From positions 1-57,928 of IMG/VR virus record IMGVR_UViG_3300045747_000102: DNA of 57,928 bases. One strand, given 5' to 3'. Below are positions 1 through 57,928 of the stretch, in pieces. The translations under genes were made by a program, and so were the position numbers. The stretch comes from a virus. Positions within the stretch are counted from its first letter, which is position 1. Every line of letters starts with the position of its first letter. The notes under the pieces are model-generated. The model did no database searches. It saw nothing but the letters and a program-made list of their open reading frames with translations, and was not told the DNA's origin.

Positions 1-459
1 CTTAACAACGTTCGCGTTATTTGGGGTGACGGTATTAACTCTGTGTCTCTTTCTAGCATCCTTCGTTGTGTGGTTGACGTGGCTGGGTGGTCTGCCGATA
101 ACATAGCATTTGGTATGGGTGGTGGACTGCTCCAACAACTTGATCGCGATACACTGAAGTTTGCTATGAAGTGCTCTGCGGTTGGTGTTCGAACTCGCAT
201 GCCAGGTAGTACCTGGGACACCTACATTAAGTGGCGCGATGTGTTCAAGGACCCAGCAACTGATCCTGGTAAGGCTTCGAAGAAGGGACGTGTATCACTT
301 TACACCTCTGGTGGTGAATATGAAACCTCTACAGTCCCATCACACAGATGGACGGATAAAGGTTTCCAATGGGTAAGTGCAATGGAAACATACTTTGAAG
401 ATGGTGAAGTGAAATTCACACAGACCTTTGACGAAGTTCGTGCAAATTCTAACAAATAG
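1..459 (+). CDS. nadV: Nicotinamide phosphoribosyltransferase, C-terminal part (5' end outside window)
   Basis: The frame is open from base 1, so the gene starts upstream and only about the last 150 residues are present. The stretch RVIWGDGIN, then WSADNIAFGMGGGLLQ, FAMKCS and later FKDPATDPGKASKKGR matches the C-terminal half of NAMPT/NadV, which joins nicotinamide and PRPP to make NMN for NAD salvage. A GTG at 43 could be called as a start, but the homology extends upstream of it, so it is internal. Phages such as KVP40 carry nadV, often beside a PRPP synthetase, which would lie to the left here if present. Family assignment is confident; the role in NAD recovery during infection is inferred. 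Confidence 0.9.
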   Translation, partial: LNNVRVIWGDGINSVSLSSILRCVVDVAGWSADNIAFGMGGGLLQQLDRDTLKFAMKCSAVGVRTRMPGSTWDTYIKWRDVFKDPATDPGKASKKGRVSLYTSGGEYETSTVPSHRWTDKGFQWVSAMETYFEDGEVKFTQTFDEVRANSNK

Positions 460-467
460 GAAATAAA

Positions 468-1001
468 ATGGCCACCGTGAAGATTCCCAAACAACTATAT
501 ATCGTCTCTAAGAATGTGATTGACAGAGAATGGTCCACGCCGGACTATAAAACTTGTACCGAGACTGCGCATAACTTTGGGTTTCTTCATCCCCATGAAC
601 CGACTCTGAAACCAGATGCAAAACGTAAGCAGACTCAGCATGACTGGGCATACTCTGGAGAACAATATCTCCGTGATGGCGTCTGGTGTGTAAAGGGTAG
701 TGATCGTGAATGGCGGCATGGCGATAATCAATGGAAGGTCACTTACTATGACAAGCCGATTGAACCTGAATATGCACCTCGTATCTGGGTGAATGAACCT
801 TTAACTGGTTTCAAGATCATTGATACTGTGAACCGTTACCGCGGTAATAAGCTATTCAAAGTACTTGATCCGCGTGGACTGGAGTTTGAAATAACAGTTG
901 CTTCACTCTTTGAAATCATTCAGATTGGTACAATTGAGAACGGTATCATTAAATCTGCCTGTGTTTGGAAAGCAAACAAGAACCTAGTAGTTGTGGAGTA
1001 A
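468..1001 (+). CDS. Hypothetical protein, 177 aa
   Basis: The gene starts 8 nt after the NAMPT stop with AGGAAAT in front of its ATG. I do not recognise a family. The protein is soluble-looking, rich in Trp, Tyr and charged residues in its first half, with a more hydrophobic beta-like second half. There is no signal peptide and no membrane segment. Position directly behind the NAD salvage gene suggests co-transcription and nothing more. Confidence 0.75.
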   Translation: MATVKIPKQLYIVSKNVIDREWSTPDYKTCTETAHNFGFLHPHEPTLKPDAKRKQTQHDWAYSGEQYLRDGVWCVKGSDREWRHGDNQWKVTYYDKPIEPEYAPRIWVNEPLTGFKIIDTVNRYRGNKLFKVLDPRGLEFEITVASLFEIIQIGTIENGIIKSACVWKANKNLVVVE

Positions 1002-1004
1002 ATT

Positions 1005-1205
1005 ATGTTTAAAGATAGACGTGTGTTGATGGAGCAGGAAATAGTTAATCACAAGATCAACTGTGGTCTTATGTATAAGAAAATTGTGATGGGCATGGCT
1101 GATGCTAATGACTCTAAAATCTATGAGTCCATGAAACTCAAGCTTATGGATATGAGCATTGAGCTTGGGATCGTTGACCAGATGATTGCTCAAGGTGCCG
1201 AATAA
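1005..1205 (+). CDS. Hypothetical protein, 66 aa
   Basis: A short Met-rich, probably helical protein that starts 3 nt after the previous stop and is co-transcribed with it. No family is recognised. It ends just before a strong promoter, so it is the last gene of its transcription unit. Confidence 0.65.
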   Translation: MFKDRRVLMEQEIVNHKINCGLMYKKIVMGMADANDSKIYESMKLKLMDMSIELGIVDQMIAQGAE

Positions 1206-1208
1206 GAT

Positions 1209-1237
1209 TTTACACAAATTGCTACATGTGATATAAT
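1209..1237 (+). promoter_or_regulatory. Early promoter P1
   Basis: TTTACA at 1209-1214 and TATAAT at 1232-1237 with a 17-nt spacer, the first of nine copies of this promoter type on the + strand. The predicted start (12 nt from the first T of the -10 box) is 1244, which is the A of the ATG of the next gene, so the transcript would be leaderless. Confidence 0.85.
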
Positions 1238-1243
1238 GTACCT

Positions 1244-2059
1244 ATGACAAAAATTGTAGTAGTTTCAGACTTGCACCTCGAGTTTCAGTCGCTCGAAATC
1301 AAAAATATCAACTCAGCGGATGTTCTCATCCTGTCGGGCGATATCGTAGTCGTCGATGACATCTCTGAGACCAATGTGGAGTCGGCTCATCGGTATATCT
1401 GCACACAAAAGTACAGGCAGTTCTTTGAGCAAGTAGCCTCAGAGTTCAAGCACGTAATCTATGTTGCAGGAAATCATGAGTTCTACCACGGCAAATGGGA
1501 AAAGTCTATTGTACAGCTTCGCGAGTTTCTAGTAGAGATTCCGAACGTACATTTCCTGGAACGAGAACATATCATCATTGATGACGTTCTTTACCTTGGT
1601 GGAACTCTGTGGACCGACATGAATAAATGTGATCCACTGACTCTGCATGCTACCCAGGATATGATGAACGACTTCCGAATCATCCGTAATGATGCTGTAG
1701 GATACCGCAAGCTCCGTCCCTCAGATACAGTGGTTCGTTTTCGGCATACTATGGGATATTTCAAGTTACTGCTTGAGATGCATCCAGATAAGAAAGCAGT
1801 CTTGGTCTGCCATCACGCGCCGCACCAGAGATCTATCCACGAGGACTATGTTAACGATTATCTGATGAACGGAGCCTATGCTTCTGACATCTCTGAGTTT
1901 ATCTTGGATCATCCACAGATCAAGCTGGTAACCCACGGCCACATGCACACCTCATCGTTCTATATGATCGGAGATACGCAGGTGGTATGTAATCCACGTG
2001 GTTATGCTCCAAACGACTTAAACGGCGATTTCGACCCATTTCTTATTGCCCAGATTTAA
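1244..2059 (+). CDS. Calcineurin-like metallophosphoesterase
   Basis: A 271-residue protein with the full metal-binding signature of the metallophosphoesterase superfamily: SDLHLE near residues 8-13, LSGDI near 30-34, GNHEF at 76-80, CHHAP in the second half and THGHMHT near the C-terminus. It should hydrolyse phosphomono- or phosphodiesters with two metal ions; the substrate cannot be told from sequence. There is no Shine-Dalgarno sequence, because the ATG coincides with the predicted transcription start of promoter P1. The gene forms a monocistronic unit, since promoter P2 follows immediately. Family is certain, substrate unknown. Confidence 0.9.
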   Translation: MTKIVVVSDLHLEFQSLEIKNINSADVLILSGDIVVVDDISETNVESAHRYICTQKYRQFFEQVASEFKHVIYVAGNHEFYHGKWEKSIVQLREFLVEIPNVHFLEREHIIIDDVLYLGGTLWTDMNKCDPLTLHATQDMMNDFRIIRNDAVGYRKLRPSDTVVRFRHTMGYFKLLLEMHPDKKAVLVCHHAPHQRSIHEDYVNDYLMNGAYASDISEFILDHPQIKLVTHGHMHTSSFYMIGDTQVVCNPRGYAPNDLNGDFDPFLIAQI

Positions 2060-2088
2060 TTTACACATATTCCTGTCTATGATATAAT
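2060..2088 (+). promoter_or_regulatory. Early promoter P2
   Basis: TTTACA at 2060-2065 and TATAAT at 2083-2088, spacer 17 nt. The TAA stop of the phosphoesterase gene lies within the conserved TAATTTACA at its left edge. The predicted start is 2095, again exactly at an ATG. Confidence 0.85.
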
Positions 2089-2094
2089 AATTCC

Positions 2095-2316
2095 ATGGAC
2101 AAACAAGGAAATGCAATGTTTACGGTTATTCGGGTGTATAGCAGAACAGAAGATGATTTTGTGGCCGTGGTGTCGGGTAGCTACATCAAGCGCACATACT
2201 TTCATGTGAGTGAGTTTGTGGTGGCAGATATCATGCAGACTGCTGGTGCTGATGTGGTCATTGGATCTTCATTGTCAAAGACACAGTTCAAACGTACCTA
2301 TAGGCGTTCGGTGTAA
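2095..2316 (+). CDS. Hypothetical protein, 73 aa
   Basis: First gene of the P2 transcript. The ATG at 2095 falls on the predicted transcription start (leaderless). A second in-frame ATG at 2116 (66 aa) is preceded by AAGGAAA and is an alternative start with a normal ribosome binding site. The protein is beta-rich with no recognised family. It opens a chain of closely coupled small genes running to 3934. Confidence 0.7.
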   Translation: MDKQGNAMFTVIRVYSRTEDDFVAVVSGSYIKRTYFHVSEFVVADIMQTAGADVVIGSSLSKTQFKRTYRRSV

Positions 2317-2317
2317 A

Positions 2318-2659
2318 ATGAAATTCCTACAAGAAATTACCGATTGGGACTTCAATCATCTGTATGTCACGGATGATGCCAAGAGTACAATGTATGCATA
2401 CATGAAGAATGGATCAACTGGTTTCTTTGTGTTCTCAAAACCAATCAAGTTCTCTACCTCTGGCCGCAAATTCCGTGAAGTGCCGAATACGTTTGGTTTT
2501 CATCTTGAAGAAGCTAAGGAACCTGGAGCTGTGGAAACTAAAGTACTCGGCTCGAAAGGTGAGCTGTATATTGTGACCGAACTGAAAGGAAATTACTCCA
2601 GTACATGTACTGGGTTCAAATTCCGATCCAAATGTAAACATATTGAAAGTGTAAAATGA
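2318..2659 (+). CDS. Hypothetical protein, 113 aa
   Basis: The frame is open further upstream, but the ATG at 2318, 1 nt after the previous stop, is the sensible start because anything earlier overlaps the preceding gene. The product begins MKFLQEITDWDF and is a small mixed alpha/beta protein rich in Phe, Lys and Gly. No family is recognised. It overlaps the next gene by 4 nt (ATGA). Confidence 0.7.
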   Translation: MKFLQEITDWDFNHLYVTDDAKSTMYAYMKNGSTGFFVFSKPIKFSTSGRKFREVPNTFGFHLEEAKEPGAVETKVLGSKGELYIVTELKGNYSSTCTGFKFRSKCKHIESVK

Positions 2660-2844
2660 TTGATAAAGAATCAGCAGAACGTTTGAAGGCATTTATCGTC
2701 GCCAACTTTATGGGTGTGGCAAATCATCGTACCGAAGGTGGATGTGATACCTGTGGTTATGGTGGTTCTGAATATTCAGAAGTGGACTTGGAAGGTGCAT
2801 TGTCACTAGTGGATGATTTCTTGGCATCCGAGGACAACAAATGA
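2656..2844 (+). CDS. Hypothetical protein, 62 aa, with a CxxC
   Basis: ATGA-coupled to both neighbours. The centre holds CDTCGYGG, a possible half zinc site, and the C-terminus is an acidic helix. No family is recognised. Confidence 0.65.
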   Translation: MIDKESAERLKAFIVANFMGVANHRTEGGCDTCGYGGSEYSEVDLEGALSLVDDFLASEDNK

Positions 2845-3071
2845 ACCGTGAACTATTAACCAAATTATACTCTGATGCAGTTGAGTACTGTGTTGCACAA
2901 CCTCCAAATGCAGATGGAACAAGCAAAGCATGGCTGTGGGAAGAGAAGTTTGCCGAGTTGATCGTGCTGCAGTGTGGTGTTGCACTAAATCACAACTATC
3001 CACCCGATGATCTTCTTCCAATTAACGAGGTGATGCATTGTCTTAAAGAACATTTTGGAGTTGAAGAATGA
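2841..3071 (+). CDS. Small phage protein, tandem paralog A, 76 aa
   Basis: The C-terminus LKEHFGVEE and the central FAELIVLQC resemble the product of the next gene (FTGLIVKEC, ending LKEYFGVKE), so the two are tandem paralogs. Proteins ending in KEHFGV are common among small early genes of large phages; no function is known to me. ATGA overlaps on both sides indicate translational coupling. Confidence 0.7.
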   Translation: MNRELLTKLYSDAVEYCVAQPPNADGTSKAWLWEEKFAELIVLQCGVALNHNYPPDDLLPINEVMHCLKEHFGVEE

Positions 3072-3271
3072 ACGACCTCATTTGGGATTTGTTTAAACAA
3101 TCCGGAATTGATATTGGTGAAGATCAAGAAGGCAATGTCGAAAAGTTCACCGGTCTGATTGTCAAGGAATGTGCTAATTTTGTTGAGAACACATTTGATG
3201 ACGACGGCGGGCACGCCTCTTGCAAAGATTACGCAGAGGGACTCAAAGAATATTTTGGAGTGAAAGAATGA
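3068..3271 (+). CDS. Small phage protein, tandem paralog B, 67 aa
   Basis: Paralog of the preceding gene, sharing the layout LIV-x2-C followed by an acidic loop and the ending LKEYFGVKE. It is acidic and soluble. Function unknown. Coupled by ATGA to the tiny gene that follows. Confidence 0.7.
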   Translation: MNDLIWDLFKQSGIDIGEDQEGNVEKFTGLIVKECANFVENTFDDDGGHASCKDYAEGLKEYFGVKE

Positions 3272-3345
3272 TGTGGTTATCTGTTGTACTGTTTGCCCTT
3301 GCTATTGTATGGGCATGTGAAGGATTTGATGGAGAATATAGATGA
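3268..3345 (+). CDS. Membrane micropeptide, 25 aa
   Basis: MMWLSVVLFALAIVWACEG forms a single hydrophobic helix followed by a short acidic tail. It overlaps the preceding gene by 4 nt (ATGA) and the following one by 4 nt, the same coupling used by all neighbours, which supports it as real despite its size. Possibly an inner-membrane peptide; function unknown. Confidence 0.55.
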   Translation: MMWLSVVLFALAIVWACEGFDGEYR

Positions 3346-3554
3346 AAATGCAAATAGAAGTTAGACATATCCAACTTGGACATAAATGGCACTCCGAAGT
3401 CGTCGAGGTTACTCAGGAAGAATTTGCCACGGCCACTGCTGTGATAAAAGAAAGTCTTGATAAGTTAACTTACCTTGAAATGGATGGTGATATTCTTCCA
3501 GGTGAATTCATTCGGAATCACTGTGTAATTTCTTTCCACTCTTGGGACGACTAA
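3342..3554 (+). CDS. Hypothetical protein, 70 aa
   Basis: Soluble, mixed alpha/beta, no recognised family. The coupled start overlaps the micropeptide stop by 4 nt, and the next gene follows after 1 nt. Confidence 0.65.
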   Translation: MKMQIEVRHIQLGHKWHSEVVEVTQEEFATATAVIKESLDKLTYLEMDGDILPGEFIRNHCVISFHSWDD

Positions 3555-3555
3555 T

Positions 3556-3738
3556 ATGTTTCAAACAATTTTTGTTTCATCGCTTATTGGTGCTCTCTTA
3601 TTTTTCTTGGCTGTTGTAGGTGATCTGAATAAATCGGTGAAATATGACAAAGCAATTGCTGCTTGTGAACTGAAACTTCCCCGTGATCAGCATTGTGAAA
3701 TTTCAGCTGTACCTGAGGTGAAGAAAAATGGCAACTGA
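3556..3738 (+). CDS. Small single-pass membrane protein, 60 aa
   Basis: The N-terminal stretch TIFVSSLIGALLFFLAVVG is one transmembrane helix. The remainder has two Cys residues about 15 apart and would be extracytoplasmic if the helix is an uncleaved signal anchor. It overlaps the next gene by 11 nt. Function unknown. Confidence 0.65.
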   Translation: MFQTIFVSSLIGALLFFLAVVGDLNKSVKYDKAIAACELKLPRDQHCEISAVPEVKKNGN

Positions 3739-3934
3739 TATGCTGAACCGAGAAATTCGGATCAATGATTACGTTGTTTCTTATAACAATCTATATGTTG
3801 TTCTGAACACCAACAAGACCAATGCCAAAATCAAGCTGGTGAATCCAAGTCCCACATCTCGATCACAGATGCGGTACGGCAAAGAAATGGTCATCGTCGA
3901 CCCAGATGCCGTGGTAGCTATACTCGGGCTTTAA
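3728..3934 (+). CDS. Hypothetical protein, 68 aa
   Basis: Last gene of the P2 transcript. Short beta-rich protein of the kind IRINDYVVSYNNLYVVL, suggestive of a small barrel, with no family recognised. Its TAA stop is part of promoter P3. Confidence 0.65.
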   Translation: MATDMLNREIRINDYVVSYNNLYVVLNTNKTNAKIKLVNPSPTSRSQMRYGKEMVIVDPDAVVAILGL

Positions 3935-3963
3935 TTTACACATATTCCTGGGTGTAGTATAAT
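3935..3963 (+). promoter_or_regulatory. Early promoter P3
   Basis: TTTACA at 3935-3940, TATAAT at 3958-3963, spacer 17 nt. A leader with AAAGGAA precedes the ATG at 3998. Confidence 0.85.
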
Positions 3964-3997
3964 AGACCCTACCAACCAAATCACAAAGGAATCTGAA

Positions 3998-4342
3998 ATG
4001 TCTAAAGCCCCACGCAACTCTTGGTCCATTCTCCCTGCAGGTGAATGTCTTTTTGACTCTCCGAAAGTCACATTGGATCAAGTGATGAATTTTTGGAATA
4101 AAGGTACTGTGGTTGTTTGCAAGAAAGCCAACGGCGGCATCGGTTTCATTGCTGGTGGTTCGGGTAATTATGCAAAGATTGGTGATTTCCATGAATGTCA
4201 TCACGATCAAACCTGGAGAAAGATGGGCGAATGGGAAATCATTGCACAAGTCAAGTATCAAACTGTGAATGGTGAGATCGTTATGGACGTTGAAGGTTCG
4301 ATCGACGGCATCAAGAAGGCTTCTCTCCACGTGTTCAAGTAA
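3998..4342 (+). CDS. Hypothetical protein, 114 aa
   Basis: The only gene between P3 and P4, with a good AAAGGAA site. The product contains GGIGFIAGGSGNYAKIGDFHE and a His-rich HECHHDQ, and looks like a compact soluble protein. No family is recognised. Monocistronic expression from a strong promoter suggests it is made in quantity early in infection (inference). Confidence 0.7.
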   Translation: MSKAPRNSWSILPAGECLFDSPKVTLDQVMNFWNKGTVVVCKKANGGIGFIAGGSGNYAKIGDFHECHHDQTWRKMGEWEIIAQVKYQTVNGEIVMDVEGSIDGIKKASLHVFK

Positions 4343-4371
4343 TTTACACATATTGCTTAGTGTAGTATAAT
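4343..4371 (+). promoter_or_regulatory. Early promoter P4
   Basis: TTTACA at 4343-4348, TATAAT at 4366-4371, spacer 17 nt. The leader AGACCCATACCGAAACACAA is repeated at P7 (from 14491), so promoter and leader behave as one cassette. Confidence 0.85.
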
Positions 4372-4400
4372 AGACCCATACCGAAACACAAAGGCACAAA

Positions 4401-4559
4401 ATGGAATACACAATCTTGAATTCTAATGAGTTTATCAAACTCATACAGATGGTTAATCATGCTATAGCAAAAGGCTGGGCACCCCAAGGTGGAGTTACCG
4501 TTGGTATGGATCAGGGTTACCAAGTGTACGCCCAGGCTATGATCAAGGAAGCAAAATGA
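4401..4559 (+). CDS. DUF1737-like small protein, 52 aa
   Basis: The pattern MEYTILNSNEFIKLIQMVN followed by AKGWAPQGGVTV resembles the DUF1737 domain, a short domain of about 50 residues with a conserved GWxPxGGVxV core. Function of the family is unknown. It is the first gene after P4, with AAAGG upstream, and is ATGA-coupled to the next gene. Confidence 0.7.
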   Translation: MEYTILNSNEFIKLIQMVNHAIAKGWAPQGGVTVGMDQGYQVYAQAMIKEAK

Positions 4560-4840
4560 GAGGCAAATATTCTCCCACTGTGTCTGCCGCATATCAGGCA
4601 GATCAAGAATGGTGGCACAAGTATTCCCGTGAAGCCGAAGAATGGACTCAGTATGATCCAGAAGGCTACGATTCTTACGGCTACGATGTGAATGACACAG
4701 ATCGTGCCGGAAACCAGGAACATGAGTATTACTACAACGATGCTCCAATCGATTCGAATGAAGACTACAACTGGGCATACTCCGAAGCCTATCAAGCTTG
4801 GGATTTTGACGGAACAAAACCTGTACTGAGAACTGTATGA
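4556..4840 (+). CDS. Acidic Tyr-rich hypothetical protein, 94 aa
   Basis: The protein is very rich in Tyr, Asp, Glu and Trp, with repeated YDSYGYD-like stretches, and looks largely disordered. Strong acidity could indicate a DNA-mimic type inhibitor, but nothing in the sequence proves this. Coupled by ATGA on both sides. Confidence 0.65.
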   Translation: MRGKYSPTVSAAYQADQEWWHKYSREAEEWTQYDPEGYDSYGYDVNDTDRAGNQEHEYYYNDAPIDSNEDYNWAYSEAYQAWDFDGTKPVLRTV

Positions 4841-5043
4841 TTTCTACTACTTACAATTGCATCACTCCGACGATTCGGATTATGTACACCAACGATCCGG
4901 TGGAAGATGCCAATGATGTTCAGGTGCAACGTTTCATAGCATTTGAATGGAAAATGGTCCGAGGATTTAATAGCTTGTCCGACGACTATGCTTATACAAA
5001 CGCGAAAGAATATGCTCGGAAACTTGCTGGAGAATCGAAATGA
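4837..5043 (+). CDS. Hypothetical protein, 68 aa
   Basis: Soluble, no recognised family, ATGA-coupled on both sides within the P4 transcript. Confidence 0.6.
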   Translation: MISTTYNCITPTIRIMYTNDPVEDANDVQVQRFIAFEWKMVRGFNSLSDDYAYTNAKEYARKLAGESK

Positions 5044-5255
5044 TTTACTTGTTAATCTCGGCTGTATGCCTATCACTGTATATCCTGATCAATTGGTGGG
5101 ATAAAGAGGATCTTACTCTTGGCATGTTTGGCATGCTTTTGATGGTCGCTGCAATACCGATAGTGAATCTATTTGTGCTGGCACTGCTTGTTGTTGCAAC
5201 ATTCCAAGATAACAGACCCGGAACGGTCATCACAATTTTGAAAGGCCGGAAATGA
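5040..5255 (+). CDS. Two-pass membrane protein, 71 aa
   Basis: Two hydrophobic helices, one at the N-terminus (LLISAVCLSLYILINWW) and one in the middle (GMLLMVAAIPIVNLFVLALL), separated by a charged turn WDKED. Small inner-membrane protein of unknown function, coupled to a second membrane gene that follows. Confidence 0.65.
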   Translation: MIYLLISAVCLSLYILINWWDKEDLTLGMFGMLLMVAAIPIVNLFVLALLVVATFQDNRPGTVITILKGRK

Positions 5256-5365
5256 AAACAACTTTATACACCGTTGCTGTGGTAGCATTCATGACTGTAA
5301 TGTTCCTGCCGGCACTATTTTGTATCGTCCGCGAGGAAGTAAAACATAAGCGAGGTCTCAAATGA
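5252..5365 (+). CDS. Single-pass membrane micropeptide, 37 aa
   Basis: One transmembrane helix (VAVVAFMTVMFLPALFCIV) followed by a basic tail. It overlaps the preceding and following genes by 4 nt each. Adjacent to another small membrane protein, so the two could act together; function unknown. Confidence 0.55.
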   Translation: MKTTLYTVAVVAFMTVMFLPALFCIVREEVKHKRGLK

Positions 5366-5649
5366 CAGTGGAACCAATGACCCTAGAAGAACGAATTCAA
5401 ATCCATCGAGACTGGGTGAAAGAATTGGGCATCGAATCTCTGATCAAGCAATATGCCGAGTATCAGGTTTTTATGTCTAAGCGGTGCAAGGAACTTCGTG
5501 CAAGAATTGAAGAATTGGAACAGAATATTCAAGCGCCTGAGCCTAAATACACCGTTGGGCATTGTGCCAATAACAGAGTACCCGGTGGATGTCAACTACA
5601 TAACTTGCAATGTGGCTACCCAGATTGTGATAGAAAGAAAATAGAATGA
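5362..5649 (+). CDS. Hypothetical protein with coiled coil and Cys-rich tail, 95 aa
   Basis: The first half is helical with a coiled-coil segment CKELRARIEELEQNIQ. The C-terminal 30 residues carry four Cys and two His (GHCANN, CQLHNLQCGYPDC), which could bind zinc. No family is recognised. ATGA-coupled on both sides. Confidence 0.65.
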   Translation: MTVEPMTLEERIQIHRDWVKELGIESLIKQYAEYQVFMSKRCKELRARIEELEQNIQAPEPKYTVGHCANNRVPGGCQLHNLQCGYPDCDRKKIE

Positions 5650-5792
5650 AACTTCGTAAAATGAAGCGGAAGTTCTTCCAACACAACGTTGAGATTATAA
5701 ATTACAAAGGCTCACTGATTCTGGCGATTCCTTACTTTGTATCAAAGAAGGTTTCTTTTAAACGATTTATTGAAATACTGAAAGTTGTATGA
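5646..5792 (+). CDS. Small basic protein, 48 aa
   Basis: Lys/Arg-rich (MKLRKMKRKF at the N-terminus) with a short hydrophobic centre LILAIPYFV. Possibly nucleic-acid or membrane associated. ATGA coupling with both neighbours supports it as real. Confidence 0.55.
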   Translation: MKLRKMKRKFFQHNVEIINYKGSLILAIPYFVSKKVSFKRFIEILKVV

Positions 5793-5959
5793 CAAATGTA
5801 ATCCCATTCCAACCCGAGAAGATTCAACCTCGTTTTTGTTCGTTCTGCAAGAAACCCGAAGCGGATTGCAAGTCATTAATTAAATCCGGTGTGTCAAATC
5901 ACTGTATCTGCAATGAATGTATTACTCGATCAAAGAAAATATTGGATGAACTAAAATGA
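5789..5959 (+). CDS. Stand-alone ClpX-type zinc-binding domain protein, 56 aa
   Basis: The pattern CSFCKK at residues 17-22, SLIKSG at 29-34 and CNEC at 41-44, followed by a helix ITRSKKILDEL, closely follows the N-terminal zinc domain of ClpX, where four Cys bind zinc and the domain dimerises and docks adaptors and substrates. Here the whole protein is that domain, with no AAA+ module. By analogy it could compete with or retarget host ClpXP through the adaptor site; that is inference. It is of special interest because this phage also encodes a tmRNA, whose tags are ClpXP substrates. It is ATGA-coupled to the next gene, which encodes an exported protein. Confidence 0.8.
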   Translation: MTNVIPFQPEKIQPRFCSFCKKPEADCKSLIKSGVSNHCICNECITRSKKILDELK

Positions 5960-6390
5960 AAAAACTTATCGTAGCTCTTGCCCTATTCACTTCCCTGGCT
6001 GTTTCGGCCGAATTGAAAGATTGGTCCGTACTCTCAGGCCCTCCTACAGTAAACAGTACACTAGCATATACGATTATACCTTCTACGGTTGAATCTGTGC
6101 AGACAAATACCGGTCCAGAAACTTGGATTGTAGTTGAAGTATTTCAAGTTGGTACTCCCACAGATATTGTACGGCGCAGAATTCGTACCACTGGTTGTAA
6201 TGTTGGTACAGGAAAAACTACCATGGCGAATATGGATGGTTCGTTCATTAAAGAAAATCCTGTATGGGACTGGGACAAAGGTGGAGACAAGATCTATGAT
6301 CAGATAGCAATTCAATCTTGTGTTGCAGAAATGGCCAAGAAGAAAGCACCAGAGATGAAGAAACAAAGCAACCAAGGACCAAATGTATGA
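5956..6390 (+). CDS. Exported protein with signal peptide, 144 aa
   Basis: A clear type I signal peptide, MKKLIVALALFTSLAVSA, is followed by a likely cleavage before ELKDW. The mature part is about 126 residues with two Cys that could form a disulphide and a Lys/Gln-rich tail. Periplasmic location is predicted. No family is recognised; superinfection exclusion or envelope-related roles are possible but unsupported. Confidence 0.75.
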   Translation: MKKLIVALALFTSLAVSAELKDWSVLSGPPTVNSTLAYTIIPSTVESVQTNTGPETWIVVEVFQVGTPTDIVRRRIRTTGCNVGTGKTTMANMDGSFIKENPVWDWDKGGDKIYDQIAIQSCVAEMAKKKAPEMKKQSNQGPNV

Positions 6391-6647
6391 CTGACTATTC
6401 AGCAACACCAGCAGATCAATTTGACTACTCAGAATTATCCATGAAGTCCGGAACTCATCTTCCCGGCAGCATTGATAATTCTCAAATTACCTTTTTGAAA
6501 CCACCAGAGCCTGTCGGTTCTTGGGTACTTTATCCAGGTTCGCCTTGGGGAACTGTGCAGTTCCAAATGTACAAACGACCTACAGATGAGCAAATCAAGA
6601 ACACAGAAGAACTGCTCGGCTGGGGTTGGGTAGAGGCGAAGAAATAA
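6387..6647 (+). CDS. Hypothetical protein, 86 aa
   Basis: The frame is open upstream, but the ATG at 6387 overlaps the preceding stop by 4 nt, as elsewhere in this operon. Trp- and Pro-rich, soluble. No family is recognised. The stop codon TAA is part of promoter P5. Confidence 0.65.
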   Translation: MTDYSATPADQFDYSELSMKSGTHLPGSIDNSQITFLKPPEPVGSWVLYPGSPWGTVQFQMYKRPTDEQIKNTEELLGWGWVEAKK

Positions 6648-6676
6648 TTTACATATATTCTATTACCTGATATAAT
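6648..6676 (+). promoter_or_regulatory. Early promoter P5
   Basis: TTTACA at 6648-6653, TATAAT at 6671-6676, spacer 17 nt. The predicted start at 6683 coincides with the ATG of the ligase gene. Confidence 0.8.
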
Positions 6677-6682
6677 CAATCT

Positions 6683-7981
6683 ATGAACATTACACAAATC
6701 CTCACAGAAATTGCCTCCGATCCGTCGACGAACGCAAAGAAGGCTATCATCGCTTCCAATGTCGGAAATGACCTCTTGAAGCAAGCATTCTTCTATGCAT
6801 ACAATCCGCGCTTCAACTTCTGGATCAAAGCAGATTCCCTGGCTACCAAGACTGGTAAAGCCAATGTCTCGGCCGAGACCTTCAAAGTTCTGGATCGCTT
6901 GGTAGCTCGCGAAGTCACCGGCAATGCAGCTCGTGAAGTTGTTACTGCTCATCTGAACACTCTGACTCAGGCAGACCAGCAACTCGTGATCAATATCATG
7001 AACCATGATCTGCGTTGTGGTGCTTCCGATACCCTCGCATCCAAAGTCTGGCCCAAGTTGGTCCCAGAATATCCCGTGATGCTGTGTGACAAATTCAACG
7101 AAAAGACTCGCAAGTATCTCGAGAAATTTGAGAACAAATGTGGTTACAATGTCTCACTGAAGGAAGATGGTGGCCGTGTTCTGATTACCGTGGAAGATGA
7201 CGGTAAAGTAGTTGCACGAAGCCGCAATGGTTCCGAGCTGAATGTATTCGGACTGTTTGATGCAGATTTCTCTGCTTGGCGCGGTATGGTGTTTGATGGT
7301 GAACTCATTATCAAGAATGCAGATGGTACTCCAGATCGTAAGTTCTCAAACGGCATTTACACCAAGCTGGTTCGCAATACTGCTACCAAAGATGAAGTAA
7401 ATAAGTTCACAATCGTTCTTTGGGATGTAATTTCACTTGAGCAATATCTTGGAGGTGTTGGTGAAGTAACCTATGCAGATCGTTGGGAGTCCTTGATCAA
7501 GGTTGCTCCTACTTGGTCCAAGCGCGTGAAGGTAGTCGAAGGCAAGAATGTCAAGACGATTGCCGAATGCCTTAAATTCTATGACGAAATGCGTGATCGC
7601 AAACAAGAAGGCGCAATTATCAAGGTGCTGGAATCTGTTTGGGAAGACAAACGCTCCAAGAACTCCGTGAAGCTGAAAGCCGAAGAATCTGCCGACCTGC
7701 TGTGTATCGGAACTGAACCGGGCCAAGGTAAATATGCTGGAATGATCGGTAATCTGATCTGCTCCACTTCTTGTGGTAAATTGGTGACTGGTGTCGGTAC
7801 CGGCCTGAAGGATGATGACCGCGCCAAAGACCCATCTGAATATGTCGGCAAGATCATCGAAGTCGGTTATAATGAAGTCATCTCGGCCAAAGGTCGCGAT
7901 ACAATGAGTTTGTTTCTCCCAGTGTATAAACAAGTTCGATTCGACAAATCTGTTGCAAATTCTCTAAAGGAACTCAAATGA
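6683..7981 (+). CDS. ATP-dependent DNA ligase
   Basis: A 432-residue ligase of the T4 gp30 type. The adenylation lysine is K160 in KEDGGR (motif I), followed by SRNGSE, FDGELII at 204-210 (motif III), EGAIIK near 309-314 (motif IV) and VKLKAEESADLL near 329-340 (motif V). It seals nicks in duplex DNA using ATP and should join Okazaki fragments with the polymerase, clamp and helicase encoded at 44781-54139. The ATG lies at the predicted transcription start of P5 and no Shine-Dalgarno sequence is present, so the mRNA is probably leaderless. The length is slightly below T4 ligase (487 aa). Confidence 0.95.
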   Translation: MNITQILTEIASDPSTNAKKAIIASNVGNDLLKQAFFYAYNPRFNFWIKADSLATKTGKANVSAETFKVLDRLVAREVTGNAAREVVTAHLNTLTQADQQLVINIMNHDLRCGASDTLASKVWPKLVPEYPVMLCDKFNEKTRKYLEKFENKCGYNVSLKEDGGRVLITVEDDGKVVARSRNGSELNVFGLFDADFSAWRGMVFDGELIIKNADGTPDRKFSNGIYTKLVRNTATKDEVNKFTIVLWDVISLEQYLGGVGEVTYADRWESLIKVAPTWSKRVKVVEGKNVKTIAECLKFYDEMRDRKQEGAIIKVLESVWEDKRSKNSVKLKAEESADLLCIGTEPGQGKYAGMIGNLICSTSCGKLVTGVGTGLKDDDRAKDPSEYVGKIIEVGYNEVISAKGRDTMSLFLPVYKQVRFDKSVANSLKELK

Positions 7982-8253
7982 AAGATATGTGGGGCAAAAC
8001 TGCCTACGTTGGTGTTACGTTTGTACATCCACTCCGTCAAAGTTCTTCTATTTGGATGAACCGATATGAAATTGTTTCTATCGATGAAGAAGCAGAAACA
8101 ATCAAGGCTCGCCAAATAAACCCCAAGAATTCTTTGACTTATAAAGTCTGGGATGGTTCTACCTACCGTGATATGACAGTCGAAGAACGCGCCAAGGTAC
8201 AATCAAAGACAGTGACAATTACTACATTCTCTAACCGTTCAACAATTTTATAA
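7978..8253 (+). CDS. Hypothetical protein, 91 aa
   Basis: ATGA-coupled to the ligase gene. Soluble, beta-rich, with no recognised family. Co-transcription with ligase does not by itself indicate a DNA role. Confidence 0.65.
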   Translation: MKDMWGKTAYVGVTFVHPLRQSSSIWMNRYEIVSIDEEAETIKARQINPKNSLTYKVWDGSTYRDMTVEERAKVQSKTVTITTFSNRSTIL

Positions 8254-8269
8254 ACAAGGAAAACTTAAA

Positions 8270-8554
8270 ATGACAAAATTCATATTTCAAACACAAGACG
8301 AAGACGAAGGCGCCATCACAACAATAGAATTCGAGTCCGATGTTTGGCTCGATGCATTCCCACACTTCTTGAATCTCATGCGGGCTTCTGGTTTTGCCAT
8401 TGATTTTGGTACTGCTTTGTATTCGCCAAAGGCATCCGAAAGCCTGTTCTCCGATCGCGACTTCATGCTTTTTGATTCCGATTTGAAACAAGTATGCAAA
8501 GGTGATTGTGAACACTCAAAAGAGTATTATTGTGGTGTCGGACGCAACAGTTAA
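8270..8554 (+). CDS. Hypothetical protein, 94 aa
   Basis: Starts after a good AAGGAAAA site. Acidic, with a C-terminal Cys group (CKGDCEHSKEYYCG) that might bind a metal. The tail overlaps the next frame by about 50 nt. No family is recognised. Confidence 0.65.
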   Translation: MTKFIFQTQDEDEGAITTIEFESDVWLDAFPHFLNLMRASGFAIDFGTALYSPKASESLFSDRDFMLFDSDLKQVCKGDCEHSKEYYCGVGRNS

Positions 8555-8774
8555 GTCGGCGGATGGTGTCACAGGGCACCTTCTGTATGACATGGATGGC
8601 ATGTGGTATTTCCGCGTTTACACAGATGGGGAATTTACCGACTATGCCATATTTCACACTGATCTCTGTGTGACGATTACCGATCCAGATGCATTCTTCT
8701 ATAAAAAGGATTCGGGTCTATACCACAGCATCATTGATCATTCACCCCAAACATTAGGAATTGAAACTAAATGA
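8502..8774 (+). CDS. Hypothetical protein, about 78-90 aa, start uncertain
   Basis: The frame runs to 8774 and the region after 8554 clearly codes (DGMWYFRVYTDGEFTDYAI). There is no ATG before that point. GTG codons at 8502, 8532 and 8535 are candidates, and all overlap the preceding gene. The later GTGs would reduce the overlap. It is ATGA-coupled to the next gene. No family is recognised. Confidence 0.55.
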   Translation: MIVNTQKSIIVVSDATVKSADGVTGHLLYDMDGMWYFRVYTDGEFTDYAIFHTDLCVTITDPDAFFYKKDSGLYHSIIDHSPQTLGIETK

Positions 8775-9172
8775 GTATCATCAAATCAGGTTATCGAATC
8801 ACTGTGACTTCATGGGAAAATGATGGTGACAATTATGCAACAGAATCAAAAGATGGATTGACTCACGATCGAGTTCGGTACCACTGTGATTTGCTACAAT
8901 TGATTTCTGGAAGCAATTGCAACGATAAAACTGTCTTTGGTAATATGTATGAACCAGATGATGATGAAATTGAGTTGTTTAGAGAAGCAGTCGATAAAGT
9001 CATTGCGACTCATGAAATTGCAGGAGACGACAGTTTTGATTCTGCTCTAGATATCATCAATGAATATACCGGCTCGGGTGATCAATATACTCGGGTTGCA
9101 GAAGAAATTGTGGTAGAATTCATACCAACACGAATTGATATTGAAGACGTAACAAAGGAATTTATTCAATGA
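8771..9172 (+). CDS. Acidic hypothetical protein, 133 aa
   Basis: Strongly acidic, soluble, no membrane segment, no recognised family. ATGA overlaps link it to the preceding gene and to thyX. Confidence 0.65.
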   Translation: MSIIKSGYRITVTSWENDGDNYATESKDGLTHDRVRYHCDLLQLISGSNCNDKTVFGNMYEPDDDEIELFREAVDKVIATHEIAGDDSFDSALDIINEYTGSGDQYTRVAEEIVVEFIPTRIDIEDVTKEFIQ

Positions 9173-10068
9173 CCGAAGGAAAATGTGGCATCTCTGCCAC
9201 TATTATTGCAGACTCGATTAATGCAGACGGAAACCGACTCACTACTTTTGAGTTGGTTTATCCGCGCTTCATCTTGGCTGAAGTGAATACTCATCGTATG
9301 CTTTCGAAGAATTCAGCTTCGTCACGAGCAATCCCAATTGCTAAGATGATGGAGCTGATTGACGAAGCTCCAGCTATGCCTGTGTTCTGGGGAAAGAATA
9401 AGCCCGGTATGTCGGCATCAGAAGAACTCACTGGTGACCAACTCACCGAAGCTAAAATCATCTGGGCTGAAGCAAAAGATACTGCTCTGGAATACGTCTC
9501 TCGTTTGGATGAAGCTCAGCTACATAAGCAAATTGCCAATCGTATCTCTGAGCCATGGCAGATGATGAAGTCTGTTGTATCTGGAACCGAATGGGCTAAT
9601 ATCCTGTGGCTTCGTAATCATGATGCTGCACAGCCAGAGTTCCATGAACTTGCTCGTTGTATCAAAGAAGAATTTGATGCATCTGTGCCTCAGTTTTTGG
9701 CTCCAGGTCAATGGCATCTTCCTTACATCAAATCAGTTCTGGTTGGAAATTTCGGCCAGGAATTTGAAAATAATGTAACGCTCGAACAAGCACAAAAGAT
9801 CTCTGCATCCTGTTGTGCCCAAGTATCTTATCGTAAGCTTGATGATTCTATTGAGAAGGCTTTGGATATTTACGAAAAGCTTGTTGGTATGGATCGTCAA
9901 CATGCGTCACCATTTGAGCACCTTGGTACTCCAATGAAACCTCAGACTGCTTGGTCAGTTCCGGACCGCGGTATTACACACCGTGATATTAAGTCCAAAT
10001 ACTGGTCGGCAAACTTCCAAGGATTTATCCAGTATCGTAAGTTACTTCCAAATGAGGCAGTATGGTAA
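9169..10068 (+). CDS. thyX: ThyX-like flavin-dependent thymidylate synthase (divergent)
   Basis: A 299-residue protein with FELVYPRFILAEVNTHRM and then SKNSASSRA near residues 27-54, the ThyX signature region, and HASPFEHLGTPM in the C-terminal third. ThyX methylates dUMP to dTMP using methylene-tetrahydrofolate and FAD/NADPH. Compared with the canonical RHRxxSxNExSxRY, this copy reads THRMLSKNSASSRA: the His, second Arg, Ser, Asn, Ser and Arg are kept, while the first Arg, the Glu and the Tyr are replaced. Either it is a divergent ThyX subfamily or its substrate has shifted. It is ATGA-coupled to its upstream gene. Confidence 0.85.
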   Translation: MTEGKCGISATIIADSINADGNRLTTFELVYPRFILAEVNTHRMLSKNSASSRAIPIAKMMELIDEAPAMPVFWGKNKPGMSASEELTGDQLTEAKIIWAEAKDTALEYVSRLDEAQLHKQIANRISEPWQMMKSVVSGTEWANILWLRNHDAAQPEFHELARCIKEEFDASVPQFLAPGQWHLPYIKSVLVGNFGQEFENNVTLEQAQKISASCCAQVSYRKLDDSIEKALDIYEKLVGMDRQHASPFEHLGTPMKPQTAWSVPDRGITHRDIKSKYWSANFQGFIQYRKLLPNEAVW

Positions 10069-10355
10069 CAATGATTTGTGATAAATGTGGCTGGGCACAT
10101 TTTGGTGTTACTCGAGATTATGCAGTAAATAGTATCGATGATTTCCTTAAATATTACCATACATTATCTGCAACCGAGAAAACAACCTTTTATGGTGCAG
10201 AACCAGTTACATTTGGCTCTATGTATCGAAAGTATTTGAAGTGTTTCCAATGTGGCGGTCATTATAATGATTTCCACGCAAAAACTGAGGCTGACCGAGT
10301 GCCAATTGGAGTTACGATGCAACCGATTGTTTCTACTCACCAAGACGCTGCTTAG
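10062..10355 (+). CDS. Zinc-ribbon hypothetical protein, 97 aa
   Basis: Two CxxC pairs, CDKC at residues 6-9 and CFQC near 61-64, form a plausible zinc ribbon. The rest is unrecognised. It overlaps the end of thyX by 7 nt and is the last gene of the P5 transcript. Confidence 0.65.
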   Translation: MVTMICDKCGWAHFGVTRDYAVNSIDDFLKYYHTLSATEKTTFYGAEPVTFGSMYRKYLKCFQCGGHYNDFHAKTEADRVPIGVTMQPIVSTHQDAA

Positions 10356-10360
10356 ATCGC

Positions 10361-10420
10361 CGTAGAACGGTCGTTTAGTGGCTTGGGTATAGTAACATAC
10401 CAACTCGGCTTGTAGACGAC
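10361..10420 (+). other. Structured intergenic element (nested hairpins)
   Basis: Between the zinc-ribbon gene and P6 is a gene-free stretch with nested inverted repeats. GTCGTTTA at 10370-10377 pairs with TAGACGAC at 10413-10420 (one G-U). Inside it TTGGGTAT at 10383-10390 pairs with ATACCAA at 10397-10403 with one bulge. A small hairpin CCGT/ACGG precedes it at about 10360-10370. No U-run follows, so it is a poor rho-independent terminator; it may be an mRNA 3'-end structure or a small RNA. Confidence 0.5.
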
Positions 10421-10430
10421 TTAAAAATAA

Positions 10431-10459
10431 TTTACACATATTCTCACACATGGTATAAT
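10431..10459 (+). promoter_or_regulatory. Early promoter P6
   Basis: TTTACA at 10431-10436, TATAAT at 10454-10459, spacer 17 nt. The leader AACCATCTTCTGAAA is shared with P9 at 15247-15261. Confidence 0.85.
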
Positions 10460-10489
10460 GAACCATCTTCTGAAAACAAAGGAATTCTC

Positions 10490-10570
10490 ATGGACTACAT
10501 TGACATTGCTGTGATTGCCGTAACTCTGGTCTACATTGTTGCCAAACTCCGCTTCCCTGAGACATTCTGA
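10490..10570 (+). CDS. Membrane micropeptide, 26 aa
   Basis: MDYIDIAVIAVTLVYIVAKL is a single transmembrane helix with a short basic tail. It is the first open frame after P6 and has AAAGGAA upstream, so it is likely to be translated. Function unknown. Confidence 0.5.
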   Translation: MDYIDIAVIAVTLVYIVAKLRFPETF

Positions 10571-10586
10571 ATCCAAAGGAAAAATC

Positions 10587-11054
10587 ATGCTTATTACTCA
10601 TAAAGCTCGTTGCATTTGGCCCAAGAGCCGTGGTGTTTCTACTCAACCCGGTGAAAAGTCTGACTGCACAGTTCGCGCAGCTGTGAATGCTACTGGTCTT
10701 CCGTACCAAAAGGTTCACGATGTATTGAAGTTCTATGGTCGTCAAGATGGCCAAGGTGCTGAACAACGTACATGGGCTCGTGCATACCGTTCTCTTGGTC
10801 TCAAGCTGATCGGAATATTTGGTAAGTCTAAAACTGCCATGTCAGAATGGAATATGCTGGAACGTGAATATGCCCACCCAGTTGAAAACTATGCCGGTAC
10901 TTCCATCAAGAACTTTGTAAAGTCTCACCCACGTGGAACCTACGTTTGTCTGACACACAATCATGCATTTGCAATTGTGAGAGGTGAATTGGTTGACTCG
11001 ACTCCATTGCTCTTGAACACTCGCATTACCGTAGCTTATGAGGTCGTATCATGA
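10587..11054 (+). CDS. Papain-like (C39-like) cysteine hydrolase family protein, 155 aa
   Basis: The frame is open upstream, but the ATG at 10587 has AAAGGAAAA at the right distance. SDCTVRAAVNATGLPY (Cys near residue 27), the GR-x-G-x-G-like loop, and THNHAFAIVRGELVDS (His then Asp near 124-136) follow the Cys-His-Asp order of papain-like folds seen in phage C39-like proteins. It could be a peptidase or a non-catalytic relative; target unknown. ATGA-coupled to the next gene. Confidence 0.65.
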   Translation: MLITHKARCIWPKSRGVSTQPGEKSDCTVRAAVNATGLPYQKVHDVLKFYGRQDGQGAEQRTWARAYRSLGLKLIGIFGKSKTAMSEWNMLEREYAHPVENYAGTSIKNFVKSHPRGTYVCLTHNHAFAIVRGELVDSTPLLLNTRITVAYEVVS

Positions 11055-11287
11055 AAACATTACTAGAAACCCTGAACACCGAAGCTCCTGTGATTGTGCA
11101 ATTTCGCACAAAGAAGAACAAACTTCGGACAATGGCTTGTACCCGGGATTTGAAATCAATCCCAACTGAACAACATGCTGGAATTAATTCTCCAGTCCTC
11201 AATCAACCTGGAATTCTCTGTGTCTATGATTTGCTGATCAAAGAGTGGAGAGCTTTCCGAATCGACTCGGTAACCTCATATGACTAA
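11051..11287 (+). CDS. Sm-like/WYL_2-type small protein A, 78 aa
   Basis: The pattern VQFRTKKNKLRTMACTRDL followed by ILCVYD and WRAFRIDSV matches the short phage family with a predicted SH3-like barrel (WYL_2, DUF2693). A paralog lies at 16539-16805 with VKFTKVSDGSVRTMACTKNF and WRSFRKDSV. The fold suggests RNA or protein binding; function unknown. Overlaps both neighbours. Confidence 0.7.
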   Translation: MKTLLETLNTEAPVIVQFRTKKNKLRTMACTRDLKSIPTEQHAGINSPVLNQPGILCVYDLLIKEWRAFRIDSVTSYD

Positions 11288-11753
11288 AGTAACCAAAATT
11301 TTGCTAGACATGGATGGCGTGAAGTGTAACTTCATGAAATCATTCGACGCGATTCAAATGCCGAATTCGTACAAGAAGTTCCGACTCTCTGTGCTGCATT
11401 TGCGGATCTTTGAAACTCTAGAGTGGATGCCAAACGGCCGAGCTCTTGTAGAATTCCTTGATACTCTAGATATTCCAATCGAGTTGCTTACGTCACGGGG
11501 ATCTCGTGATGATATTCTCGGGAACGAAGCGATACGTCAAAAGAATGTATGGCTTGATAAGCATGGCATTCAGTATCCACGGAACTTTGCTCGGACTGGA
11601 CTTGAGAAGGTTAAGCATTCTCTCCCGGGAACATTGTTGATCGACGATACACCAAAAGTAGTTGAATCGTTCCGTACTGGGCAAGGTAAAGCAATTCTGT
11701 ATGAAGATTCAAAGTTCGAAGAAATGAAAGAACTAATTAAGGCACATCTATGA
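11280..11753 (+). CDS. HAD-superfamily 5'-nucleotidase-like phosphatase, 157 aa
   Basis: HAD motifs in order: DMDGV at residues 10-14 (motif I, nucleophile D10 and acid D12), LLTSRG (motif II), a Lys in GLEKVKH (motif III), and LLIDDTPKVVESF (motif IV). Size and layout match 5'(3')-deoxyribonucleotidases, which dephosphorylate dNMPs. It is coupled to a MazG-type pyrophosphohydrolase, so the pair may turn dNTP to dNMP to nucleoside. The substrate is inferred. Confidence 0.8.
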   Translation: MTKVTKILLDMDGVKCNFMKSFDAIQMPNSYKKFRLSVLHLRIFETLEWMPNGRALVEFLDTLDIPIELLTSRGSRDDILGNEAIRQKNVWLDKHGIQYPRNFARTGLEKVKHSLPGTLLIDDTPKVVESFRTGQGKAILYEDSKFEEMKELIKAHL

Positions 11754-12052
11754 AAACAGTAACTGTACTGGGTAAGATTAAACCCGAAGAAGCTGAAATC
11801 TGCAATATTCTTTTGGAAGAATGCGCAGAAACAATTCAAGCAGTCTCAAAGGTGTTTCGCTTCGGTTGGAATTCTTGCCACCCAGATAAGCCGAATTACA
11901 CCAACAAGGAACATCTGACCGAAGAACTCGGTGACCTGGTCTGTATGATCAAAATCCTGTGTGACAAGGGAATTGTCTCGATGGAAGATATTTCTCGGTA
12001 CGCAGAGTTCAAGCAGAATAAACTCAAGATCTATTCGGATATTAAGCTATGA
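11750..12052 (+). CDS. MazG-like nucleotide pyrophosphohydrolase, 100 aa
   Basis: EECAE at residues 23-27 and EELGD at 58-62 form the EExxE ... ExxD metal-binding signature of the all-alpha NTP pyrophosphohydrolases (MazG, dUTPase-2, MazG-like). It hydrolyses NTP or dNTP to NMP and PPi; phage members act on nucleotide pools or alarmones. It is ATGA-coupled to the HAD phosphatase before it and the gene after it. Confidence 0.8.
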   Translation: MKTVTVLGKIKPEEAEICNILLEECAETIQAVSKVFRFGWNSCHPDKPNYTNKEHLTEELGDLVCMIKILCDKGIVSMEDISRYAEFKQNKLKIYSDIKL

Positions 12053-12378
12053 GATGTAAGCAAGGTGATCTGGCATACATTATCAAGGCACTACGACCCG
12101 AGAATGTTGGGAAAGTAGTTCAATGTGTCGAGTGCATTGGTTTCCATGAACGGTTCCAAGCATTCGGACTACATGGTGAGACTTGGGTTTCACCAGATTC
12201 AGATTACCTTTGGGTGATTAAGAATTCAGGTTCGATCACAACTCTGTATGGTCCTGCAAAGGAAGCGGTGATCCCAGATTCTTGGCTTCGGCCAATTAAG
12301 GCAGATCCCTCAGATACTCTTGATGAAGATATTGCAGAGGATTCTGGTAAAGAATTAGTTTATAATGATGAAAGATGA
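12049..12378 (+). CDS. Conserved phage-type hypothetical protein, 109 aa
   Basis: The opening CKQGDLAYIIKALRPENVGK and the later VIPDSWLRPIK form a layout I know from small hypothetical proteins of many phages, probably a small barrel. No function is known. An acidic tail follows. Coupled on both sides. Confidence 0.65.
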   Translation: MRCKQGDLAYIIKALRPENVGKVVQCVECIGFHERFQAFGLHGETWVSPDSDYLWVIKNSGSITTLYGPAKEAVIPDSWLRPIKADPSDTLDEDIAEDSGKELVYNDER

Positions 12379-12992
12379 AAATGGCAGTTTATAAAGATAT
12401 CCCAGAGAATACATTTGGTCCAACTCCAGCAGCAATGTATCTGTGTCGCCTCTTGAATGAAGGCAAGAAAGAACTTGAACGACGCTCGATGGGTCGTCGA
12501 ATTACCGGGACCTCTGCTCAGATTAATCAGCTGATCCTTAGCTATGAATCCGGTTGCCTAGGACCAAAGACCCTAGCGAATTGTCTGCGCCTGATGCGTG
12601 AAGAAATCTCTACTGGAAATTTCGGAATCACAATTGAAGAACAACTCTGCCGCAATGTGCAAATCGGCTATATCAAGCAAGGTATTCGTCTTGCTACCGT
12701 GGGTCGTAAGGCTGAACGAGTGATGTCATCCCCTGTGGCTAAGTCATCAAAAGTATTGTCTGAACAGGGTGATGATGGAATTTATGATGAATACTTCTTC
12801 CGTGATTCAGAAACCGGCACACAATATAAGGCGGGTGAAGGTTATCAATATATAGATGAATTCGGTGGAAGTTGGACCGAAGTGAATCGTCTTAAATCAG
12901 AAGAAGTGAATCACATCACTCCAGAACTATTGCACGAACGTTCGGTTCGTCGGTGTATTCGGCTCAAAAAGCCTCATGTTTCTCAACTGTAA
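12375..12992 (+). CDS. Hypothetical protein, 205 aa
   Basis: N-terminal half is helical and basic; the C-terminal half is acidic with Tyr-rich DEYFFRDSETGTQYKAG. No family is recognised. It overlaps the previous gene by 4 nt and ends 13 nt before the SPFH gene. Confidence 0.65.
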   Translation: MKMAVYKDIPENTFGPTPAAMYLCRLLNEGKKELERRSMGRRITGTSAQINQLILSYESGCLGPKTLANCLRLMREEISTGNFGITIEEQLCRNVQIGYIKQGIRLATVGRKAERVMSSPVAKSSKVLSEQGDDGIYDEYFFRDSETGTQYKAGEGYQYIDEFGGSWTEVNRLKSEEVNHITPELLHERSVRRCIRLKKPHVSQL

Positions 12993-13005
12993 AGGAAAAT
13001 TCTAA

Positions 13006-13866
13006 ATGTTTATTTTGATTATTGGTGCTCTCGTTGCGATCGCACTGTTTGTGGTTCTTCACTTTGTTCTGAAGACATCTTCTGGATTGGCAATTGCCGG
13101 TGCCCTGGCCATATTTCTCTCTGCCTTCATTTTTGATTGCGTAACCATCATTCCAGCAGGTCACGTTGGTGTACAAGCTACATTCGGACAGGTCAATTTT
13201 GAACCTCTGGCCGAGGGTTTACACTTTGTAAATCCACTCAGCACGATTACAAATGTTGATGTACGATTGGAAAAGGCCCAACTCACTGGGAAATCTGCCG
13301 GTACAAAAGACCTACAGGTCGTACACACAGATATTACTGTGAACTACCGACTAGATCCAGCGAAGGCTCCTGTGATTCTTAAGGACTATGGTCTGAACGT
13401 GTCCGATAAGATTCTCGATCCATCTGTGAATGAGGCATTCAAATCTGTTACTGGTCATTACACCTCAGAGGAATTGATCACCAAGCGTGATCTGGTATCC
13501 GCGGAAATCCTACAACACGTAAAGGATAAGGTTCATGGGTATGATATTGTCGTAAGTTCAATCAGCCTGGTTAACTTTGCGTTCTCCCCAGAGTATCAAA
13601 AGGCTATTGAAGCCAAGGTTATCTCGGTACAACAAACTGCTAAGGCAGAGCAAGACCTACGACGAATTGAAGTAGAGGCTAAGTCCCGGATTGCTCAGGC
13701 AGAAGGTGAAGCTAAGGCTATTGCGATTCAGGCAGCTGCTATCCAATCAAATGGTGGTGCTCAATATGTCCAACTGCAGGCCCTGGAAAAATGGAATGGA
13801 GTACTTCCCACCATGATGTCTGGTGCTGTTCCATTCATTAATGTAACTCCACCCCCAGCAAAATGA
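13006..13866 (+). CDS. SPFH/prohibitin-family membrane protein, 286 aa
   Basis: Two N-terminal hydrophobic helices (residues about 2-22 and 27-47) are followed by IIPAGHVGVQATFGQV, a band-7 domain, and a long helical region with VQQTAKAEQDLRRIEVEAK and RIAQAEGEAKAIAIQAAA, the hallmark coiled coil of prohibitin/HflC-type proteins. Such proteins form large rings in the membrane, and in bacteria HflK/HflC regulate FtsH. Phage copies may modulate host membrane proteolysis; that is inference. It starts after AAAGGAAAA and is ATGA-coupled to the next gene. Confidence 0.85.
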   Translation: MFILIIGALVAIALFVVLHFVLKTSSGLAIAGALAIFLSAFIFDCVTIIPAGHVGVQATFGQVNFEPLAEGLHFVNPLSTITNVDVRLEKAQLTGKSAGTKDLQVVHTDITVNYRLDPAKAPVILKDYGLNVSDKILDPSVNEAFKSVTGHYTSEELITKRDLVSAEILQHVKDKVHGYDIVVSSISLVNFAFSPEYQKAIEAKVISVQQTAKAEQDLRRIEVEAKSRIAQAEGEAKAIAIQAAAIQSNGGAQYVQLQALEKWNGVLPTMMSGAVPFINVTPPPAK

Positions 13867-14294
13867 TTACCCGAGCCCAAGCCAAAGAATTAGTCATCAA
13901 GAAGAATTCTGCGGCGCTGATTAAAATCATTCGGGCATCAAAGGCAGCTATCTTCGCACAAGGAAGAGGCTGCTTTATTGATGAATACGGAGTTGATTAC
14001 GTTGATCCCAAGAGAAACATCCGGGATGCAATTGGTGTGCTGGTACCATTTTACTCAAATGGAAAACTGAAGCGGCATTATGGGTTGATCTCCGAAGAGG
14101 CACAGAAGCCTATTGTCCGTGTGATTCAGAAAACATACCATGTTGAGATCAATATTCCAAATGAGTACAATAGGTTTGTGAGAACTTTGCAGGAACTGCA
14201 ATACATCCATGACGAATGCTTTGATGATAACAAACTGGAAATGTCTAAGTTCTTAGACCGATGCCAGAAACTTGAAGAAAGAATTGTATGCTAG
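13863..14294 (+). CDS. Hypothetical protein, 143 aa
   Basis: Mixed charged, helical C-terminal half, no membrane segment. No family is recognised. Overlaps the SPFH gene by 4 nt and the next by 7 nt. Confidence 0.65.
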   Translation: MITRAQAKELVIKKNSAALIKIIRASKAAIFAQGRGCFIDEYGVDYVDPKRNIRDAIGVLVPFYSNGKLKRHYGLISEEAQKPIVRVIQKTYHVEINIPNEYNRFVRTLQELQYIHDECFDDNKLEMSKFLDRCQKLEERIVC

Positions 14295-14461
14295 AACGTG
14301 ATGAAAACGGCCGACTAAATCCAATCGAAGAAATCAATGGACTTTGGTATTTTTGGAACGAAACTTGGGCATTTTCCCATGGTCCTTACAAAGACAAAAG
14401 AACTGCTGAATCGGCAATGGAAGCATACTGCTTGACGTTAGACGGACCGATTGAGCCATAA
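14288..14461 (+). CDS. Hypothetical protein, 57 aa
   Basis: Starts within the end of the preceding gene and ends with the TAA embedded in promoter P7. The product contains INGLWYFWNETWAFSHGPYK, an aromatic pattern similar to small phage proteins that display a short beta hairpin. Function unknown. Confidence 0.6.
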   Translation: MLERDENGRLNPIEEINGLWYFWNETWAFSHGPYKDKRTAESAMEAYCLTLDGPIEP

Positions 14462-14490
14462 TTTACACATATTCCTCACTGTAGTATAAT
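14462..14490 (+). promoter_or_regulatory. Early promoter P7
   Basis: TTTACA at 14462-14467, TATAAT at 14485-14490, spacer 17 nt. The downstream leader is nearly identical to that of P4. Confidence 0.85.
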
Positions 14491-14519
14491 AGACCCATAC
14501 CGAAACACAAAGGAAAAAT

Positions 14520-14762
14520 ATGACTAAAGATACCGTTGAACTGCAAATCCAAGAAATGGAAGCTGAAATGGCTAAGGTTGCTGTGGCTGCACAAGTTGCG
14601 TTACTACACCAGGCTCGGCTGAGTCTCAAGAAGGCTCGTGTAGACATTAAAGCTGCTCTGGGCGACACGGATGTCGGTCATCAATACCTTTCGGATCTGG
14701 CTGACATGATTGAAGAACTCGATCACGACTGTGCCGATCTGTGCTATAACGGAGGAATTTGA
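14520..14762 (+). CDS. Coiled-coil hypothetical protein, 80 aa
   Basis: Heptad-rich helical protein (VELQIQEMEAEMAKV onward) with an acidic C-terminus. No family is recognised. AAAGGAAAA precedes the ATG. Confidence 0.65.
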   Translation: MTKDTVELQIQEMEAEMAKVAVAAQVALLHQARLSLKKARVDIKAALGDTDVGHQYLSDLADMIEELDHDCADLCYNGGI

Positions 14763-14764
14763 TC

Positions 14765-14929
14765 ATGAACAAAATCTATTATTACGCCAATGTGCTGATC
14801 GGGGTGCCTTTGCTTTTCATTGTGGCATTCAGTATGAATATGTGGAAGCTGACCAAACAGGCATTTCGTTGGTCTGTTGCTGAGACAAAAAGCGCATACC
14901 AAGAAAATCGTCGGCACTACAAGATGTAA
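14765..14929 (+). CDS. Small single-pass membrane protein, 54 aa
   Basis: The hydrophobic stretch YYANVLIGVPLLFIVAFSM is one transmembrane helix, followed by a basic amphipathic tail. GGAGGAATT lies upstream of the ATG. Last gene before P8, whose TAA supplies its stop. Confidence 0.6.
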   Translation: MNKIYYYANVLIGVPLLFIVAFSMNMWKLTKQAFRWSVAETKSAYQENRRHYKM

Positions 14930-14958
14930 TTTACACATATTCCTCGTTGTAGTATAAT
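14930..14958 (+). promoter_or_regulatory. Early promoter P8
   Basis: TTTACA at 14930-14935, TATAAT at 14953-14958, spacer 17 nt. Confidence 0.85.
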
Positions 14959-14983
14959 AGACTCATACCGCAAAGGAATTGAA

Positions 14984-15217
14984 ATGTTACCGACTATACT
15001 TGCAACAGTCCGTGTGTATAATCAAAACTATACGCCCATGAACGGCCAGGACTTTCAAATTTCAGAAGAACGAACCGTGGAAGTACTTCAATTGAATCTG
15101 AATTCTTCTGGTATGCGTGTTCGCTTTAATGATTCTTACCAAGGCAAAACTAAAGTTGTGACTCAGGATATAGGTATTGATGCATTCTTTGCACAGTATG
15201 CAATTGTCCGTCTTTAA
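14984..15217 (+). CDS. Hypothetical protein, 77 aa
   Basis: Single gene between P8 and P9 with AAAGGAATT upstream of the ATG. Beta-rich, soluble. No family is recognised. Confidence 0.65.
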   Translation: MLPTILATVRVYNQNYTPMNGQDFQISEERTVEVLQLNLNSSGMRVRFNDSYQGKTKVVTQDIGIDAFFAQYAIVRL

Positions 15218-15246
15218 TTTACACATATTCCTCATTGTAGTATAAT
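15218..15246 (+). promoter_or_regulatory. Early promoter P9
   Basis: TTTACA at 15218-15223, TATAAT at 15241-15246, spacer 17 nt. Its leader resembles that of P6. Confidence 0.85.
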
Positions 15247-15275
15247 AAACCATCTTCTGAAACAAAGGAAAAATC

Positions 15276-15818
15276 ATGGTCTCCAAGGAACAAATCATCT
15301 CTCTGCTTGCAACCAACGACAAGGCTGTTGCCCGTGCCTTGGTTGCCCTGAATGACCGTCAGACTGCAGACGAACAGCAAAACCAATCTACTCGCCTGGA
15401 CAACGGTATGGGTTTCAAACCCTGCCATGCTCGCATGGGTACCTCGATGGCTGAATTCTTCCAAAAGAACGGTTACCTCTCTCCCAAGCAAATTGCCTAC
15501 TGGCGCAAGGTTGATGCCAACGGTTCCATGCGAATCGGTTGCTACTGGAAACAGTTGATGGAAGTGGCTGCTGCTAAGGAAGCCACAAAGGCTCAGGTTC
15601 TGCCCAAGTTCCTGGTTCCCGGTGGTTTTCGGACCAAACTGATGAACGAAAAGGTTGAACTCGAAGAAACCCTGGCTGCATACAACGAAGGTGCTTTCGG
15701 TGATGTCTCTGATGAAGCATATGATCGTATCTTCGGCCGTATGGAACAAATCTCTGAGGCACTGGAAGAACTTGATCGGTGCGAATACAAGATGCGCCGT
15801 GACGGAATGATGGTATGA
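15276..15818 (+). CDS. Conserved phage-type hypothetical protein, 180 aa
   Basis: First gene after P9. The central motif GTSMAEFFQKNGYLSPKQIAYW resembles a module I know from many phage proteins and from the edge of some helicase proteins. It seems to be a small helical domain whose function is not established. The C-terminal 60 residues form a coiled coil. ATGA-coupled to the next gene. Confidence 0.65.
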   Translation: MVSKEQIISLLATNDKAVARALVALNDRQTADEQQNQSTRLDNGMGFKPCHARMGTSMAEFFQKNGYLSPKQIAYWRKVDANGSMRIGCYWKQLMEVAAAKEATKAQVLPKFLVPGGFRTKLMNEKVELEETLAAYNEGAFGDVSDEAYDRIFGRMEQISEALEELDRCEYKMRRDGMMV

Positions 15819-16006
15819 TGCTCACACAAGTCAAGAAGCACAATGGGATCGTGTTCTACGGTTATACATACGGAACCAATCCCACTCCCTATTGGTCAAT
15901 GAAATATTACGAGGAAACATGTCCCAGCCCAGCCCAAGCAAACGAACGAGTTTACCAAATCCGTTCGCACGATTTTCACCCTCCGATTCCAGTGTTTCTG
16001 CCATGA
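15815..16006 (+). CDS. Hypothetical protein, 63 aa
   Basis: Aromatic and Pro-rich (GIVFYGYTYGTNPTPYW, HDFHPPIPVF). ATGA-coupled at both ends, which favours this frame over a longer overlapping one starting at 15892. Confidence 0.55.
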   Translation: MMLTQVKKHNGIVFYGYTYGTNPTPYWSMKYYEETCPSPAQANERVYQIRSHDFHPPIPVFLP

Positions 16007-16149
16007 GCCCCTTTGAACTTGGTTATTCTGACGGTTATCATCGTCATGCTAAATCCAATCCGTTTGATCTGGATTCTGTTCCGTACACTGAATATGAAAA
16101 TGGTTACAAAGCTGGCGGGGCTGTCCGCACACTCGGAGGATTGATGTGA
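16003..16149 (+). CDS. Small protein resembling ribosome modulation factor, 48 aa
   Basis: The ATG at 16003 overlaps the preceding stop by 4 nt; a longer frame from 15892 would overlap the previous gene extensively. The pattern FELGYSDGY then NPFD and YENGYKAGG recalls RMF-like proteins (GYxAG, a short loop, then W/Y-xxGYxxG), which bind 30S ribosomes. The match is short, so this is only a suggestion. Confidence 0.5.
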   Translation: MSPFELGYSDGYHRHAKSNPFDLDSVPYTEYENGYKAGGAVRTLGGLM

Positions 16150-16385
16150 TTACTTATCTGAAACAAATTTTCTCGAAAGAAAAATACAAAATCGTTGCCG
16201 TGATTCACATGAAGTCTGGCAAGAAATACAAAGTACCCTGTGATGTATTGAATTTCAAATCCACAGATGGAGTATTGACTTCATATTCATTTGAAGGTGC
16301 AATGTATAAAGCATTCCGGTTCATGAACATGAACGAAGTTGAATTCATTGCATGTGAATCCTATTCTCGCTTTGGAAGGTACTAA
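16146..16385 (+). CDS. Hypothetical protein, 79 aa
   Basis: Basic N-terminus, beta-rich core (YKIVAVIHMKSGKKYKV). No family is recognised. Coupled to the previous gene by 4 nt. Confidence 0.6.
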   Translation: MITYLKQIFSKEKYKIVAVIHMKSGKKYKVPCDVLNFKSTDGVLTSYSFEGAMYKAFRFMNMNEVEFIACESYSRFGRY

Positions 16386-16386
16386 A

Positions 16387-16542
16387 ATGTACAAACTACT
16401 AATCATGATTCAGCTCGGCTCGAGCCATTCTTCTCAACTTGCTTCGTATGATTCTCAAGTAGATGCCGACCTGGCTTTTCTGTTGATCAAAAAAACGAAC
16501 AACGCTTACAATTTTACCGTTACTAAACTTTACAAGGAATGA
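16387..16542 (+). CDS. Hypothetical protein, 51 aa
   Basis: The frame is open upstream but the ATG at 16387, 1 nt after the previous stop, fits the operon. No family is recognised. It overlaps the next gene by 4 nt. Confidence 0.55.
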   Translation: MYKLLIMIQLGSSHSSQLASYDSQVDADLAFLLIKKTNNAYNFTVTKLYKE

Positions 16543-16805
16543 AAATGACCACAACCGCACAAAATGCCACTCTCGGCGACCTGCTCAAAGATACTGTGGT
16601 GACCGTAAAGTTCACCAAGGTATCTGACGGCTCTGTTCGTACGATGGCTTGTACCAAGAACTTTGCCCTGATTCCGGCAGCGGAATATCCCAAGCAGGAT
16701 TCTCTCCCGGCCAAGATCAATGAAGAAATTCTGAAAGTCTACGACATGGAAAAATGCTCTTGGAGGTCTTTCCGCAAGGATTCTGTTATTTCATACGAGG
16801 TGTAA
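16539..16805 (+). CDS. Sm-like/WYL_2-type small protein B, 88 aa
   Basis: Paralog of the 11051-11287 product: VKFTKVSDGSVRTMACTKNF, ILKVYD and WRSFRKDSVISYEV line up with it. Predicted SH3-like barrel; function unknown. Confidence 0.7.
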   Translation: MKMTTTAQNATLGDLLKDTVVTVKFTKVSDGSVRTMACTKNFALIPAAEYPKQDSLPAKINEEILKVYDMEKCSWRSFRKDSVISYEV

Positions 16806-16806
16806 C

Positions 16807-16962
16807 ATGGACTTTATGCATCTGAAGCAGACAAAAGAACTTCGTGATCTTCGAGAACGGAACGAGGAACGCCTGAAACTTGCCAAGGAAAAGCTTGGTG
16901 ATAAATGGCTCCTGCATCCTACACAGCAGATTCCCCGAAAGTCACTGAATCTAATTAAATAA
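16807..16962 (+). CDS. Coiled-coil small protein, 51 aa
   Basis: Strongly charged helix (LKQTKELRDLRERNEERLKL) and a basic tail. The ATG is 1 nt after the previous stop. Its final codons and stop contain the late motif ATTAAATA at 16954-16961. Confidence 0.55.
   Translation: MDFMHLKQTKELRDLRERNEERLKLAKEKLGDKWLLHPTQQIPRKSLNLIK
16954..16961 (+). promoter_or_regulatory. Late-type promoter in front of structured RNA
   Basis: ATTAAATA on the + strand, identical to the motif found before many minus-strand structural genes. A start about 6 nt downstream would place the 5' end of the RNA at about 16967, exactly where the stem CCATCTTAT begins. Confidence 0.5.
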
Positions 16963-17079
16963 CAAATACCATCTTATGATGCATATCTGAAGGTCGAACC
17001 CTGTAATAAGGTGATGATGCCGGAACTCTTGTGTGGATAACGGAAACGTAGGAGCGGAGATAAGATGGGATTTTGTTAA
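16961..17079 (+). ncRNA. Unclassified structured RNA closed by a long stem
   Basis: A 166-nt gap between genes holds a long inverted repeat. CCATCTTAT at 16969-16977 pairs with ATAAGATGG at 17061-17069 without error, and flanking AACAAATA pairs with TATTTTGTT-like sequence beyond one mismatch and one bulge, giving about 16 pairs. Inside are shorter helices: GCAT at 16981-16984 with ATGC at 17016-17019, CCG...CTC at 17020-17028 with GAG...CGG at 17052-17058, and ACG/CGT around a GAAA loop near 17040-17049. The fold is multi-branched, like a riboswitch or small catalytic RNA. I checked it by eye against tRNA, hammerhead, purine, PreQ1 and glnA patterns without a match. It could act in cis on the gene at 17129 or as a free RNA. 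Confidence 0.6.
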
Positions 17080-17128
17080 TTGGCAGCAACTTTGTGATGG
17101 TGCTGGATAGAGTACTGGAGACAAGGTT

Positions 17129-17371
17129 ATGAAAAAGAAACGCAATTATGAGAATGGGATAGACTATCCAAACGACTTTACTCAGTCCGATTTTTTGGAC
17201 TCTGTAAGTTGTTCGGAGCTCATTATGGATACTGTTCCAATGGCTCTGATGTCTATGTTTGAAGATCCAAATGCGGCACCTGTGTCAGAATCGAAATTTG
17301 CTGCACTTGAACCAGCCGAAAATATTTGGGACACACCGAATATAACTCGGCATGATAAGCTGAATAAATAG
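17129..17371 (+). CDS. Hypothetical protein, 80 aa
   Basis: Preceded by GGAG at the right distance. A hairpin CAGCA/TGCTG lies in its leader at about 17092-17105. The protein has a basic start and an acidic rest with no recognised family. Its last codons contain the late-type motif AATAAATA, and the tmRNA gene starts directly behind it. Confidence 0.6.
   Translation: MKKKRNYENGIDYPNDFTQSDFLDSVSCSELIMDTVPMALMSMFEDPNAAPVSESKFAALEPAENIWDTPNITRHDKLNK
17363..17370 (+). promoter_or_regulatory. Late-type promoter in front of tmRNA
   Basis: AATAAATA on the + strand, one base from the T4 late box TATAAATA. A start 6-7 nt downstream (about 17376) would coincide with the beginning of the tmRNA acceptor piece. 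Confidence 0.5.
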
Positions 17372-17442
17372 AAAAGAATGGTAGTAAACTGATCGTAAGA
17401 AACGATTGCAACACCCGGGTGCAATTCCCGGCAGCTCCACCA

Positions 17443-17554
17443 AAAGTATTTTGAAAAATTGATTCCGTAGGACTTGCAAGGAAACGCGGAAAAGATTGAG
17501 CACCGTGCTCTGTAGTCATTCACGGCGAGTTACGACTACCAAAATACTTTTGAT
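17443..17554 (+). other. tmRNA intervening segment (to be excised)
   Basis: This segment separates CCA from the 5' G of the coding piece. AAAAGTATTTTG at 17442-17453 and CAAAATACTTTT at 17540-17551 are perfect inverted repeats that prolong the acceptor stem to about 20 pairs in the precursor. Inside, TTCCG (17463-17467) pairs with CGGAA (17487-17491), GAGC (17498-17501) with GCTC (17507-17510), and GTAGTC (17512-17517) with GACTAC (17534-17539). Host RNase P and 3' processing enzymes would be expected to remove it. Confidence 0.85.
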
Positions 17555-17643
17555 GGGGCTGACTTAGGATCGACTGCGAAAGAAGTAATATTGTATTGGC
17601 TACTCGTCACGGATAGACGTAAAAAGCAAAAACGCAATTAAAT

Positions 17644-17676
17644 GCAAACGAAGAAAGATTCGCTCTGGTCGCATGA
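17644..17676 (+). other. tmRNA tag reading frame
   Basis: GCA AAC GAA GAA AGA TTC GCT CTG GTC GCA TGA reads ANEERFALVA and stop. Start with Ala-Asn, an acidic centre and the hydrophobic ending ALVA are typical of proteolysis tags recognised by ClpXP. Confidence 0.92.
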
Positions 17677-17725
17677 TCAAGCTGAGGACTAGAAATTGTT
17701 CCTTATCATCCAAACAACAAACTAG

Positions 17726-17752
17726 ATGGGGCCTTCGGGCTCCATTTTAGTT
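17726..17752 (+). terminator. Terminator behind tmRNA, probably bidirectional
   Basis: ATGGGGCC and GGCTCCAT form an 8-bp stem with one G-U pair around a UUCG loop, followed by TTTTAGTTT. On the other strand the same stem is followed by the T-rich CTAGTTTGTTGTTT, so it can also end the terminase transcript that converges here. Confidence 0.85.
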
Positions 17753-19390
17753 TCAGTCATAGCTTACATCTGATGTAAGCCAATTCTGTAATGGATCGCG
17801 CGAAGGACCAGATGAATGAATCATATTGAAGTCCATTGTAAGATCTTCCATGCCATCTGAAAATGCTCCAAACGGAGTCATATTTTCCATGATGTAGGCT
17901 TCGTTCTTCTGTGCCAATAGGTGCCGAATATTCACATTGGTTATATCGGCAAACATAGATTGTTTTGATAACCATCCGAAGAGCCACAAGCAAGTAGTCA
18001 AGTCATCATTGATATTCGTATCTGATGCCTGATATGAAACACCCTTTTGCTCAAATACATTCAGCTCTTGGATGATGTCAAAAGAATTAAGAATAAGTAC
18101 TTCACCTTCTACCAATTCCTTTAGCACAGAACAGCCAATGGACTTCACTCGTTTCGTAGTTCGTACACCAGGATAACCATTGCCCTCGGTTACATTTTCT
18201 TTCACTGTGAAATAGACGTTTGCATACTCAAATTCGTAAAATATAGTATTAGCAATTTCCTGTCCGGCATCGTTAATTTCAATCAGACAATATGCGTCAT
18301 TATACTGCTTAACGGTGTTAATGATCATGAAAGGATACGTCGTCAGTCCAATGGTGTTGTCTTTGAACGTAGCAGCGACTCGGTACGGTGTAGTAGTGAT
18401 GTCGAATATAACGAATGCGGAAAAGTCTAAATGCTGTCCCCGCGATGTATCTACTGTGCAAGCATATGAATGACCCTTTTGTGGCTCTTCATAGATCTTC
18501 AATCCCCCTTTGATAAACTTCGGATCAAAAAATGGTATTGTAGCCATTTTCTCACCAGAGATCAGAGTCTTTGAAGAACCGTGGAAGGTACAGTCAATTT
18601 CCTGTGCTGCCTTTACTGGTCCAAGATTTTTAACCTGTTCATCATACCAAGCCTGATCGCGGTCTGGGTGAGCTGACCAAGGAATGTTGAGCGGCACAAA
18701 TCCGTTTCGCCCAGCATTAGCCTCTACCCAGATCTTGTAGAACATATTCATACCCTTTGGTGTAGAGGATATGAAGATCTTTGTTTCTTTACCAGAAGAA
18801 AGTACTGGGAACACAGAAGTCATGAATTCTTCTGCTATGTTGTTTGGGATAAATGCAATTTCGTCGACATATACGTGGGTACAAGATTGACCCCGGATAG
18901 CATTAGGTGACGTAGCAGCCGTAAAGATCTTTGAGTTGTTGTCTAGTTTGATAGAACCTTTGTTCCACTCAACTACACCCTGCTGAATCCAAAACGGTAG
19001 ATTTTCATATGAGAACTGAATACGAGAAAGAATTTCCCGTGCCATTGCTGCCTTATTGGCAAGGATAGCAATGTTCTTGTCTGAATTGAACAGGATTACC
19101 CAAAGGAAATAAGCTGCGGTAGTAATCGTCTTACCCATCTGCCGAGCAGTAAGCACCACCGCTTTTCTGTTCTGGTGGTAGGTAAGAATGATGTCTTCTT
19201 GAAACGGATAGAGGCCGAACGGCACAGTTCCGCGGTCAACGTTAATGACCTTGACATACTTCTTGATGAAGTAAACTGGATCTTTAGAACACTTTATCCA
19301 CTCGTCTACCTGCTCTGAGGTAAATGAGATTTGGACACCAGAAGCCTTTAGGTTAAGTTGTCCATTATAGCATTCTGGTCTAGTAGCCAT
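17753..19390 (-). CDS. Terminase large subunit (T4 gp17-like)
   Basis: A 545-residue DNA-packaging motor protein. Walker A is TARQMGKT at residues 81-88, Walker B HVYVDE at 172-177, and the coupling motif SSTPKG at 209-213. The nuclease domain begins near 300 with the catalytic D314 in TVDTSRGQHLD, continues with EINDAGQ, and ends with the DTNINDD acidic patch. It translocates and cuts concatemeric DNA at the portal. I see no small subunit or portal gene in this window. It is the last gene of the minus-strand structural cluster and converges on the tmRNA. Confidence 0.95.
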   Translation of the reverse strand: MATRPECYNGQLNLKASGVQISFTSEQVDEWIKCSKDPVYFIKKYVKVINVDRGTVPFGLYPFQEDIILTYHQNRKAVVLTARQMGKTITTAAYFLWVILFNSDKNIAILANKAAMAREILSRIQFSYENLPFWIQQGVVEWNKGSIKLDNNSKIFTAATSPNAIRGQSCTHVYVDEIAFIPNNIAEEFMTSVFPVLSSGKETKIFISSTPKGMNMFYKIWVEANAGRNGFVPLNIPWSAHPDRDQAWYDEQVKNLGPVKAAQEIDCTFHGSSKTLISGEKMATIPFFDPKFIKGGLKIYEEPQKGHSYACTVDTSRGQHLDFSAFVIFDITTTPYRVAATFKDNTIGLTTYPFMIINTVKQYNDAYCLIEINDAGQEIANTIFYEFEYANVYFTVKENVTEGNGYPGVRTTKRVKSIGCSVLKELVEGEVLILNSFDIIQELNVFEQKGVSYQASDTNINDDLTTCLWLFGWLSKQSMFADITNVNIRHLLAQKNEAYIMENMTPFGAFSDGMEDLTMDFNMIHSSGPSRDPLQNWLTSDVSYD

Positions 19391-19396
19391 TAGATA

Positions 19397-19879
19397 TTAC
19401 GCGAAACGCACAAGTCCAGTAGTAGAGTTGTTTGCCGGCATAGTGAGAGTCAAAGTACCGTTGGTGATCGTTTGAGCCGTGAAAGTATGAACCGACACTG
19501 CTTTATTACCCTGAGTTGAGTTATAAATCAGAACACAATCAAATGATGGTCCAAGAGTACCAGTTACAGTCCATGCAATGGAAGCAGACAAGGTTGTGTA
19601 AGCCGTACCTGTGGAGGCAGATACTGGAGTTGATGCCGGAGCAATCCAGGTAACAGCAACACCACCTGCAGTATAACCAGTCACTGGGGTAACTTCGGAT
19701 GCCGAGACTGCTGTATAGGTAGCAGTAGTAGCATCAACAGTACCAGTAGCTTGGAAAAGCGCGGCCTTGAAGACGTCAGCAGTGTTGATTGTGCGTGCTG
19801 GATTGGTAGCTGTTAGGACGTGTTGTCCGGTTAACAGCTCAGTTTTAAATGAGGTGCATATTGCCTGAGTATTTGCCAA
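19397..19879 (-). CDS. Putative structural protein, 160 aa
   Basis: The opening MANTQAICTSFKTELLTGQH is typical of a family of small phage virion proteins encoded near terminase or tail genes. The rest is Thr/Ala/Val-rich beta sequence. It is likely a virion surface component, but its exact position is unknown. It is preceded by a late-type promoter and an AGGAGAA site. Confidence 0.7.
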   Translation of the reverse strand: MANTQAICTSFKTELLTGQHVLTATNPARTINTADVFKAALFQATGTVDATTATYTAVSASEVTPVTGYTAGGVAVTWIAPASTPVSASTGTAYTTLSASIAWTVTGTLGPSFDCVLIYNSTQGNKAVSVHTFTAQTITNGTLTLTMPANNSTTGLVRFA

Positions 19880-19904
19880 GGTGTTCTCCTGATGGGTTTA
19901 TTCT

Positions 19905-19912
19905 TATTTAAT
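19905..19912 (-). promoter_or_regulatory. Late-type promoter
   Basis: ATTAAATA on the minus strand, 26 nt upstream of the ATG of the 160-aa structural gene and beside the stop of the previous one. Confidence 0.6.
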
Positions 19913-20094
19913 CAGTTGGCGAACGCAGAACCAAAGACACCTTGTTTAAGGTGCATCTGAACGTCACGTTTAACTAGTTCTTCACCTAGCCAGTATTCTT
20001 GCCAAGACACAATCTCTGTGTCATTTTCGTGCGAACCTTCTTTGTAGGTGCAATCTTCTGAGTTAATTTGTCCGTTTGGTGTTGTGATAATCAT
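19912..20094 (-). CDS. Hypothetical protein, 60 aa
   Basis: Small acidic protein (MIITTPNGQINSEDC) between the PAAR and structural genes. Probably a minor tail or assembly protein by position. No family is recognised. Confidence 0.6.
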   Translation of the reverse strand: MIITTPNGQINSEDCTYKEGSHENDTEIVSWQEYWLGEELVKRDVQMHLKQGVFGSAFAN

Positions 20095-20105
20095 AATAAT
20101 CCTTG

Positions 20106-20396
20106 TTAACCGCCTGCAAAAACATTTCTAGATCCGGCTGCAGACACATCGCCGCAATCTATATCATCCCCAATTCTGTGAATTGGCTTTCCTTCTATTG
20201 ACACAGTGGAAGAACCAGTAGAGGCTTTCCCATCATGTGAAGATGTGCCTAACGAATGAGTTGGATAATGTGCTCCAACCACCGTGGCTAGTATACTATT
20301 TATGGACACGGTAGACTGTCCTGCTGTATCCGCGGCTCTGGGTTCATAACCATGACCTGCCGATTTGTCTACACCTACCCGGGTACATGCTGGCAT
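20106..20396 (-). CDS. PAAR-domain tail spike tip protein, 96 aa
   Basis: Ends with VSIEGKPIHRIGDDIDCGD and SAAGSRNVFAGG, the zinc-binding PAAR repeat that caps the central spike in contractile tails (T4 gp5.4 analogue). This argues for a contractile-tail phage. It overlaps the next structural gene by 1 nt. Confidence 0.85.
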   Translation of the reverse strand: MPACTRVGVDKSAGHGYEPRAADTAGQSTVSINSILATVVGAHYPTHSLGTSSHDGKASTGSSTVSIEGKPIHRIGDDIDCGDVSAAGSRNVFAGG

Positions 20397-22327
20397 TATG
20401 CTAATTCCTTCTTAACGGCAGCCTTCAGTGCTAAGTTGGAAGCCGTATAGTTATAGTGGACAACGAGTTCATTCACCTGAGTCTTGGTCTCTAGAAGCAG
20501 TTCATCATAGTAATTTACTACAACATAGAAACTCTTGTTCTGGACGGCAGGAGCTGTATATCGTGTGATTCCAAAGTATTTATCGGGAAGATCTTTGAAT
20601 CTACTCACGGTTTGGACATTTTGATCCATATCGATGTATTCTATAGTCCGTTCAAAGACGTCATCAGCCTGACCTGTAGCATACACAGAATTTCCTACGG
20701 CATATAGATCCACACCTGGTAGTGGTTTTGAGAATGCATAAGCCGTGACTGGATATGGAGCAACCCAAGAAGTGGTGAATGGAACGAATTCCGTGGCTTC
20801 CTGAGTAGTGCCTGTAATTTCTGGGAAGTCACCAATAACATGCATGACCCCAGTCTGTACTTGAGACTGAGAACCAGACAGAGCAACTTGACGTTCTGGA
20901 TATACTCCACCAGGTCTTACAATAGACTGAACACCAGTAATTGGCGTACCTGTAATCTGACCACCGGTTGTTCCAATTGTACCAGCAAGAGCTGTAATTG
21001 TATTAGAACCTAGCAGTGCAGATTCGGTGTTGAATGAAGCAGGAGAACCAGGTGTAACTGTGGACTGAGCACCAGTCAGAGCAACCGAGATCTGTTTAAG
21101 AACATTGCCGAGAGTAGCAGAAGAACTTACACCAGTAAGAGCAAATATTCTTGATGCGGTTAGCGAACCAGCAGAAGAATTGATCGTAGCTGATGTCAGT
21201 GGTATGAATGCTCCCTGAAGTCCAGTTACAATTCCAGTAGATACAGTAGACTGAGAACCAGTAAGAGCAATATTGACTATCTGTGCAGGTACTTCAATAC
21301 CGGTAGATACAGTAGACTGAACACCGGTCAGTGCATAGGTATTAGTCTTGGCAATAGAACCAGAAGAAACTGTGGACTGAACACCAGTAAGTGCTGATGA
21401 TGCTACCGCAGCTGCTGTAAGAGTTCCTGCCGTATTGGTAGTTTGTTTACCTGTAAGTGCTGTAGAAGTTACCTGAGCACCAGTTAGAGTTCCAGCTGAT
21501 TCGGTAGACTGAACACCAGTAAGAGCAGTAGAAGTTACCTGGGCTGTGGTCAGAGTTCCAGCAGATTCTACTGATTGTACACCAGTGAGTGCCTTACTGA
21601 CCGTCTGAGCATCTGTTACAGAAGAAACAGATACTGTAGACTGAACACCAGTGAGTGCTTTAGATACCCCTTGAGCAGAAGTTAGAGTTCCAGATGTAAC
21701 TGTGGACTGAATGCCATTCAGTGCAGTAGAGGTTACCTGAGCAGAAGTAAGAATTCCAACCGAAGCTGTAGATTGGAAACCAGTTAGGGCTGTGGTAGTT
21801 GTCTGTGTTGTTCCGACAGATCCGGTAGCCGCGGTAGATTGGAAACCAGTTAGTGCTCGGGTGACTGCCTGAGAACCAGTAAGAGTTCCTGTGCCTGCTG
21901 TGGACTGAACACCAGTAATAGCAAAAGTTATTACCTGAGAACCGGTTAGAGTACCAGCAGATTCAGTAGATTGGGCACCAGTAAGTGCTCGGGAAACGGT
22001 CTGTGTCCCGGTTAGAGTTCCGGTAGATGCTGCTGATTGGAAACCAGTCAGAACTGTGGAAGTTGCCTGGCCAGTACTAAGAGTTCCAGTAGAAACTGTA
22101 ACTTGTTTACCGGTAAGTACAGAAGTTTGAGCTGCGCCACCAGTAATGGTGCCTACTTGAGCTGTAGATTGGAAACCAGTAAGCGCTTTAGATACTGCTT
22201 GAGTACCAGTAAGAGTACCTACCTGAGCTGTAGATTGGAAACCCGATAGATTGACTGTAATGTCGCCTGATACGACATTTAGCCCACCTAGTGAGAACGA
22301 ACCTAATGAGCCGGAACCAAAAGACAT
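20396..22327 (-). CDS. LTG-QST repeat tail protein, 643 aa
   Basis: From residue about 25 to 450 the protein is made of about 18 copies of a 23-24 residue repeat, ALTGxQSTxSxGTLTxxQ. The C-terminal 180 residues are non-repetitive (GDFPEITGTTQEATEFVPF onwards) and aromatic. Such Ser/Thr/Gly repeats are known from phage tail-fibre shafts. It is likely a fibre or baseplate-attached shaft, with the C-terminal domain used for assembly. Confidence 0.75.
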   Translation of the reverse strand: MSFGSGSLGSFSLGGLNVVSGDITVNLSGFQSTAQVGTLTGTQAVSKALTGFQSTAQVGTITGGAAQTSVLTGKQVTVSTGTLSTGQATSTVLTGFQSAASTGTLTGTQTVSRALTGAQSTESAGTLTGSQVITFAITGVQSTAGTGTLTGSQAVTRALTGFQSTAATGSVGTTQTTTTALTGFQSTASVGILTSAQVTSTALNGIQSTVTSGTLTSAQGVSKALTGVQSTVSVSSVTDAQTVSKALTGVQSVESAGTLTTAQVTSTALTGVQSTESAGTLTGAQVTSTALTGKQTTNTAGTLTAAAVASSALTGVQSTVSSGSIAKTNTYALTGVQSTVSTGIEVPAQIVNIALTGSQSTVSTGIVTGLQGAFIPLTSATINSSAGSLTASRIFALTGVSSSATLGNVLKQISVALTGAQSTVTPGSPASFNTESALLGSNTITALAGTIGTTGGQITGTPITGVQSIVRPGGVYPERQVALSGSQSQVQTGVMHVIGDFPEITGTTQEATEFVPFTTSWVAPYPVTAYAFSKPLPGVDLYAVGNSVYATGQADDVFERTIEYIDMDQNVQTVSRFKDLPDKYFGITRYTAPAVQNKSFYVVVNYYDELLLETKTQVNELVVHYNYTASNLALKAAVKKELA

Positions 22328-22333
22328 TTAGTC

Positions 22334-25300
22334 CTACTTTCCGATAAGTTCGTTTAGTTTTCTATTTGTTTCGGCCAATTCAGCTCTTAGAATTTCTATG
22401 ATCGACTTCATTTCTACCACTTCTTTTGCAAGCTCCACGGCAGAAACCATAGCAGCATTGCCGTAGGCAACAGAAAGATGTTCACCATCTAAAACTGCTT
22501 CTGGAAGAAGAGTTTGCAAGCTCTGAGCTGATACACCAACCTGTCTTAAATCATTATCAATCCGAGTATAAGAACCGTGTTTGATGTCTGCAAGTTGTTC
22601 AACAAAGTTAGTAGCAAGAGGAGCCCAGTCTTTCTTTAATCTTTCATCTGAATATGCTGTTACATTGCCTGTAGCAACAAAGCTGCCACCCGCATTAACT
22701 TGAGCACCATCGCCACAAAGTTGAACTGTTCCATTAGATAAATTCCATGCGAATGGTCTAAATGTATTCCACGATGCTGTGTTTGCTGCAGCTTGTGTAG
22801 TTTGAACAGCGGATGATAGTAAGTAAACATTAGATCCATCATTACGTATCATTGCATTGTACCACGTCGAAGCAGAACCGGCAACTGCATGGAACTGTCC
22901 AACTGATGGAGTTCCTGATCCAATGAAGACCGTACCTGTATATGCATTGGCAGTATTCAGAGCATTGGCAGTTGCCGCAGTACCATCAATAGATGTAATG
23001 CCAGTAAGAGCAATAGCAGCCGAAGCTCTGTTATGAGCAATAGATGTGGTACCAATGAAAAATGTCGCAGAAGGTGCTACATAGTTAGTACCTGCAACAA
23101 AGTTTGCAGCACGGTAATCTGATGCATAATTAGAATTAGCAGAATTGTCGCCGGTATTTGTACCTGAACTTGAACCAGAAAAGTTGGCTGAATTGAATGT
23201 TCCAGCTACATAACCACCTGCAGTCATGACACCGGTCGTGGGAACAAAAGATAACTTTGTTCCGGATGTCATTATTGCCTGTGCTCCACCGTTACCAATA
23301 GAAGATACCCAGACAGGATAATATGAAGCAGATGCAACAACGTTGTCAGAGATGTAAGATGAGCTCGATACGCCGGAAAAACCGGCTGTAAGTCCTGATG
23401 CAACACCAGTACAGTTAGTTAGTACACCCGATGCTGGTGTACCTAGAGCACTATTTGTTGTTAGGGCACCAACTTGAGCTGCCGTAGGTGCAGACCAAGC
23501 ACCATTACCGTTCAACCAAAGAGCCGTATTTGAAGCACCCTGTGTAGTAACAATACCAGAGGTTGTACCGTTCAGTGTTGCAATATTATGAACGTGATCT
23601 GATCTGGCAACCAGTGTAGAAGTACCAACAGCTGCTGTTCCAATAGCGGCCGGGGCAGCAGTAGCTAATTGACCGATCTGAGCATTTGAAATTGTAGCTG
23701 TCACTGTTTCAAATGCTGTTGCCTGGAAGCCAATAGACCAACCAGAATTCATCAATACAGTCCGGCCATTATATCCAACTAAACATTCAGTCACAAAAAT
23801 TTGTGGATACGACCAAACAGTTCCGAGTTCACCGATGTAAATCACGGCCTTGCCTCCAGCGGTGTAACCTAAACGAACTGTGTAGTTTAAGTTTACACCG
23901 GCTGGAGCTGTTATATAAGCAAATGGATTGTTTGCCCAAGTATTTCCTGTAGCATATGCATAACCGCCTGCATCAACCTCAAATGCTGTATTAGCTCCAT
24001 AAAGATAAATTTTTATTTTTACCCGCATCATAGAGTCTAACATACCTACGGGTAGTGTAATTGCTATAGCACCGGTCTGAGATGAAGTATTTGTTACATA
24101 ATAGCCGCCACCTGGATTGACTGTTCTTGCATATGACGTATCTGTAACACCACCAGCACCCATACGGAGTCCACCATTGGACATGAATGTACCAGCAACA
24201 ACTTCTGTATTACCTAGACCTGCCGTAATTTCTGTATTAGCATTTCTTACACCAACTGCTGGATCAACCCAATAACTTCTGATGCCACCTGTATTGATCA
24301 AGTTGGCACCAGCATCCTGGAGTGTAAACATTCTAGAGATACCAAGGCCGGCAGCAGCTGTGCCTGTTGATTTTCTGATTATCTGTGAGCCACTTGGAAC
24401 ATCCGTAGTACCAGCAGATGAATAGACCGAACGATAACCATCGCCATTGATAGAGAATATAGGTGTTGCATATGCATTTCTGAACACAAAGCCGCGGTTC
24501 GTACCGTTGGTCATTGTGAAATACATGTTGTAATCCGATGTACTTTCACCAGGAATTCTACCACCATATGTAGTATCAGCAGAGGTTGACATCATCATAC
24601 CATAGCTAAGAGCGGAGCCACCCCAGAAACCGTAACCGTAGTTATTGGCAGCTTTTGTGTATATGCCGTTGGTATTGAATCCATGAGTTATACCATCGGT
24701 AGAACCCGAAGCATACATCACAAGTGTACCGGTACCAGAATTCGTAATAGTTGGAATGCCTGCACCGTATACACCACCCCAGGAAATATTCAAACCAGAG
24801 TTCAGTGTGAGACCTTGTGTTCCGCGAACTGTCAATCCAGTATCAGTTACTTCGGCCGCAACAGCTGTATTCCAAAGTCCGGGTACCAGTTTGATAGTTT
24901 TGCTGGCAGCATTGGGGCTAATTATCATGTTGCCGATGCCATTGGTGATCAAAGAATCACCTGCAACTGCATTAGCTAATGCGCCAGCAAATAAATTTAA
25001 ATTGAAGACGCCGCCGCCAGCAGTTGTATTTGTGAACGTAACTGGAGTTGTGTAGCTTGCATTAGCTCCAGACAGACTCATCGTAACACCATTGATGTTA
25101 TATGGGAACGTAGTCTGCATGTTTGATGCGACTGTGAGCCAAGAATTCAAAGTTCCGACACCGGAAGCATTAGTCCGAGCAAAGTATAGCAGACCGTTAG
25201 CAGGTGCCATCCCAATTGTCGAATATGTGGTGTTGTCTGGCTTCAGTGCCATAACAGAATACGATAATGCCCAACCAGATGTTGCATCCGAGAAACCACC

Positions 25301-26224
25301 TAGCCATGCACCAATATTGCCAGCTGTAACCAAGTTAGTGGCAGACGCTGTAAGAGAACCGATCGGTAATGTACCGGTAAGACCTGCAGAAGATATTCTA
25401 AACTTTTCGGTAGTTGTTCCGTTTACCCCATTACCGGTCTGGAATCCAATCGCAGTTGCTTGGTTGTAGATCTTGATACCAGAATTGTATACGTTAGCAT
25501 CAACTGCACCAAGATCAAGATAACCACCTTGAGCAGTTACACCATAACCACGTACGGAACCACCATAGGTCTGACCAAGTACGTTGTCGGTTAGATAAAG
25601 TCTGGCTGTAGCAGCTTCATAGATTGTAACGCGGCCGTTGGTGCCCAAACCGGTAGAAGTATTGACACCCACATTACCAGAGCCATCAACGCGGACACGC
25701 TCGGTATTATTCGTACCGAAAGTCAGCGGAGTATTTGCTCTGTTCCAGACGTAAGTCATTGCAGAGTCTTGAATGATGTCAAATGATGCTCCAGTCAACG
25801 GAGTTGATCCATGTCCGGCCAGAGATAGATAAGAAGATTGACCAGTAATAGAGCGAACAGCTACCACATTTGGACCAGCTGTGGGCACAGAAACATCTAG
25901 TTTATAAACAGGAGAAGCCGTACCGATACCGACATTGCCACCGTACTGAGCAAGTTTGATTGTTCCAGTATCTAGCACTTCAATGCTTGGCATACCAGAG
26001 ATGTCATTCACCGAGAAGATTGAACCAGACAGAGTATTAGCGACAGAGAATAGTTGACCAGCCGAACCTTCTAAAGAAATAGTTCCTGACTGTGTTGGAT
26101 AGACTCTAAGTGAAATTGGGAATGGACCCGTAGACGATGTGGCACCGGTAAAGACAATCTTGGGGTCATCTGTGGCCGATCCCACATTCGGAGTGATTAC
26201 GATGTTTTTGTCAGTAAGTGCCAT
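22334..26224 (-). CDS. Tail fibre with C-terminal S74 chaperone domain, 1296 aa
   Basis: Long Gly/Thr/Ser/Asn-rich fibre with a C-terminal intramolecular chaperone (peptidase S74) at about residues 1191-1296. The autoproteolytic site YSDERLKK contains the Ser (1192) and Lys five residues later of the Ser-Lys dyad, and the trailing coiled coil ends ETNRKLNELIGK. In this family the chaperone trimerises the fibre and cuts itself off just before the Ser. The N-terminal 110 residues probably bind the virion. It is likely a receptor-binding fibre. Confidence 0.9.
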   Translation of the reverse strand: MALTDKNIVITPNVGSATDDPKIVFTGATSSTGPFPISLRVYPTQSGTISLEGSAGQLFSVANTLSGSIFSVNDISGMPSIEVLDTGTIKLAQYGGNVGIGTASPVYKLDVSVPTAGPNVVAVRSITGQSSYLSLAGHGSTPLTGASFDIIQDSAMTYVWNRANTPLTFGTNNTERVRVDGSGNVGVNTSTGLGTNGRVTIYEAATARLYLTDNVLGQTYGGSVRGYGVTAQGGYLDLGAVDANVYNSGIKIYNQATAIGFQTGNGVNGTTTEKFRISSAGLTGTLPIGSLTASATNLVTAGNIGAWLGGFSDATSGWALSYSVMALKPDNTTYSTIGMAPANGLLYFARTNASGVGTLNSWLTVASNMQTTFPYNINGVTMSLSGANASYTTPVTFTNTTAGGGVFNLNLFAGALANAVAGDSLITNGIGNMIISPNAASKTIKLVPGLWNTAVAAEVTDTGLTVRGTQGLTLNSGLNISWGGVYGAGIPTITNSGTGTLVMYASGSTDGITHGFNTNGIYTKAANNYGYGFWGGSALSYGMMMSTSADTTYGGRIPGESTSDYNMYFTMTNGTNRGFVFRNAYATPIFSINGDGYRSVYSSAGTTDVPSGSQIIRKSTGTAAAGLGISRMFTLQDAGANLINTGGIRSYWVDPAVGVRNANTEITAGLGNTEVVAGTFMSNGGLRMGAGGVTDTSYARTVNPGGGYYVTNTSSQTGAIAITLPVGMLDSMMRVKIKIYLYGANTAFEVDAGGYAYATGNTWANNPFAYITAPAGVNLNYTVRLGYTAGGKAVIYIGELGTVWSYPQIFVTECLVGYNGRTVLMNSGWSIGFQATAFETVTATISNAQIGQLATAAPAAIGTAAVGTSTLVARSDHVHNIATLNGTTSGIVTTQGASNTALWLNGNGAWSAPTAAQVGALTTNSALGTPASGVLTNCTGVASGLTAGFSGVSSSSYISDNVVASASYYPVWVSSIGNGGAQAIMTSGTKLSFVPTTGVMTAGGYVAGTFNSANFSGSSSGTNTGDNSANSNYASDYRAANFVAGTNYVAPSATFFIGTTSIAHNRASAAIALTGITSIDGTAATANALNTANAYTGTVFIGSGTPSVGQFHAVAGSASTWYNAMIRNDGSNVYLLSSAVQTTQAAANTASWNTFRPFAWNLSNGTVQLCGDGAQVNAGGSFVATGNVTAYSDERLKKDWAPLATNFVEQLADIKHGSYTRIDNDLRQVGVSAQSLQTLLPEAVLDGEHLSVAYGNAAMVSAVELAKEVVEMKSIIEILRAELAETNRKLNELIGK

Positions 26225-26248
26225 GTATAAATCCTATTGCGTATGCTA

Positions 26249-26256
26249 TATTTAAT
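26249..26256 (-). promoter_or_regulatory. Late-type promoter
   Basis: ATTAAATA on the minus strand, 25 nt upstream of the ATG of the S74 fibre gene. Confidence 0.6.
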
Positions 26257-27648
26257 TCAAATTCCGTACCGACCTCTAAGTGCATAAAAGTTCTGTTTGA
26301 CCTCGTCTGGAAGTAATGCTCGTGAGTAGATTGAGAACTGACCGAGTTTTCCCGAGTAAGTGGCAAAAGTACCAAGTCCTGCAGCCATGAAAGCATTCGT
26401 ATATCCTGCAGTAGTAAATGCAGTCTGTGTTGCATTGATACTTACTGAGCTATTAAGAACACCATTTAGATACACCAAGACTTTTGGTACACCAGATGTA
26501 GTAGAACCGAATCGGTCAAATACGACACAGACGTGATTCCACTGAGTATTCGTAAAGCCACCGACCCAGTTTATCTGACCTTCTAGATACGTGGGTCCAA
26601 TGAGGTAATAGATACCATCAGCACCGATACCGAATCTGAATCCATTGGCATCCGCAGTATTTGAGTAAAGCAGACCTTGACCTACAGCAGTAGGAGCATT
26701 CTTGACCCAAGTATTGAAAGTGAAAGAAGCCAGAGCTGGTATAGGTGAAGGGAAGACCAAACCGACCAACGCAGAAGTTCCATTCAGACCAACATTAGAA
26801 GAGAAGTCAAAACAATTTGCTGCTCCATCTACTATCACAGGTGGAAAGCGCCGGACAGCTACACCAGATGATAGTCCCATAAGATCGGTGATTGTTGAAC
26901 CACAATTGTTTTGAAGTTGAGCAATCGTAGGTTCTGTGCCGTCCTTTAGATCTACACGAGGTTGGAACATCTCTATTGCTGAGGTTGCGTCTGTGCCGTA
27001 ATAGAAGAATGCACGGTGACCCATTGCAGTTGCATTAGATGGAAACTTCACATCATTGGGAACATTGCCACCAAGAGTGGATAGTTTAGCCGTTGTAGAG
27101 TAAACACCAGATTCAGCATGTGCCGTAGTACCAGTCCATGTAGATGGGAATATGTGACCGACGTAAAGATACCACTGATTTAGGACTAGTCCACCAATAC
27201 CAACATAATGCCAATAAGGATTTGTTTGGGATGCACCAGTACCTAGATCAAATGTATCACCCGTTCCATTTGTGTGTAAACCGAAGTAAGATGTTCCGGT
27301 AGTGGTTGCTGATATTCTACGAACCCAGACAGAGAATCTATATAGTTTCGTAGGATCGGCAGGGATAGTTCCGCCACCTTGATCCCAACCACCGTCTGCA
27401 GTGTTTAGTCCATCAGTCATACATTTCCAAACCATGCTTGAATTTCCCCATGGGTCTGTATCAAGTAGTCTTGTGTTTTCTGCAACAATAGAAACCATAG
27501 GATAACCAGTTGTCCCACCTGTACCTGCTGTCCAATAGTCCCATCTAATGAGAGAACGATTGCCGACATTGGATTCAACAGAAGCCGGGTCAACACAGCA
27601 TATTACATCTGTACCCCAGACAGGATCTGCCCCAGTTGTTATACTCAT
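26257..27648 (-). CDS. LamG-like adhesin, copy 3 of 3, 463 aa
   Basis: The C-terminal half is a concanavalin/LamG-type jelly roll (FTFNTWVKN, NHVCVVFDR, KVLVYLNGVLNSS, LGQFSIYSRALLPDEV) and ends QNFYALRGRYGI. The N-terminal half is a second beta domain. Two upstream neighbours share the ending. It probably binds a cell-surface glycan. It overlaps the upstream gene by 4 nt. Confidence 0.8.
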   Translation of the reverse strand: MSITTGADPVWGTDVICCVDPASVESNVGNRSLIRWDYWTAGTGGTTGYPMVSIVAENTRLLDTDPWGNSSMVWKCMTDGLNTADGGWDQGGGTIPADPTKLYRFSVWVRRISATTTGTSYFGLHTNGTGDTFDLGTGASQTNPYWHYVGIGGLVLNQWYLYVGHIFPSTWTGTTAHAESGVYSTTAKLSTLGGNVPNDVKFPSNATAMGHRAFFYYGTDATSAIEMFQPRVDLKDGTEPTIAQLQNNCGSTITDLMGLSSGVAVRRFPPVIVDGAANCFDFSSNVGLNGTSALVGLVFPSPIPALASFTFNTWVKNAPTAVGQGLLYSNTADANGFRFGIGADGIYYLIGPTYLEGQINWVGGFTNTQWNHVCVVFDRFGSTTSGVPKVLVYLNGVLNSSVSINATQTAFTTAGYTNAFMAAGLGTFATYSGKLGQFSIYSRALLPDEVKQNFYALRGRYGI

Positions 27649-28829
27649 ATTCCGTACCTTCCGCGAAGAGCAGTGAAGTTCTGTAGCACTTCATCGGCAG
27701 ACAATGCTCTAGAATAGATTTTTGCTGCAGATATTTTTCCATTGTGGCCGGTACCAGTTTCTGCCTGTTTTCCAATCCGAACGGAATATCCGGAACCGGC
27801 TGGCATTAGACCGACCTTGGCCAGTGAAGAAACTTGTACTCCATTTGCATAAAGTCTCATATTGATACCATCGTATGTCCCAACGAGATTTATCCAGGTA
27901 TTCAGTGCAGGTGTGTAAGATGTTGTTGTATCTGACGCACCAATGGTATGAACAAGCCACTGTATAGATGTCACGTCTGGATTATAAAAAATCCACCTGT
28001 CTGCGGTATCACCCAACTGATGCCAATCTGAGAATACTCGATTGCCAGCAGTTATAGATGCAAAATAAATCCACATATCTACTGTGATGACCCCAGTAGG
28101 TTTGATAGAAGTATTAGAACCACAATCTATAAAATCTGAACCACCAAAAGAAAAAGTACCATCAGATGCATATGTGAGACTAGTGGCTGTGAGAGTATTA
28201 TTGCCTGTCAGATCAACGAGTGCTTGTGTATTAGTTCTGATACCAGCTACATATGGGCTCAAGTATAAATTCTGCTCAAACTGAATGTCATATGCATCAA
28301 ATGTCTGATTCAAGAATGTAGCATCTGGAGCTGCTAGTCCAAAGTTAGCATATGCTCCCAAAGTAGGGCTGGTTGCATAGTTGAAATTTTCCGTGAGTTG
28401 GTACCAATCATTTCCAATTGCCACAGCTGATGTTGAATGCGTGGTGAATGTATTATTTGTTCCTTCTGGGTTACCCTTCGATGCATCAATGTACCATGCC
28501 GCCGCAGCACCAGGACCGTTGTACTTGATCTTACATGAGTAAGTATAGTTCACACCCGTAACCAAGCCGGTGCAATTTATTCTTGCTCGCGGAGTTGTGC
28601 CGGAAGCTGTTGTGATGGTGTATCTATTTACAGTTCTGGGTTGTCCAGCAGCATCAAGAGCAGTAACAGAGACTGGACCGGTACATGCAGTGTACACCGT
28701 TGAGACAAATGGTACAGTAGCAATTAGATTAGTCGTTGGAGCACCTTTCCAAGACTTCTGAGTATTGGACATATCCGTGTAAAGCACCAGACCGTTAGTA
28801 ACTATAGAGGGAGAATGAATTAAACTCAT
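27645..28829 (-). CDS. LamG-like adhesin, copy 2 of 3, 394 aa
   Basis: It starts SIVTNGLVLYTDMSNTQKSW, shared with copy 1, and has the LamG domain with WINLVGTYDGINMRLYANGV and ISAAKIYSRALSADEV, ending QNFTALRGRYGI. Virion adhesin by family and context. ATGA-coupled on both sides. Confidence 0.8.
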   Translation of the reverse strand: MSLIHSPSIVTNGLVLYTDMSNTQKSWKGAPTTNLIATVPFVSTVYTACTGPVSVTALDAAGQPRTVNRYTITTASGTTPRARINCTGLVTGVNYTYSCKIKYNGPGAAAAWYIDASKGNPEGTNNTFTTHSTSAVAIGNDWYQLTENFNYATSPTLGAYANFGLAAPDATFLNQTFDAYDIQFEQNLYLSPYVAGIRTNTQALVDLTGNNTLTATSLTYASDGTFSFGGSDFIDCGSNTSIKPTGVITVDMWIYFASITAGNRVFSDWHQLGDTADRWIFYNPDVTSIQWLVHTIGASDTTTSYTPALNTWINLVGTYDGINMRLYANGVQVSSLAKVGLMPAGSGYSVRIGKQAETGTGHNGKISAAKIYSRALSADEVLQNFTALRGRYGI

Positions 28830-30526
28830 AGTCCGAATCTCCCACGGGTTGCCGCAAAATTCTGTGTTACTTCCAATGCCGATAATGCTCTATTGTAAAC
28901 TCGTGTAATAGCAATAGAACCATTGAAAGGATAAGAAGATGCAATCGTTGCAGCAGAGCCACCATAACGACCGATGTACTGATTAGTTTGTCCTGTATTC
29001 ATTAAGCCCGTGACTGCATTTTGTGCCACCAATTTGCCGTTAACATAGATTGTCTTCAATCCAGATCCCACAGTTGTTACTAGCTGATTCCAGACACCAG
29101 CAGTGACATATGTCGCAGTAACAATAGAAGAATCTTGTGGTGTCAGACCTATAGTTCTAAAGTAGAAATTGCCCGAGACATCTAGAAAATTAGAATACTG
29201 AGTATTCACCTGACCCTTTTCAAATAAGAATCCAGACTGCAGTGTTAGAGTAGGTTTGAACCAAGTTTCCATTGTGACTGACTGAGTATCAAATGCGGTC
29301 GAAGTTGGCCATTCTACCCAATTTGATGATCCATTGTAAGAGTAAGTACCATCTGATGCATAAGTTAATGCCCCAGCTCGGGTAGGAATATTTGTGTTAG
29401 TCATATCAACTAAGCACTGCTCTGTAGTTCTGAATCCGGATGCTTGGAATGGACTTACATTAGGTGAGGCTTCTATCTGTGAGCAAGCAAGGTCCCAAGA
29501 GGATGCGGCATAAGCTGCAATACCACCGGCAATTTCTCGGTTGATGTTATACTCCATGGCCGATGCAACTGAAGTACAAGTAACCGTGAAGAATACTCGA
29601 ACCCAGCCGTTGTCATGGTATTGGACACCAGAATTGGTAATCGTTCCGATAGCAGTTAAAGCAACTGATGTAGCAGAAGTCCAGGTGATTGTGACTCCGT
29701 TATACCCAGAAGGTGCTCCGTATACATAACTTGTGAAGTTAATTTTCGTATCACCAGAGACCCATTTGAAAAATGTCGAGCATGTATACGGCATACCAAC
29801 TGTGGGTATGTAAGTCCGAGTGTATGCCTGAGCACCAGCACCAACACCAGAATTGATATATCTATCGGCAGTAGTAAATCCAAAAGGATCCACACCAACA
29901 TCGGTAGTCGTAGTTACATAGGTAGAAACACCCCAAGAATTGACTGAGGTTGGATAAGGGTGTAAATTTACGGTATTTGTTCCAGCAAATGGAGTGGCAA
30001 AAGCAGACTGCTCTACTTGTACATTTGCTATAAGGACATACCCAGCAGTTGAGGCAGATAACATGTAAGCTAGAACACGAGCATTAGTTGTACCTGCAGC
30101 TACATGGCCGTTATACACCAACCGTTGCCAAGTTCCTTTTTTAGTCAGATCGTAGTAGATACCAGATCCGGCCGCTGCCTGTTCATTGTACATAGCAACA
30201 GCAGTACCGGTATAATCAGGAGAGACATATATTTCCATCTGATATGAATACTGAGTACCAATGACAACGGTTATATCACGGCCGTGGTACCGATTGCCTA
30301 AGGTATATGCATCAAAGCGGAAACAAGTTTTACTTGGGTCTCGTGGATCTGTGACCCATGTACCGCCGGCAGAGCCATTTACTGGGTGGTAAGTTCTAGA
30401 GGCAAAGTCACCGTCTGCATACATGTTTTGCACGGGTTTACCCAAGAAAGATTTCTTACTGTTACCCATGTCGTGGTGTAGCACCAGACCGTTGGTAACT
30501 ATTTGTGGGTTATATGAAGTGCTCAT
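28826..30526 (-). CDS. LamG-like adhesin, copy 1 of 3, 566 aa
   Basis: It begins PQIVTNGLVLHHDMGNSKKS, has two inner jelly-roll-like regions, then the LamG domain (MWNQ-type strand WNQLVTTVGSGLKTIYVNG, IAITRVYNRALSALEV) and ends QNFAATRGRFGL. The largest of the three paralogs, with an extra internal carbohydrate-binding-like domain. ATGA-coupled. Confidence 0.8.
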   Translation of the reverse strand: MSTSYNPQIVTNGLVLHHDMGNSKKSFLGKPVQNMYADGDFASRTYHPVNGSAGGTWVTDPRDPSKTCFRFDAYTLGNRYHGRDITVVIGTQYSYQMEIYVSPDYTGTAVAMYNEQAAAGSGIYYDLTKKGTWQRLVYNGHVAAGTTNARVLAYMLSASTAGYVLIANVQVEQSAFATPFAGTNTVNLHPYPTSVNSWGVSTYVTTTTDVGVDPFGFTTADRYINSGVGAGAQAYTRTYIPTVGMPYTCSTFFKWVSGDTKINFTSYVYGAPSGYNGVTITWTSATSVALTAIGTITNSGVQYHDNGWVRVFFTVTCTSVASAMEYNINREIAGGIAAYAASSWDLACSQIEASPNVSPFQASGFRTTEQCLVDMTNTNIPTRAGALTYASDGTYSYNGSSNWVEWPTSTAFDTQSVTMETWFKPTLTLQSGFLFEKGQVNTQYSNFLDVSGNFYFRTIGLTPQDSSIVTATYVTAGVWNQLVTTVGSGLKTIYVNGKLVAQNAVTGLMNTGQTNQYIGRYGGSAATIASSYPFNGSIAITRVYNRALSALEVTQNFAATRGRFGL

Positions 30527-32988
30527 TCTTCTATAACCAGTTTATCTATATCTTGTCTCGTTCCGTTAACTGTGAAGAAGCAATCTATGGAGCCGAAGAG
30601 GTTTTCATTTCCAATGATCACGGTGTTATTCTGAATAGACTCGACATAGAGTTTTTGATGCTTACCTATAGGTGTAAGCTGTACGGTAATAGAATCTGGT
30701 TCAACCAGAGCAGTCCAATAGTCAGGAAGTTCAATGACTTCACCTTTTAGACGGCCGCGGACATAGACTCCATGTTCAGGACCTTCCAAAGATCCATATC
30801 GAAGTTTCAGGCCGACTTTAGTTGGGTGTGGGATCAAGAACGACTTAGATGCAGCAGAGAATGCACCGGCAATAGTCATATTACCTGATGTGGTATTGAT
30901 AGCTGCAACTGGTGCGACACCAAATTGGCCGAATGTTATACCGCGGCCTGCTCCATTACCCATGCTCAATTTCATGGAGTAATCTGTAACTGGACCGTAT
31001 ACATAATCGGCGGCAGAACCCATCAAGATACTATAAGCACCAGTTGAATCCCAGAATTTATATCCGTTACCTACCGATGCAGGAGTATAGATAGAACCAG
31101 TAGTTGCATTACCACGAGCAGTAACAGTGGCTAATGTATCTGCTTCGGCTGTAAGATATGAACCAGCAGGCTGGGCGCCAATCGAGTTGTAAGAAATTGT
31201 TACAGCAGCAGAGCCAGTATAGGTAGAACCAGAAGCTGCACCAGTACCAGAATTGTTGAATGTTACGGCACTTGGATTTGGTAGAGTAGATGGAATATCT
31301 ACCGTCATTGCTACTGTGCCGTCTTTGTCGGGCAAAGTCCAAGTTCTAGAAGCAGTAGACGCGTTTGTGAAGTAATTTGTGAATGTATTTGCAGCATTCT
31401 TCAAATTCAGCTTATACAGAGTAAGTCCCGGGACCCCACCAGTTGCATCAATGGAAGTTATAGCAATCTTCTCTGCATCTACTTCTGTAAGAGCAGCTTG
31501 TACATCAGTCGCCACAATATTGCCAGTTGGAACATAGCTGATAGCTGTGGCTGGGTGAGAATTTGGATCTGTCAGACCAGCCAATGCTCCGTGATTTGCC
31601 TGAGCAAGAGCTGTGATAGATGCTTTGGAGCCAATAATCTTTGTAACAGATTCAATACGGCACCGAGCTGTACCAGCAAATGCAGTACCAAATCTGTACA
31701 CTATTTGATACAACGGTACGATTTCTTGGAAAGGCATTGTACCCCAAGAAAGCGAGTTTACTGATACTGCTTGAGCAACGGCAAGAGTGCCAAAGACTGC
31801 TTGGTGAGGTACCAAAATAATCTGTGTTGCAGCTGTAATAGATGGAACACCAAAGACCCAGTACACACCATAGTTGTTAACTGTATCTAGCACTGTCATC
31901 TGCCATGTAGCACCTGTGTACTGATTGTACATTGGAGTCGAGGCAGAATAGATAAGAGGAAGCGTCTGAGTAGAAATTGTCCAATCACCTGCAGCACCAG
32001 TTCTATTCATACAAGTATAGACTGTGCCACCTGGAGCTAGAGCTGTAGTTGTAGTAAATAGGTCTTCATCTGCCATGACACCAGATGCAATACCAAAGCG
32101 AATGTTTGCATCTGAAGGTGTTGCTAGAACATAACCAGAAGCAGCAAAGCCGGAAATTTGTTGAGTACCATCAGCTGCATGAAGCCGTGCATGAATCCAT
32201 ACATCGGTCTCTGCATGGTGGTGTTCTTTCATACAGATGCCGGTAGCAGTAGCCGCATCATAGAAAACATAAGCTACCGGAGCTGTGTAGTCAAGATTCC
32301 AAACCGTCTGTGATGCAACTAAAGTACCAGTCGCGTCATAATAGATAAACCAACCACCCTGAGTTGCTGGGTGAGCCAATGCTTGAGCACCGGTTTTGGT
32401 GTACTTAACTCCATGGACAAAGAAGTCGAAAGTGCCACCAGTAGGTGTGATTGTGACAGTCCGTGTCGCAGAAACATAACCCAGAGAAACATAGAATGCC
32501 TGAGCCGAATCTACTGGGAAACCAGACATCGGGCATTTGCCGGCCACAGTGGCAATTGATGGATAATCCGTATCTGCTACTGCCGCTCCAACTAAACCTG
32601 ATGTAGCTTTAAGGACACCATTCAGAGAAGATGATAGAGTTGTTGCTCCATTTACAGTAAGATTTGCTACTGCCGCGGTAGCAACTAGGCCTAGACCGAT
32701 CTTTCGAGTACCAGCAGCCCACGAAACTGCTGCATTAGCATTTGAAGATGCGTAGATAGTCGTCCGAGTAAGAATATTACCGGTGCCCCAAGTGCCAAGC
32801 CCCGTTTCCCAACCCCCTAGAGGTCGGCCGGAGGCGTCTATATCCTCTGCATAATATGTAAATGTGTCTCCATTTGCGGCGACCGTAGACGCCGCTCTAT
32901 AGCCCGTAGTTGCACCCAGAAGAGTAAATGCTCCTGTACCTGTAGTAGTACTCGTTTCTTGAACTCTATCTGCAACAATTAATGCCAT
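30523..32988 (-). CDS. Long tail fibre/structural protein, 821 aa
   Basis: N-terminus MALIVADRVQETSTTTGTGA is typical for virion-attached fibre proteins. The C-terminal 100 residues (FLIPHPTKVGLKLRYGSLEG, GVYVRGRLKGEVIELPDYW, QLTPIGKHQKLYVE) match a domain found at the end of structural proteins of T4-type phages, including marine ones. The middle is an extended fibre. Coupled to the LamG adhesins, so it probably carries or assembles with them. Confidence 0.85.
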   Translation of the reverse strand: MALIVADRVQETSTTTGTGAFTLLGATTGYRAASTVAANGDTFTYYAEDIDASGRPLGGWETGLGTWGTGNILTRTTIYASSNANAAVSWAAGTRKIGLGLVATAAVANLTVNGATTLSSSLNGVLKATSGLVGAAVADTDYPSIATVAGKCPMSGFPVDSAQAFYVSLGYVSATRTVTITPTGGTFDFFVHGVKYTKTGAQALAHPATQGGWFIYYDATGTLVASQTVWNLDYTAPVAYVFYDAATATGICMKEHHHAETDVWIHARLHAADGTQQISGFAASGYVLATPSDANIRFGIASGVMADEDLFTTTTALAPGGTVYTCMNRTGAAGDWTISTQTLPLIYSASTPMYNQYTGATWQMTVLDTVNNYGVYWVFGVPSITAATQIILVPHQAVFGTLAVAQAVSVNSLSWGTMPFQEIVPLYQIVYRFGTAFAGTARCRIESVTKIIGSKASITALAQANHGALAGLTDPNSHPATAISYVPTGNIVATDVQAALTEVDAEKIAITSIDATGGVPGLTLYKLNLKNAANTFTNYFTNASTASRTWTLPDKDGTVAMTVDIPSTLPNPSAVTFNNSGTGAASGSTYTGSAAVTISYNSIGAQPAGSYLTAEADTLATVTARGNATTGSIYTPASVGNGYKFWDSTGAYSILMGSAADYVYGPVTDYSMKLSMGNGAGRGITFGQFGVAPVAAINTTSGNMTIAGAFSAASKSFLIPHPTKVGLKLRYGSLEGPEHGVYVRGRLKGEVIELPDYWTALVEPDSITVQLTPIGKHQKLYVESIQNNTVIIGNENLFGSIDCFFTVNGTRQDIDKLVIEE

Positions 32989-33308
32989 TATGGGGTCTCA
33001 GGTTTCTTTGATTCTAAATATTTATTGAACGCATTAGCACCAGCCCAAGCTAGCATATAACCGGAGAATAGGAATTCGGTGAGCAGTCCATGACGCGTCT
33101 GATAGATGATGATCCATGTCGACACGAGAAGGGAAAGTAGTTGTCCGAACTTAGATAACGAAAAAGTTCCATCTGCATTTGTGACGATCTGTGATGCATC
33201 AAATGTAGAATCTTTGATATGCCAAATTGCAAGGATAACAACCACGGCAAATCCGGCTAGGATAAGAATGATCGTTTCTATATTTAAGTTTAAATCTGCT
33301 AAGTTCAT
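32988..33308 (-). CDS. Three-pass membrane protein, holin candidate, 106 aa
   Basis: Hydrophobic helices lie at about 13-32, 54-72 and 78-95 with a polar loop QIVTNADGTFSLSKFG between the first two. The size, three helices and position among late genes fit a holin, but no family match is certain, and other membrane roles are possible. It overlaps both neighbours slightly. Confidence 0.6.
   Translation of the reverse strand: MNLADLNLNIETIILILAGFAVVVILAIWHIKDSTFDASQIVTNADGTFSLSKFGQLLSLLVSTWIIIYQTRHGLLTEFLFSGYMLAWAGANAFNKYLESKKPETP
33019..33026 (-). promoter_or_regulatory. Late-type promoter
   Basis: AATAAATA on the minus strand, 30 nt upstream of the 821-aa fibre gene. A second copy, CTTAAATA, lies at 33281-33288 inside the same small gene. 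Confidence 0.5.
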
Positions 33309-34159
33309 TTTGTCCCCATGAAGAATGGAATTGAAAGAATCACTTTATGAATCCAACCACCAATGGTGGTTTTATTCGTCATGGTCGAAACTGGTGCTGT
33401 CCATACGGCATCTGCATTTTGAGCTGCAGTTGGTATGGTCATTGAATCTATGATTGCTTTAATCTGTGCCAACTTAACTGAGTTAGCATCCATCTCAGTT
33501 CTGATATCTACAGGTAGAGTTGCAATAGTTCCCTGTAAAGTTGCCAGAGTACCTTCTACGGTATCGGTTTGAGTTTTTGCCAGAGTAGCATCTAGACCTG
33601 CATCTTTAAGAATCTTGCCAGCTGTATTTGCCGTGGTGTAAGTAGATAGATCCGTGTTCCATGGGTTAGCTGCTGCACCTACAGAGTCAAGTTTCTGGCC
33701 TGCAGTACCGACTCCATATGCCCCAAGATTGTTTGCAGACCAAACTGCATCTGCAACTTGAGCTACTGTGCCAATCCCACCACCAGTATTTGTAGTAATA
33801 GTAACGGCTTGCACTGGCTGAGAATAATTTATTCTGACGACAAAATTTCCAACTGTGTCAACAAATGGATCTCCACCACCCGCCACCAGAATAACACCAC
33901 CAGTTACGGAAAGAGTGTGGTTTGTTTCTTGTGGTCTAATTCTCCAACCATTCTGAAGAAAAGCATATGTAGGTACTGAAGTTCCGGCAGTTGCATCAAT
34001 AGGATCTCCACCCACAGTAGAAAACATAGGTAGATACTTTGAATTGTCTCCAGTCAGAAGCCAATCCACCCATCTGCTATATAGATCTAGAACAGATAAA
34101 GTTGTTGTCCCTGTCGAGAGTATGGCGAGCTTGTTTACGCCATCAAATGTTATTGCCAC
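33305..34159 (-). CDS. Structural/tail protein, 284 aa
   Basis: Contains LYSRWVDWLLTGDNSKYLP, FLQNGWRIRPQETNHTL and a Gly-rich middle, a pattern seen in virion proteins of many large phages. The C-terminal part is helical (AKTQTDTVEGTLATLQGTIATL). A minor tail or fibre-linked component is likely. A late motif lies upstream. Confidence 0.7.
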   Translation of the reverse strand: MAITFDGVNKLAILSTGTTTLSVLDLYSRWVDWLLTGDNSKYLPMFSTVGGDPIDATAGTSVPTYAFLQNGWRIRPQETNHTLSVTGGVILVAGGGDPFVDTVGNFVVRINYSQPVQAVTITTNTGGGIGTVAQVADAVWSANNLGAYGVGTAGQKLDSVGAAANPWNTDLSTYTTANTAGKILKDAGLDATLAKTQTDTVEGTLATLQGTIATLPVDIRTEMDANSVKLAQIKAIIDSMTIPTAAQNADAVWTAPVSTMTNKTTIGGWIHKVILSIPFFMGTK

Positions 34160-34186
34160 GGATAATCATACCTCAGTTATTTTTAA

Positions 34187-34194
34187 TATTTAAT
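34187..34194 (-). promoter_or_regulatory. Late-type promoter
   Basis: ATTAAATA on the minus strand, 28 nt upstream of the 284-aa gene and directly after a terminator. Confidence 0.6.
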
Positions 34195-34205
34195 GACGCA
34201 AACTA

Positions 34206-34236
34206 AAGGAGGCGCTAACCAAAGGCGCGCCTCCTT
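34206..34236 (-). terminator. Rho-independent terminator
   Basis: AAGGAGGCGC and GCGCCTCCTT form a perfect 10-bp stem around an 11-nt loop, and the minus-strand transcript continues with TTTAGTTT. It follows the 620-aa structural gene. Confidence 0.8.
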
Positions 34237-34252
34237 ACTAGGTCAAATTATA

Positions 34253-36115
34253 TTAGACGTATGAACGTTCGGTTTCACCGGTAGCAGATAGAGAAATTGC
34301 CTTGGAAGCGGTAAGAGTACCAGTCACAACCACAGGCTTAGATTTACCCGGATTACCAAGCACCAAGGTCACTGCAGCATCAGTACCACCTGTACGACCA
34401 CCTTGCACGTTGCCGGTGTAATCATAAGTGAATGCAATCGAACCAGATGTAATTGTACCAGCAATTGGTGATCCAGCAGCATTATTCACAGTAACAGCCG
34501 TTGCAGTACCGTAGTTACCTGCTGGGTTAGTTGTGAAATACATGCGGTAGTAACCAGTGGATGCAGATGTGAGGTTAGCATTTGAAGAAATGATACCAGC
34601 AGAAGCATATGGATAGTCGCGGGTGGCGGCCGTGTTGTCATATGAGGTGAAGGTGTTGACATCAGAAGATGCATAACCCATCAAAGTCACACCAGTTCCA
34701 CCACCATTTGCATTGGCAGGAGCATAGAAACCAGCTTTAAGAGCAGAACCCACGAAGTTTAGTGTCTGAGAAGCAGTCTTACCAACGATGGCACCAGCAG
34801 AAGCAAGTCCGTTGATGTTTGAGTTTTGACGAAGAAGGTATTGAACCTTAGTGTAAATTTGCTGAAGTGAAGCTGGGATTGGAGCAGCACGTTGAAGTGT
34901 GAACGAAGCACCAGAAGCAATACCAAGCAGACCAGTAGTAATTGGCACAGAAGATGCAGAGCCGCCAGTACCAGAGATTGTGTACACACCCTTAGCTGCG
35001 CCGTTATGAATAGTAAGAGTACCACCGTAGTAATCAGCAATTGTAATACCTGCAGCAGTTGTGGTCATTGTAACTGCTGCATTAGCACCAGCACCATCTA
35101 CACCAGAGTAAGTACCAGCATCAATTACAATACCAAATGCACGAGGTGTACCTGTTGTATCAATGTCTCTGTTAAAAGCAGTTGGGAAGTACTTGACATT
35201 GATCATCGAATAGATAGATCCTGCATTACCACCGGAAGTATAAACACCTGGGTTAGCAGTGATAGCTACAACGAATGTATTGGTAGCAGCAGAAGAAACG
35301 GTATAGACACCGTTATAACCAGTAGGCACAACACCTGTGATGTTAACAATGTCACCTGCTACATAACCATGTGAGGTTGATGTAAATGTTGTAGTTGTAG
35401 CATTAGTCCAAACTGCTGTGGTAATTGCCTTTGCACCAGCAACAAATGTGTCATCCTTAAGAATGTCCAAATCTGTTTCATTTGAAAGCAGCACGTTAAC
35501 AATGTTAGCGCCTGTACCAGTCTTACCAGTATCAGCCAACACAGAGTCTTTGTACTTTTTACCGTATTCGCGGACATAACCTTTGAAGAATGTCTGTGTG
35601 TTGAATGTCGTTGTAGCGGCATCAGCAGCAATATCACCATAAACCTGAACACCCTGGTTAGCAGCATCTGTATACAAGAAGTTTGTAGCTGCACCAGTTG
35701 ACGTAGTTTGATAGTACAACTGAGAACCAGCAGAAACAGTACCCAGAGAAATAATACCTGCATATGTACGAGCAAGCGTACCTGCAGAGTTGTATTCTGA
35801 CCAGCCGCCGTCTCTCATGTAACCACGTGAAGCATTAGAATCTATTACCGAGAATTTCCAACCGTTATATGTTGAACCGTCGGTACCCATAAGGAACTGT
35901 CCAGACAACACGTCCAAAGCGTAGAATGGGAATGGGAAATCATTATATGTGGCAGTGGTCCAAAGATCGACGAACTTTGAATATAGGGCCTGCCAAGATA
36001 CACCGTCTTTAGCAACAAGATTACCTGCTACGTTAAGTGTGATGATCTTATTTGTTGTGTCTACTGTAAGTTCTGTACCTACAACTAGACCAGCTTTTGT
36101 CGTAATTTTTGCCAT
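34253..36115 (-). CDS. Structural protein, 620 aa
   Basis: Starts with NVAGNLVAKDGVSWQALYSKFVDLW-like sequence, followed by Thr/Ala/Gly-rich beta structure. A module around residues 240-300 (SHGYVAGDIVNITGVVPTGY and PGVYTSGG) is shared with the 1769-aa protein upstream. It is expressed from a late motif and ends at a strong terminator. Likely a tail or virion surface protein. Confidence 0.75.
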   Translation of the reverse strand: MAKITTKAGLVVGTELTVDTTNKIITLNVAGNLVAKDGVSWQALYSKFVDLWTTATYNDFPFPFYALDVLSGQFLMGTDGSTYNGWKFSVIDSNASRGYMRDGGWSEYNSAGTLARTYAGIISLGTVSAGSQLYYQTTSTGAATNFLYTDAANQGVQVYGDIAADAATTTFNTQTFFKGYVREYGKKYKDSVLADTGKTGTGANIVNVLLSNETDLDILKDDTFVAGAKAITTAVWTNATTTTFTSTSHGYVAGDIVNITGVVPTGYNGVYTVSSAATNTFVVAITANPGVYTSGGNAGSIYSMINVKYFPTAFNRDIDTTGTPRAFGIVIDAGTYSGVDGAGANAAVTMTTTAAGITIADYYGGTLTIHNGAAKGVYTISGTGGSASSVPITTGLLGIASGASFTLQRAAPIPASLQQIYTKVQYLLRQNSNINGLASAGAIVGKTASQTLNFVGSALKAGFYAPANANGGGTGVTLMGYASSDVNTFTSYDNTAATRDYPYASAGIISSNANLTSASTGYYRMYFTTNPAGNYGTATAVTVNNAAGSPIAGTITSGSIAFTYDYTGNVQGGRTGGTDAAVTLVLGNPGKSKPVVVTGTLTASKAISLSATGETERSYV

Positions 36116-36136
36116 GAGTTAATGCCCCTTTATTTC

Positions 36137-36358
36137 TTATTGATTATTTAATGCTGCAATGAGAGCCGAATTGTCTTTGTATTCTTGTACATCTATTGAG
36201 TAGTTCGAATTGAAGTACCGTTTGATCTGTCCGCCTACCTGGATTGGATCCCCAGATGGCATAAACTCTGTGTTGTCATCTAACATAGTTGGGAAAACAT
36301 CTTGGATAATCTTTCCAAGAAATTGTCCATCAGTTGATGAAATGATTTGAACTTTCAT
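36137..36358 (-). CDS. Hypothetical protein, 73 aa
   Basis: Small soluble protein (MKVQIISSTDGQFLGKII) between two large structural genes, probably a tail accessory or assembly factor by position. Its ATG overlaps the upstream stop by 1 nt. Confidence 0.6.
   Translation of the reverse strand: MKVQIISSTDGQFLGKIIQDVFPTMLDDNTEFMPSGDPIQVGGQIKRYFNSNYSIDVQEYKDNSALIAALNNQ
36145..36152 (-). promoter_or_regulatory. Late-type promoter
   Basis: ATTAAATA on the minus strand, located in the last codons of the preceding 73-aa gene, 30 nt upstream of the 620-aa gene. Confidence 0.6.
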
Positions 36359-39300
36359 TATGCGTAATTCCTATCTATAAACTGTGCAATTGGTAATGAA
36401 CCCGAGACCGATGGAAGTGTGTAGTTTCTAATATAGAATGGAACATATCCTGCTTTAAACACCCCAATATCTACCAACGAAGAAGAAGAATAAACGTAGT
36501 TGTAAGTTGTTCCAACATTAGCATCTATATTTAATTTCTCTGTAGAAGTACCAGCACCTAGAATAACGATGTCCGAACCGGTCTGAAGTCCGGTTAAAGT
36601 CAAAGTAATAGTATCTAAAGGAAGCAAAGTCTGTTGGAACACAGAACTTGTAACAGTAGGAATCTTAATAGCCTGAAGCAAGTTGGTTGCTGAATAAGTA
36701 TTCGTCTTGACTTTGATCTTTAGTTTGAAACCCTGTGCTGCTGTGATACCGGTTTCTGCATGGATACCACAAGCAACAAATCGCTGAAGTGTAGAAGCAA
36801 CACCAGCAACGGACAATGTAATCTGATTTGCTGTGTTGATTGAAGCAATAGTTGTACCAGCAACAAATGTAGTTGGTAGAGTTGTAGCATAGACATAGTC
36901 ACCAACTTTTAGACCGTATGTAGAAGACACACCGGTAATAGTAGTTGAGGCAGCATTTGCAGATGTAGTGGCAAGAGTATAAGTACCAGCAGCAAATGCA
37001 ATGACTTGGACACCATAAGTTCCAGGGCCACCCTGAGGTGCATCAATGATACTTGTGATAATTGTGTTAGCAGTCACACCTGTACCAGAAAGAATACAAC
37101 CTTCGTACAGAGTACCTGAAGTCACAGCAGTAACAGTAAGAATATTGCTTGTGATTGAACCAGTCACAACAGTAGAAGTTGGAGTTACTTGATTGACAAC
37201 GGTAAGAGCACCAGCTGTAATTGACCATGTAGCATTACCTCTAGCCGCATTAAACCAAACATTACCCCAGTTGGCAGAATATCCTGCACCTTTATCTATC
37301 TTATAGAAGATATCATGATAGTATTGGTTAGCCGTCATTATAACTGGTCTAGTAGCAGTATAAGGAGCAGTTGCCCCATAGGTAAATCTAGAATGACCAA
37401 TGATCCAGTCAGGAGTGGTAAATTCTACGTCATCACCAATATTCAACATAGCAATTGTGCCAGTTGAAGTAAATCCAGAACCAGCATCTAATTTGTTAAC
37501 TGTGTAATAGTTGACCGAAGTCTGCTCATTCATCTGAATTGCTATAGCACCTAGTACAGGATTTATAGTTCCACCTGATGCCCAGACACCAGGATTCTTT
37601 GTCATAGTTACGGCAAAAGTCGTAGCAGTAGGAGCCGGAGAAGCAAGCACAGTAAATGTTCCATTGAATCCTGAAGTCATTTGATATGATGTTGGGGCAA
37701 CGGCAGATGAAACTGTATTAGCAATAGTTACTTTATCACCAGCAACAAATGGATGACCAGTTTGAGTAGTAAATGAGCAATATCCAGCTACGTTCCAAGC
37801 TGTACCGGTAACTACAGTGTATGTAAATGGTGTGAAGAAGTCCTGGAAAGTATGACCATAGATAGCGGTCTGGCCGGTCGGCAGTGCAGAAGTAAATGCA
37901 CCGGTTGTCTGTTGAGCAGATGATGCTAAATACATAGTCCCATTGGTAGCAGCAGCAATGGCGGCAGTTAACTGTCCGATATATTGACCAGAAGCACCCC
38001 AGATTAAAGTATCTTTAGCGAGAGTTACGTTACCCGAGAATGTCAAAGCAGTAGATGCTGCTGTTGCTACAGTCAATGTATTTGGAATCTGATTACCAAA
38101 CACAGCCCCTATTTTCTTAGCAGTAGTATTCAGTGAAATATTGTTGTAACCAAGATTAGTAGCTGTAGCTGGAAGAGCTAGTCCCCATACATCTTCCCAT
38201 TGCAAATTGCCGTATGAGTTATCAATTGCAGATTGAATACCAAGTCTCAGAAGTGTGGTGTAAACTTGCTGGATTCTAATATTGTTGGCACCAGAAGCAG
38301 CAACACCAAGTATAATTGAACCCATAGCATTAGCAGATCCAGCAGACAATGGAGCAGTAGCAGATCCAACTCTCATCAATCTAATATTTGTAGCACCAGT
38401 CAGTGGGGACAAAAGAGCAGAGTAAGGTTGAGTGTTAACTGTGATACCTTCACCAAATGTAATACCATCAATCTTAATCGCGCTAGAGTTAGCAGACGGA
38501 ACGAATATAGACATTGGGATAGTTGTTGCAGTAGCACCTTCCAATGTATCCATATAATCAGTATTTGTAAATGTAAGATTAGACGAAGTGACTAATGATG
38601 CCTGGCCTCCGACCAACTGGTTGTCAGTGTAAGTCATGTTAGAAGAACGTGTCGTCAACAATGTACCGGAACCTGCATTCCGTGCAGAACCAGACATAGT
38701 AGCGGTAGTTCTTAAGACATGAAGTTTGTTATTTGTCCAAGTTACATTTGTGGCATCATTGAAAATTGCGCAGAAATGGCCGGCAGTTGTTACATGAAAT
38801 CTAGATAGACGGCAATTAGTAACGGTGCCGGTTGAATAGCAAAGACCAACAGCAAGTGCAGCTGCAGACACAGAAGCAGTAGTACCAGTGAGCACAGCTG
38901 TCAGCAGACTTGACATCCCAGTACCAACATCGTTAAACTTATAGAACGAAGCAATTTCAGTAATGTAAGTAGATTCTAGCAGAGCAACGTGATTCATCAC
39001 ATATGAGAATCCCTGTTGAGAAGAAATATACCAAGAAAGACATGCTTTATCAATATTGATAACACCGGTCACACCACCAGTAAGTAACTTTGGTCGTGTT
39101 GTAAGAGTAGCAGATGGTGCTACCGAAGCAAGTACACCGGTCACTGCTGTCTTTGTTGCATTAGAAGTAATGACGTTTGGTATAAGAATCTTTAGACCAG
39201 CAGGCGGTGTGTAACCCCAAGCATTAGTACCGTCTCCACCAATTCTGGCCTGGCCCGAGCCCGCCAGCATGTGAATTTGCTTACCTTGTTGAAAGTTTAC

Positions 39301-41667
39301 CGGGAACGCAGTTGCCGTAGCAACGCAATTTGCAGTATTGGACCAGAATTCATATGTGCAAAGATTATCAGATACCCATGTACCAGGATTAGAAGCCATA
39401 GCAATTCTAAATGATGTAGCAGTTGGGCAATCATAGACTTCAAAAACACCATCATATGTAGAAGGTGTAGAGAATGTATTTTCTATAATCATACCTGCAT
39501 ATAAATTATGAGCATGAGTTGTGTTGATTGTAAGATACCCAGCAGCCCAAGACGTAGAAGCAGTGGTAAGATCAGAAACTAAAGTACCAGAAGAAGCAGC
39601 AAAAGTTCCCGGATTACTTGTCATTGCAGCAGTAATAGTTACCGTAGTTGCCGAAGCATATGACTTACCAGTGCAGATAAATTCGCCGTTATATGGAGCA
39701 GGTAGCACACCCATCACAGTAAAGTCATCTCCAACTGCTAGGTTATCTATCCACGGACCCAGAGTTGTCGTTGTGAAAGTAACAACGTTGGCTGCCCAAG
39801 AAGCAGTAGAAATAACGGCATGAGTAGAAACTCTTTCAATCCACATACCAGCATATGGTTGAAGCGAGACTGTAGCTGAATAAGTTGGAAGCTGAACAAT
39901 TTGTTGGGCAACACCCGAAGTAGTAACACGAGCCCAACCAGCACCACCAGTGCCAGCAGTAGTTCCAACCAATGAAGTAGCAACAATAGTAAATGTAGTC
40001 GCTGATGGCACAGAACAAACTCTAAAGACACCATTATGAGCCAGAGTAGAAATACCTCTAAGAGTTACTTTAAAACCAGAACCAGACAATGCAGTAACGG
40101 ATGCAGGAATACCATGAGCAGCTGCTGTGGTTACTGTGACTAGATTCACGGTTGCAGCTGAGGTAGATGATACAACAAATGGCAGGGTAGATGGATGGAA
40201 CCAATCTCCCAAAATTTCCATTGTTCCAACTCGTGGGATTGTGAACACGCCAGCTTCGCCACCCACAACTTCTAACCAGCCTGGTTCTTCTGGGGAGGCA
40301 GCAGTAGCAACCGGAGCCGCTGCTCCTTGACCAGAAATAGTAAGAGCACCATCATCGAATGGTCCATTAAGAACATTCTTCACTTTGATCCAACCAAGAG
40401 CTGGAATGATAGAACCTGTAGTATTAGCTGTGGTGGTTGTATTGACTGCTTGGCCTGCAGAGAATGAAGACCAAGCACCTAAAAATACTGATTTTACAAC
40501 TTTAGTCACAGTACCTGTTGCATTAGAAGCAGGAGTTGAACCAAGTGTGAAGCTAAATGTTGTTGCTGTGGTCGCAGTAACGGTGAATGTACCATTATAG
40601 TTTGTGGTACCAGAAATAACAACTGAGTTGCCAACAACTATGCCATGATTAGCAGGGATAGTAATTGTGGCCACCGAAGCTAAAGCGGTGGCCGAAGTAA
40701 GAGAATAAGTCTGAGTCTGGTCGCATCTTGGTTGTTTCATACTCCGGCCGGTGCCATAATAAAATGCCGCGGTAGGTGTCTGAGTAACTAATGAGTTTGC
40801 ACGACCAACACCCGCGGTTGCAGTCACATGTGCTGATAGAGTACCAATATAAACACCGGCCGAAGAATAAATCGGCTGACCTTCTGTGAGGGTTGTAGTA
40901 CCAGTGAATGTGAATGCAGTAGTAATATTGCTTGTAACTACAGTTGTTGTAGCTAAAGTCTTGAAATAAGCACCTGGATTAACTGCCAGAGCATAAGTAT
41001 ATGTTGTTGTAGTCGGAGTACCAGTAAGTTCAAACAGACCATTATATCCGTCAAGAATATCTGTACCGCGAAGTCCACCAATGCCAATCCAATCACCAGT
41101 AGCATAACCGTGTGGATCAGAAGTAGTAATAGTTGCTACACCACCAGACCATGTAGCATCAATAATAGTCTGTGTTGGTGGCTGGTAGTAATAAGCAAGG
41201 GCGGTAGCCTGAGCTGCAACAACTGTGGCTGCTAGTGTGCCTGTTGTGGATGCAGTGATTGTACTAAGCAAGGTACCCATATAGGTACCAGTAGCAGTAT
41301 AGAATTTAGTACCTGCAACATGAGTAACTGCAGCAGTAAATGTAAGTGCAGCAATTGCTGCCAACATTGTAGTTGGTCCAGCTAACAGGGCACCAGGAGT
41401 AGTACCAGATCCTGCCGTGAACGGAATCATCTTAACGTTTCTACCGTCAATAGTTAGACCACCATTAATAGCAGTGGCAGAAACCGTAACCGAATCTAGA
41501 GAACCATTAGATGCACCAGGAGAAGAAATGTGTCCAATGTTGTACCGAGTATCCGTATCAACAATCAGTTTACCGTTATTTTGTAGATAGACGTCAACAC
41601 CGGCCGCAGGCTGAGGAGCTTGACAGAGATCAAAATTGCAAGATGCTTCATGAATGAGGGATGCCAT
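36358..41667 (-). CDS. Giant repeat-containing structural protein, 1769 aa
   Basis: Thr/Ala/Ser/Gly-rich beta protein. It contains about six copies of a 50-60 residue module with the scheme HGxxxGDxVxIxG, YNGxFxV, TTFxVxxxxNPGxW, spread over residues about 170-520, 680-800 and 1290-1370. No transmembrane segments. The N-terminus (SLIHEASCNFDLCQAP) is unusual. It is probably a large tail or fibre-like component; its role is not determined. A late motif lies just upstream. Confidence 0.75.
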   Translation of the reverse strand: MASLIHEASCNFDLCQAPQPAAGVDVYLQNNGKLIVDTDTRYNIGHISSPGASNGSLDSVTVSATAINGGLTIDGRNVKMIPFTAGSGTTPGALLAGPTTMLAAIAALTFTAAVTHVAGTKFYTATGTYMGTLLSTITASTTGTLAATVVAAQATALAYYYQPPTQTIIDATWSGGVATITTSDPHGYATGDWIGIGGLRGTDILDGYNGLFELTGTPTTTTYTYALAVNPGAYFKTLATTTVVTSNITTAFTFTGTTTLTEGQPIYSSAGVYIGTLSAHVTATAGVGRANSLVTQTPTAAFYYGTGRSMKQPRCDQTQTYSLTSATALASVATITIPANHGIVVGNSVVISGTTNYNGTFTVTATTATTFSFTLGSTPASNATGTVTKVVKSVFLGAWSSFSAGQAVNTTTTANTTGSIIPALGWIKVKNVLNGPFDDGALTISGQGAAAPVATAASPEEPGWLEVVGGEAGVFTIPRVGTMEILGDWFHPSTLPFVVSSTSAATVNLVTVTTAAAHGIPASVTALSGSGFKVTLRGISTLAHNGVFRVCSVPSATTFTIVATSLVGTTAGTGGAGWARVTTSGVAQQIVQLPTYSATVSLQPYAGMWIERVSTHAVISTASWAANVVTFTTTTLGPWIDNLAVGDDFTVMGVLPAPYNGEFICTGKSYASATTVTITAAMTSNPGTFAASSGTLVSDLTTASTSWAAGYLTINTTHAHNLYAGMIIENTFSTPSTYDGVFEVYDCPTATSFRIAMASNPGTWVSDNLCTYEFWSNTANCVATATAFPVNFQQGKQIHMLAGSGQARIGGDGTNAWGYTPPAGLKILIPNVITSNATKTAVTGVLASVAPSATLTTRPKLLTGGVTGVINIDKACLSWYISSQQGFSYVMNHVALLESTYITEIASFYKFNDVGTGMSSLLTAVLTGTTASVSAAALAVGLCYSTGTVTNCRLSRFHVTTAGHFCAIFNDATNVTWTNNKLHVLRTTATMSGSARNAGSGTLLTTRSSNMTYTDNQLVGGQASLVTSSNLTFTNTDYMDTLEGATATTIPMSIFVPSANSSAIKIDGITFGEGITVNTQPYSALLSPLTGATNIRLMRVGSATAPLSAGSANAMGSIILGVAASGANNIRIQQVYTTLLRLGIQSAIDNSYGNLQWEDVWGLALPATATNLGYNNISLNTTAKKIGAVFGNQIPNTLTVATAASTALTFSGNVTLAKDTLIWGASGQYIGQLTAAIAAATNGTMYLASSAQQTTGAFTSALPTGQTAIYGHTFQDFFTPFTYTVVTGTAWNVAGYCSFTTQTGHPFVAGDKVTIANTVSSAVAPTSYQMTSGFNGTFTVLASPAPTATTFAVTMTKNPGVWASGGTINPVLGAIAIQMNEQTSVNYYTVNKLDAGSGFTSTGTIAMLNIGDDVEFTTPDWIIGHSRFTYGATAPYTATRPVIMTANQYYHDIFYKIDKGAGYSANWGNVWFNAARGNATWSITAGALTVVNQVTPTSTVVTGSITSNILTVTAVTSGTLYEGCILSGTGVTANTIITSIIDAPQGGPGTYGVQVIAFAAGTYTLATTSANAASTTITGVSSTYGLKVGDYVYATTLPTTFVAGTTIASINTANQITLSVAGVASTLQRFVACGIHAETGITAAQGFKLKIKVKTNTYSATNLLQAIKIPTVTSSVFQQTLLPLDTITLTLTGLQTGSDIVILGAGTSTEKLNIDANVGTTYNYVYSSSSLVDIGVFKAGYVPFYIRNYTLPSVSGSLPIAQFIDRNYA

Positions 41668-41694
41668 TAAATTACCTTATCGTTAAATTCTAAT

Positions 41695-41702
41695 TATTTA
41701 AG
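41695..41702 (-). promoter_or_regulatory. Late-type promoter
   Basis: CTTAAATA on the minus strand, overlapping the stop codon of the preceding gene, 28 nt upstream of the 1769-aa gene. Confidence 0.55.
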
Positions 41703-42156
41703 GCATTTTGATCTTAATTTTGATCCAATCCCAAAGCGCATAACCGATCATCATTACTATACCCCATGCTATAGAACTAAATATCTTCTTTTTGATGTCA
41801 ATACTTAGAGCCTTGCGTTCTTCTTCTTTATCATCTTCAGTTTTGTGATAAGTATGGTGTTTCCCTACTCCATTCAATCCTTCCGGGATTGCCGATATTA
41901 GAGTTTTTTGGTCGGCAGAAACCTTCTTTATTTCATTGATTGTAGCCTGGAGCATCTGAGACAATTTATTGTACTGATCGGTAGACTTAGTAGAATTTGC
42001 ATGCATCTCGTCCAAGATATTTTTGAACTTGGTCATCTCATCTTCTGTGTGGACCTTTAGTTCTTCAAATATCTTTTCCTGACCTTCTTTAAATTCCTGC
42101 TTGAGATCTAAATATAGAGCCTGTCCATCCGAATTTGTTTGATTATTATTGTCCAT
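41698..42156 (-). CDS. Coiled-coil protein with C-terminal membrane anchor, 152 aa
   Basis: A long charged coiled coil (residues about 10-95) precedes a single C-terminal helix SSIAWGIVMMIGYALWDWI and a basic tail. This tail-anchored topology fits a host envelope-associated protein. It lies in a cluster of four small membrane genes. Function unknown. Confidence 0.65.
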   Translation of the reverse strand: MDNNNQTNSDGQALYLDLKQEFKEGQEKIFEELKVHTEDEMTKFKNILDEMHANSTKSTDQYNKLSQMLQATINEIKKVSADQKTLISAIPEGLNGVGKHHTYHKTEDDKEEERKALSIDIKKKIFSSIAWGIVMMIGYALWDWIKIKIKMP

Positions 42157-42583
42157 TTATTGCAAAACATCCATGTTTGATAGAGGTTTTCTTGTCTAAC
42201 AAAGAAAACTGAGGTCTCCATCTCATTATAGTTTTGACACAGTATGTGCCATTCGGCGTACTAAGAGGCAGGTAGAACATTCTGTGAACGTTGTTCATAC
42301 CTTCTTCGTATTCAACAGAACCGATCTGAAGTTCGATCTGGTATCCGGTGTCTTTGTTCGTGATTAGTTTATTTACATTCGCAGTAAAATTATCAGTAGC
42401 ATTGATAGTAGAAGTGGCAGCGATAAGATAAAAATCTTTTGTCTTTGTGATTGTATAGTCAGCGACTATATCCTCGATTGGTGGTTCATCAGTGAACATA
42501 GAATTGTACACAACCAACCCCAGACCGAAGGTGAATAGGAACACGATCAGACCCACTATACGAAGAATATAAGAATTATTCAT
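42146..42583 (-). CDS. Membrane-anchored exported protein, 145 aa
   Basis: N-terminal anchor YILRIVGLIVFLFTFGLGLVV followed by a soluble region with two Cys near the C-terminus that could form a disulphide in the periplasm. Overlaps both neighbours by about 8-11 nt. A spanin-like or envelope role is possible but unproven. Confidence 0.6.
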   Translation of the reverse strand: MNNSYILRIVGLIVFLFTFGLGLVVYNSMFTDEPPIEDIVADYTITKTKDFYLIAATSTINATDNFTANVNKLITNKDTGYQIELQIGSVEYEEGMNNVHRMFYLPLSTPNGTYCVKTIMRWRPQFSLLDKKTSIKHGCFAINGQ

Positions 42584-42818
42584 TTCTAAGAGATTTTTCT
42601 ATGGAAGCAATGCTTGTCTCAATTTTTTCAATTTTTTCAAGCACCATACCGATAGTACTGGGTTTCCGTCTATCGGCGAAATCACTTGTGTCTTGAAATT
42701 CTGTGTCATCGTGATGAGAGAAGATTCTCGCGAATATGATCTGCAACACCAACAAAAATATGAAGGTTACAAATGAAGCTACTATAGTAGCAAAAACTAA
42801 CGATTCCCAAGATTGCAT
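42576..42818 (-). CDS. Single-pass membrane protein with coiled coil, 80 aa
   Basis: I chose the ATG at 42818 (MQSWESL) because GAGGA lies a few bases upstream and it avoids overlap with the preceding gene; an earlier ATG at 42851 would overlap it by 32 nt. One membrane helix (FATIVASFVTFIFLLVLQII) is followed by a C-terminal coiled coil LEKIEKIETSIASIEKSL. Spanin-like proportions, function unknown. Confidence 0.6.
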   Translation of the reverse strand: MQSWESLVFATIVASFVTFIFLLVLQIIFARIFSHHDDTEFQDTSDFADRRKPSTIGMVLEKIEKIETSIASIEKSLRNE

Positions 42819-42819
42819 C

Positions 42820-43239
42820 CTATCCTCGTGTTTTGTATCCAGATCTGACAAAAATCCATGCTGCTGCTATGGCTAATGATGTTTCACCTGAAATTGCTGC
42901 TGGAGGCGGCGTAACAGAATTATACATTGCAATAACTATGAATGTCCAAAAGATCGCATTCCAACCTGCAAAACACTGAGCAAATCTCGTGAAATAGTTT
43001 TGAGACAGTAATAGATATAACTGCAAGAGTCCAGATATAAGGAAAACAGTTGCCCAGATATTTTCTACGGCTAATTTAGCCATAATAGAATATGTAGGTC
43101 TGTCAAATGTATTACCTGGCCAAAATAGGGAAAGTGCCCAGATCATCTCGGCCATGAATAGTATAAACTTTGCCGCATGAAGATCAGAAAAGAAGATCAA
43201 ATAGATGATATGTTTGGTAGTTTTATGGCGATTCGGCAT
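42820..43239 (-). CDS. Multi-pass membrane protein, 139 aa
   Basis: The ATG at 43239 follows the previous stop by 4 nt; an earlier ATG at 43296 would overlap that gene. Three or four hydrophobic helices (KFILFMAEMIWALSLFW, IWATVFLISGLLQLYLLL, WNAIFWTFIVIAMYN, SLAIAAAWIFV). Function unknown; possibly part of the lysis or envelope cluster. Confidence 0.6.
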   Translation of the reverse strand: MPNRHKTTKHIIYLIFFSDLHAAKFILFMAEMIWALSLFWPGNTFDRPTYSIMAKLAVENIWATVFLISGLLQLYLLLSQNYFTRFAQCFAGWNAIFWTFIVIAMYNSVTPPPAAISGETSLAIAAAWIFVRSGYKTRG

Positions 43240-43243
43240 GTTG

Positions 43244-43972
43244 TTATCTATAGTTATAAGTAAGGCGATCTGCCCAAACTTTGTCATAATTTGCATTACC
43301 TTCAGCCCAAACCTCAGTTATATCATTATCACCGGCAATTGTAACTTTTCTGATTCTCCATACAGGAGAAGATTCTAATGCACCAACTACTGCTTCTGCC
43401 TTGTATAGCTCAGAGTCAGTAATAAAATCAATACGTTTAGCAAATGGCATTTCTTCATCTGTGACTGTGGTGCCACCCGTGTTTGTTGGAATTGTAAATA
43501 CAATCTTATTTAATGCTGCAGAATAGGTCATGACTGCGCCATCTACTAGACCCGACTTATCGAGGTCATCCATACGAAGAATTCTGACTTCACCTGAACC
43601 TGCACCACCAAATCCAGATGCTACATTAGGTTTTGCATCTAGTTGTTTCTTGAGATTTGCAATGTCACCCTGTAGCTTCTTGACTATGTTTGCCAGTTTC
43701 TCTTCTGATTTGGTTGAAAGATTATCTAGTTTCTCTGAGACAAGTTCCTGTACCTCGTCCTGGCTGATAATCTTGGCTTCGAGTTCATCTACCTTAGATA
43801 CTACATTTTGACGCTTCTGCTCTACTACTTTTGCAGATGATACGGTCTTGAACAGCTCGGTGAGCAATGGAGTGAATTCAGCCTTCTTTCGCTCTTGTTC
43901 CCGAAGTTCCTTTAACCGTTTATCTTCTTTTCCTTTTCGGATCAGTTCTGCAAAAGAGTTTAGATCTGCCAT
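43244..43972 (-). CDS. Coiled-coil structural protein, 242 aa
   Basis: N-terminal 110 residues are a long coiled coil. A flexible GFGGAGSGEVRILRMDDLD linker leads to a C-terminal beta domain (AVMTYSAALNKIVFTIP, WRIRKVTIAGDND). The linker-like GSGEVxILxMDDxD is known to me from virion proteins of T4-type marine phages. Probably a neck, tail or fibre component. Confidence 0.65.
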   Translation of the reverse strand: MADLNSFAELIRKGKEDKRLKELREQERKKAEFTPLLTELFKTVSSAKVVEQKRQNVVSKVDELEAKIISQDEVQELVSEKLDNLSTKSEEKLANIVKKLQGDIANLKKQLDAKPNVASGFGGAGSGEVRILRMDDLDKSGLVDGAVMTYSAALNKIVFTIPTNTGGTTVTDEEMPFAKRIDFITDSELYKAEAVVGALESSPVWRIRKVTIAGDNDITEVWAEGNANYDKVWADRLTYNYR

Positions 43973-44442
43973 TATTTTGTCATCGTTAAGTTTTGAGTCT
44001 GATCAATCATTTTCTCTTTGATCAGAGTTTTAAAAAGTTTCTGTGGTGTCACGGTTGGATAAAGACCCAACAACAAGGCACAGACATAAGAGCAATATTT
44101 CTTATTTGAAGAAGAACAGTTCAATCCAAATAGGGACATGATAGCACCAGGCCAATCATACTTTTGTCCGTCATTAGCAATGAACCAATTGTGCATATCC
44201 TTTGCATCTCTCTGAGTAATCTTCGAACCATCTGGGTTTTTGAGTTCAAACAATTCAAAAATTTCCCATTTATCATTCTGCTCAATATATTTAAGCCGTA
44301 CACCTCCGTCACGAGCAGAGGCAGATCCGAACTCTCCATCCGAGAACACAAGTTCGCAATGTGAATACTTAGAAAAAGTAGTCAGGGAAATGAGTTTATC
44401 TACCCAATCTCCATTCTTTGCTAGGTAAAATGCGATTTTCAT
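43972..44442 (-). CDS. Permuted papain-like NlpC/P60-type hydrolase, 156 aa
   Basis: SKYSHCELVFSDG (His at about residue 28), GSASARDGGVR, YDWPGAI and KKYCSYVCALLL (Cys at about 117) follow the His-first, Cys-later order of the circularly permuted NlpC/P60 (YiiX/DUF830-like) group. These act on peptides or acyl links, sometimes in peptidoglycan. A lysis or ejection role is possible given the neighbouring membrane genes. It has its own late motif. Confidence 0.7.
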   Translation of the reverse strand: MKIAFYLAKNGDWVDKLISLTTFSKYSHCELVFSDGEFGSASARDGGVRLKYIEQNDKWEIFELFELKNPDGSKITQRDAKDMHNWFIANDGQKYDWPGAIMSLFGLNCSSSNKKYCSYVCALLLGLYPTVTPQKLFKTLIKEKMIDQTQNLTMTK

Positions 44443-44463
44443 TATAACTCCACTGTTTTCACT

Positions 44464-44471
44464 TATTTAAT
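44464..44471 (-). promoter_or_regulatory. Late-type promoter
   Basis: ATTAAATA on the minus strand, 22 nt upstream of the papain-like gene and directly after a terminator. Confidence 0.6.
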
Positions 44472-44474
44472 GCG

Positions 44475-44496
44475 AAAAGAGGCCGAAGCCTCTTTT
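44475..44496 (-). terminator. Rho-independent terminator
   Basis: AAAAGAGGC and GCCTCTTTT form a perfect 9-bp stem with a 4-nt loop (TTCG on the minus strand). The T-run makes it effective for the 73-aa gene upstream. Confidence 0.85.
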
Positions 44497-44514
44497 AAGA
44501 TAGTCTAATAAATC

Positions 44515-44736
44515 TTAGACGATTGTCACTGTCTTCCAAATGACGCCGGTGGACCAAGCCAGAGCGTAAGGAGCAGAAGCACCAAATTGACCGAACACAC
44601 CTGGGTTAGATGCTGCAGGCAGAATGGCTTCCAGACCAGCAAGATTCAATGCGGTTGGAAGGGTAGAAAGAAGAGTAGAAAGAGGCTGATGGGCACCAGC
44701 TGCCATCAGAGTCGTTTCGCGTGTAGATAATGTCAT
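44515..44736 (-). CDS. Small putative virion protein, 73 aa
   Basis: Ala/Leu/Thr-rich with the pattern ALNLAGLEAILPAASNPGVF and a Trp-containing C-terminus. It has a private late promoter and its own terminator, as expected for an abundant late protein such as a capsid decoration or head protein (inference). Confidence 0.6.
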   Translation of the reverse strand: MTLSTRETTLMAAGAHQPLSTLLSTLPTALNLAGLEAILPAASNPGVFGQFGASAPYALAWSTGVIWKTVTIV

Positions 44737-44777
44737 GGTAAGGTTCCTTTATAAATCCGTTGTCAACGTCGACCAAC

Positions 44778-44785
44778 TATTTAAT
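44778..44785 (-). promoter_or_regulatory. Late-type promoter
   Basis: ATTAAATA overlapping the helicase stop codon, 42 nt upstream of the 73-aa gene. Confidence 0.55.
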
Positions 44786-46220
44786 CAAAGGAAAATCCGT
44801 CAAACCCATGTTTAACAGGTTTGATTGAGTGAAGTACATCTAGATTGAAAGTATCAGCAAATGTGTCATTAGCCGTCTCAATTTTCGGTTTAGCCTTTTC
44901 TGCACCGTTTCTAGTACCAGAGTTGAATTGGATCTTAGATGCTGATTCTTCAAGATCAAATAGTCGCATCTTACCGTAATCTACACCAGATAGGAACTTG
45001 TTCGGTTCGTCAAGATTCTTATACCGATTCTTCAGTTGTTTGAACATCATCTGCTTGAGTTGCTTGAGCTCGTCTGTATTGATAATTGCACACATCCAGT
45101 CAGCAATAGCAGGAACACCAAAAGATTCAGAAGTCTGCGACATATCAACATCGGAGTTACCGACACCAGCTCGGGTAGTCTGAACAGCAGAGATACATGC
45201 AAAGTTGCCGTTAATTGCTAATGCACGAAGTTCTGCACCAATGGACTTTACAATAGTGTAGGAATTTGCACCTCCACCAGCCTTGTGTCGTTCGGATAGA
45301 CAAATTGACATATAGTCAACGATGACCAGATCTGGTATAAAATTCTGCTTGGTCTTGTACTCTTCTAGTAAGGCTCGGAAATGTCCTGGATGTGCTCCCT
45401 CAGTCGGATATTCCTTGATCCTCAGCTTGCCCTTAGACATAGCAGCGACCTGTGCGAATTTGTTATCAAATACCGGCTTAGATATCGACTCAAGTGTATC
45501 AAAATCAATGTTCATTAGGTTAACGTCAATACGTTTAGCAATTTCAAACTCGGCCATTTCCATCGTTATGTACAGTACATTATACCCGGCCTTGAGTGCT
45601 CCGGCTGCAAAGTTCGTCATAACCAAAGACTTACCGCCGTGAGGTGGAGCCAATAGAACATTCAATGTTTTACGAGGGAAACCACCGCGCGTAATCTCAT
45701 CAAAGATCTTGAAACCAGTTGGAATACGAGCTTCGTTGAGATGGTAGTAATCGTACCGATCATCGGCCTCTTCAATGTAATCATGGCCGACTGAGGTATT
45801 GAAGCAGATTGAAAGTGCTTCCTGTAGGATAGATGGAATAGCCTCTGGAGTCTTGAGTTTATCCTGGCCGTCAACGATGAGCACAGATTCACGAAGTGCA
45901 TTGAATAGAGCACGTTGTTTACAGAATTTCTCAGTTTCTTCAATAAGAAAATCCAGGCCTTCTGTGAATTCCTCAGTAGAATCCAACACAGAGACCAATG
46001 CGTCATACACAGGCTTAGAGCCTTTGAGATTTTCAATCTCAATTCTCATTGCTTGCTTTGATGGAACCTTATTATATTTGTGGAAGTACCGTGAATAGAT
46101 CTTGAATAGATTCTTGTCTTCCGGTGTAGAAAAATATTCTTCCTTGATATGTGGAATTACCTTGCGAACATACTCCTCGTTGAGAAGCAATTGTGAGAAA
46201 ATTAGTTGTTCTGGTTTCAT
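44781..46220 (-). CDS. Replicative DNA helicase (T4 gp41/DnaB-like)
   Basis: A 479-residue SF4 helicase. Walker A is APPHGGKS at 191-198, Walker B LVIVDYMSI near 299-307, followed by the H4-like AVQTTRAGVG segment. The N-terminal 140 residues are helical as in DnaB-type proteins. It should form a ring on the lagging strand with the polymerase and primase. A promoter lies at 46252-46280. No clear Shine-Dalgarno sequence precedes the ATG; the bases before it read TTTTAAAT. Confidence 0.92.
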   Translation of the reverse strand: MKPEQLIFSQLLLNEEYVRKVIPHIKEEYFSTPEDKNLFKIYSRYFHKYNKVPSKQAMRIEIENLKGSKPVYDALVSVLDSTEEFTEGLDFLIEETEKFCKQRALFNALRESVLIVDGQDKLKTPEAIPSILQEALSICFNTSVGHDYIEEADDRYDYYHLNEARIPTGFKIFDEITRGGFPRKTLNVLLAPPHGGKSLVMTNFAAGALKAGYNVLYITMEMAEFEIAKRIDVNLMNIDFDTLESISKPVFDNKFAQVAAMSKGKLRIKEYPTEGAHPGHFRALLEEYKTKQNFIPDLVIVDYMSICLSERHKAGGGANSYTIVKSIGAELRALAINGNFACISAVQTTRAGVGNSDVDMSQTSESFGVPAIADWMCAIINTDELKQLKQMMFKQLKNRYKNLDEPNKFLSGVDYGKMRLFDLEESASKIQFNSGTRNGAEKAKPKIETANDTFADTFNLDVLHSIKPVKHGFDGFSFD

Positions 46221-46251
46221 ATTTAAAAGCTAAGATGGGCCGACATGATCT

Positions 46252-46280
46252 ATTATATCACATCGGCCCTCGAAAGTAAA
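46252..46280 (-). promoter_or_regulatory. Minus-strand promoter M1 (helicase)
   Basis: TTTACT (46280-46275) and TATAAT (46257-46252), spacer 17 nt, in the context TTTTTACTTTCGAGG. It is one of three promoters with TTTACTTTC. The predicted leader is about 25 nt. Confidence 0.75.
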
Positions 46281-46284
46281 AATC

Positions 46285-47355
46285 TTATTCGGCTTCGAGT
46301 TCTTCTTCTAGAGCAACCAATTCCTCTGTGAACATGGCACCAGACGAAACTTCATACTTGGTCTTCACGAAAGCATCAAATGTTGGATCTGCAAGGATCG
46401 GACCCCAGAATACTTCTGAGTTCGTATCAGCCATACGCCAATTCTTGGCTTCAAGCTCTCCGGTCTCCGGATTGCATTTTGTGTACCAACCGTTCTTTGG
46501 TTTCACAACATGCTTGGATTCAAGAGCAATATCCATAAGAGCAGAATAGATATTGATACCCTGACCGTGGAGAACCTGCACTGGGATCTTAGACTTTTCA
46601 CGGACGAAGCGAGACTTTTCAACGTTGATGATAAAGTTGTATCCAGTCAGCTCAGTACCGTCCTTCTCTTGTTGACGACCAAGAATAAAGATGGCAGAGG
46701 CAGAGTAATAGATACCAGTTCCACCAGAGACAACAGCCTTCGAGAACATTTCCTGAGTCATGTAGGTATGGTTCACAACAACCATTGGAAGTTGCTTCAG
46801 CGTCAGGTGCGGAGTTACCATACGGAACAGAGACTTGAGTTGCTTAGCACGGGTCATATCTGCGACAGATTTTCCATCCAGAGCGTCATCAACTTCCTTC
46901 TTCGAAGCAATATTACCGGCAGAATCCAAAGCAATGAATACCTTGTCGCCGCGCTTGATTTCTTCCAACTGCTTCATAATGTCGAACTTAAGTTCTTCAA
47001 TAGTTGTGACAGGAGTATGAACGACACGAGTCATGTCAATTCCTACGGCATCAAAATACGACTGTGGAGTACCGAACTCAGAGTCGTAAAACAGACCGAT
47101 AGCATCTGGGTAAGTGTCCAAATATGACTTCAGCATCAAAAGAGTAAACATCGTTTTGAAGTGCTTCGATGGACCGGCCCATATGATTAGACCCGAACCA
47201 AAGCCACCATTGATTGAGCCGGACAGAGCAACGTTGATTGCAGGTACGGCCGTTTTCACACGGTCGGTTATATCAAAGAATGTAGAGTCTGCCAGGACTG
47301 CTGTTTCCTTGATAGTTGAGTTCTTCTTGATTCTGTCTAGTAGTGCATTTGCCAT
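46285..47355 (-). CDS. uvsX: UvsX recombinase (RecA/T4 UvsX family)
   Basis: 356 residues with Walker A GPSKHFKT at 61-68 (T4 UvsX has GPSKSFKS), GLFYDSEFGTPQSYFDAVGI, KVFIALDSAGN (Walker B) and VVVNHTYMTQEMFSKAVVSGG. It drives strand invasion for recombination-dependent replication. AAGGAAAATAAAATG supplies the start. It lies between polymerase and helicase genes, as in T4-type cores. Confidence 0.95.
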   Translation of the reverse strand: MANALLDRIKKNSTIKETAVLADSTFFDITDRVKTAVPAINVALSGSINGGFGSGLIIWAGPSKHFKTMFTLLMLKSYLDTYPDAIGLFYDSEFGTPQSYFDAVGIDMTRVVHTPVTTIEELKFDIMKQLEEIKRGDKVFIALDSAGNIASKKEVDDALDGKSVADMTRAKQLKSLFRMVTPHLTLKQLPMVVVNHTYMTQEMFSKAVVSGGTGIYYSASAIFILGRQQEKDGTELTGYNFIINVEKSRFVREKSKIPVQVLHGQGINIYSALMDIALESKHVVKPKNGWYTKCNPETGELEAKNWRMADTNSEVFWGPILADPTFDAFVKTKYEVSSGAMFTEELVALEEELEAE

Positions 47356-47356
47356 T

Positions 47357-47665
47357 TTATTTTCCTTCGTTGTATAAATTAAAATCTATCGGGTTAACTA
47401 TATCACCATCTTTTGAGTATTTTTTACCACCGAGAAGTTCAAAAAACGATTTACCATTGTATAAAAAGTTTCTAACATCTGTGAGTATAAAGCCATCTAC
47501 AATTTTTCCAAGATCATCAAACAATAAGCATTCAGTTGTTTGAAAATGTGCATTTATTAGAAATTTTTCTTTTTTATACTGAGCAGGTAACCAAAGATTT
47601 TCCGAACTAATTAAGTTCTTTGCTATTTCTGGTAATTCTGGATTTATAGAAATAAGTCGTATCAT
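47357..47665 (-). CDS. Hypothetical protein, 102 aa
   Basis: Soluble alpha/beta protein beginning MIRLISINPELPEIAKNLIS; no family is recognised. It ends 1 nt before the uvsX start, so it is co-transcribed with uvsX. A late-type motif lies just upstream. Confidence 0.6.
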   Translation of the reverse strand: MIRLISINPELPEIAKNLISSENLWLPAQYKKEKFLINAHFQTTECLLFDDLGKIVDGFILTDVRNFLYNGKSFFELLGGKKYSKDGDIVNPIDFNLYNEGK

Positions 47666-47678
47666 TTTTGAGCAGAAA

Positions 47679-47686
47679 TATTTATT
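47679..47686 (-). promoter_or_regulatory. Late-type promoter
   Basis: AATAAATA on the minus strand, 14 nt upstream of the ATG of the 102-aa gene. Confidence 0.45.
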
Positions 47687-47734
47687 TTAGAAAATTTAGC
47701 TGCATCAGTTCCCAAATATTATTAGAAGATTGAT

Positions 47735-47782
47735 CTATGTTGTTAGCATTTGTAGATATGCTTCTTCTATAGATTTATTCAT
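47735..47782 (-). pseudogene. Tiny or frameshifted ORF between polymerase and the uvsX operon
   Basis: The 126-nt gap after the polymerase gene holds an ATG with a good AAGGAAAA site that reads only MNKSIEEAYLQMLTT before TAG. The bases beyond continue open in another frame (NNIDQSSNNIWELMQLNFLK, to about 47688). This looks like one small gene of about 35 codons broken by a frameshift, but a true 15-residue peptide cannot be excluded. Confidence 0.35.
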
Positions 47783-47791
47783 AAATTTTCC

Positions 47792-50278
47792 TTAACCGAA
47801 GAAATCATCGAGTGAATTTTCTTCTTCCAATTGCCATTTCATTGCATCCATAATCTTGACCAATGGGTCTAGGAATGCCTTAGAGAATTGAGTATCATAA
47901 TCAATGTACCGATGAAGATTGAATTCCTTTGGTAGTTCGGATGGGAAGCCGATGATGTTTTCTCGTAGTGTATTTGGTTCAATGAGTGCTACATACTTGA
48001 TCTTGTCACCTTCTTTAATCAGTTCATATTTCTTGGTCAGATCATTTTTCAGGATCAGATTGTTGTACAACAGAGCCGCTCTCACAGCAATTGGACAACC
48101 CTTGGCATAGATAGAATTTGAATCCGAGTACTCTCGCATGTTATTAGCAGAGCGTGGGAATGCAATTTCCTCTACCGAGTACGAATGGAAGTTCTTTTGA
48201 CACTTCGTAATGTACTCAAGCAAAATGTCACGGTCAGCATGATCCAAAATCAACTTAATAGCTTCCGTAAGCCATTCACGTACTAAGTCAGGAGTCGAAG
48301 ATCGGTTGGTCTCAATCCCAGTGATCTTGTACTCGGGTTGAGCATATCGAACACCTTCATTATCAAGTACCTTCTGGCAGTTTCGCTTTTTAGCCAAGAC
48401 AACAGTAGTCGAAGAAATTGCCTCTGGTTTGAAGTACAGCTTGTTCTCATAGAAGTTGAGTCGGTCCGAGATTTCCTTAGTAGATTCATTCAAAGCCTTA
48501 GCCAAGAAAGCATCAATGAATTTCAGCACAAATGTAGCCGTTGCATCATCGGTCATTTTCTTGGGAGCAAGTTCTACCAATTTATCAAAGCGGACACAAA
48601 GTGAATCGGTATCATTATAGACTACATAGTCCATATCAATTTTGCAAACCTTGGACATGAACTGATTTGCTCTGCGAGACACTGCCTGAATTGCATACTG
48701 ACCAGTTGTTGTAATACCCTCGGCAATTCGGTTGTCAAAGAAGAGAAAGTATTTATTGGCCATAGCACCGAATAGGGAATTCAGCTGAACCTTCACGGCC
48801 AATTGAAGAACACCAAACCGTGCCGAAGCCTTTTTGAAACTCTCGTCATGAGTCTTTTCATACTCACGTTTGAGCCGTAGCATCTCATCCTTTGCAGCCT
48901 TACGTTTACCGAACATTGACTCGGTAAGTCGTGGCATCACTCCACGAGTATCTCTGCGATAACGAGAGCCATTAGCAGCAAGAGCAAACTCGGATTCGTT
49001 AGCAATATCTGTGTTAAGTAATGAATCAATTGACACTCCGTCAATCATGTCCACGAAGGTCTCGGGTGACATGTTCAGCGACATAATAAAACTTGGATAC
49101 AGAGAAGTTGCATCAAGCACACCAGTCCACTTATACAAACCTGGTACAACATCCTTCACATAACCACCGACAATCTGTTGATCTGAAGATTGATGTTTCT
49201 TCATTGCACAGAATGTATTTTCTTCATACAGAGTAGAAAGAATATAGGACTCCCAAGTCTTCACGGGAGAATAGACATCCGAATAATTTACTTTGGTCAG
49301 ATAAGCAAGAGTCACAGCAAGATAGATCAGGCCGAGTTTGTCCTCAAGCTTAACCAGCAAGTTCACGTCCTGGATGTTGTAGGAAACAAAGCCATCGGTT
49401 TCACCCTCGGTGTCATCCCAGCCCTTTTCGTAATGCTCACGGAATGAAGCATACTTGTTTTCGGTCTTGCTTTCACCAATTTCAACCTGGCCGATGTACC
49501 CAAGCTTGTAGCTTGGACGGTTGATAAACCGGAACTTCTTGTACAGATCCAACATATCAAGCACAGTACGACCAGAGATTTCATACTTGAGATACTCACG
49601 GTCCATGATCGTTTCTGTCTTGGCATCCACATGACCGAATGGAGATAGACGATTCAAAGCATTCTGACCAAGCAGCTTGATGATACGAGAGCCGAGATAT
49701 GCCATGTCGAACTGAACTACATTCCATCCAGTCATAATGTCAAAGTCGACCTCGATGCAATAATTGATCCACTTTGACAACAGATCCTTTTCATCCCGGC
49801 AAACGATGTATTCAGTTCCCTGAGCATTAGATGGTTTCACACCAAATGTGATCATCTTACCCTTCTTGTTTGAGTAGCAAGAAATTAGGAGCACTTCCTC
49901 CGGAGCATTCTTGGTGTCGATACCACCTTGTCCGGTTGTAGTTTCAATGTCCGTGAATAGGATAGATAGATTTGTAAGTTCGACTGAGAGTTCACCTGGA
50001 AAGTTACGGTGAATGAAGTCATATTCATACCGATCATTTCCGTGGATGTTCATGACACCCGAGTAAGATTTGATGTAATCTCGAGCTGCCCGGATGTCTG
50101 CAAACTGCACTTCAGCCAAACTTTCTCCGTATAAAGATTTGTACTTTTCGGACATCCCCGGCACGTATAACGTGGGCATGTGGGTAGCATTGTTTGACTG
50201 AATTCTTACACCATCTTTGTACCCGCGGAAGTAAATTTTATTGAATCTCTGTTCGACTGCTGTATAAATTATGGTCAT
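47792..50278 (-). CDS. Family B DNA polymerase (T4 gp43-like)
   Basis: 828 residues with the 3'-5' exonuclease and polymerase motifs in order: Exo I FTDIET (D110, E112), Exo II NVVQFDMAYL at 186-195, Exo III YNIQDVNLL at 300-308, motif A DATSLYPS at 389-396, motif B KVQLNSLFG at 496-504, motif C YNDTDSL at 554-560. The C-terminus ENSLDDFFG is a likely sliding-clamp binding peptide, as in T4 gp43. It is somewhat shorter than T4 gp43 (898 aa). Promoter M2 lies upstream. Confidence 0.96.
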   Translation of the reverse strand: MTIIYTAVEQRFNKIYFRGYKDGVRIQSNNATHMPTLYVPGMSEKYKSLYGESLAEVQFADIRAARDYIKSYSGVMNIHGNDRYEYDFIHRNFPGELSVELTNLSILFTDIETTTGQGGIDTKNAPEEVLLISCYSNKKGKMITFGVKPSNAQGTEYIVCRDEKDLLSKWINYCIEVDFDIMTGWNVVQFDMAYLGSRIIKLLGQNALNRLSPFGHVDAKTETIMDREYLKYEISGRTVLDMLDLYKKFRFINRPSYKLGYIGQVEIGESKTENKYASFREHYEKGWDDTEGETDGFVSYNIQDVNLLVKLEDKLGLIYLAVTLAYLTKVNYSDVYSPVKTWESYILSTLYEENTFCAMKKHQSSDQQIVGGYVKDVVPGLYKWTGVLDATSLYPSFIMSLNMSPETFVDMIDGVSIDSLLNTDIANESEFALAANGSRYRRDTRGVMPRLTESMFGKRKAAKDEMLRLKREYEKTHDESFKKASARFGVLQLAVKVQLNSLFGAMANKYFLFFDNRIAEGITTTGQYAIQAVSRRANQFMSKVCKIDMDYVVYNDTDSLCVRFDKLVELAPKKMTDDATATFVLKFIDAFLAKALNESTKEISDRLNFYENKLYFKPEAISSTTVVLAKKRNCQKVLDNEGVRYAQPEYKITGIETNRSSTPDLVREWLTEAIKLILDHADRDILLEYITKCQKNFHSYSVEEIAFPRSANNMREYSDSNSIYAKGCPIAVRAALLYNNLILKNDLTKKYELIKEGDKIKYVALIEPNTLRENIIGFPSELPKEFNLHRYIDYDTQFSKAFLDPLVKIMDAMKWQLEEENSLDDFFG

Positions 50279-50302
50279 ATGTTTTCATTGAATGTAGAAT
50301 TT

Positions 50303-50330
50303 ATTTTATCACAATAGAAGTGAAAGTAAA
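50303..50330 (-). promoter_or_regulatory. Minus-strand promoter M2 (DNA polymerase)
   Basis: TTTACT (50330-50325) and TAAAAT (50308-50303), spacer 16 nt, in the context TTTTTACTTTCACTTCTATT, shared with M3. Confidence 0.65.
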
Positions 50331-50337
50331 AACAAAA

Positions 50338-50364
50338 ATGGCCCACAAGGAGCCATTCTGTTAA
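50338..50364 (-). terminator. Rho-independent terminator before polymerase
   Basis: AATGGC and GCCATT form a stem around a 9-nt loop, and the minus-strand transcript continues with TTTTGTTTTT. It ends the small-gene unit upstream, and promoter M2 restarts transcription directly behind it. Confidence 0.75.
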
Positions 50365-50376
50365 CTGTGTAAACTG

Positions 50377-50541
50377 TTATTCTGATGTTTTGTCGGCCAT
50401 AGCTTCTTTAACAATAGCCACGACTTCGGACAACTTACGTACGATCACTCGACGGCCGTTTTCAAAATCATTCACATACACCAAAAAGCCGCCGTCAATC
50501 TTCTCGATTGACACATTCATTTCTTTAAAATCTAGATTCAT
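50377..50541 (-). CDS. Hypothetical protein, 54 aa
   Basis: ATG at 50541 with GGAG 5 nt upstream; an ATG at 50544 overlaps the previous stop and is the alternative. The product is MNLDFKEMNVSIEKIDGGFL followed by a basic GRRVIVRKLSE segment. Small, possibly nucleic-acid binding. The gene ends just before a terminator. Confidence 0.6.
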   Translation of the reverse strand: MNLDFKEMNVSIEKIDGGFLVYVNDFENGRRVIVRKLSEVVAIVKEAMADKTSE

Positions 50542-50543
50542 CA

Positions 50544-50825
50544 TTACTCCTGTGGTCCGAAGACTTTTTCATACAATTCAACAATGTTTTCTTGGTCAAC
50601 TGACACGGCAGCCAAGTTCTGCTTATGGTAAATCTTTGCCATCTTGACGAGGTAACCCTTAGGCAACTCAGAGCCAGTGGAAAGATCGGCAAATAGATTC
50701 TTGAGAAAATCCTTTTCACCTTCAATTCGGGTAAACGATGCGGAAGCCTCTTGCATTGCATCTTTGATAGCCTTCAGGACGATTGGGTCATTGGGCATTG
50801 TGATTTGGTTGGTTTCGACGATCAT
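50544..50825 (-). CDS. DsbA-like double-stranded DNA-binding protein, 93 aa
   Basis: The C-terminal half KGYLVKMAKIYHKQNL and VELYEKVFG resembles the T4 DsbA family (LLALYHKxNR, VELYDTVF), a small helical protein that binds duplex DNA and late promoters. The N-terminal half is helical. The homology is short, so the call is moderate. It lies in the replication cluster. Confidence 0.6.
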   Translation of the reverse strand: MIVETNQITMPNDPIVLKAIKDAMQEASASFTRIEGEKDFLKNLFADLSTGSELPKGYLVKMAKIYHKQNLAAVSVDQENIVELYEKVFGPQE

Positions 50826-50849
50826 AATATGTTCACTTCTTTCTTGGGG

Positions 50850-51080
50850 TTACAAACTATATAGCATTTTGATTAACTGGTTTACTTCCTCTTCCTTCGT
50901 AAAGAACTGAAGTTTGAAGTTGGATTCCAGCATATCCTGAACCACTATCAGGAATGTTTTCTCAGTCACATCATTGTCCATCATGGACAATTTGACCAGG
51001 AACCGATTGTTAATAAGAAATTTCTTAGACTTAATCAGTTCCTGGAAATGACTTTGCGGTTTTTTAGTTTTCTTTTCCAT
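50850..51080 (-). CDS. Hypothetical protein, 76 aa
   Basis: Basic N-terminus and a helical hydrophobic core (RFLVKLSMMDNDVTEKTFLI). The position between the Hsp20 and DsbA-like genes suggests a replication or late-transcription accessory. No family is recognised. A late motif lies 25 nt upstream. Confidence 0.6.
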   Translation of the reverse strand: MEKKTKKPQSHFQELIKSKKFLINNRFLVKLSMMDNDVTEKTFLIVVQDMLESNFKLQFFTKEEEVNQLIKMLYSL

Positions 51081-51104
51081 ATAGGTACCAATCGTTGATA
51101 CCCA

Positions 51105-51112
51105 TATTTAAT
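51105..51112 (-). promoter_or_regulatory. Late-type promoter
   Basis: ATTAAATA on the minus strand, between the hsp20 stop and the 76-aa gene. Confidence 0.55.
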
Positions 51113-51115
51113 AGA

Positions 51116-51553
51116 TTACTTGATTGCAATCATTGATGGCTTGGTTTTCTCGGGAACCAGTTTGGTTAAACTAATTGTAAGAATTCCATCTGCCATTTGA
51201 GCATCGGTCACCTTGATGTTGGTCTCAAGCAGGAATCTGCGTTCAAAATTGCGTTGAGCAATTCCGTTCCAGATCCATTTTTGACCAGCCATATCGGCAG
51301 TCTTGCTCTTTTCACCTTTAACAATCAGGGTGTTATCAGGTCCATTTTCGAGAGTTACCTCTGACTTGGAGTAACCAGCCAGAGCAATTTCGATTGCATA
51401 ATTATTTTCAGATGTCTCAATGATGTTGTAAGGAGGAAACGAACTTTGTGGTTGTTTACCTTCATAGAACACCGAGAGTCGGTCCGTGAGGGTTTGAGCA
51501 CCAATAAAATCTTTGTAAAGATTGTTGATGACGGAAGGGTCGAGATATGCCAT
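51116..51553 (-). CDS. Hsp20 small heat-shock protein
   Basis: 145 residues with an alpha-crystallin domain: FPPYNIIETSENNYAIEIAL, AGYSKSEVTLE, LIVKGEK, ERRFLLETNIKVTDA, and the GILTISLTK beta-hairpin, as in IbpA-type chaperones. ATP-independent holdase. Related genes occur in T4-type cyanophages, where they are linked to virion assembly. An AGGAG site precedes the ATG. Confidence 0.93.
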   Translation of the reverse strand: MAYLDPSVINNLYKDFIGAQTLTDRLSVFYEGKQPQSSFPPYNIIETSENNYAIEIALAGYSKSEVTLENGPDNTLIVKGEKSKTADMAGQKWIWNGIAQRNFERRFLLETNIKVTDAQMADGILTISLTKLVPEKTKPSMIAIK

Positions 51554-51627
51554 GTTAAACTCCTATAAGCAAGTTTTTTCTTCAATTTACTACAGACCCC
51601 GAAGGCATCTATAGATTCAGGGTGGAA

Positions 51628-52038
51628 TTACCCTAAATTCTTTGTCCGGTTACCCAGAGTGTACTTAGCAATCAGTGACCATTCTTTTTTCTCTTTGAAC
51701 GGTACTATTTTTATCTCTGAAACAGACGACAAAAATTCGATATCAGCTTTATTTAATACGGCACAGAGGCCCCATTGCCCTAAAAATTTGGAAATTGTAT
51801 TCCGTCTACGATAATCATCTTCAGAAATGTCGGCCGTTTTGCCGTCAAGTAGAAAAAGTTCCTTAAAGTGTACAATGTAGTATTTGCCCTGTTTGTGCAG
51901 GATATGACATGTCTGAAATAAGGTTTTGTTTTTCTTAGAGGGGATTCCTATTCTGGTTAGTGTTTCTTTAATTAGCAAAAATGAATCAGGTTTGTCTAAA
52001 GTAATTTCTACACCAACGCTAGGTTTTTGTTCTTTCAT
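51628..52038 (-). CDS. regA: RegA translational repressor
   Basis: The start at 52038 gives MKEQKPSVGVEITLDKPDSF and a protein of 136 aa; longer versions run into the upstream gene. The family pattern SFLLIKETLTRIGI, TCHILHKQGKYYIVHFKE, DYRRRNTISKFLGQWG and EWSLIAKYTLGN aligns along its whole length with T4 RegA (122 aa). It blocks translation of selected early mRNAs by binding near start codons. It overlaps the gp62-like gene by 20 nt, the T4 order 44-62-regA. Confidence 0.93.
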   Translation of the reverse strand: MKEQKPSVGVEITLDKPDSFLLIKETLTRIGIPSKKNKTLFQTCHILHKQGKYYIVHFKELFLLDGKTADISEDDYRRRNTISKFLGQWGLCAVLNKADIEFLSSVSEIKIVPFKEKKEWSLIAKYTLGNRTKNLG

Positions 52039-52429
52039 TATTATTCTTCCCACCATGTTTGTCCAGTTCAGCTTGTACTGCTTCCGGACCAAGTAATTTA
52101 TAAATTTCTGTACCACGCTTAGTAGACACATTCATCCGAGAACAAATATACTCTACATGGTCAGTATTTAAGGTAGAAGATTCCTTCTTGGACCACATCT
52201 TTTGGAATGCACGATTCTGTGGAATTCCCTTTAGATAAAAATCATACTGGATCTTTTTATCTAACCCAGAATATTTATCCATGCACTCAGCAAAAAGAAC
52301 AGTCCGATCAGAGTTAGAAAGAATCCGATTTACCATGAACGGAGCATATTCTTTGTTGAACAGCTCGTCAGTGGTGTACAGATCTTCCTTAGTCTGAAGG
52401 ATAGATTTTGCAATGTCAAATGGGCTCAT
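52019..52429 (-). CDS. Clamp-loader small subunit (T4 gp62-like)
   Basis: 136 residues with YDFYLKGIPQNRAFQKMWSK, which matches the gp62 hallmark (DFYLNSIPKKKRFAKW). With gp44 it loads the sliding clamp. Shorter than T4 gp62 (187 aa). It lies between clamp-loader ATPase and regA, overlapping both. Confidence 0.85.
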   Translation of the reverse strand: MSPFDIAKSILQTKEDLYTTDELFNKEYAPFMVNRILSNSDRTVLFAECMDKYSGLDKKIQYDFYLKGIPQNRAFQKMWSKKESSTLNTDHVEYICSRMNVSTKRGTEIYKLLGPEAVQAELDKHGGKNNNERTKT

Positions 52430-53364
52430 TGGAATTGGCAGTCACGCATGACTTGGATGCAGAAGGCGGCATTGTTAATTTCTTGATCAATCGAATGTGA
52501 AGCCTTGAACTGGGATTCACCGATCAGAAGAATCAACTGAGGGATAGATTGTGGAATTAGCAGTCCAGCAATTTTGTCATAGAACAAACGATAGAACTGA
52601 GACGAATCCATCTGGTTATTAGCAATCCACTGGCGAACCTTGGTGAATGATTTTTCCTTCAGGAAGCCTGCAAGTTCGTTAATGCCAGTATCATCAATAG
52701 TAGCCAAAATGCCGGAATCAATAGTACCAGATGACGAATAACGTTGAAGCTCAACAATCGTCTTACGGAAGTCAGGAAAGTTCTTCGAGACCAAACCTGC
52801 CACAGATTTCTTATCATACGTCACACCCTCGGAATCCAATACTTTACACGCAGATTTGAACATCTGAGCCATTGCCGTTTGTTTTTCATCCTTAGAGAAT
52901 TTGAAGTCAATACGAGTCAGACGAGATTGCAGAGGGGAGATGATACGCTCAGGGAAATTACACGTGAAGATAAACAGAGCATTCGAGCTGAATTCATCCA
53001 AGAATCCACGAAGTGCCGGCATAACCGATGTGGGATTCAAGTAATCTGCTTCGTCCAGAACCACAATTTTCTTGGAGTCCGTGAATGAAACGGTAGAAAC
53101 AAATTGTGTTATTTTAGTACGAAGTGTGTCAATGTTGCCATCCAATGATGCATTGATAAACAACACATCAGCGTCAAGGAAGCCAGAGATGGCATAAGCA
53201 CACGTTGTTTTGCCTGTGCCTGGAGGGCCACAGAATAGATAATTTGGAAGATTACCGGACTCTAATTGTTCCTTTAGCATCTTCTTCACTGTTGCTGGAA
53301 GAACCGTATCGTCAATAGTCTTGGGACGATATTTATGTTCCCAAACTTGATTCTCAAAACTCAT
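52426..53364 (-). CDS. Clamp-loader ATPase (T4 gp44-like)
   Basis: 312 residues, AAA+. Walker A GPPGTGKT at 46-53, Walker B VVLDEADYL around 102-109, the arginine-finger region QSRLTRIDF near 146-154, and N-terminal WEHKYRPKTIDD typical of clamp loaders. It drives loading of the gp45-like clamp. ATGA-coupled to the gp62-like gene. Confidence 0.95.
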   Translation of the reverse strand: MSFENQVWEHKYRPKTIDDTVLPATVKKMLKEQLESGNLPNYLFCGPPGTGKTTCAYAISGFLDADVLFINASLDGNIDTLRTKITQFVSTVSFTDSKKIVVLDEADYLNPTSVMPALRGFLDEFSSNALFIFTCNFPERIISPLQSRLTRIDFKFSKDEKQTAMAQMFKSACKVLDSEGVTYDKKSVAGLVSKNFPDFRKTIVELQRYSSSGTIDSGILATIDDTGINELAGFLKEKSFTKVRQWIANNQMDSSQFYRLFYDKIAGLLIPQSIPQLILLIGESQFKASHSIDQEINNAAFCIQVMRDCQFQ

Positions 53365-53410
53365 AATAAAATTTTTCCTTTGTCACATTAGTAGGACATT
53401 ACACCGTTAA

Positions 53411-53428
53411 TGTATCAAATACGATACA
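53411..53428. promoter_or_regulatory. Operator-like palindrome
   Basis: TGTATC-n6-GATACA is a perfect inverted repeat in the 115-nt gap between the clamp and clamp-loader genes. It could be a binding site for a dimeric regulator or a host factor. No promoter of either known family is visible in this gap. Confidence 0.4.
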
Positions 53429-53432
53429 TACA

Positions 53433-53473
53433 CATAGATCGGTACAAGAACACACATTCCATACCGATCTATG
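53433..53473 (-). other. Hairpin directly after the clamp gene
   Basis: CATAGATCGGTA and TACCGATCTATG are a perfect 12-bp inverted repeat with a 17-nt loop, 6 nt beyond the clamp stop codon. No T-run follows on the minus strand, so it is not a typical terminator. It may be an RNA processing or stability element lowering expression of the clamp loader relative to the clamp. Confidence 0.55.
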
Positions 53474-53479
53474 ATCACA

Positions 53480-54139
53480 TTAAGACCAGGAAGAGTTCTT
53501 TTCGTTCGCGATGTAGATTTCGTAGTTGATCGTCTTGGAAACGAACTGAGCAATCTTCTTGGAACTCAGATTGACTTCATAGATGCTTGGGGGCATTTTC
53601 AGATTTTCCAACTTGATGTACGAAGAGAATGACTGATCGGTCGTTCCGACTTCAACCGCAAAGGTGTTTGAGCTTGGATTCTTTGGGTCCAGAACCGTAC
53701 AAGTAATAGACGAACCATCACCTTGAATGAGCAAATCTGTAGCCGAAAGAACAGAACCTGCCTTGATCAACGACTTCAGATCTTCCTCGGAGAGTTCAAA
53801 CGAAGCATCAGTCTTGGGCATCTTGATAGCCTTGTCCGGATAGTCCAGAACTTCGGAAGCCGCAAAGACATATTGCACTTTGTTCTTACCTTGGGAAATG
53901 GTGACCGAATTGTCATTCAGGGTAAACTCGGGATCAGTAAACAAAGATACTACACCCAGGAATTCTGGCAGATTGTAGATGCCGAACTCTTGTTCAAACT
54001 CATCCTCGACTGTGGCTGTAACAAAAATGTTCTTGGCAACAGTTCGTGTCGTAAGAACCTTGCCAGCCTTGATCAGAATGTTCTGATTGATAGATGAGAA
54101 GTTACGAAGCACTTCAAGAGTTTGTTTGGATAATTTCAT
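53480..54139 (-). CDS. Sliding clamp (T4 gp45-like)
   Basis: 219 residues; the ATG at 54139 (MKLSKQT) has AAAGGA 8 nt upstream and aligns with the T4 gp45 N-terminus MKLSKDT, while an ATG at 54157 is a weaker alternative. The domain layout of two repeated beta-alpha folds, LSEEDLKSLIKAGSVLSATDL and the C-terminal YEIYIANEK, matches trimeric phage clamps. It tethers the polymerase and, in T4, activates late transcription, which fits the late motifs in this window. Confidence 0.93.
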   Translation of the reverse strand: MKLSKQTLEVLRNFSSINQNILIKAGKVLTTRTVAKNIFVTATVEDEFEQEFGIYNLPEFLGVVSLFTDPEFTLNDNSVTISQGKNKVQYVFAASEVLDYPDKAIKMPKTDASFELSEEDLKSLIKAGSVLSATDLLIQGDGSSITCTVLDPKNPSSNTFAVEVGTTDQSFSSYIKLENLKMPPSIYEVNLSSKKIAQFVSKTINYEIYIANEKNSSWS

Positions 54140-54170
54140 TGGGAGAGTCCTTTTCATGATAAGATAGTTA

Positions 54171-54199
54171 ATTATAAACCAAATAGAAACGAAAGTAAA
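54171..54199 (-). promoter_or_regulatory. Minus-strand promoter M3 (clamp)
   Basis: TTTACT (54199-54194) and TATAAT (54176-54171), spacer 17 nt, in TTTTACTTTCGTTTCTATTT. The predicted leader is 25 nt to the clamp ATG. Similar to M1 and M2. Confidence 0.75.
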
Positions 54200-54201
54200 A
54201 T

Positions 54202-54381
54202 CTATTCTTTACAGGTTATTGTATATGGCGGCTGTGTAGGCCAATTTGGTGTTTCAGGGACGAAAGTTGGTCGAACTGCTGGTGGTCCGAAATGAACCAA
54301 ATGCGCAGTTCGTCCCTCAACGATCACAAGCCGTTCTCGTAGCTCGTTGAGTTCTTTTCTTAGTTGTTCTACTTCGGTCAC
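54202..54381 (-). CDS. Hypothetical protein, 59 aa, GTG start
   Basis: The GTG at 54381 overlaps the upstream stop by 4 nt (GTGA). The product begins with a short coiled coil TEVEQLRKELNELRERL and continues as a Pro-rich tail (PPAVRPTFVPETPNWPTQPP). No family is recognised. Confidence 0.55.
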   Translation of the reverse strand: MTEVEQLRKELNELRERLVIVEGRTAHLVHFGPPAVRPTFVPETPNWPTQPPYTITCKE

Positions 54382-55205
54382 AGTGAGTAGCTTACGTTTT
54401 GATCTTTTTCACGAGAATCAAGTTCGTACTGAGAACGGATAATATTGTTGGTGCGGACAACTTCATTCAGCACGGTAAACTCGTTGTTTGCATACCGGAT
54501 GAATGCAGCAGTATCCTTGGTGAAACATGCACCACCAAAGCCGTACCGGCCATCTGGGCCCGGGACAGTAGTATGGGAAGGTCCGATACGTGGATCGTTA
54601 CCAATAGCGGCTACGACTTCGGAGTAGTTTGCACCATTCTTAGCACAGATAGCTTGGAACTGATTCCAGAACAGGACCTTAGCCGATAGGAAGGTATTCA
54701 TACCGTACTTCACAAATGAAGCTTCAGGAGCCGTCATGTGGAAAGTTGCAGCAGGTTTGCAAATGGAGTAATTTGTGTAAATACTTTCCAGTTTCTTCGT
54801 CATGATGATGTCGCCACCATACACGTTCGAGATTGGATTTTCAAAGTCCCAGTTTGCGTTGCGCTCAGTGAGGAACTCTGGGTTGTAAATGAAGTTTGGA
54901 TATTCATCGGCCAAGCGTTGCACAATATCTGGAACCACGGTAGATTTCAGGACCAACAGTGTGTCCATATCTTTCAGAGCTGCCATTGTGGATTCTACAA
55001 TTGAAGAATCAATAGCACCAGAGGCAGACATAGGAGTCGGCACGGCAATGAATACTACATCGAGCTTCATGTTCTTCATCACTGAAATATCTACACCGCG
55101 ATCGAGTTTAGGATCTACGATGAACAAGTTGTTGTTCTGGAAGCCGTGTGCTACAGCCTTGCCTACGAACCCATATCCGACCACACCAATATTAAGTTTA
55201 CTCAT
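54378..55205 (-). CDS. UDP-glucose 6-dehydrogenase-like protein, short form, 275 aa
   Basis: Rossmann motif GVVGYGFVGKAV at 7-18, FIAVPTPMS, LKSTVVPD, NPEFLTERNA at 108-117 and the catalytic Cys227 in YGFGGACFTKD match UDP-glucose/GDP-mannose dehydrogenases, which oxidise UDP-glucose to UDP-glucuronate with NAD. The protein stops where the C-terminal UDP-binding domain of about 130 residues would begin, so it is a shortened phage form. The neighbour supplies the next enzyme of the UDP-xylose route. Confidence 0.85.
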   Translation of the reverse strand: MSKLNIGVVGYGFVGKAVAHGFQNNNLFIVDPKLDRGVDISVMKNMKLDVVFIAVPTPMSASGAIDSSIVESTMAALKDMDTLLVLKSTVVPDIVQRLADEYPNFIYNPEFLTERNANWDFENPISNVYGGDIIMTKKLESIYTNYSICKPAATFHMTAPEASFVKYGMNTFLSAKVLFWNQFQAICAKNGANYSEVVAAIGNDPRIGPSHTTVPGPDGRYGFGGACFTKDTAAFIRYANNEFTVLNEVVRTNNIIRSQYELDSREKDQNVSYSL

Positions 55206-55232
55206 GATTTTCCTTTCAAGTTTGTTATGTAT

Positions 55233-56189
55233 CTATTTAGTCAAAGATCTAAAGTAGGCAATTGTCTTTGCCAGACCTTCATCGAGCATAATCTCTGGTT
55301 CCCAGTTAAGAATTTCCTTAGCCTTTGAGATATCTGGACGACGTTGCTTTGGATCATCAACCGGCATATCTTTAAATGCCAGTACTGAACGAGTACCAGT
55401 TTGCTCGCGAATCTTTTCAATAAGTTCCATGAGGGTAAACTCATTTGGATTACCGATGTTCACGGGTTCGATGAAATCATCTGGAGTTTCATCCATCAGC
55501 TTACGGAAACCACGGATCAGATCAGATACGTAGCAGAATGAACGAGTCTGTTTGCCTAAACCGTATACAGTGAATGGCTCATGCTTCAGTGCTTGCATGA
55601 TAAAGTTAGATACAACACGACCATCCTTAGGATCCATATTCGGACCATAGGTGTTGAAGATACGGACGATCTTGATAGGAACACCAAACTGCTTCGAGAA
55701 GTCAGTCATCATGGTTTCTGCAGCACGTTTACCTTCGTCATAGCAAGAGCGTGGGCCCACGGTGTTCACGTTACCGAAGTAAGATTCTACTTGAGGGTGA
55801 ACAAATGGATCACCGTAGACTTCTGATGTCGATGCTTGGAATACTTTGCACCCTGGATAGTGATAAGCATAATCCAAAGCATTCTCGACACCCTTCAGTG
55901 ATGTCATCAAAGTCTTATACCGATCTGCCATATAAGCAGGTGGAGAAGCTGGACAAGCCAAATTGTAAATTTCATCAAATGGTGTACGGAGATCCAAATA
56001 CGAATTACGAACATCACGAATGTGGAACTTTAAATTTAGATTACTTTCTAAATGGTCCAAATTGTTGAGACTCCCAGTTGAGAGATTGTCAATGCCTGTG
56101 ACATGATAGCCATCAGCAAGGAGAGAGTTCACAAGATGTGAACCGAGAAAACCAGCAGCGCCAGTAACTAAAACTTTTTTCATATTCAC
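55233..56189 (-). CDS. UDP-glucuronate decarboxylase (UDP-xylose synthase)
   Basis: 318-residue short-chain dehydrogenase. It has TGAAGFLGSHL at 9-19, YNLACPASPPAY at 75-86, STSEVYGDP at 120-128 and the catalytic Tyr150/Lys154 in GPRSCYDEGKR. These features together identify UXS enzymes, which convert UDP-glucuronate to UDP-xylose. It completes the path started by the dehydrogenase. ATGA-coupled to the small gene upstream. Confidence 0.9.
   Translation of the reverse strand: MNMKKVLVTGAAGFLGSHLVNSLLADGYHVTGIDNLSTGSLNNLDHLESNLNLKFHIRDVRNSYLDLRTPFDEIYNLACPASPPAYMADRYKTLMTSLKGVENALDYAYHYPGCKVFQASTSEVYGDPFVHPQVESYFGNVNTVGPRSCYDEGKRAAETMMTDFSKQFGVPIKIVRIFNTYGPNMDPKDGRVVSNFIMQALKHEPFTVYGLGKQTRSFCYVSDLIRGFRKLMDETPDDFIEPVNIGNPNEFTLMELIEKIREQTGTRSVLAFKDMPVDDPKQRRPDISKAKEILNWEPEIMLDEGLAKTIAYFRSLTK
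55234..55241 (-). promoter_or_regulatory. Late-type promoter
   Basis: ACTAAATA on the minus strand, overlapping the TAG stop of the decarboxylase gene, about 30 nt upstream of the dehydrogenase gene. Confidence 0.5.
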
Positions 56190-56422
56190 CCCATCAAATT
56201 TTCAAGAGACATTTCATCATCATAAACTTCAGGAAAATCAATTTTCTTAATGCAACTTTTTGTAATAGCCTTCAGACGAGGCTGGTCAATAAGTGTAGCA
56301 AAATCATGAAGATCTTCCTTACTTCTAAATCTTATCATAATAGTATAGCCTGTAAAATCTTTTGGGATAAACTCAGGTCGTACCGTTACTTCTTCTACTT
56401 CATTTTCAAAATCATCAAACAT
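56186..56422 (-). CDS. Small paralog B of the modification cluster, 78 aa
   Basis: IMIRFRSKEDLHDFATLIDQ, then RLKAITKSCIKKIDFPE, parallels the domain in the adjacent 98-aa protein. Found between UXS and the glycosyltransferase, so a linked function is plausible. The terminal signature KSIWYP is weaker here (KKIDFP). Confidence 0.65.
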   Translation of the reverse strand: MFDDFENEVEEVTVRPEFIPKDFTGYTIMIRFRSKEDLHDFATLIDQPRLKAITKSCIKKIDFPEVYDDEMSLENLMG

Positions 56423-56423
56423 C

Positions 56424-56720
56424 TTATACCTCTACCCAGACGTACTTACCGTTAGAACCGCGTTCGCCACCTTCGAGGGGAGGATACCAAATGGATTTAG
56501 TAGAACGCTTAGCGGGGGCTTTGAGCTGTGGCTCATCGACCAAGTCAGCAAACTTGTCCAAAGCTTCTTTATCCTTGATATTCACAACCAGAATGAAAGG
56601 TGCCTCGTTGTTTTCCTGTTCGTAGAAGGGAAGATCATACCAGCCACCTGGTTCAAATCCATCCTCCTGCCCGGTCAGACAAAATAGATCAATGTCTGGA
56701 TTTTTCAATTTCGTAACCAT
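56424..56720 (-). CDS. Small paralog A of the modification cluster, 98 aa
   Basis: KDKEALDKFADLVDEPQLKA and RSTKSIWYPPLE form a domain that I know as a small stand-alone domain in many phages, often beside modification-related genes. It has an N-terminal extension that its partner lacks. Function unknown. It overlaps the glycosyltransferase gene by 1 nt. Confidence 0.65.
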   Translation of the reverse strand: MVTKLKNPDIDLFCLTGQEDGFEPGGWYDLPFYEQENNEAPFILVVNIKDKEALDKFADLVDEPQLKAPAKRSTKSIWYPPLEGGERGSNGKYVWVEV

Positions 56721-57646
56721 TACTTCACTCCAAATTCTGCTTCAAGGTAGTTGTCTGTATTTAGTACAGTGTACTTCGAGGTGATATCATCCTCATTAGA
56801 CAACTTAACCAATTTTAAACCATAAGCATTGGGATCACGAGAAATTTTTGCATCGGCGCGTAGCTTAAGCTTATTGTTCCGTTGGAATGAAGAATAGTCA
56901 ACTGAGTGGTGCCAACGTCCCCATTTCTGAGTAATTTCTACTACATCTGGATGTTGGTCATACAGACTCTTGGCAAATGTGTACCGATTGTCAAACTCTT
57001 GAGTATTTCCCAGTTTATAGATTTCCTCAGTGTTGCCGCCCTTCATAGTCAGTGTAGCTGCTTTACCACAAGTAAACTGATTCAGTAGAACCGTGCAATT
57101 GCCGTCCTTCAGGATTCGTAGTGAAAGATCCGTATCCTCATTGTACCGACCACGCCATCGGTGTTCGACTGAGTTGTCAAGCAAGATGCACGAGTAGATT
57201 CTAGTGTTCAAATAGTAAGGAGCCTTCTTGACGAACGAAGGTGTGAAGTAATGGTAGTTCAGACCAGACATCTTCACGTTTTCAAATCGGTCAGTAAAAT
57301 CCTCACAGACTCGGAATGGAGCAGTAGAGCGGACACGCAGCTTAGAATTCTTGTGCAGACGGTAAAGGTACCGAATATTGTCATCAAGAATCCAGTGGCG
57401 TTTATGACCCTCAGAGATGGAATGTTCCCAGACCCAATTACGAGCTGGGATGCCACCTTGACCAAGATTGGAAAATGGAAGCACTAGGATTTTCTTGGGA
57501 TCAATCACAGCCGCATAAGCATCATACTCTTGCGGTTCAATGACGATTCGATAATCTGCACCTATCTCTTCAAGAGTACGAGAGGTCATCCGGGATTCGG
57601 ACCGACCCTTGGAAATGATATAGATTGGATAGCGTGTCTGCTTCAT
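56720..57646 (-). CDS. Glycosyltransferase resembling the TET-associated family (TAGT)
   Basis: 308 residues with YIISKGRSESRMTSRTLEEI, VIEPQEYDAY, GGIPARNWVWEHS, RHWILDDNI, WRGRYNEDTDLSLRIL and MKGGN. GRYNEDTDLSLR and the DDN motif are typical of GT-A enzymes; the whole pattern resembles the phage TET-associated glycosyltransferases that transfer sugar to oxidised pyrimidines. The donor could be the UDP-xylose or UDP-glucuronate made by the adjacent enzymes. Neither a TET/JBP oxygenase nor a hydroxymethylase is visible in this window. Confidence 0.75.
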   Translation of the reverse strand: MKQTRYPIYIISKGRSESRMTSRTLEEIGADYRIVIEPQEYDAYAAVIDPKKILVLPFSNLGQGGIPARNWVWEHSISEGHKRHWILDDNIRYLYRLHKNSKLRVRSTAPFRVCEDFTDRFENVKMSGLNYHYFTPSFVKKAPYYLNTRIYSCILLDNSVEHRWRGRYNEDTDLSLRILKDGNCTVLLNQFTCGKAATLTMKGGNTEEIYKLGNTQEFDNRYTFAKSLYDQHPDVVEITQKWGRWHHSVDYSSFQRNNKLKLRADAKISRDPNAYGLKLVKLSNEDDITSKYTVLNTDNYLEAEFGVK

Positions 57647-57654
57647 GTTTTTCC

Positions 57655-57928
57655 TTAGACGTATTTAGTCAAGTCTGGTGCAACGTAATTCTTACCTTTG
57701 CCAATCTTGCCACCAGGCTGAATGACTGCCTTACCATCTTCAAACTTAGAGTCGTTTGAATTCAGCACTTCGTCATCGGCACCATTCTTGTCAAATCCTG
57801 CGAGGAATGCAACACCGTTCAGAGTCACATCAATGTCGCAGAGAGCATCCAAACATGCTACACGATCTTGTGTGCCAAGTTGTTTGCCGTTCTTCTTGAG
57901 TTCGTTGCCGATCTTGTGCATCATTGCA
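57655..57928 (-). CDS. MazG-like/PRA-PH nucleotide pyrophosphohydrolase, C-terminal part (start outside window)
   Basis: The frame is open to the window edge. RVACLDALCDIDVTLNGVAF and the tail IQPGGKIGKGKNYVAPDL fit phage members of the phosphoribosyl-ATP pyrophosphohydrolase-like/MazG superfamily. The ATG pair at 57924 is unlikely to be the true start, since the helical catalytic half would be missing. It may remove unwanted dNTPs, which would suit a phage with modified bases (inference). Confidence 0.7.
   Translation of the reverse strand, partial: AMMHKIGNELKKNGKQLGTQDRVACLDALCDIDVTLNGVAFLAGFDKNGADDEVLNSNDSKFEDGKAVIQPGGKIGKGKNYVAPDLTKYV
57662..57669 (-). promoter_or_regulatory. Late-type promoter
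   Basis: ACTAAATA on the minus strand in the last codons of the pyrophosphohydrolase gene, 16 nt upstream of the glycosyltransferase gene. A further copy lies inside the glycosyltransferase end (about 56758-56765), upstream of small paralog A. Confidence 0.45.

Follow-up and report, generated by a model that had tools for sequence, protein, structure and literature searches.

A conserved, circularly permuted two-piece tmRNA gene, probably functional, in a T4-like phage

Introduction

The 57,928-base virus record IMGVR_UViG_3300045747_000102, analysed over its whole length and called the window here, raises the question of whether a phage carries its own circularly permuted, two-piece tmRNA gene (ssrA) and, if so, where the gene came from and what it may do. 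A reading of the letters alone had proposed such a gene, taking tmRNAs of phages to be one-piece, and had concluded that it must have been captured from a two-piece host or permuted anew. The assumption did not hold. A two-piece tmRNA was reported in 2022 in the myophage Melnitz, and a tmRNA was found in 402 of 18,146 phage genomes, with 53 two-piece forms among 133 unique ones (PMC9004378). Permuted tmRNAs also proved frequent in IMG/VR and present in cultured T4-like and other phages. Two-piece tmRNAs are already known and common in phages; the kind of gene is not new.

Results

Phage context of the gene

The window represents part of the genome of a T4-like myophage. PHROGs matches included the terminase large subunit, DNA polymerase gp43, a DnaB-type helicase, UvsX, the clamp loader, and the sliding clamp, together with a RegA-type translation repressor, DNA ligase, thymidylate synthase, Hsp20, and an HMC-glucosyltransferase-like protein. 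T4-like terminase, gp43, gp41, UvsX, and clamp loader on the same contig bear out the claim that the gene is carried by a phage. The nearest named relatives were T4-like cyanophages (38-51% for polymerase and terminase). The tmRNA gene is the final rightward gene ahead of a convergent late-type block. A TTTACA-N17-TATAAT element occurs in nine plus-strand copies between 1206 and 15215, the nearest to the gene at 15215, and these copies can be read as putative early promoters; close upstream of the tmRNA gene itself, no promoter stronger than chance was found. The element belongs to a dispersed repeat, TAATTTACACATATTCCT-N-GTATAATARACC, with nine copies in the window (1206-15278, e.g. 4340-4403, 14459-14522, and 15215-15278) ahead of rightward genes and many copies also in a 192-kb relative (G002).

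Two further features were seen in the window. A fold of about 100 nt (16968-17070), closed by CCATCTTAT/ATAAGATGG, follows a small ORF; at the same place, the relative L589 has a different closing stem (16 bp), and the counterpart in the relative L002 closes with TCTCACC/GGTGAGA and has a T-arm-like end. This sRNA-like, conserved fold had no match in Rfam and may represent a structured RNA. In addition, tandem 66-base (22-codon) repeats occupy 20850-22250 within a leftward ORF (20396-22327), whose product is probably a structural or fibre protein.

Identification of the two-piece tmRNA gene

Infernal searches (cmscan) with the Rfam models for permuted and beta-type tmRNA identified the gene over the full length of both. 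RF04321 (tmRNA_permuted) matched 17380-17676 with 99.5 bits (cut-off 47; E 3e-18 over the window), aligned end to end at model positions 1-213 of 213, and RF01850 (beta_tmRNA) matched 17329-17749 with 90.7 bits (cut-off 84), the whole model being covered. The acceptor piece lies upstream of the coding piece, and each half is inside the RF04321 match above the cut-off; the proposal of a circularly permuted two-piece tmRNA was upheld. The features are collected in Table 1. The CCA (17440-17442) and G1 (17555) agree with the coordinates of the sequence-only reading, as do the perfectly pairing acceptor strands, GGGGCTG and CAGCTCC, with their G3-U70 pair, and the tag frame, which reads ANEERFALVA-stop.

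Table 1. Features of the tmRNA locus in the window
Feature	Position	Strand	Basis
Acceptor piece, encoded first and forming the 3' half of the mature molecule: H2 strands, T-arm, acceptor 3' strand, A73, CCA	17380-17442	+	RF04321 and RF01850 alignments; sequence
T-arm: stem CCGGG/CCCGG, loop TGCAATT, G for U at position 55	17415-17431	+	alignments; G55 also in L203 (TGCAAGT)
Acceptor stem 3' strand CAGCTCC (17432-17438), discriminator A, encoded CCA (17440-17442)	17432-17442	+	pairs 7/7 with 17555-17561, G3-U70
Intervening segment of 112 nt, predicted to be excised	17443-17554	+	ends pair: AAAGTATTTTG (17443-17453) with CAAAATACTTT (17540-17550); then TGAT (17551-17554) before G1
Coding piece (5' half of the mature molecule) to tag stop: acceptor 5' strand, D-loop ACTTAGGAT-CGAC, H2, hairpin 17605-17619, tag	17555-17676	+	Rfam alignments; sequence
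D-loop ACTTAGGAT, then CGAC	17562-17574	+	sequence
Tag reading frame GCA...TGA, ANEERFALVA-stop	17644-17676	+	sequence; L203 counterpart ANDEKFALAA
Coding piece 3' part, conserved with L203 (AAGCTGAGGAYTAGAAATTGTTCCTTATCATCCAAACAA), matching the beta_tmRNA 3' hairpin region	17677-17725	+	RF01850 alignment; comparison with L203
Intrinsic terminator ATGGGGCC-TTCG-GGCTCCAT-TTTTA, separating the tmRNA gene from the convergent terminase gene	17726-17749	+	sequence; L589 also has a hairpin here
Terminase large subunit (T4 gp17-like), convergent neighbour	17753-19390	-	PHROGs match; phage context

The alanine-type tRNA-like domain is complete, with a 7-bp acceptor stem, G3-U70, A73, CCA, and a 5-bp T-stem, and a resume codon and a tag frame with a hydrophobic (L/V/A)AA-type tail and stop are present, although the window tag ends in LVA. 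Two features had been overlooked in the earlier reading. The intervening segment forms an 11-bp helix (shuffles, 3.8) that prolongs the acceptor stem, and the T-loop has G instead of U at position 55, so that the canonical UUCRANY loop is absent and the window loop is UGCAAUU. ARAGORN reported no gene in the window, nor did it find the gene of the 192-kb relative; a standard annotation pipeline would therefore miss the window gene.

Conservation at the same locus in a relative

Two close contigs, L002 (90% identical) and L003 (91%), were found via the terminase. The 192-kb record of L003 (G002), which has 25 tRNA genes, carries a tmRNA gene (L203) in the same syntenic place with 103 bits for RF04321 (over the cut-off) and 87.8 bits for RF01850. 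Its DNA identity to the window gene was 71.8% over 362 nt, against 82.6% for the terminase DNA. Side-by-side reading of the two genes revealed six two-sided compensatory changes, two in each of three helices. From the window to L203, H2 next to the T-arm changes from UUGCA/UGCGA to UUGUG/CACGA, distal H2 from GGUAG/CUACU to GGGUG/CACCU, and the intervening-segment helix from AAAGUAUUU/AAAUACUUU to AAAGUACUC/GAGUACUUU (the UAUUU/AAAUA region becoming UACUC/GAGUA); the intervening helix covaries with the L203 strands AAAGTACTC/GAGTACTTT. The tag differs from ANDEKFALAA of L203 by changes that are synonymous or conservative except for A to V.

The alignments and this comparison establish the permuted order, complete halves, covarying pairing between the halves, and a tag frame whose protein sequence is conserved in the 192-kb relative. 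Judged from these sequences, compensatory helices and a kept tag are marks of a maintained two-piece tmRNA. Since a relative has the same layout with compensatory changes in three helices, a chance resemblance or a decayed copy is very unlikely, and we consider the gene to be real, intact, and conserved.

The locus beside the terminase gene is nevertheless a variable site. The fragmentary record L002 has no tmRNA at this place; it has instead a fold ending in a T-arm-like structure and, after it, a reverse-strand ORF (about 6700-7400) that looks like a GIY-YIG-type endonuclease. The lack of the gene at this place in L002 indicates that the tmRNA is dispensable in some close relatives.

The D-loop/T-loop pair 18-55

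We asked how position 55 of the T-loop relates to the D-loop in this and other tmRNAs. In a motif scan of 27 permuted genes, U55 was accompanied by GG in 18/18 and G55 by AG in 9/9 (D-loop register before NNT-CGAC). A scan of G55 genes found AG in 70/83; the strict register held GG in 12/83, and these had AG one base upstream. GG was present in 75 of 77 U55 genes and AG in all 36 permuted bacterial G55 genes, as well as in one-piece G55 genes (31). The coupling of G55 with A18 was seen across phage and bacterial tmRNAs, both permuted and one-piece, and includes the window (17420-17426 and 17562-17574). On independent tree pairs the association was not significant (p 0.125): there were four starred pairs, and all or almost all of them agreed in direction.

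Positions 18 and 55 are a known D-loop/T-loop contact in tRNA; the coupling accordingly looks like a replacement of G18-U55 by A18-G55. Two other explanations of G55 were rejected. It is hardly decay or error, as relatives have it too and the D-loop A18 accompanies it, paired as in other tmRNAs. It is also not phage-specific, being present in Caulobacterales, other Alphaproteobacteria, and several one-piece lineages; found in many true tmRNAs including that of Caulobacter, it does not define a family. The T-loop G of Caulobacter was noted in 2005 (PMC1168896). In the literature covered, which was partial, no statement of the paired 18/55 change was found, and a search for literature on a tRNA 'purine trap' gave no match.

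Precursor features

In 23/27 phage genes the acceptor stem was continued into the intervening segment by a directly adjoining helix of 8 bp or more, and in 17/27 UGAU preceded G1; both counts come from the motif scan, those of the U55 scan being biased by its own pattern (T at -1). Neither the long helix nor UGAU was found in the 36 sampled bacterial G55 genes, which have short segments, and UGAU was present in three of eight permuted beta/gamma bacterial genes. A(-2)U(-1) is the leader preferred by RNase P, its optimum, and pairing of the leader with RCCA slows the enzyme (PMC9433436). The window leader has U(-4)/G(-3) besides A(-2)U(-1), so that partial pairing with ACCA is possible; because such pairing is inhibitory (PMC9433436), this counts against ready processing.

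Permuted tmRNAs in other phages

A blastn search of the tmRNA gene against 50,697 phage records gave no match, nor did an exact scan for the acceptor/intervening junction. Relatives were sought via terminase, tag motifs, and covariance models, as the gene DNA is too diverged for blastn. RF04321 exceeded its cut-off in 39 of 50 IMG/VR records that had been retrieved by the tag motif AAATGCAAACGA-N6-12-TTCGC, and the permuted genes of Marzo and Yut3 (T4-like, Stenotrophomonas) and of Pseudomonas phage SM1 passed both RF04321 and RF01850.

The window gene shares with the RF04321 and RF01850 families the order of acceptor piece, intervening segment, and coding piece, the TLD, the resume codon context, and the 10-aa tag, and with the beta type (RF01850) also the 3' hairpin and terminator. 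It differs in being a phage gene, in having G55/A18 for U55/G18, in the LVA end of its tag, and in its 112-nt intervening segment, compared with 4-42 nt in sampled permuted beta bacteria. Melnitz and other marine phages likewise have a permuted tmRNA in a myophage with no recognised integration; however, the gene of Melnitz, a Methylophilales phage, was reported as alphaproteobacterial-related and linked to a glutamine riboswitch (PMC9004378), whereas the window gene is of the beta type and no riboswitch was matched by Rfam in the window. Menderavirus Marzo (MZ326868) and Yut3 (PV130724; host Stenotrophomonas maltophilia) are T4-like phages with a permuted beta-type tmRNA (RF04321 119 bits, RF01850 95-97) and UGAU before G1, but their gene lies inside a tRNA cluster and has U55/G18, the tag ANDDSYTVRIAA, and a 57-nt intervening segment. 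Pseudomonas phage SM1 (KU245542, Samunavirus) shares the beta-type permuted form and a 112-nt intervening segment; it is not T4-like and has the tag ANDTSFDVRLAA and U55. The SM1 gene (KU245542.1, within 53267-54933; RF04321 118.6 bits) is unannotated in the published genome.

Origin of the gene

In sampled bacteria the beta type was rare: RF01850 exceeded its cut-off in 2/60 genomes of one betaproteobacterial order and in 6/61 genomes of one family, and it was found in one of 274 genomes of the class Gammaproteobacteria (E at most 1e-20, strict filters). Among Alphaproteobacteria, 52/58 carried a permuted gene scoring above the cut-off of RF04321. In one rare permuted tmRNA from a Gammaproteobacteria-class genome (L666, genome G246), the intervening segment is 4 nt long and the loop pair is GGC/A18. 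The bacteria S. maltophilia and P. aeruginosa carry a one-piece tmRNA of their own.

A tree of 70 tmRNAs paired the window with L203 (100/100) within 21 all-phage rows (97/91); the alphas formed one clade (99/97), and the permuted Burkholderiales were placed elsewhere. When the D- and T-loop columns were removed, the window and L203 still paired with 100/100, and no wider starred set held the pair. As to betaproteobacterial descent, the window tmRNA groups with phage sequences, and its deeper placement is weakly supported by the tree.

Recent acquisition from a betaproteobacterial host carrying a two-piece tmRNA, e.g. one of the small-genome Burkholderiales such as the G158 family, would fit the findings that beta_tmRNA is the best older Rfam model and that the window tag resembles beta tags such as ANDERFALAA. 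Nevertheless, we consider it very improbable, as the window and L203 pair at 100/100 among phage sequences (97/91, a support that the wider phage set loses without the loop columns) and apart from the beta permuted rows, and the betas have U55/G18 where the window has G55/A18. Placement of the gene and its phage relative inside the phage tmRNAs means that neither a recent capture from the present host nor a fresh permutation, one or the other of which had been held necessary, is needed. Inheritance within phages appears to be the better reading of its origin. More tentatively, the beta-type permuted tmRNA may be a mainly phage-borne lineage, with a long intervening helix and a UGAU leader, among phages whose hosts mostly have one-piece tmRNA; such a lineage may have seeded the permuted genes found here and there in Beta- and Gammaproteobacteria, with the D-/T-loop pair switching several times between G18-U55 and A18-G55.

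Discussion

Here, we propose that the phage carries at this locus a permuted ssrA gene of betaproteobacterial type, very probably functional. Starting from the observed layout, pairing, tag conservation, and synteny, we infer the following steps from transcription onward. A transcript from the rightward phage operon(s) would span, by read-through, 17380 to the terminator at 17726-17749, and the intervening segment of the precursor would form a hairpin that stacks on the acceptor stem. Cleavage by RNase P would fall 5' of G17555, behind a leader ending in A(-2)U(-1), and the CCA at 17442 would be freed by host tRNA 3'-processing. After charging by host AlaRS via G3-U70, host SmpB and EF-Tu would deliver the tmRNA to stalled ribosomes, where ANEERFALVA would be added to stalled chains and the tagged chains degraded. 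Such a gene probably gives the phage added capacity for ribosome rescue in infected cells while host messages are broken down. The tag end LVA rather than LAA counts against this explanation.

No match to PF01668 (SmpB) was found in the window, the 192-kb relative, or 16 other tmRNA phages, while 10 of 14 control genomes gave one. As neither the window nor the 192-kb relative yielded an SmpB gene, the phage tmRNA would supplement, not replace, the host system. The same finding would suit a processed, stable RNA that does not tag, its tRNA-like part acting as a decoy on SmpB or ribosomes and damping host rescue. A phage-borne tmRNA gene with only the tRNA-like domain, that of mycobacteriophage DS6A, has been discussed as such a decoy, and a gene of this kind is reported to inhibit tmRNA in E. 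coli (PMC4131195, PMC11915505). This role seems most doubtful for the window gene, because L203 preserves the tag frame, the resume codon context, and the 3' structure, with mostly synonymous or conservative changes, and these features would be of no use to a decoy. An integration remnant, i.e. a host ssrA gene or fragment at an attachment site, is scarcely credible even though ssrA is a frequent integration site of temperate phages (PMC11915505), as synteny and completeness refute it in practice: the gene is whole, lies between a rightward early operon and a T4-type terminase in a context of the lytic T4-like type, occupies the same place in the 192-kb relative, and groups with phage sequences in the tree.

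The window tmRNA is best regarded as a conserved phage gene that probably works and would need host SmpB, and, considering the 25 tRNA genes of the relative, it is probably part of a translation kit. It adds a clear and conserved example of a ribosome-rescue RNA encoded by a T4-like phage. The survey and the genes missed by ARAGORN show that permuted tmRNAs in phages are much commoner than annotations indicate, and the switch from G18/U55 to A18/G55 would provide a ready-made natural experiment on how the D-loop and T-loop pack in tmRNA.
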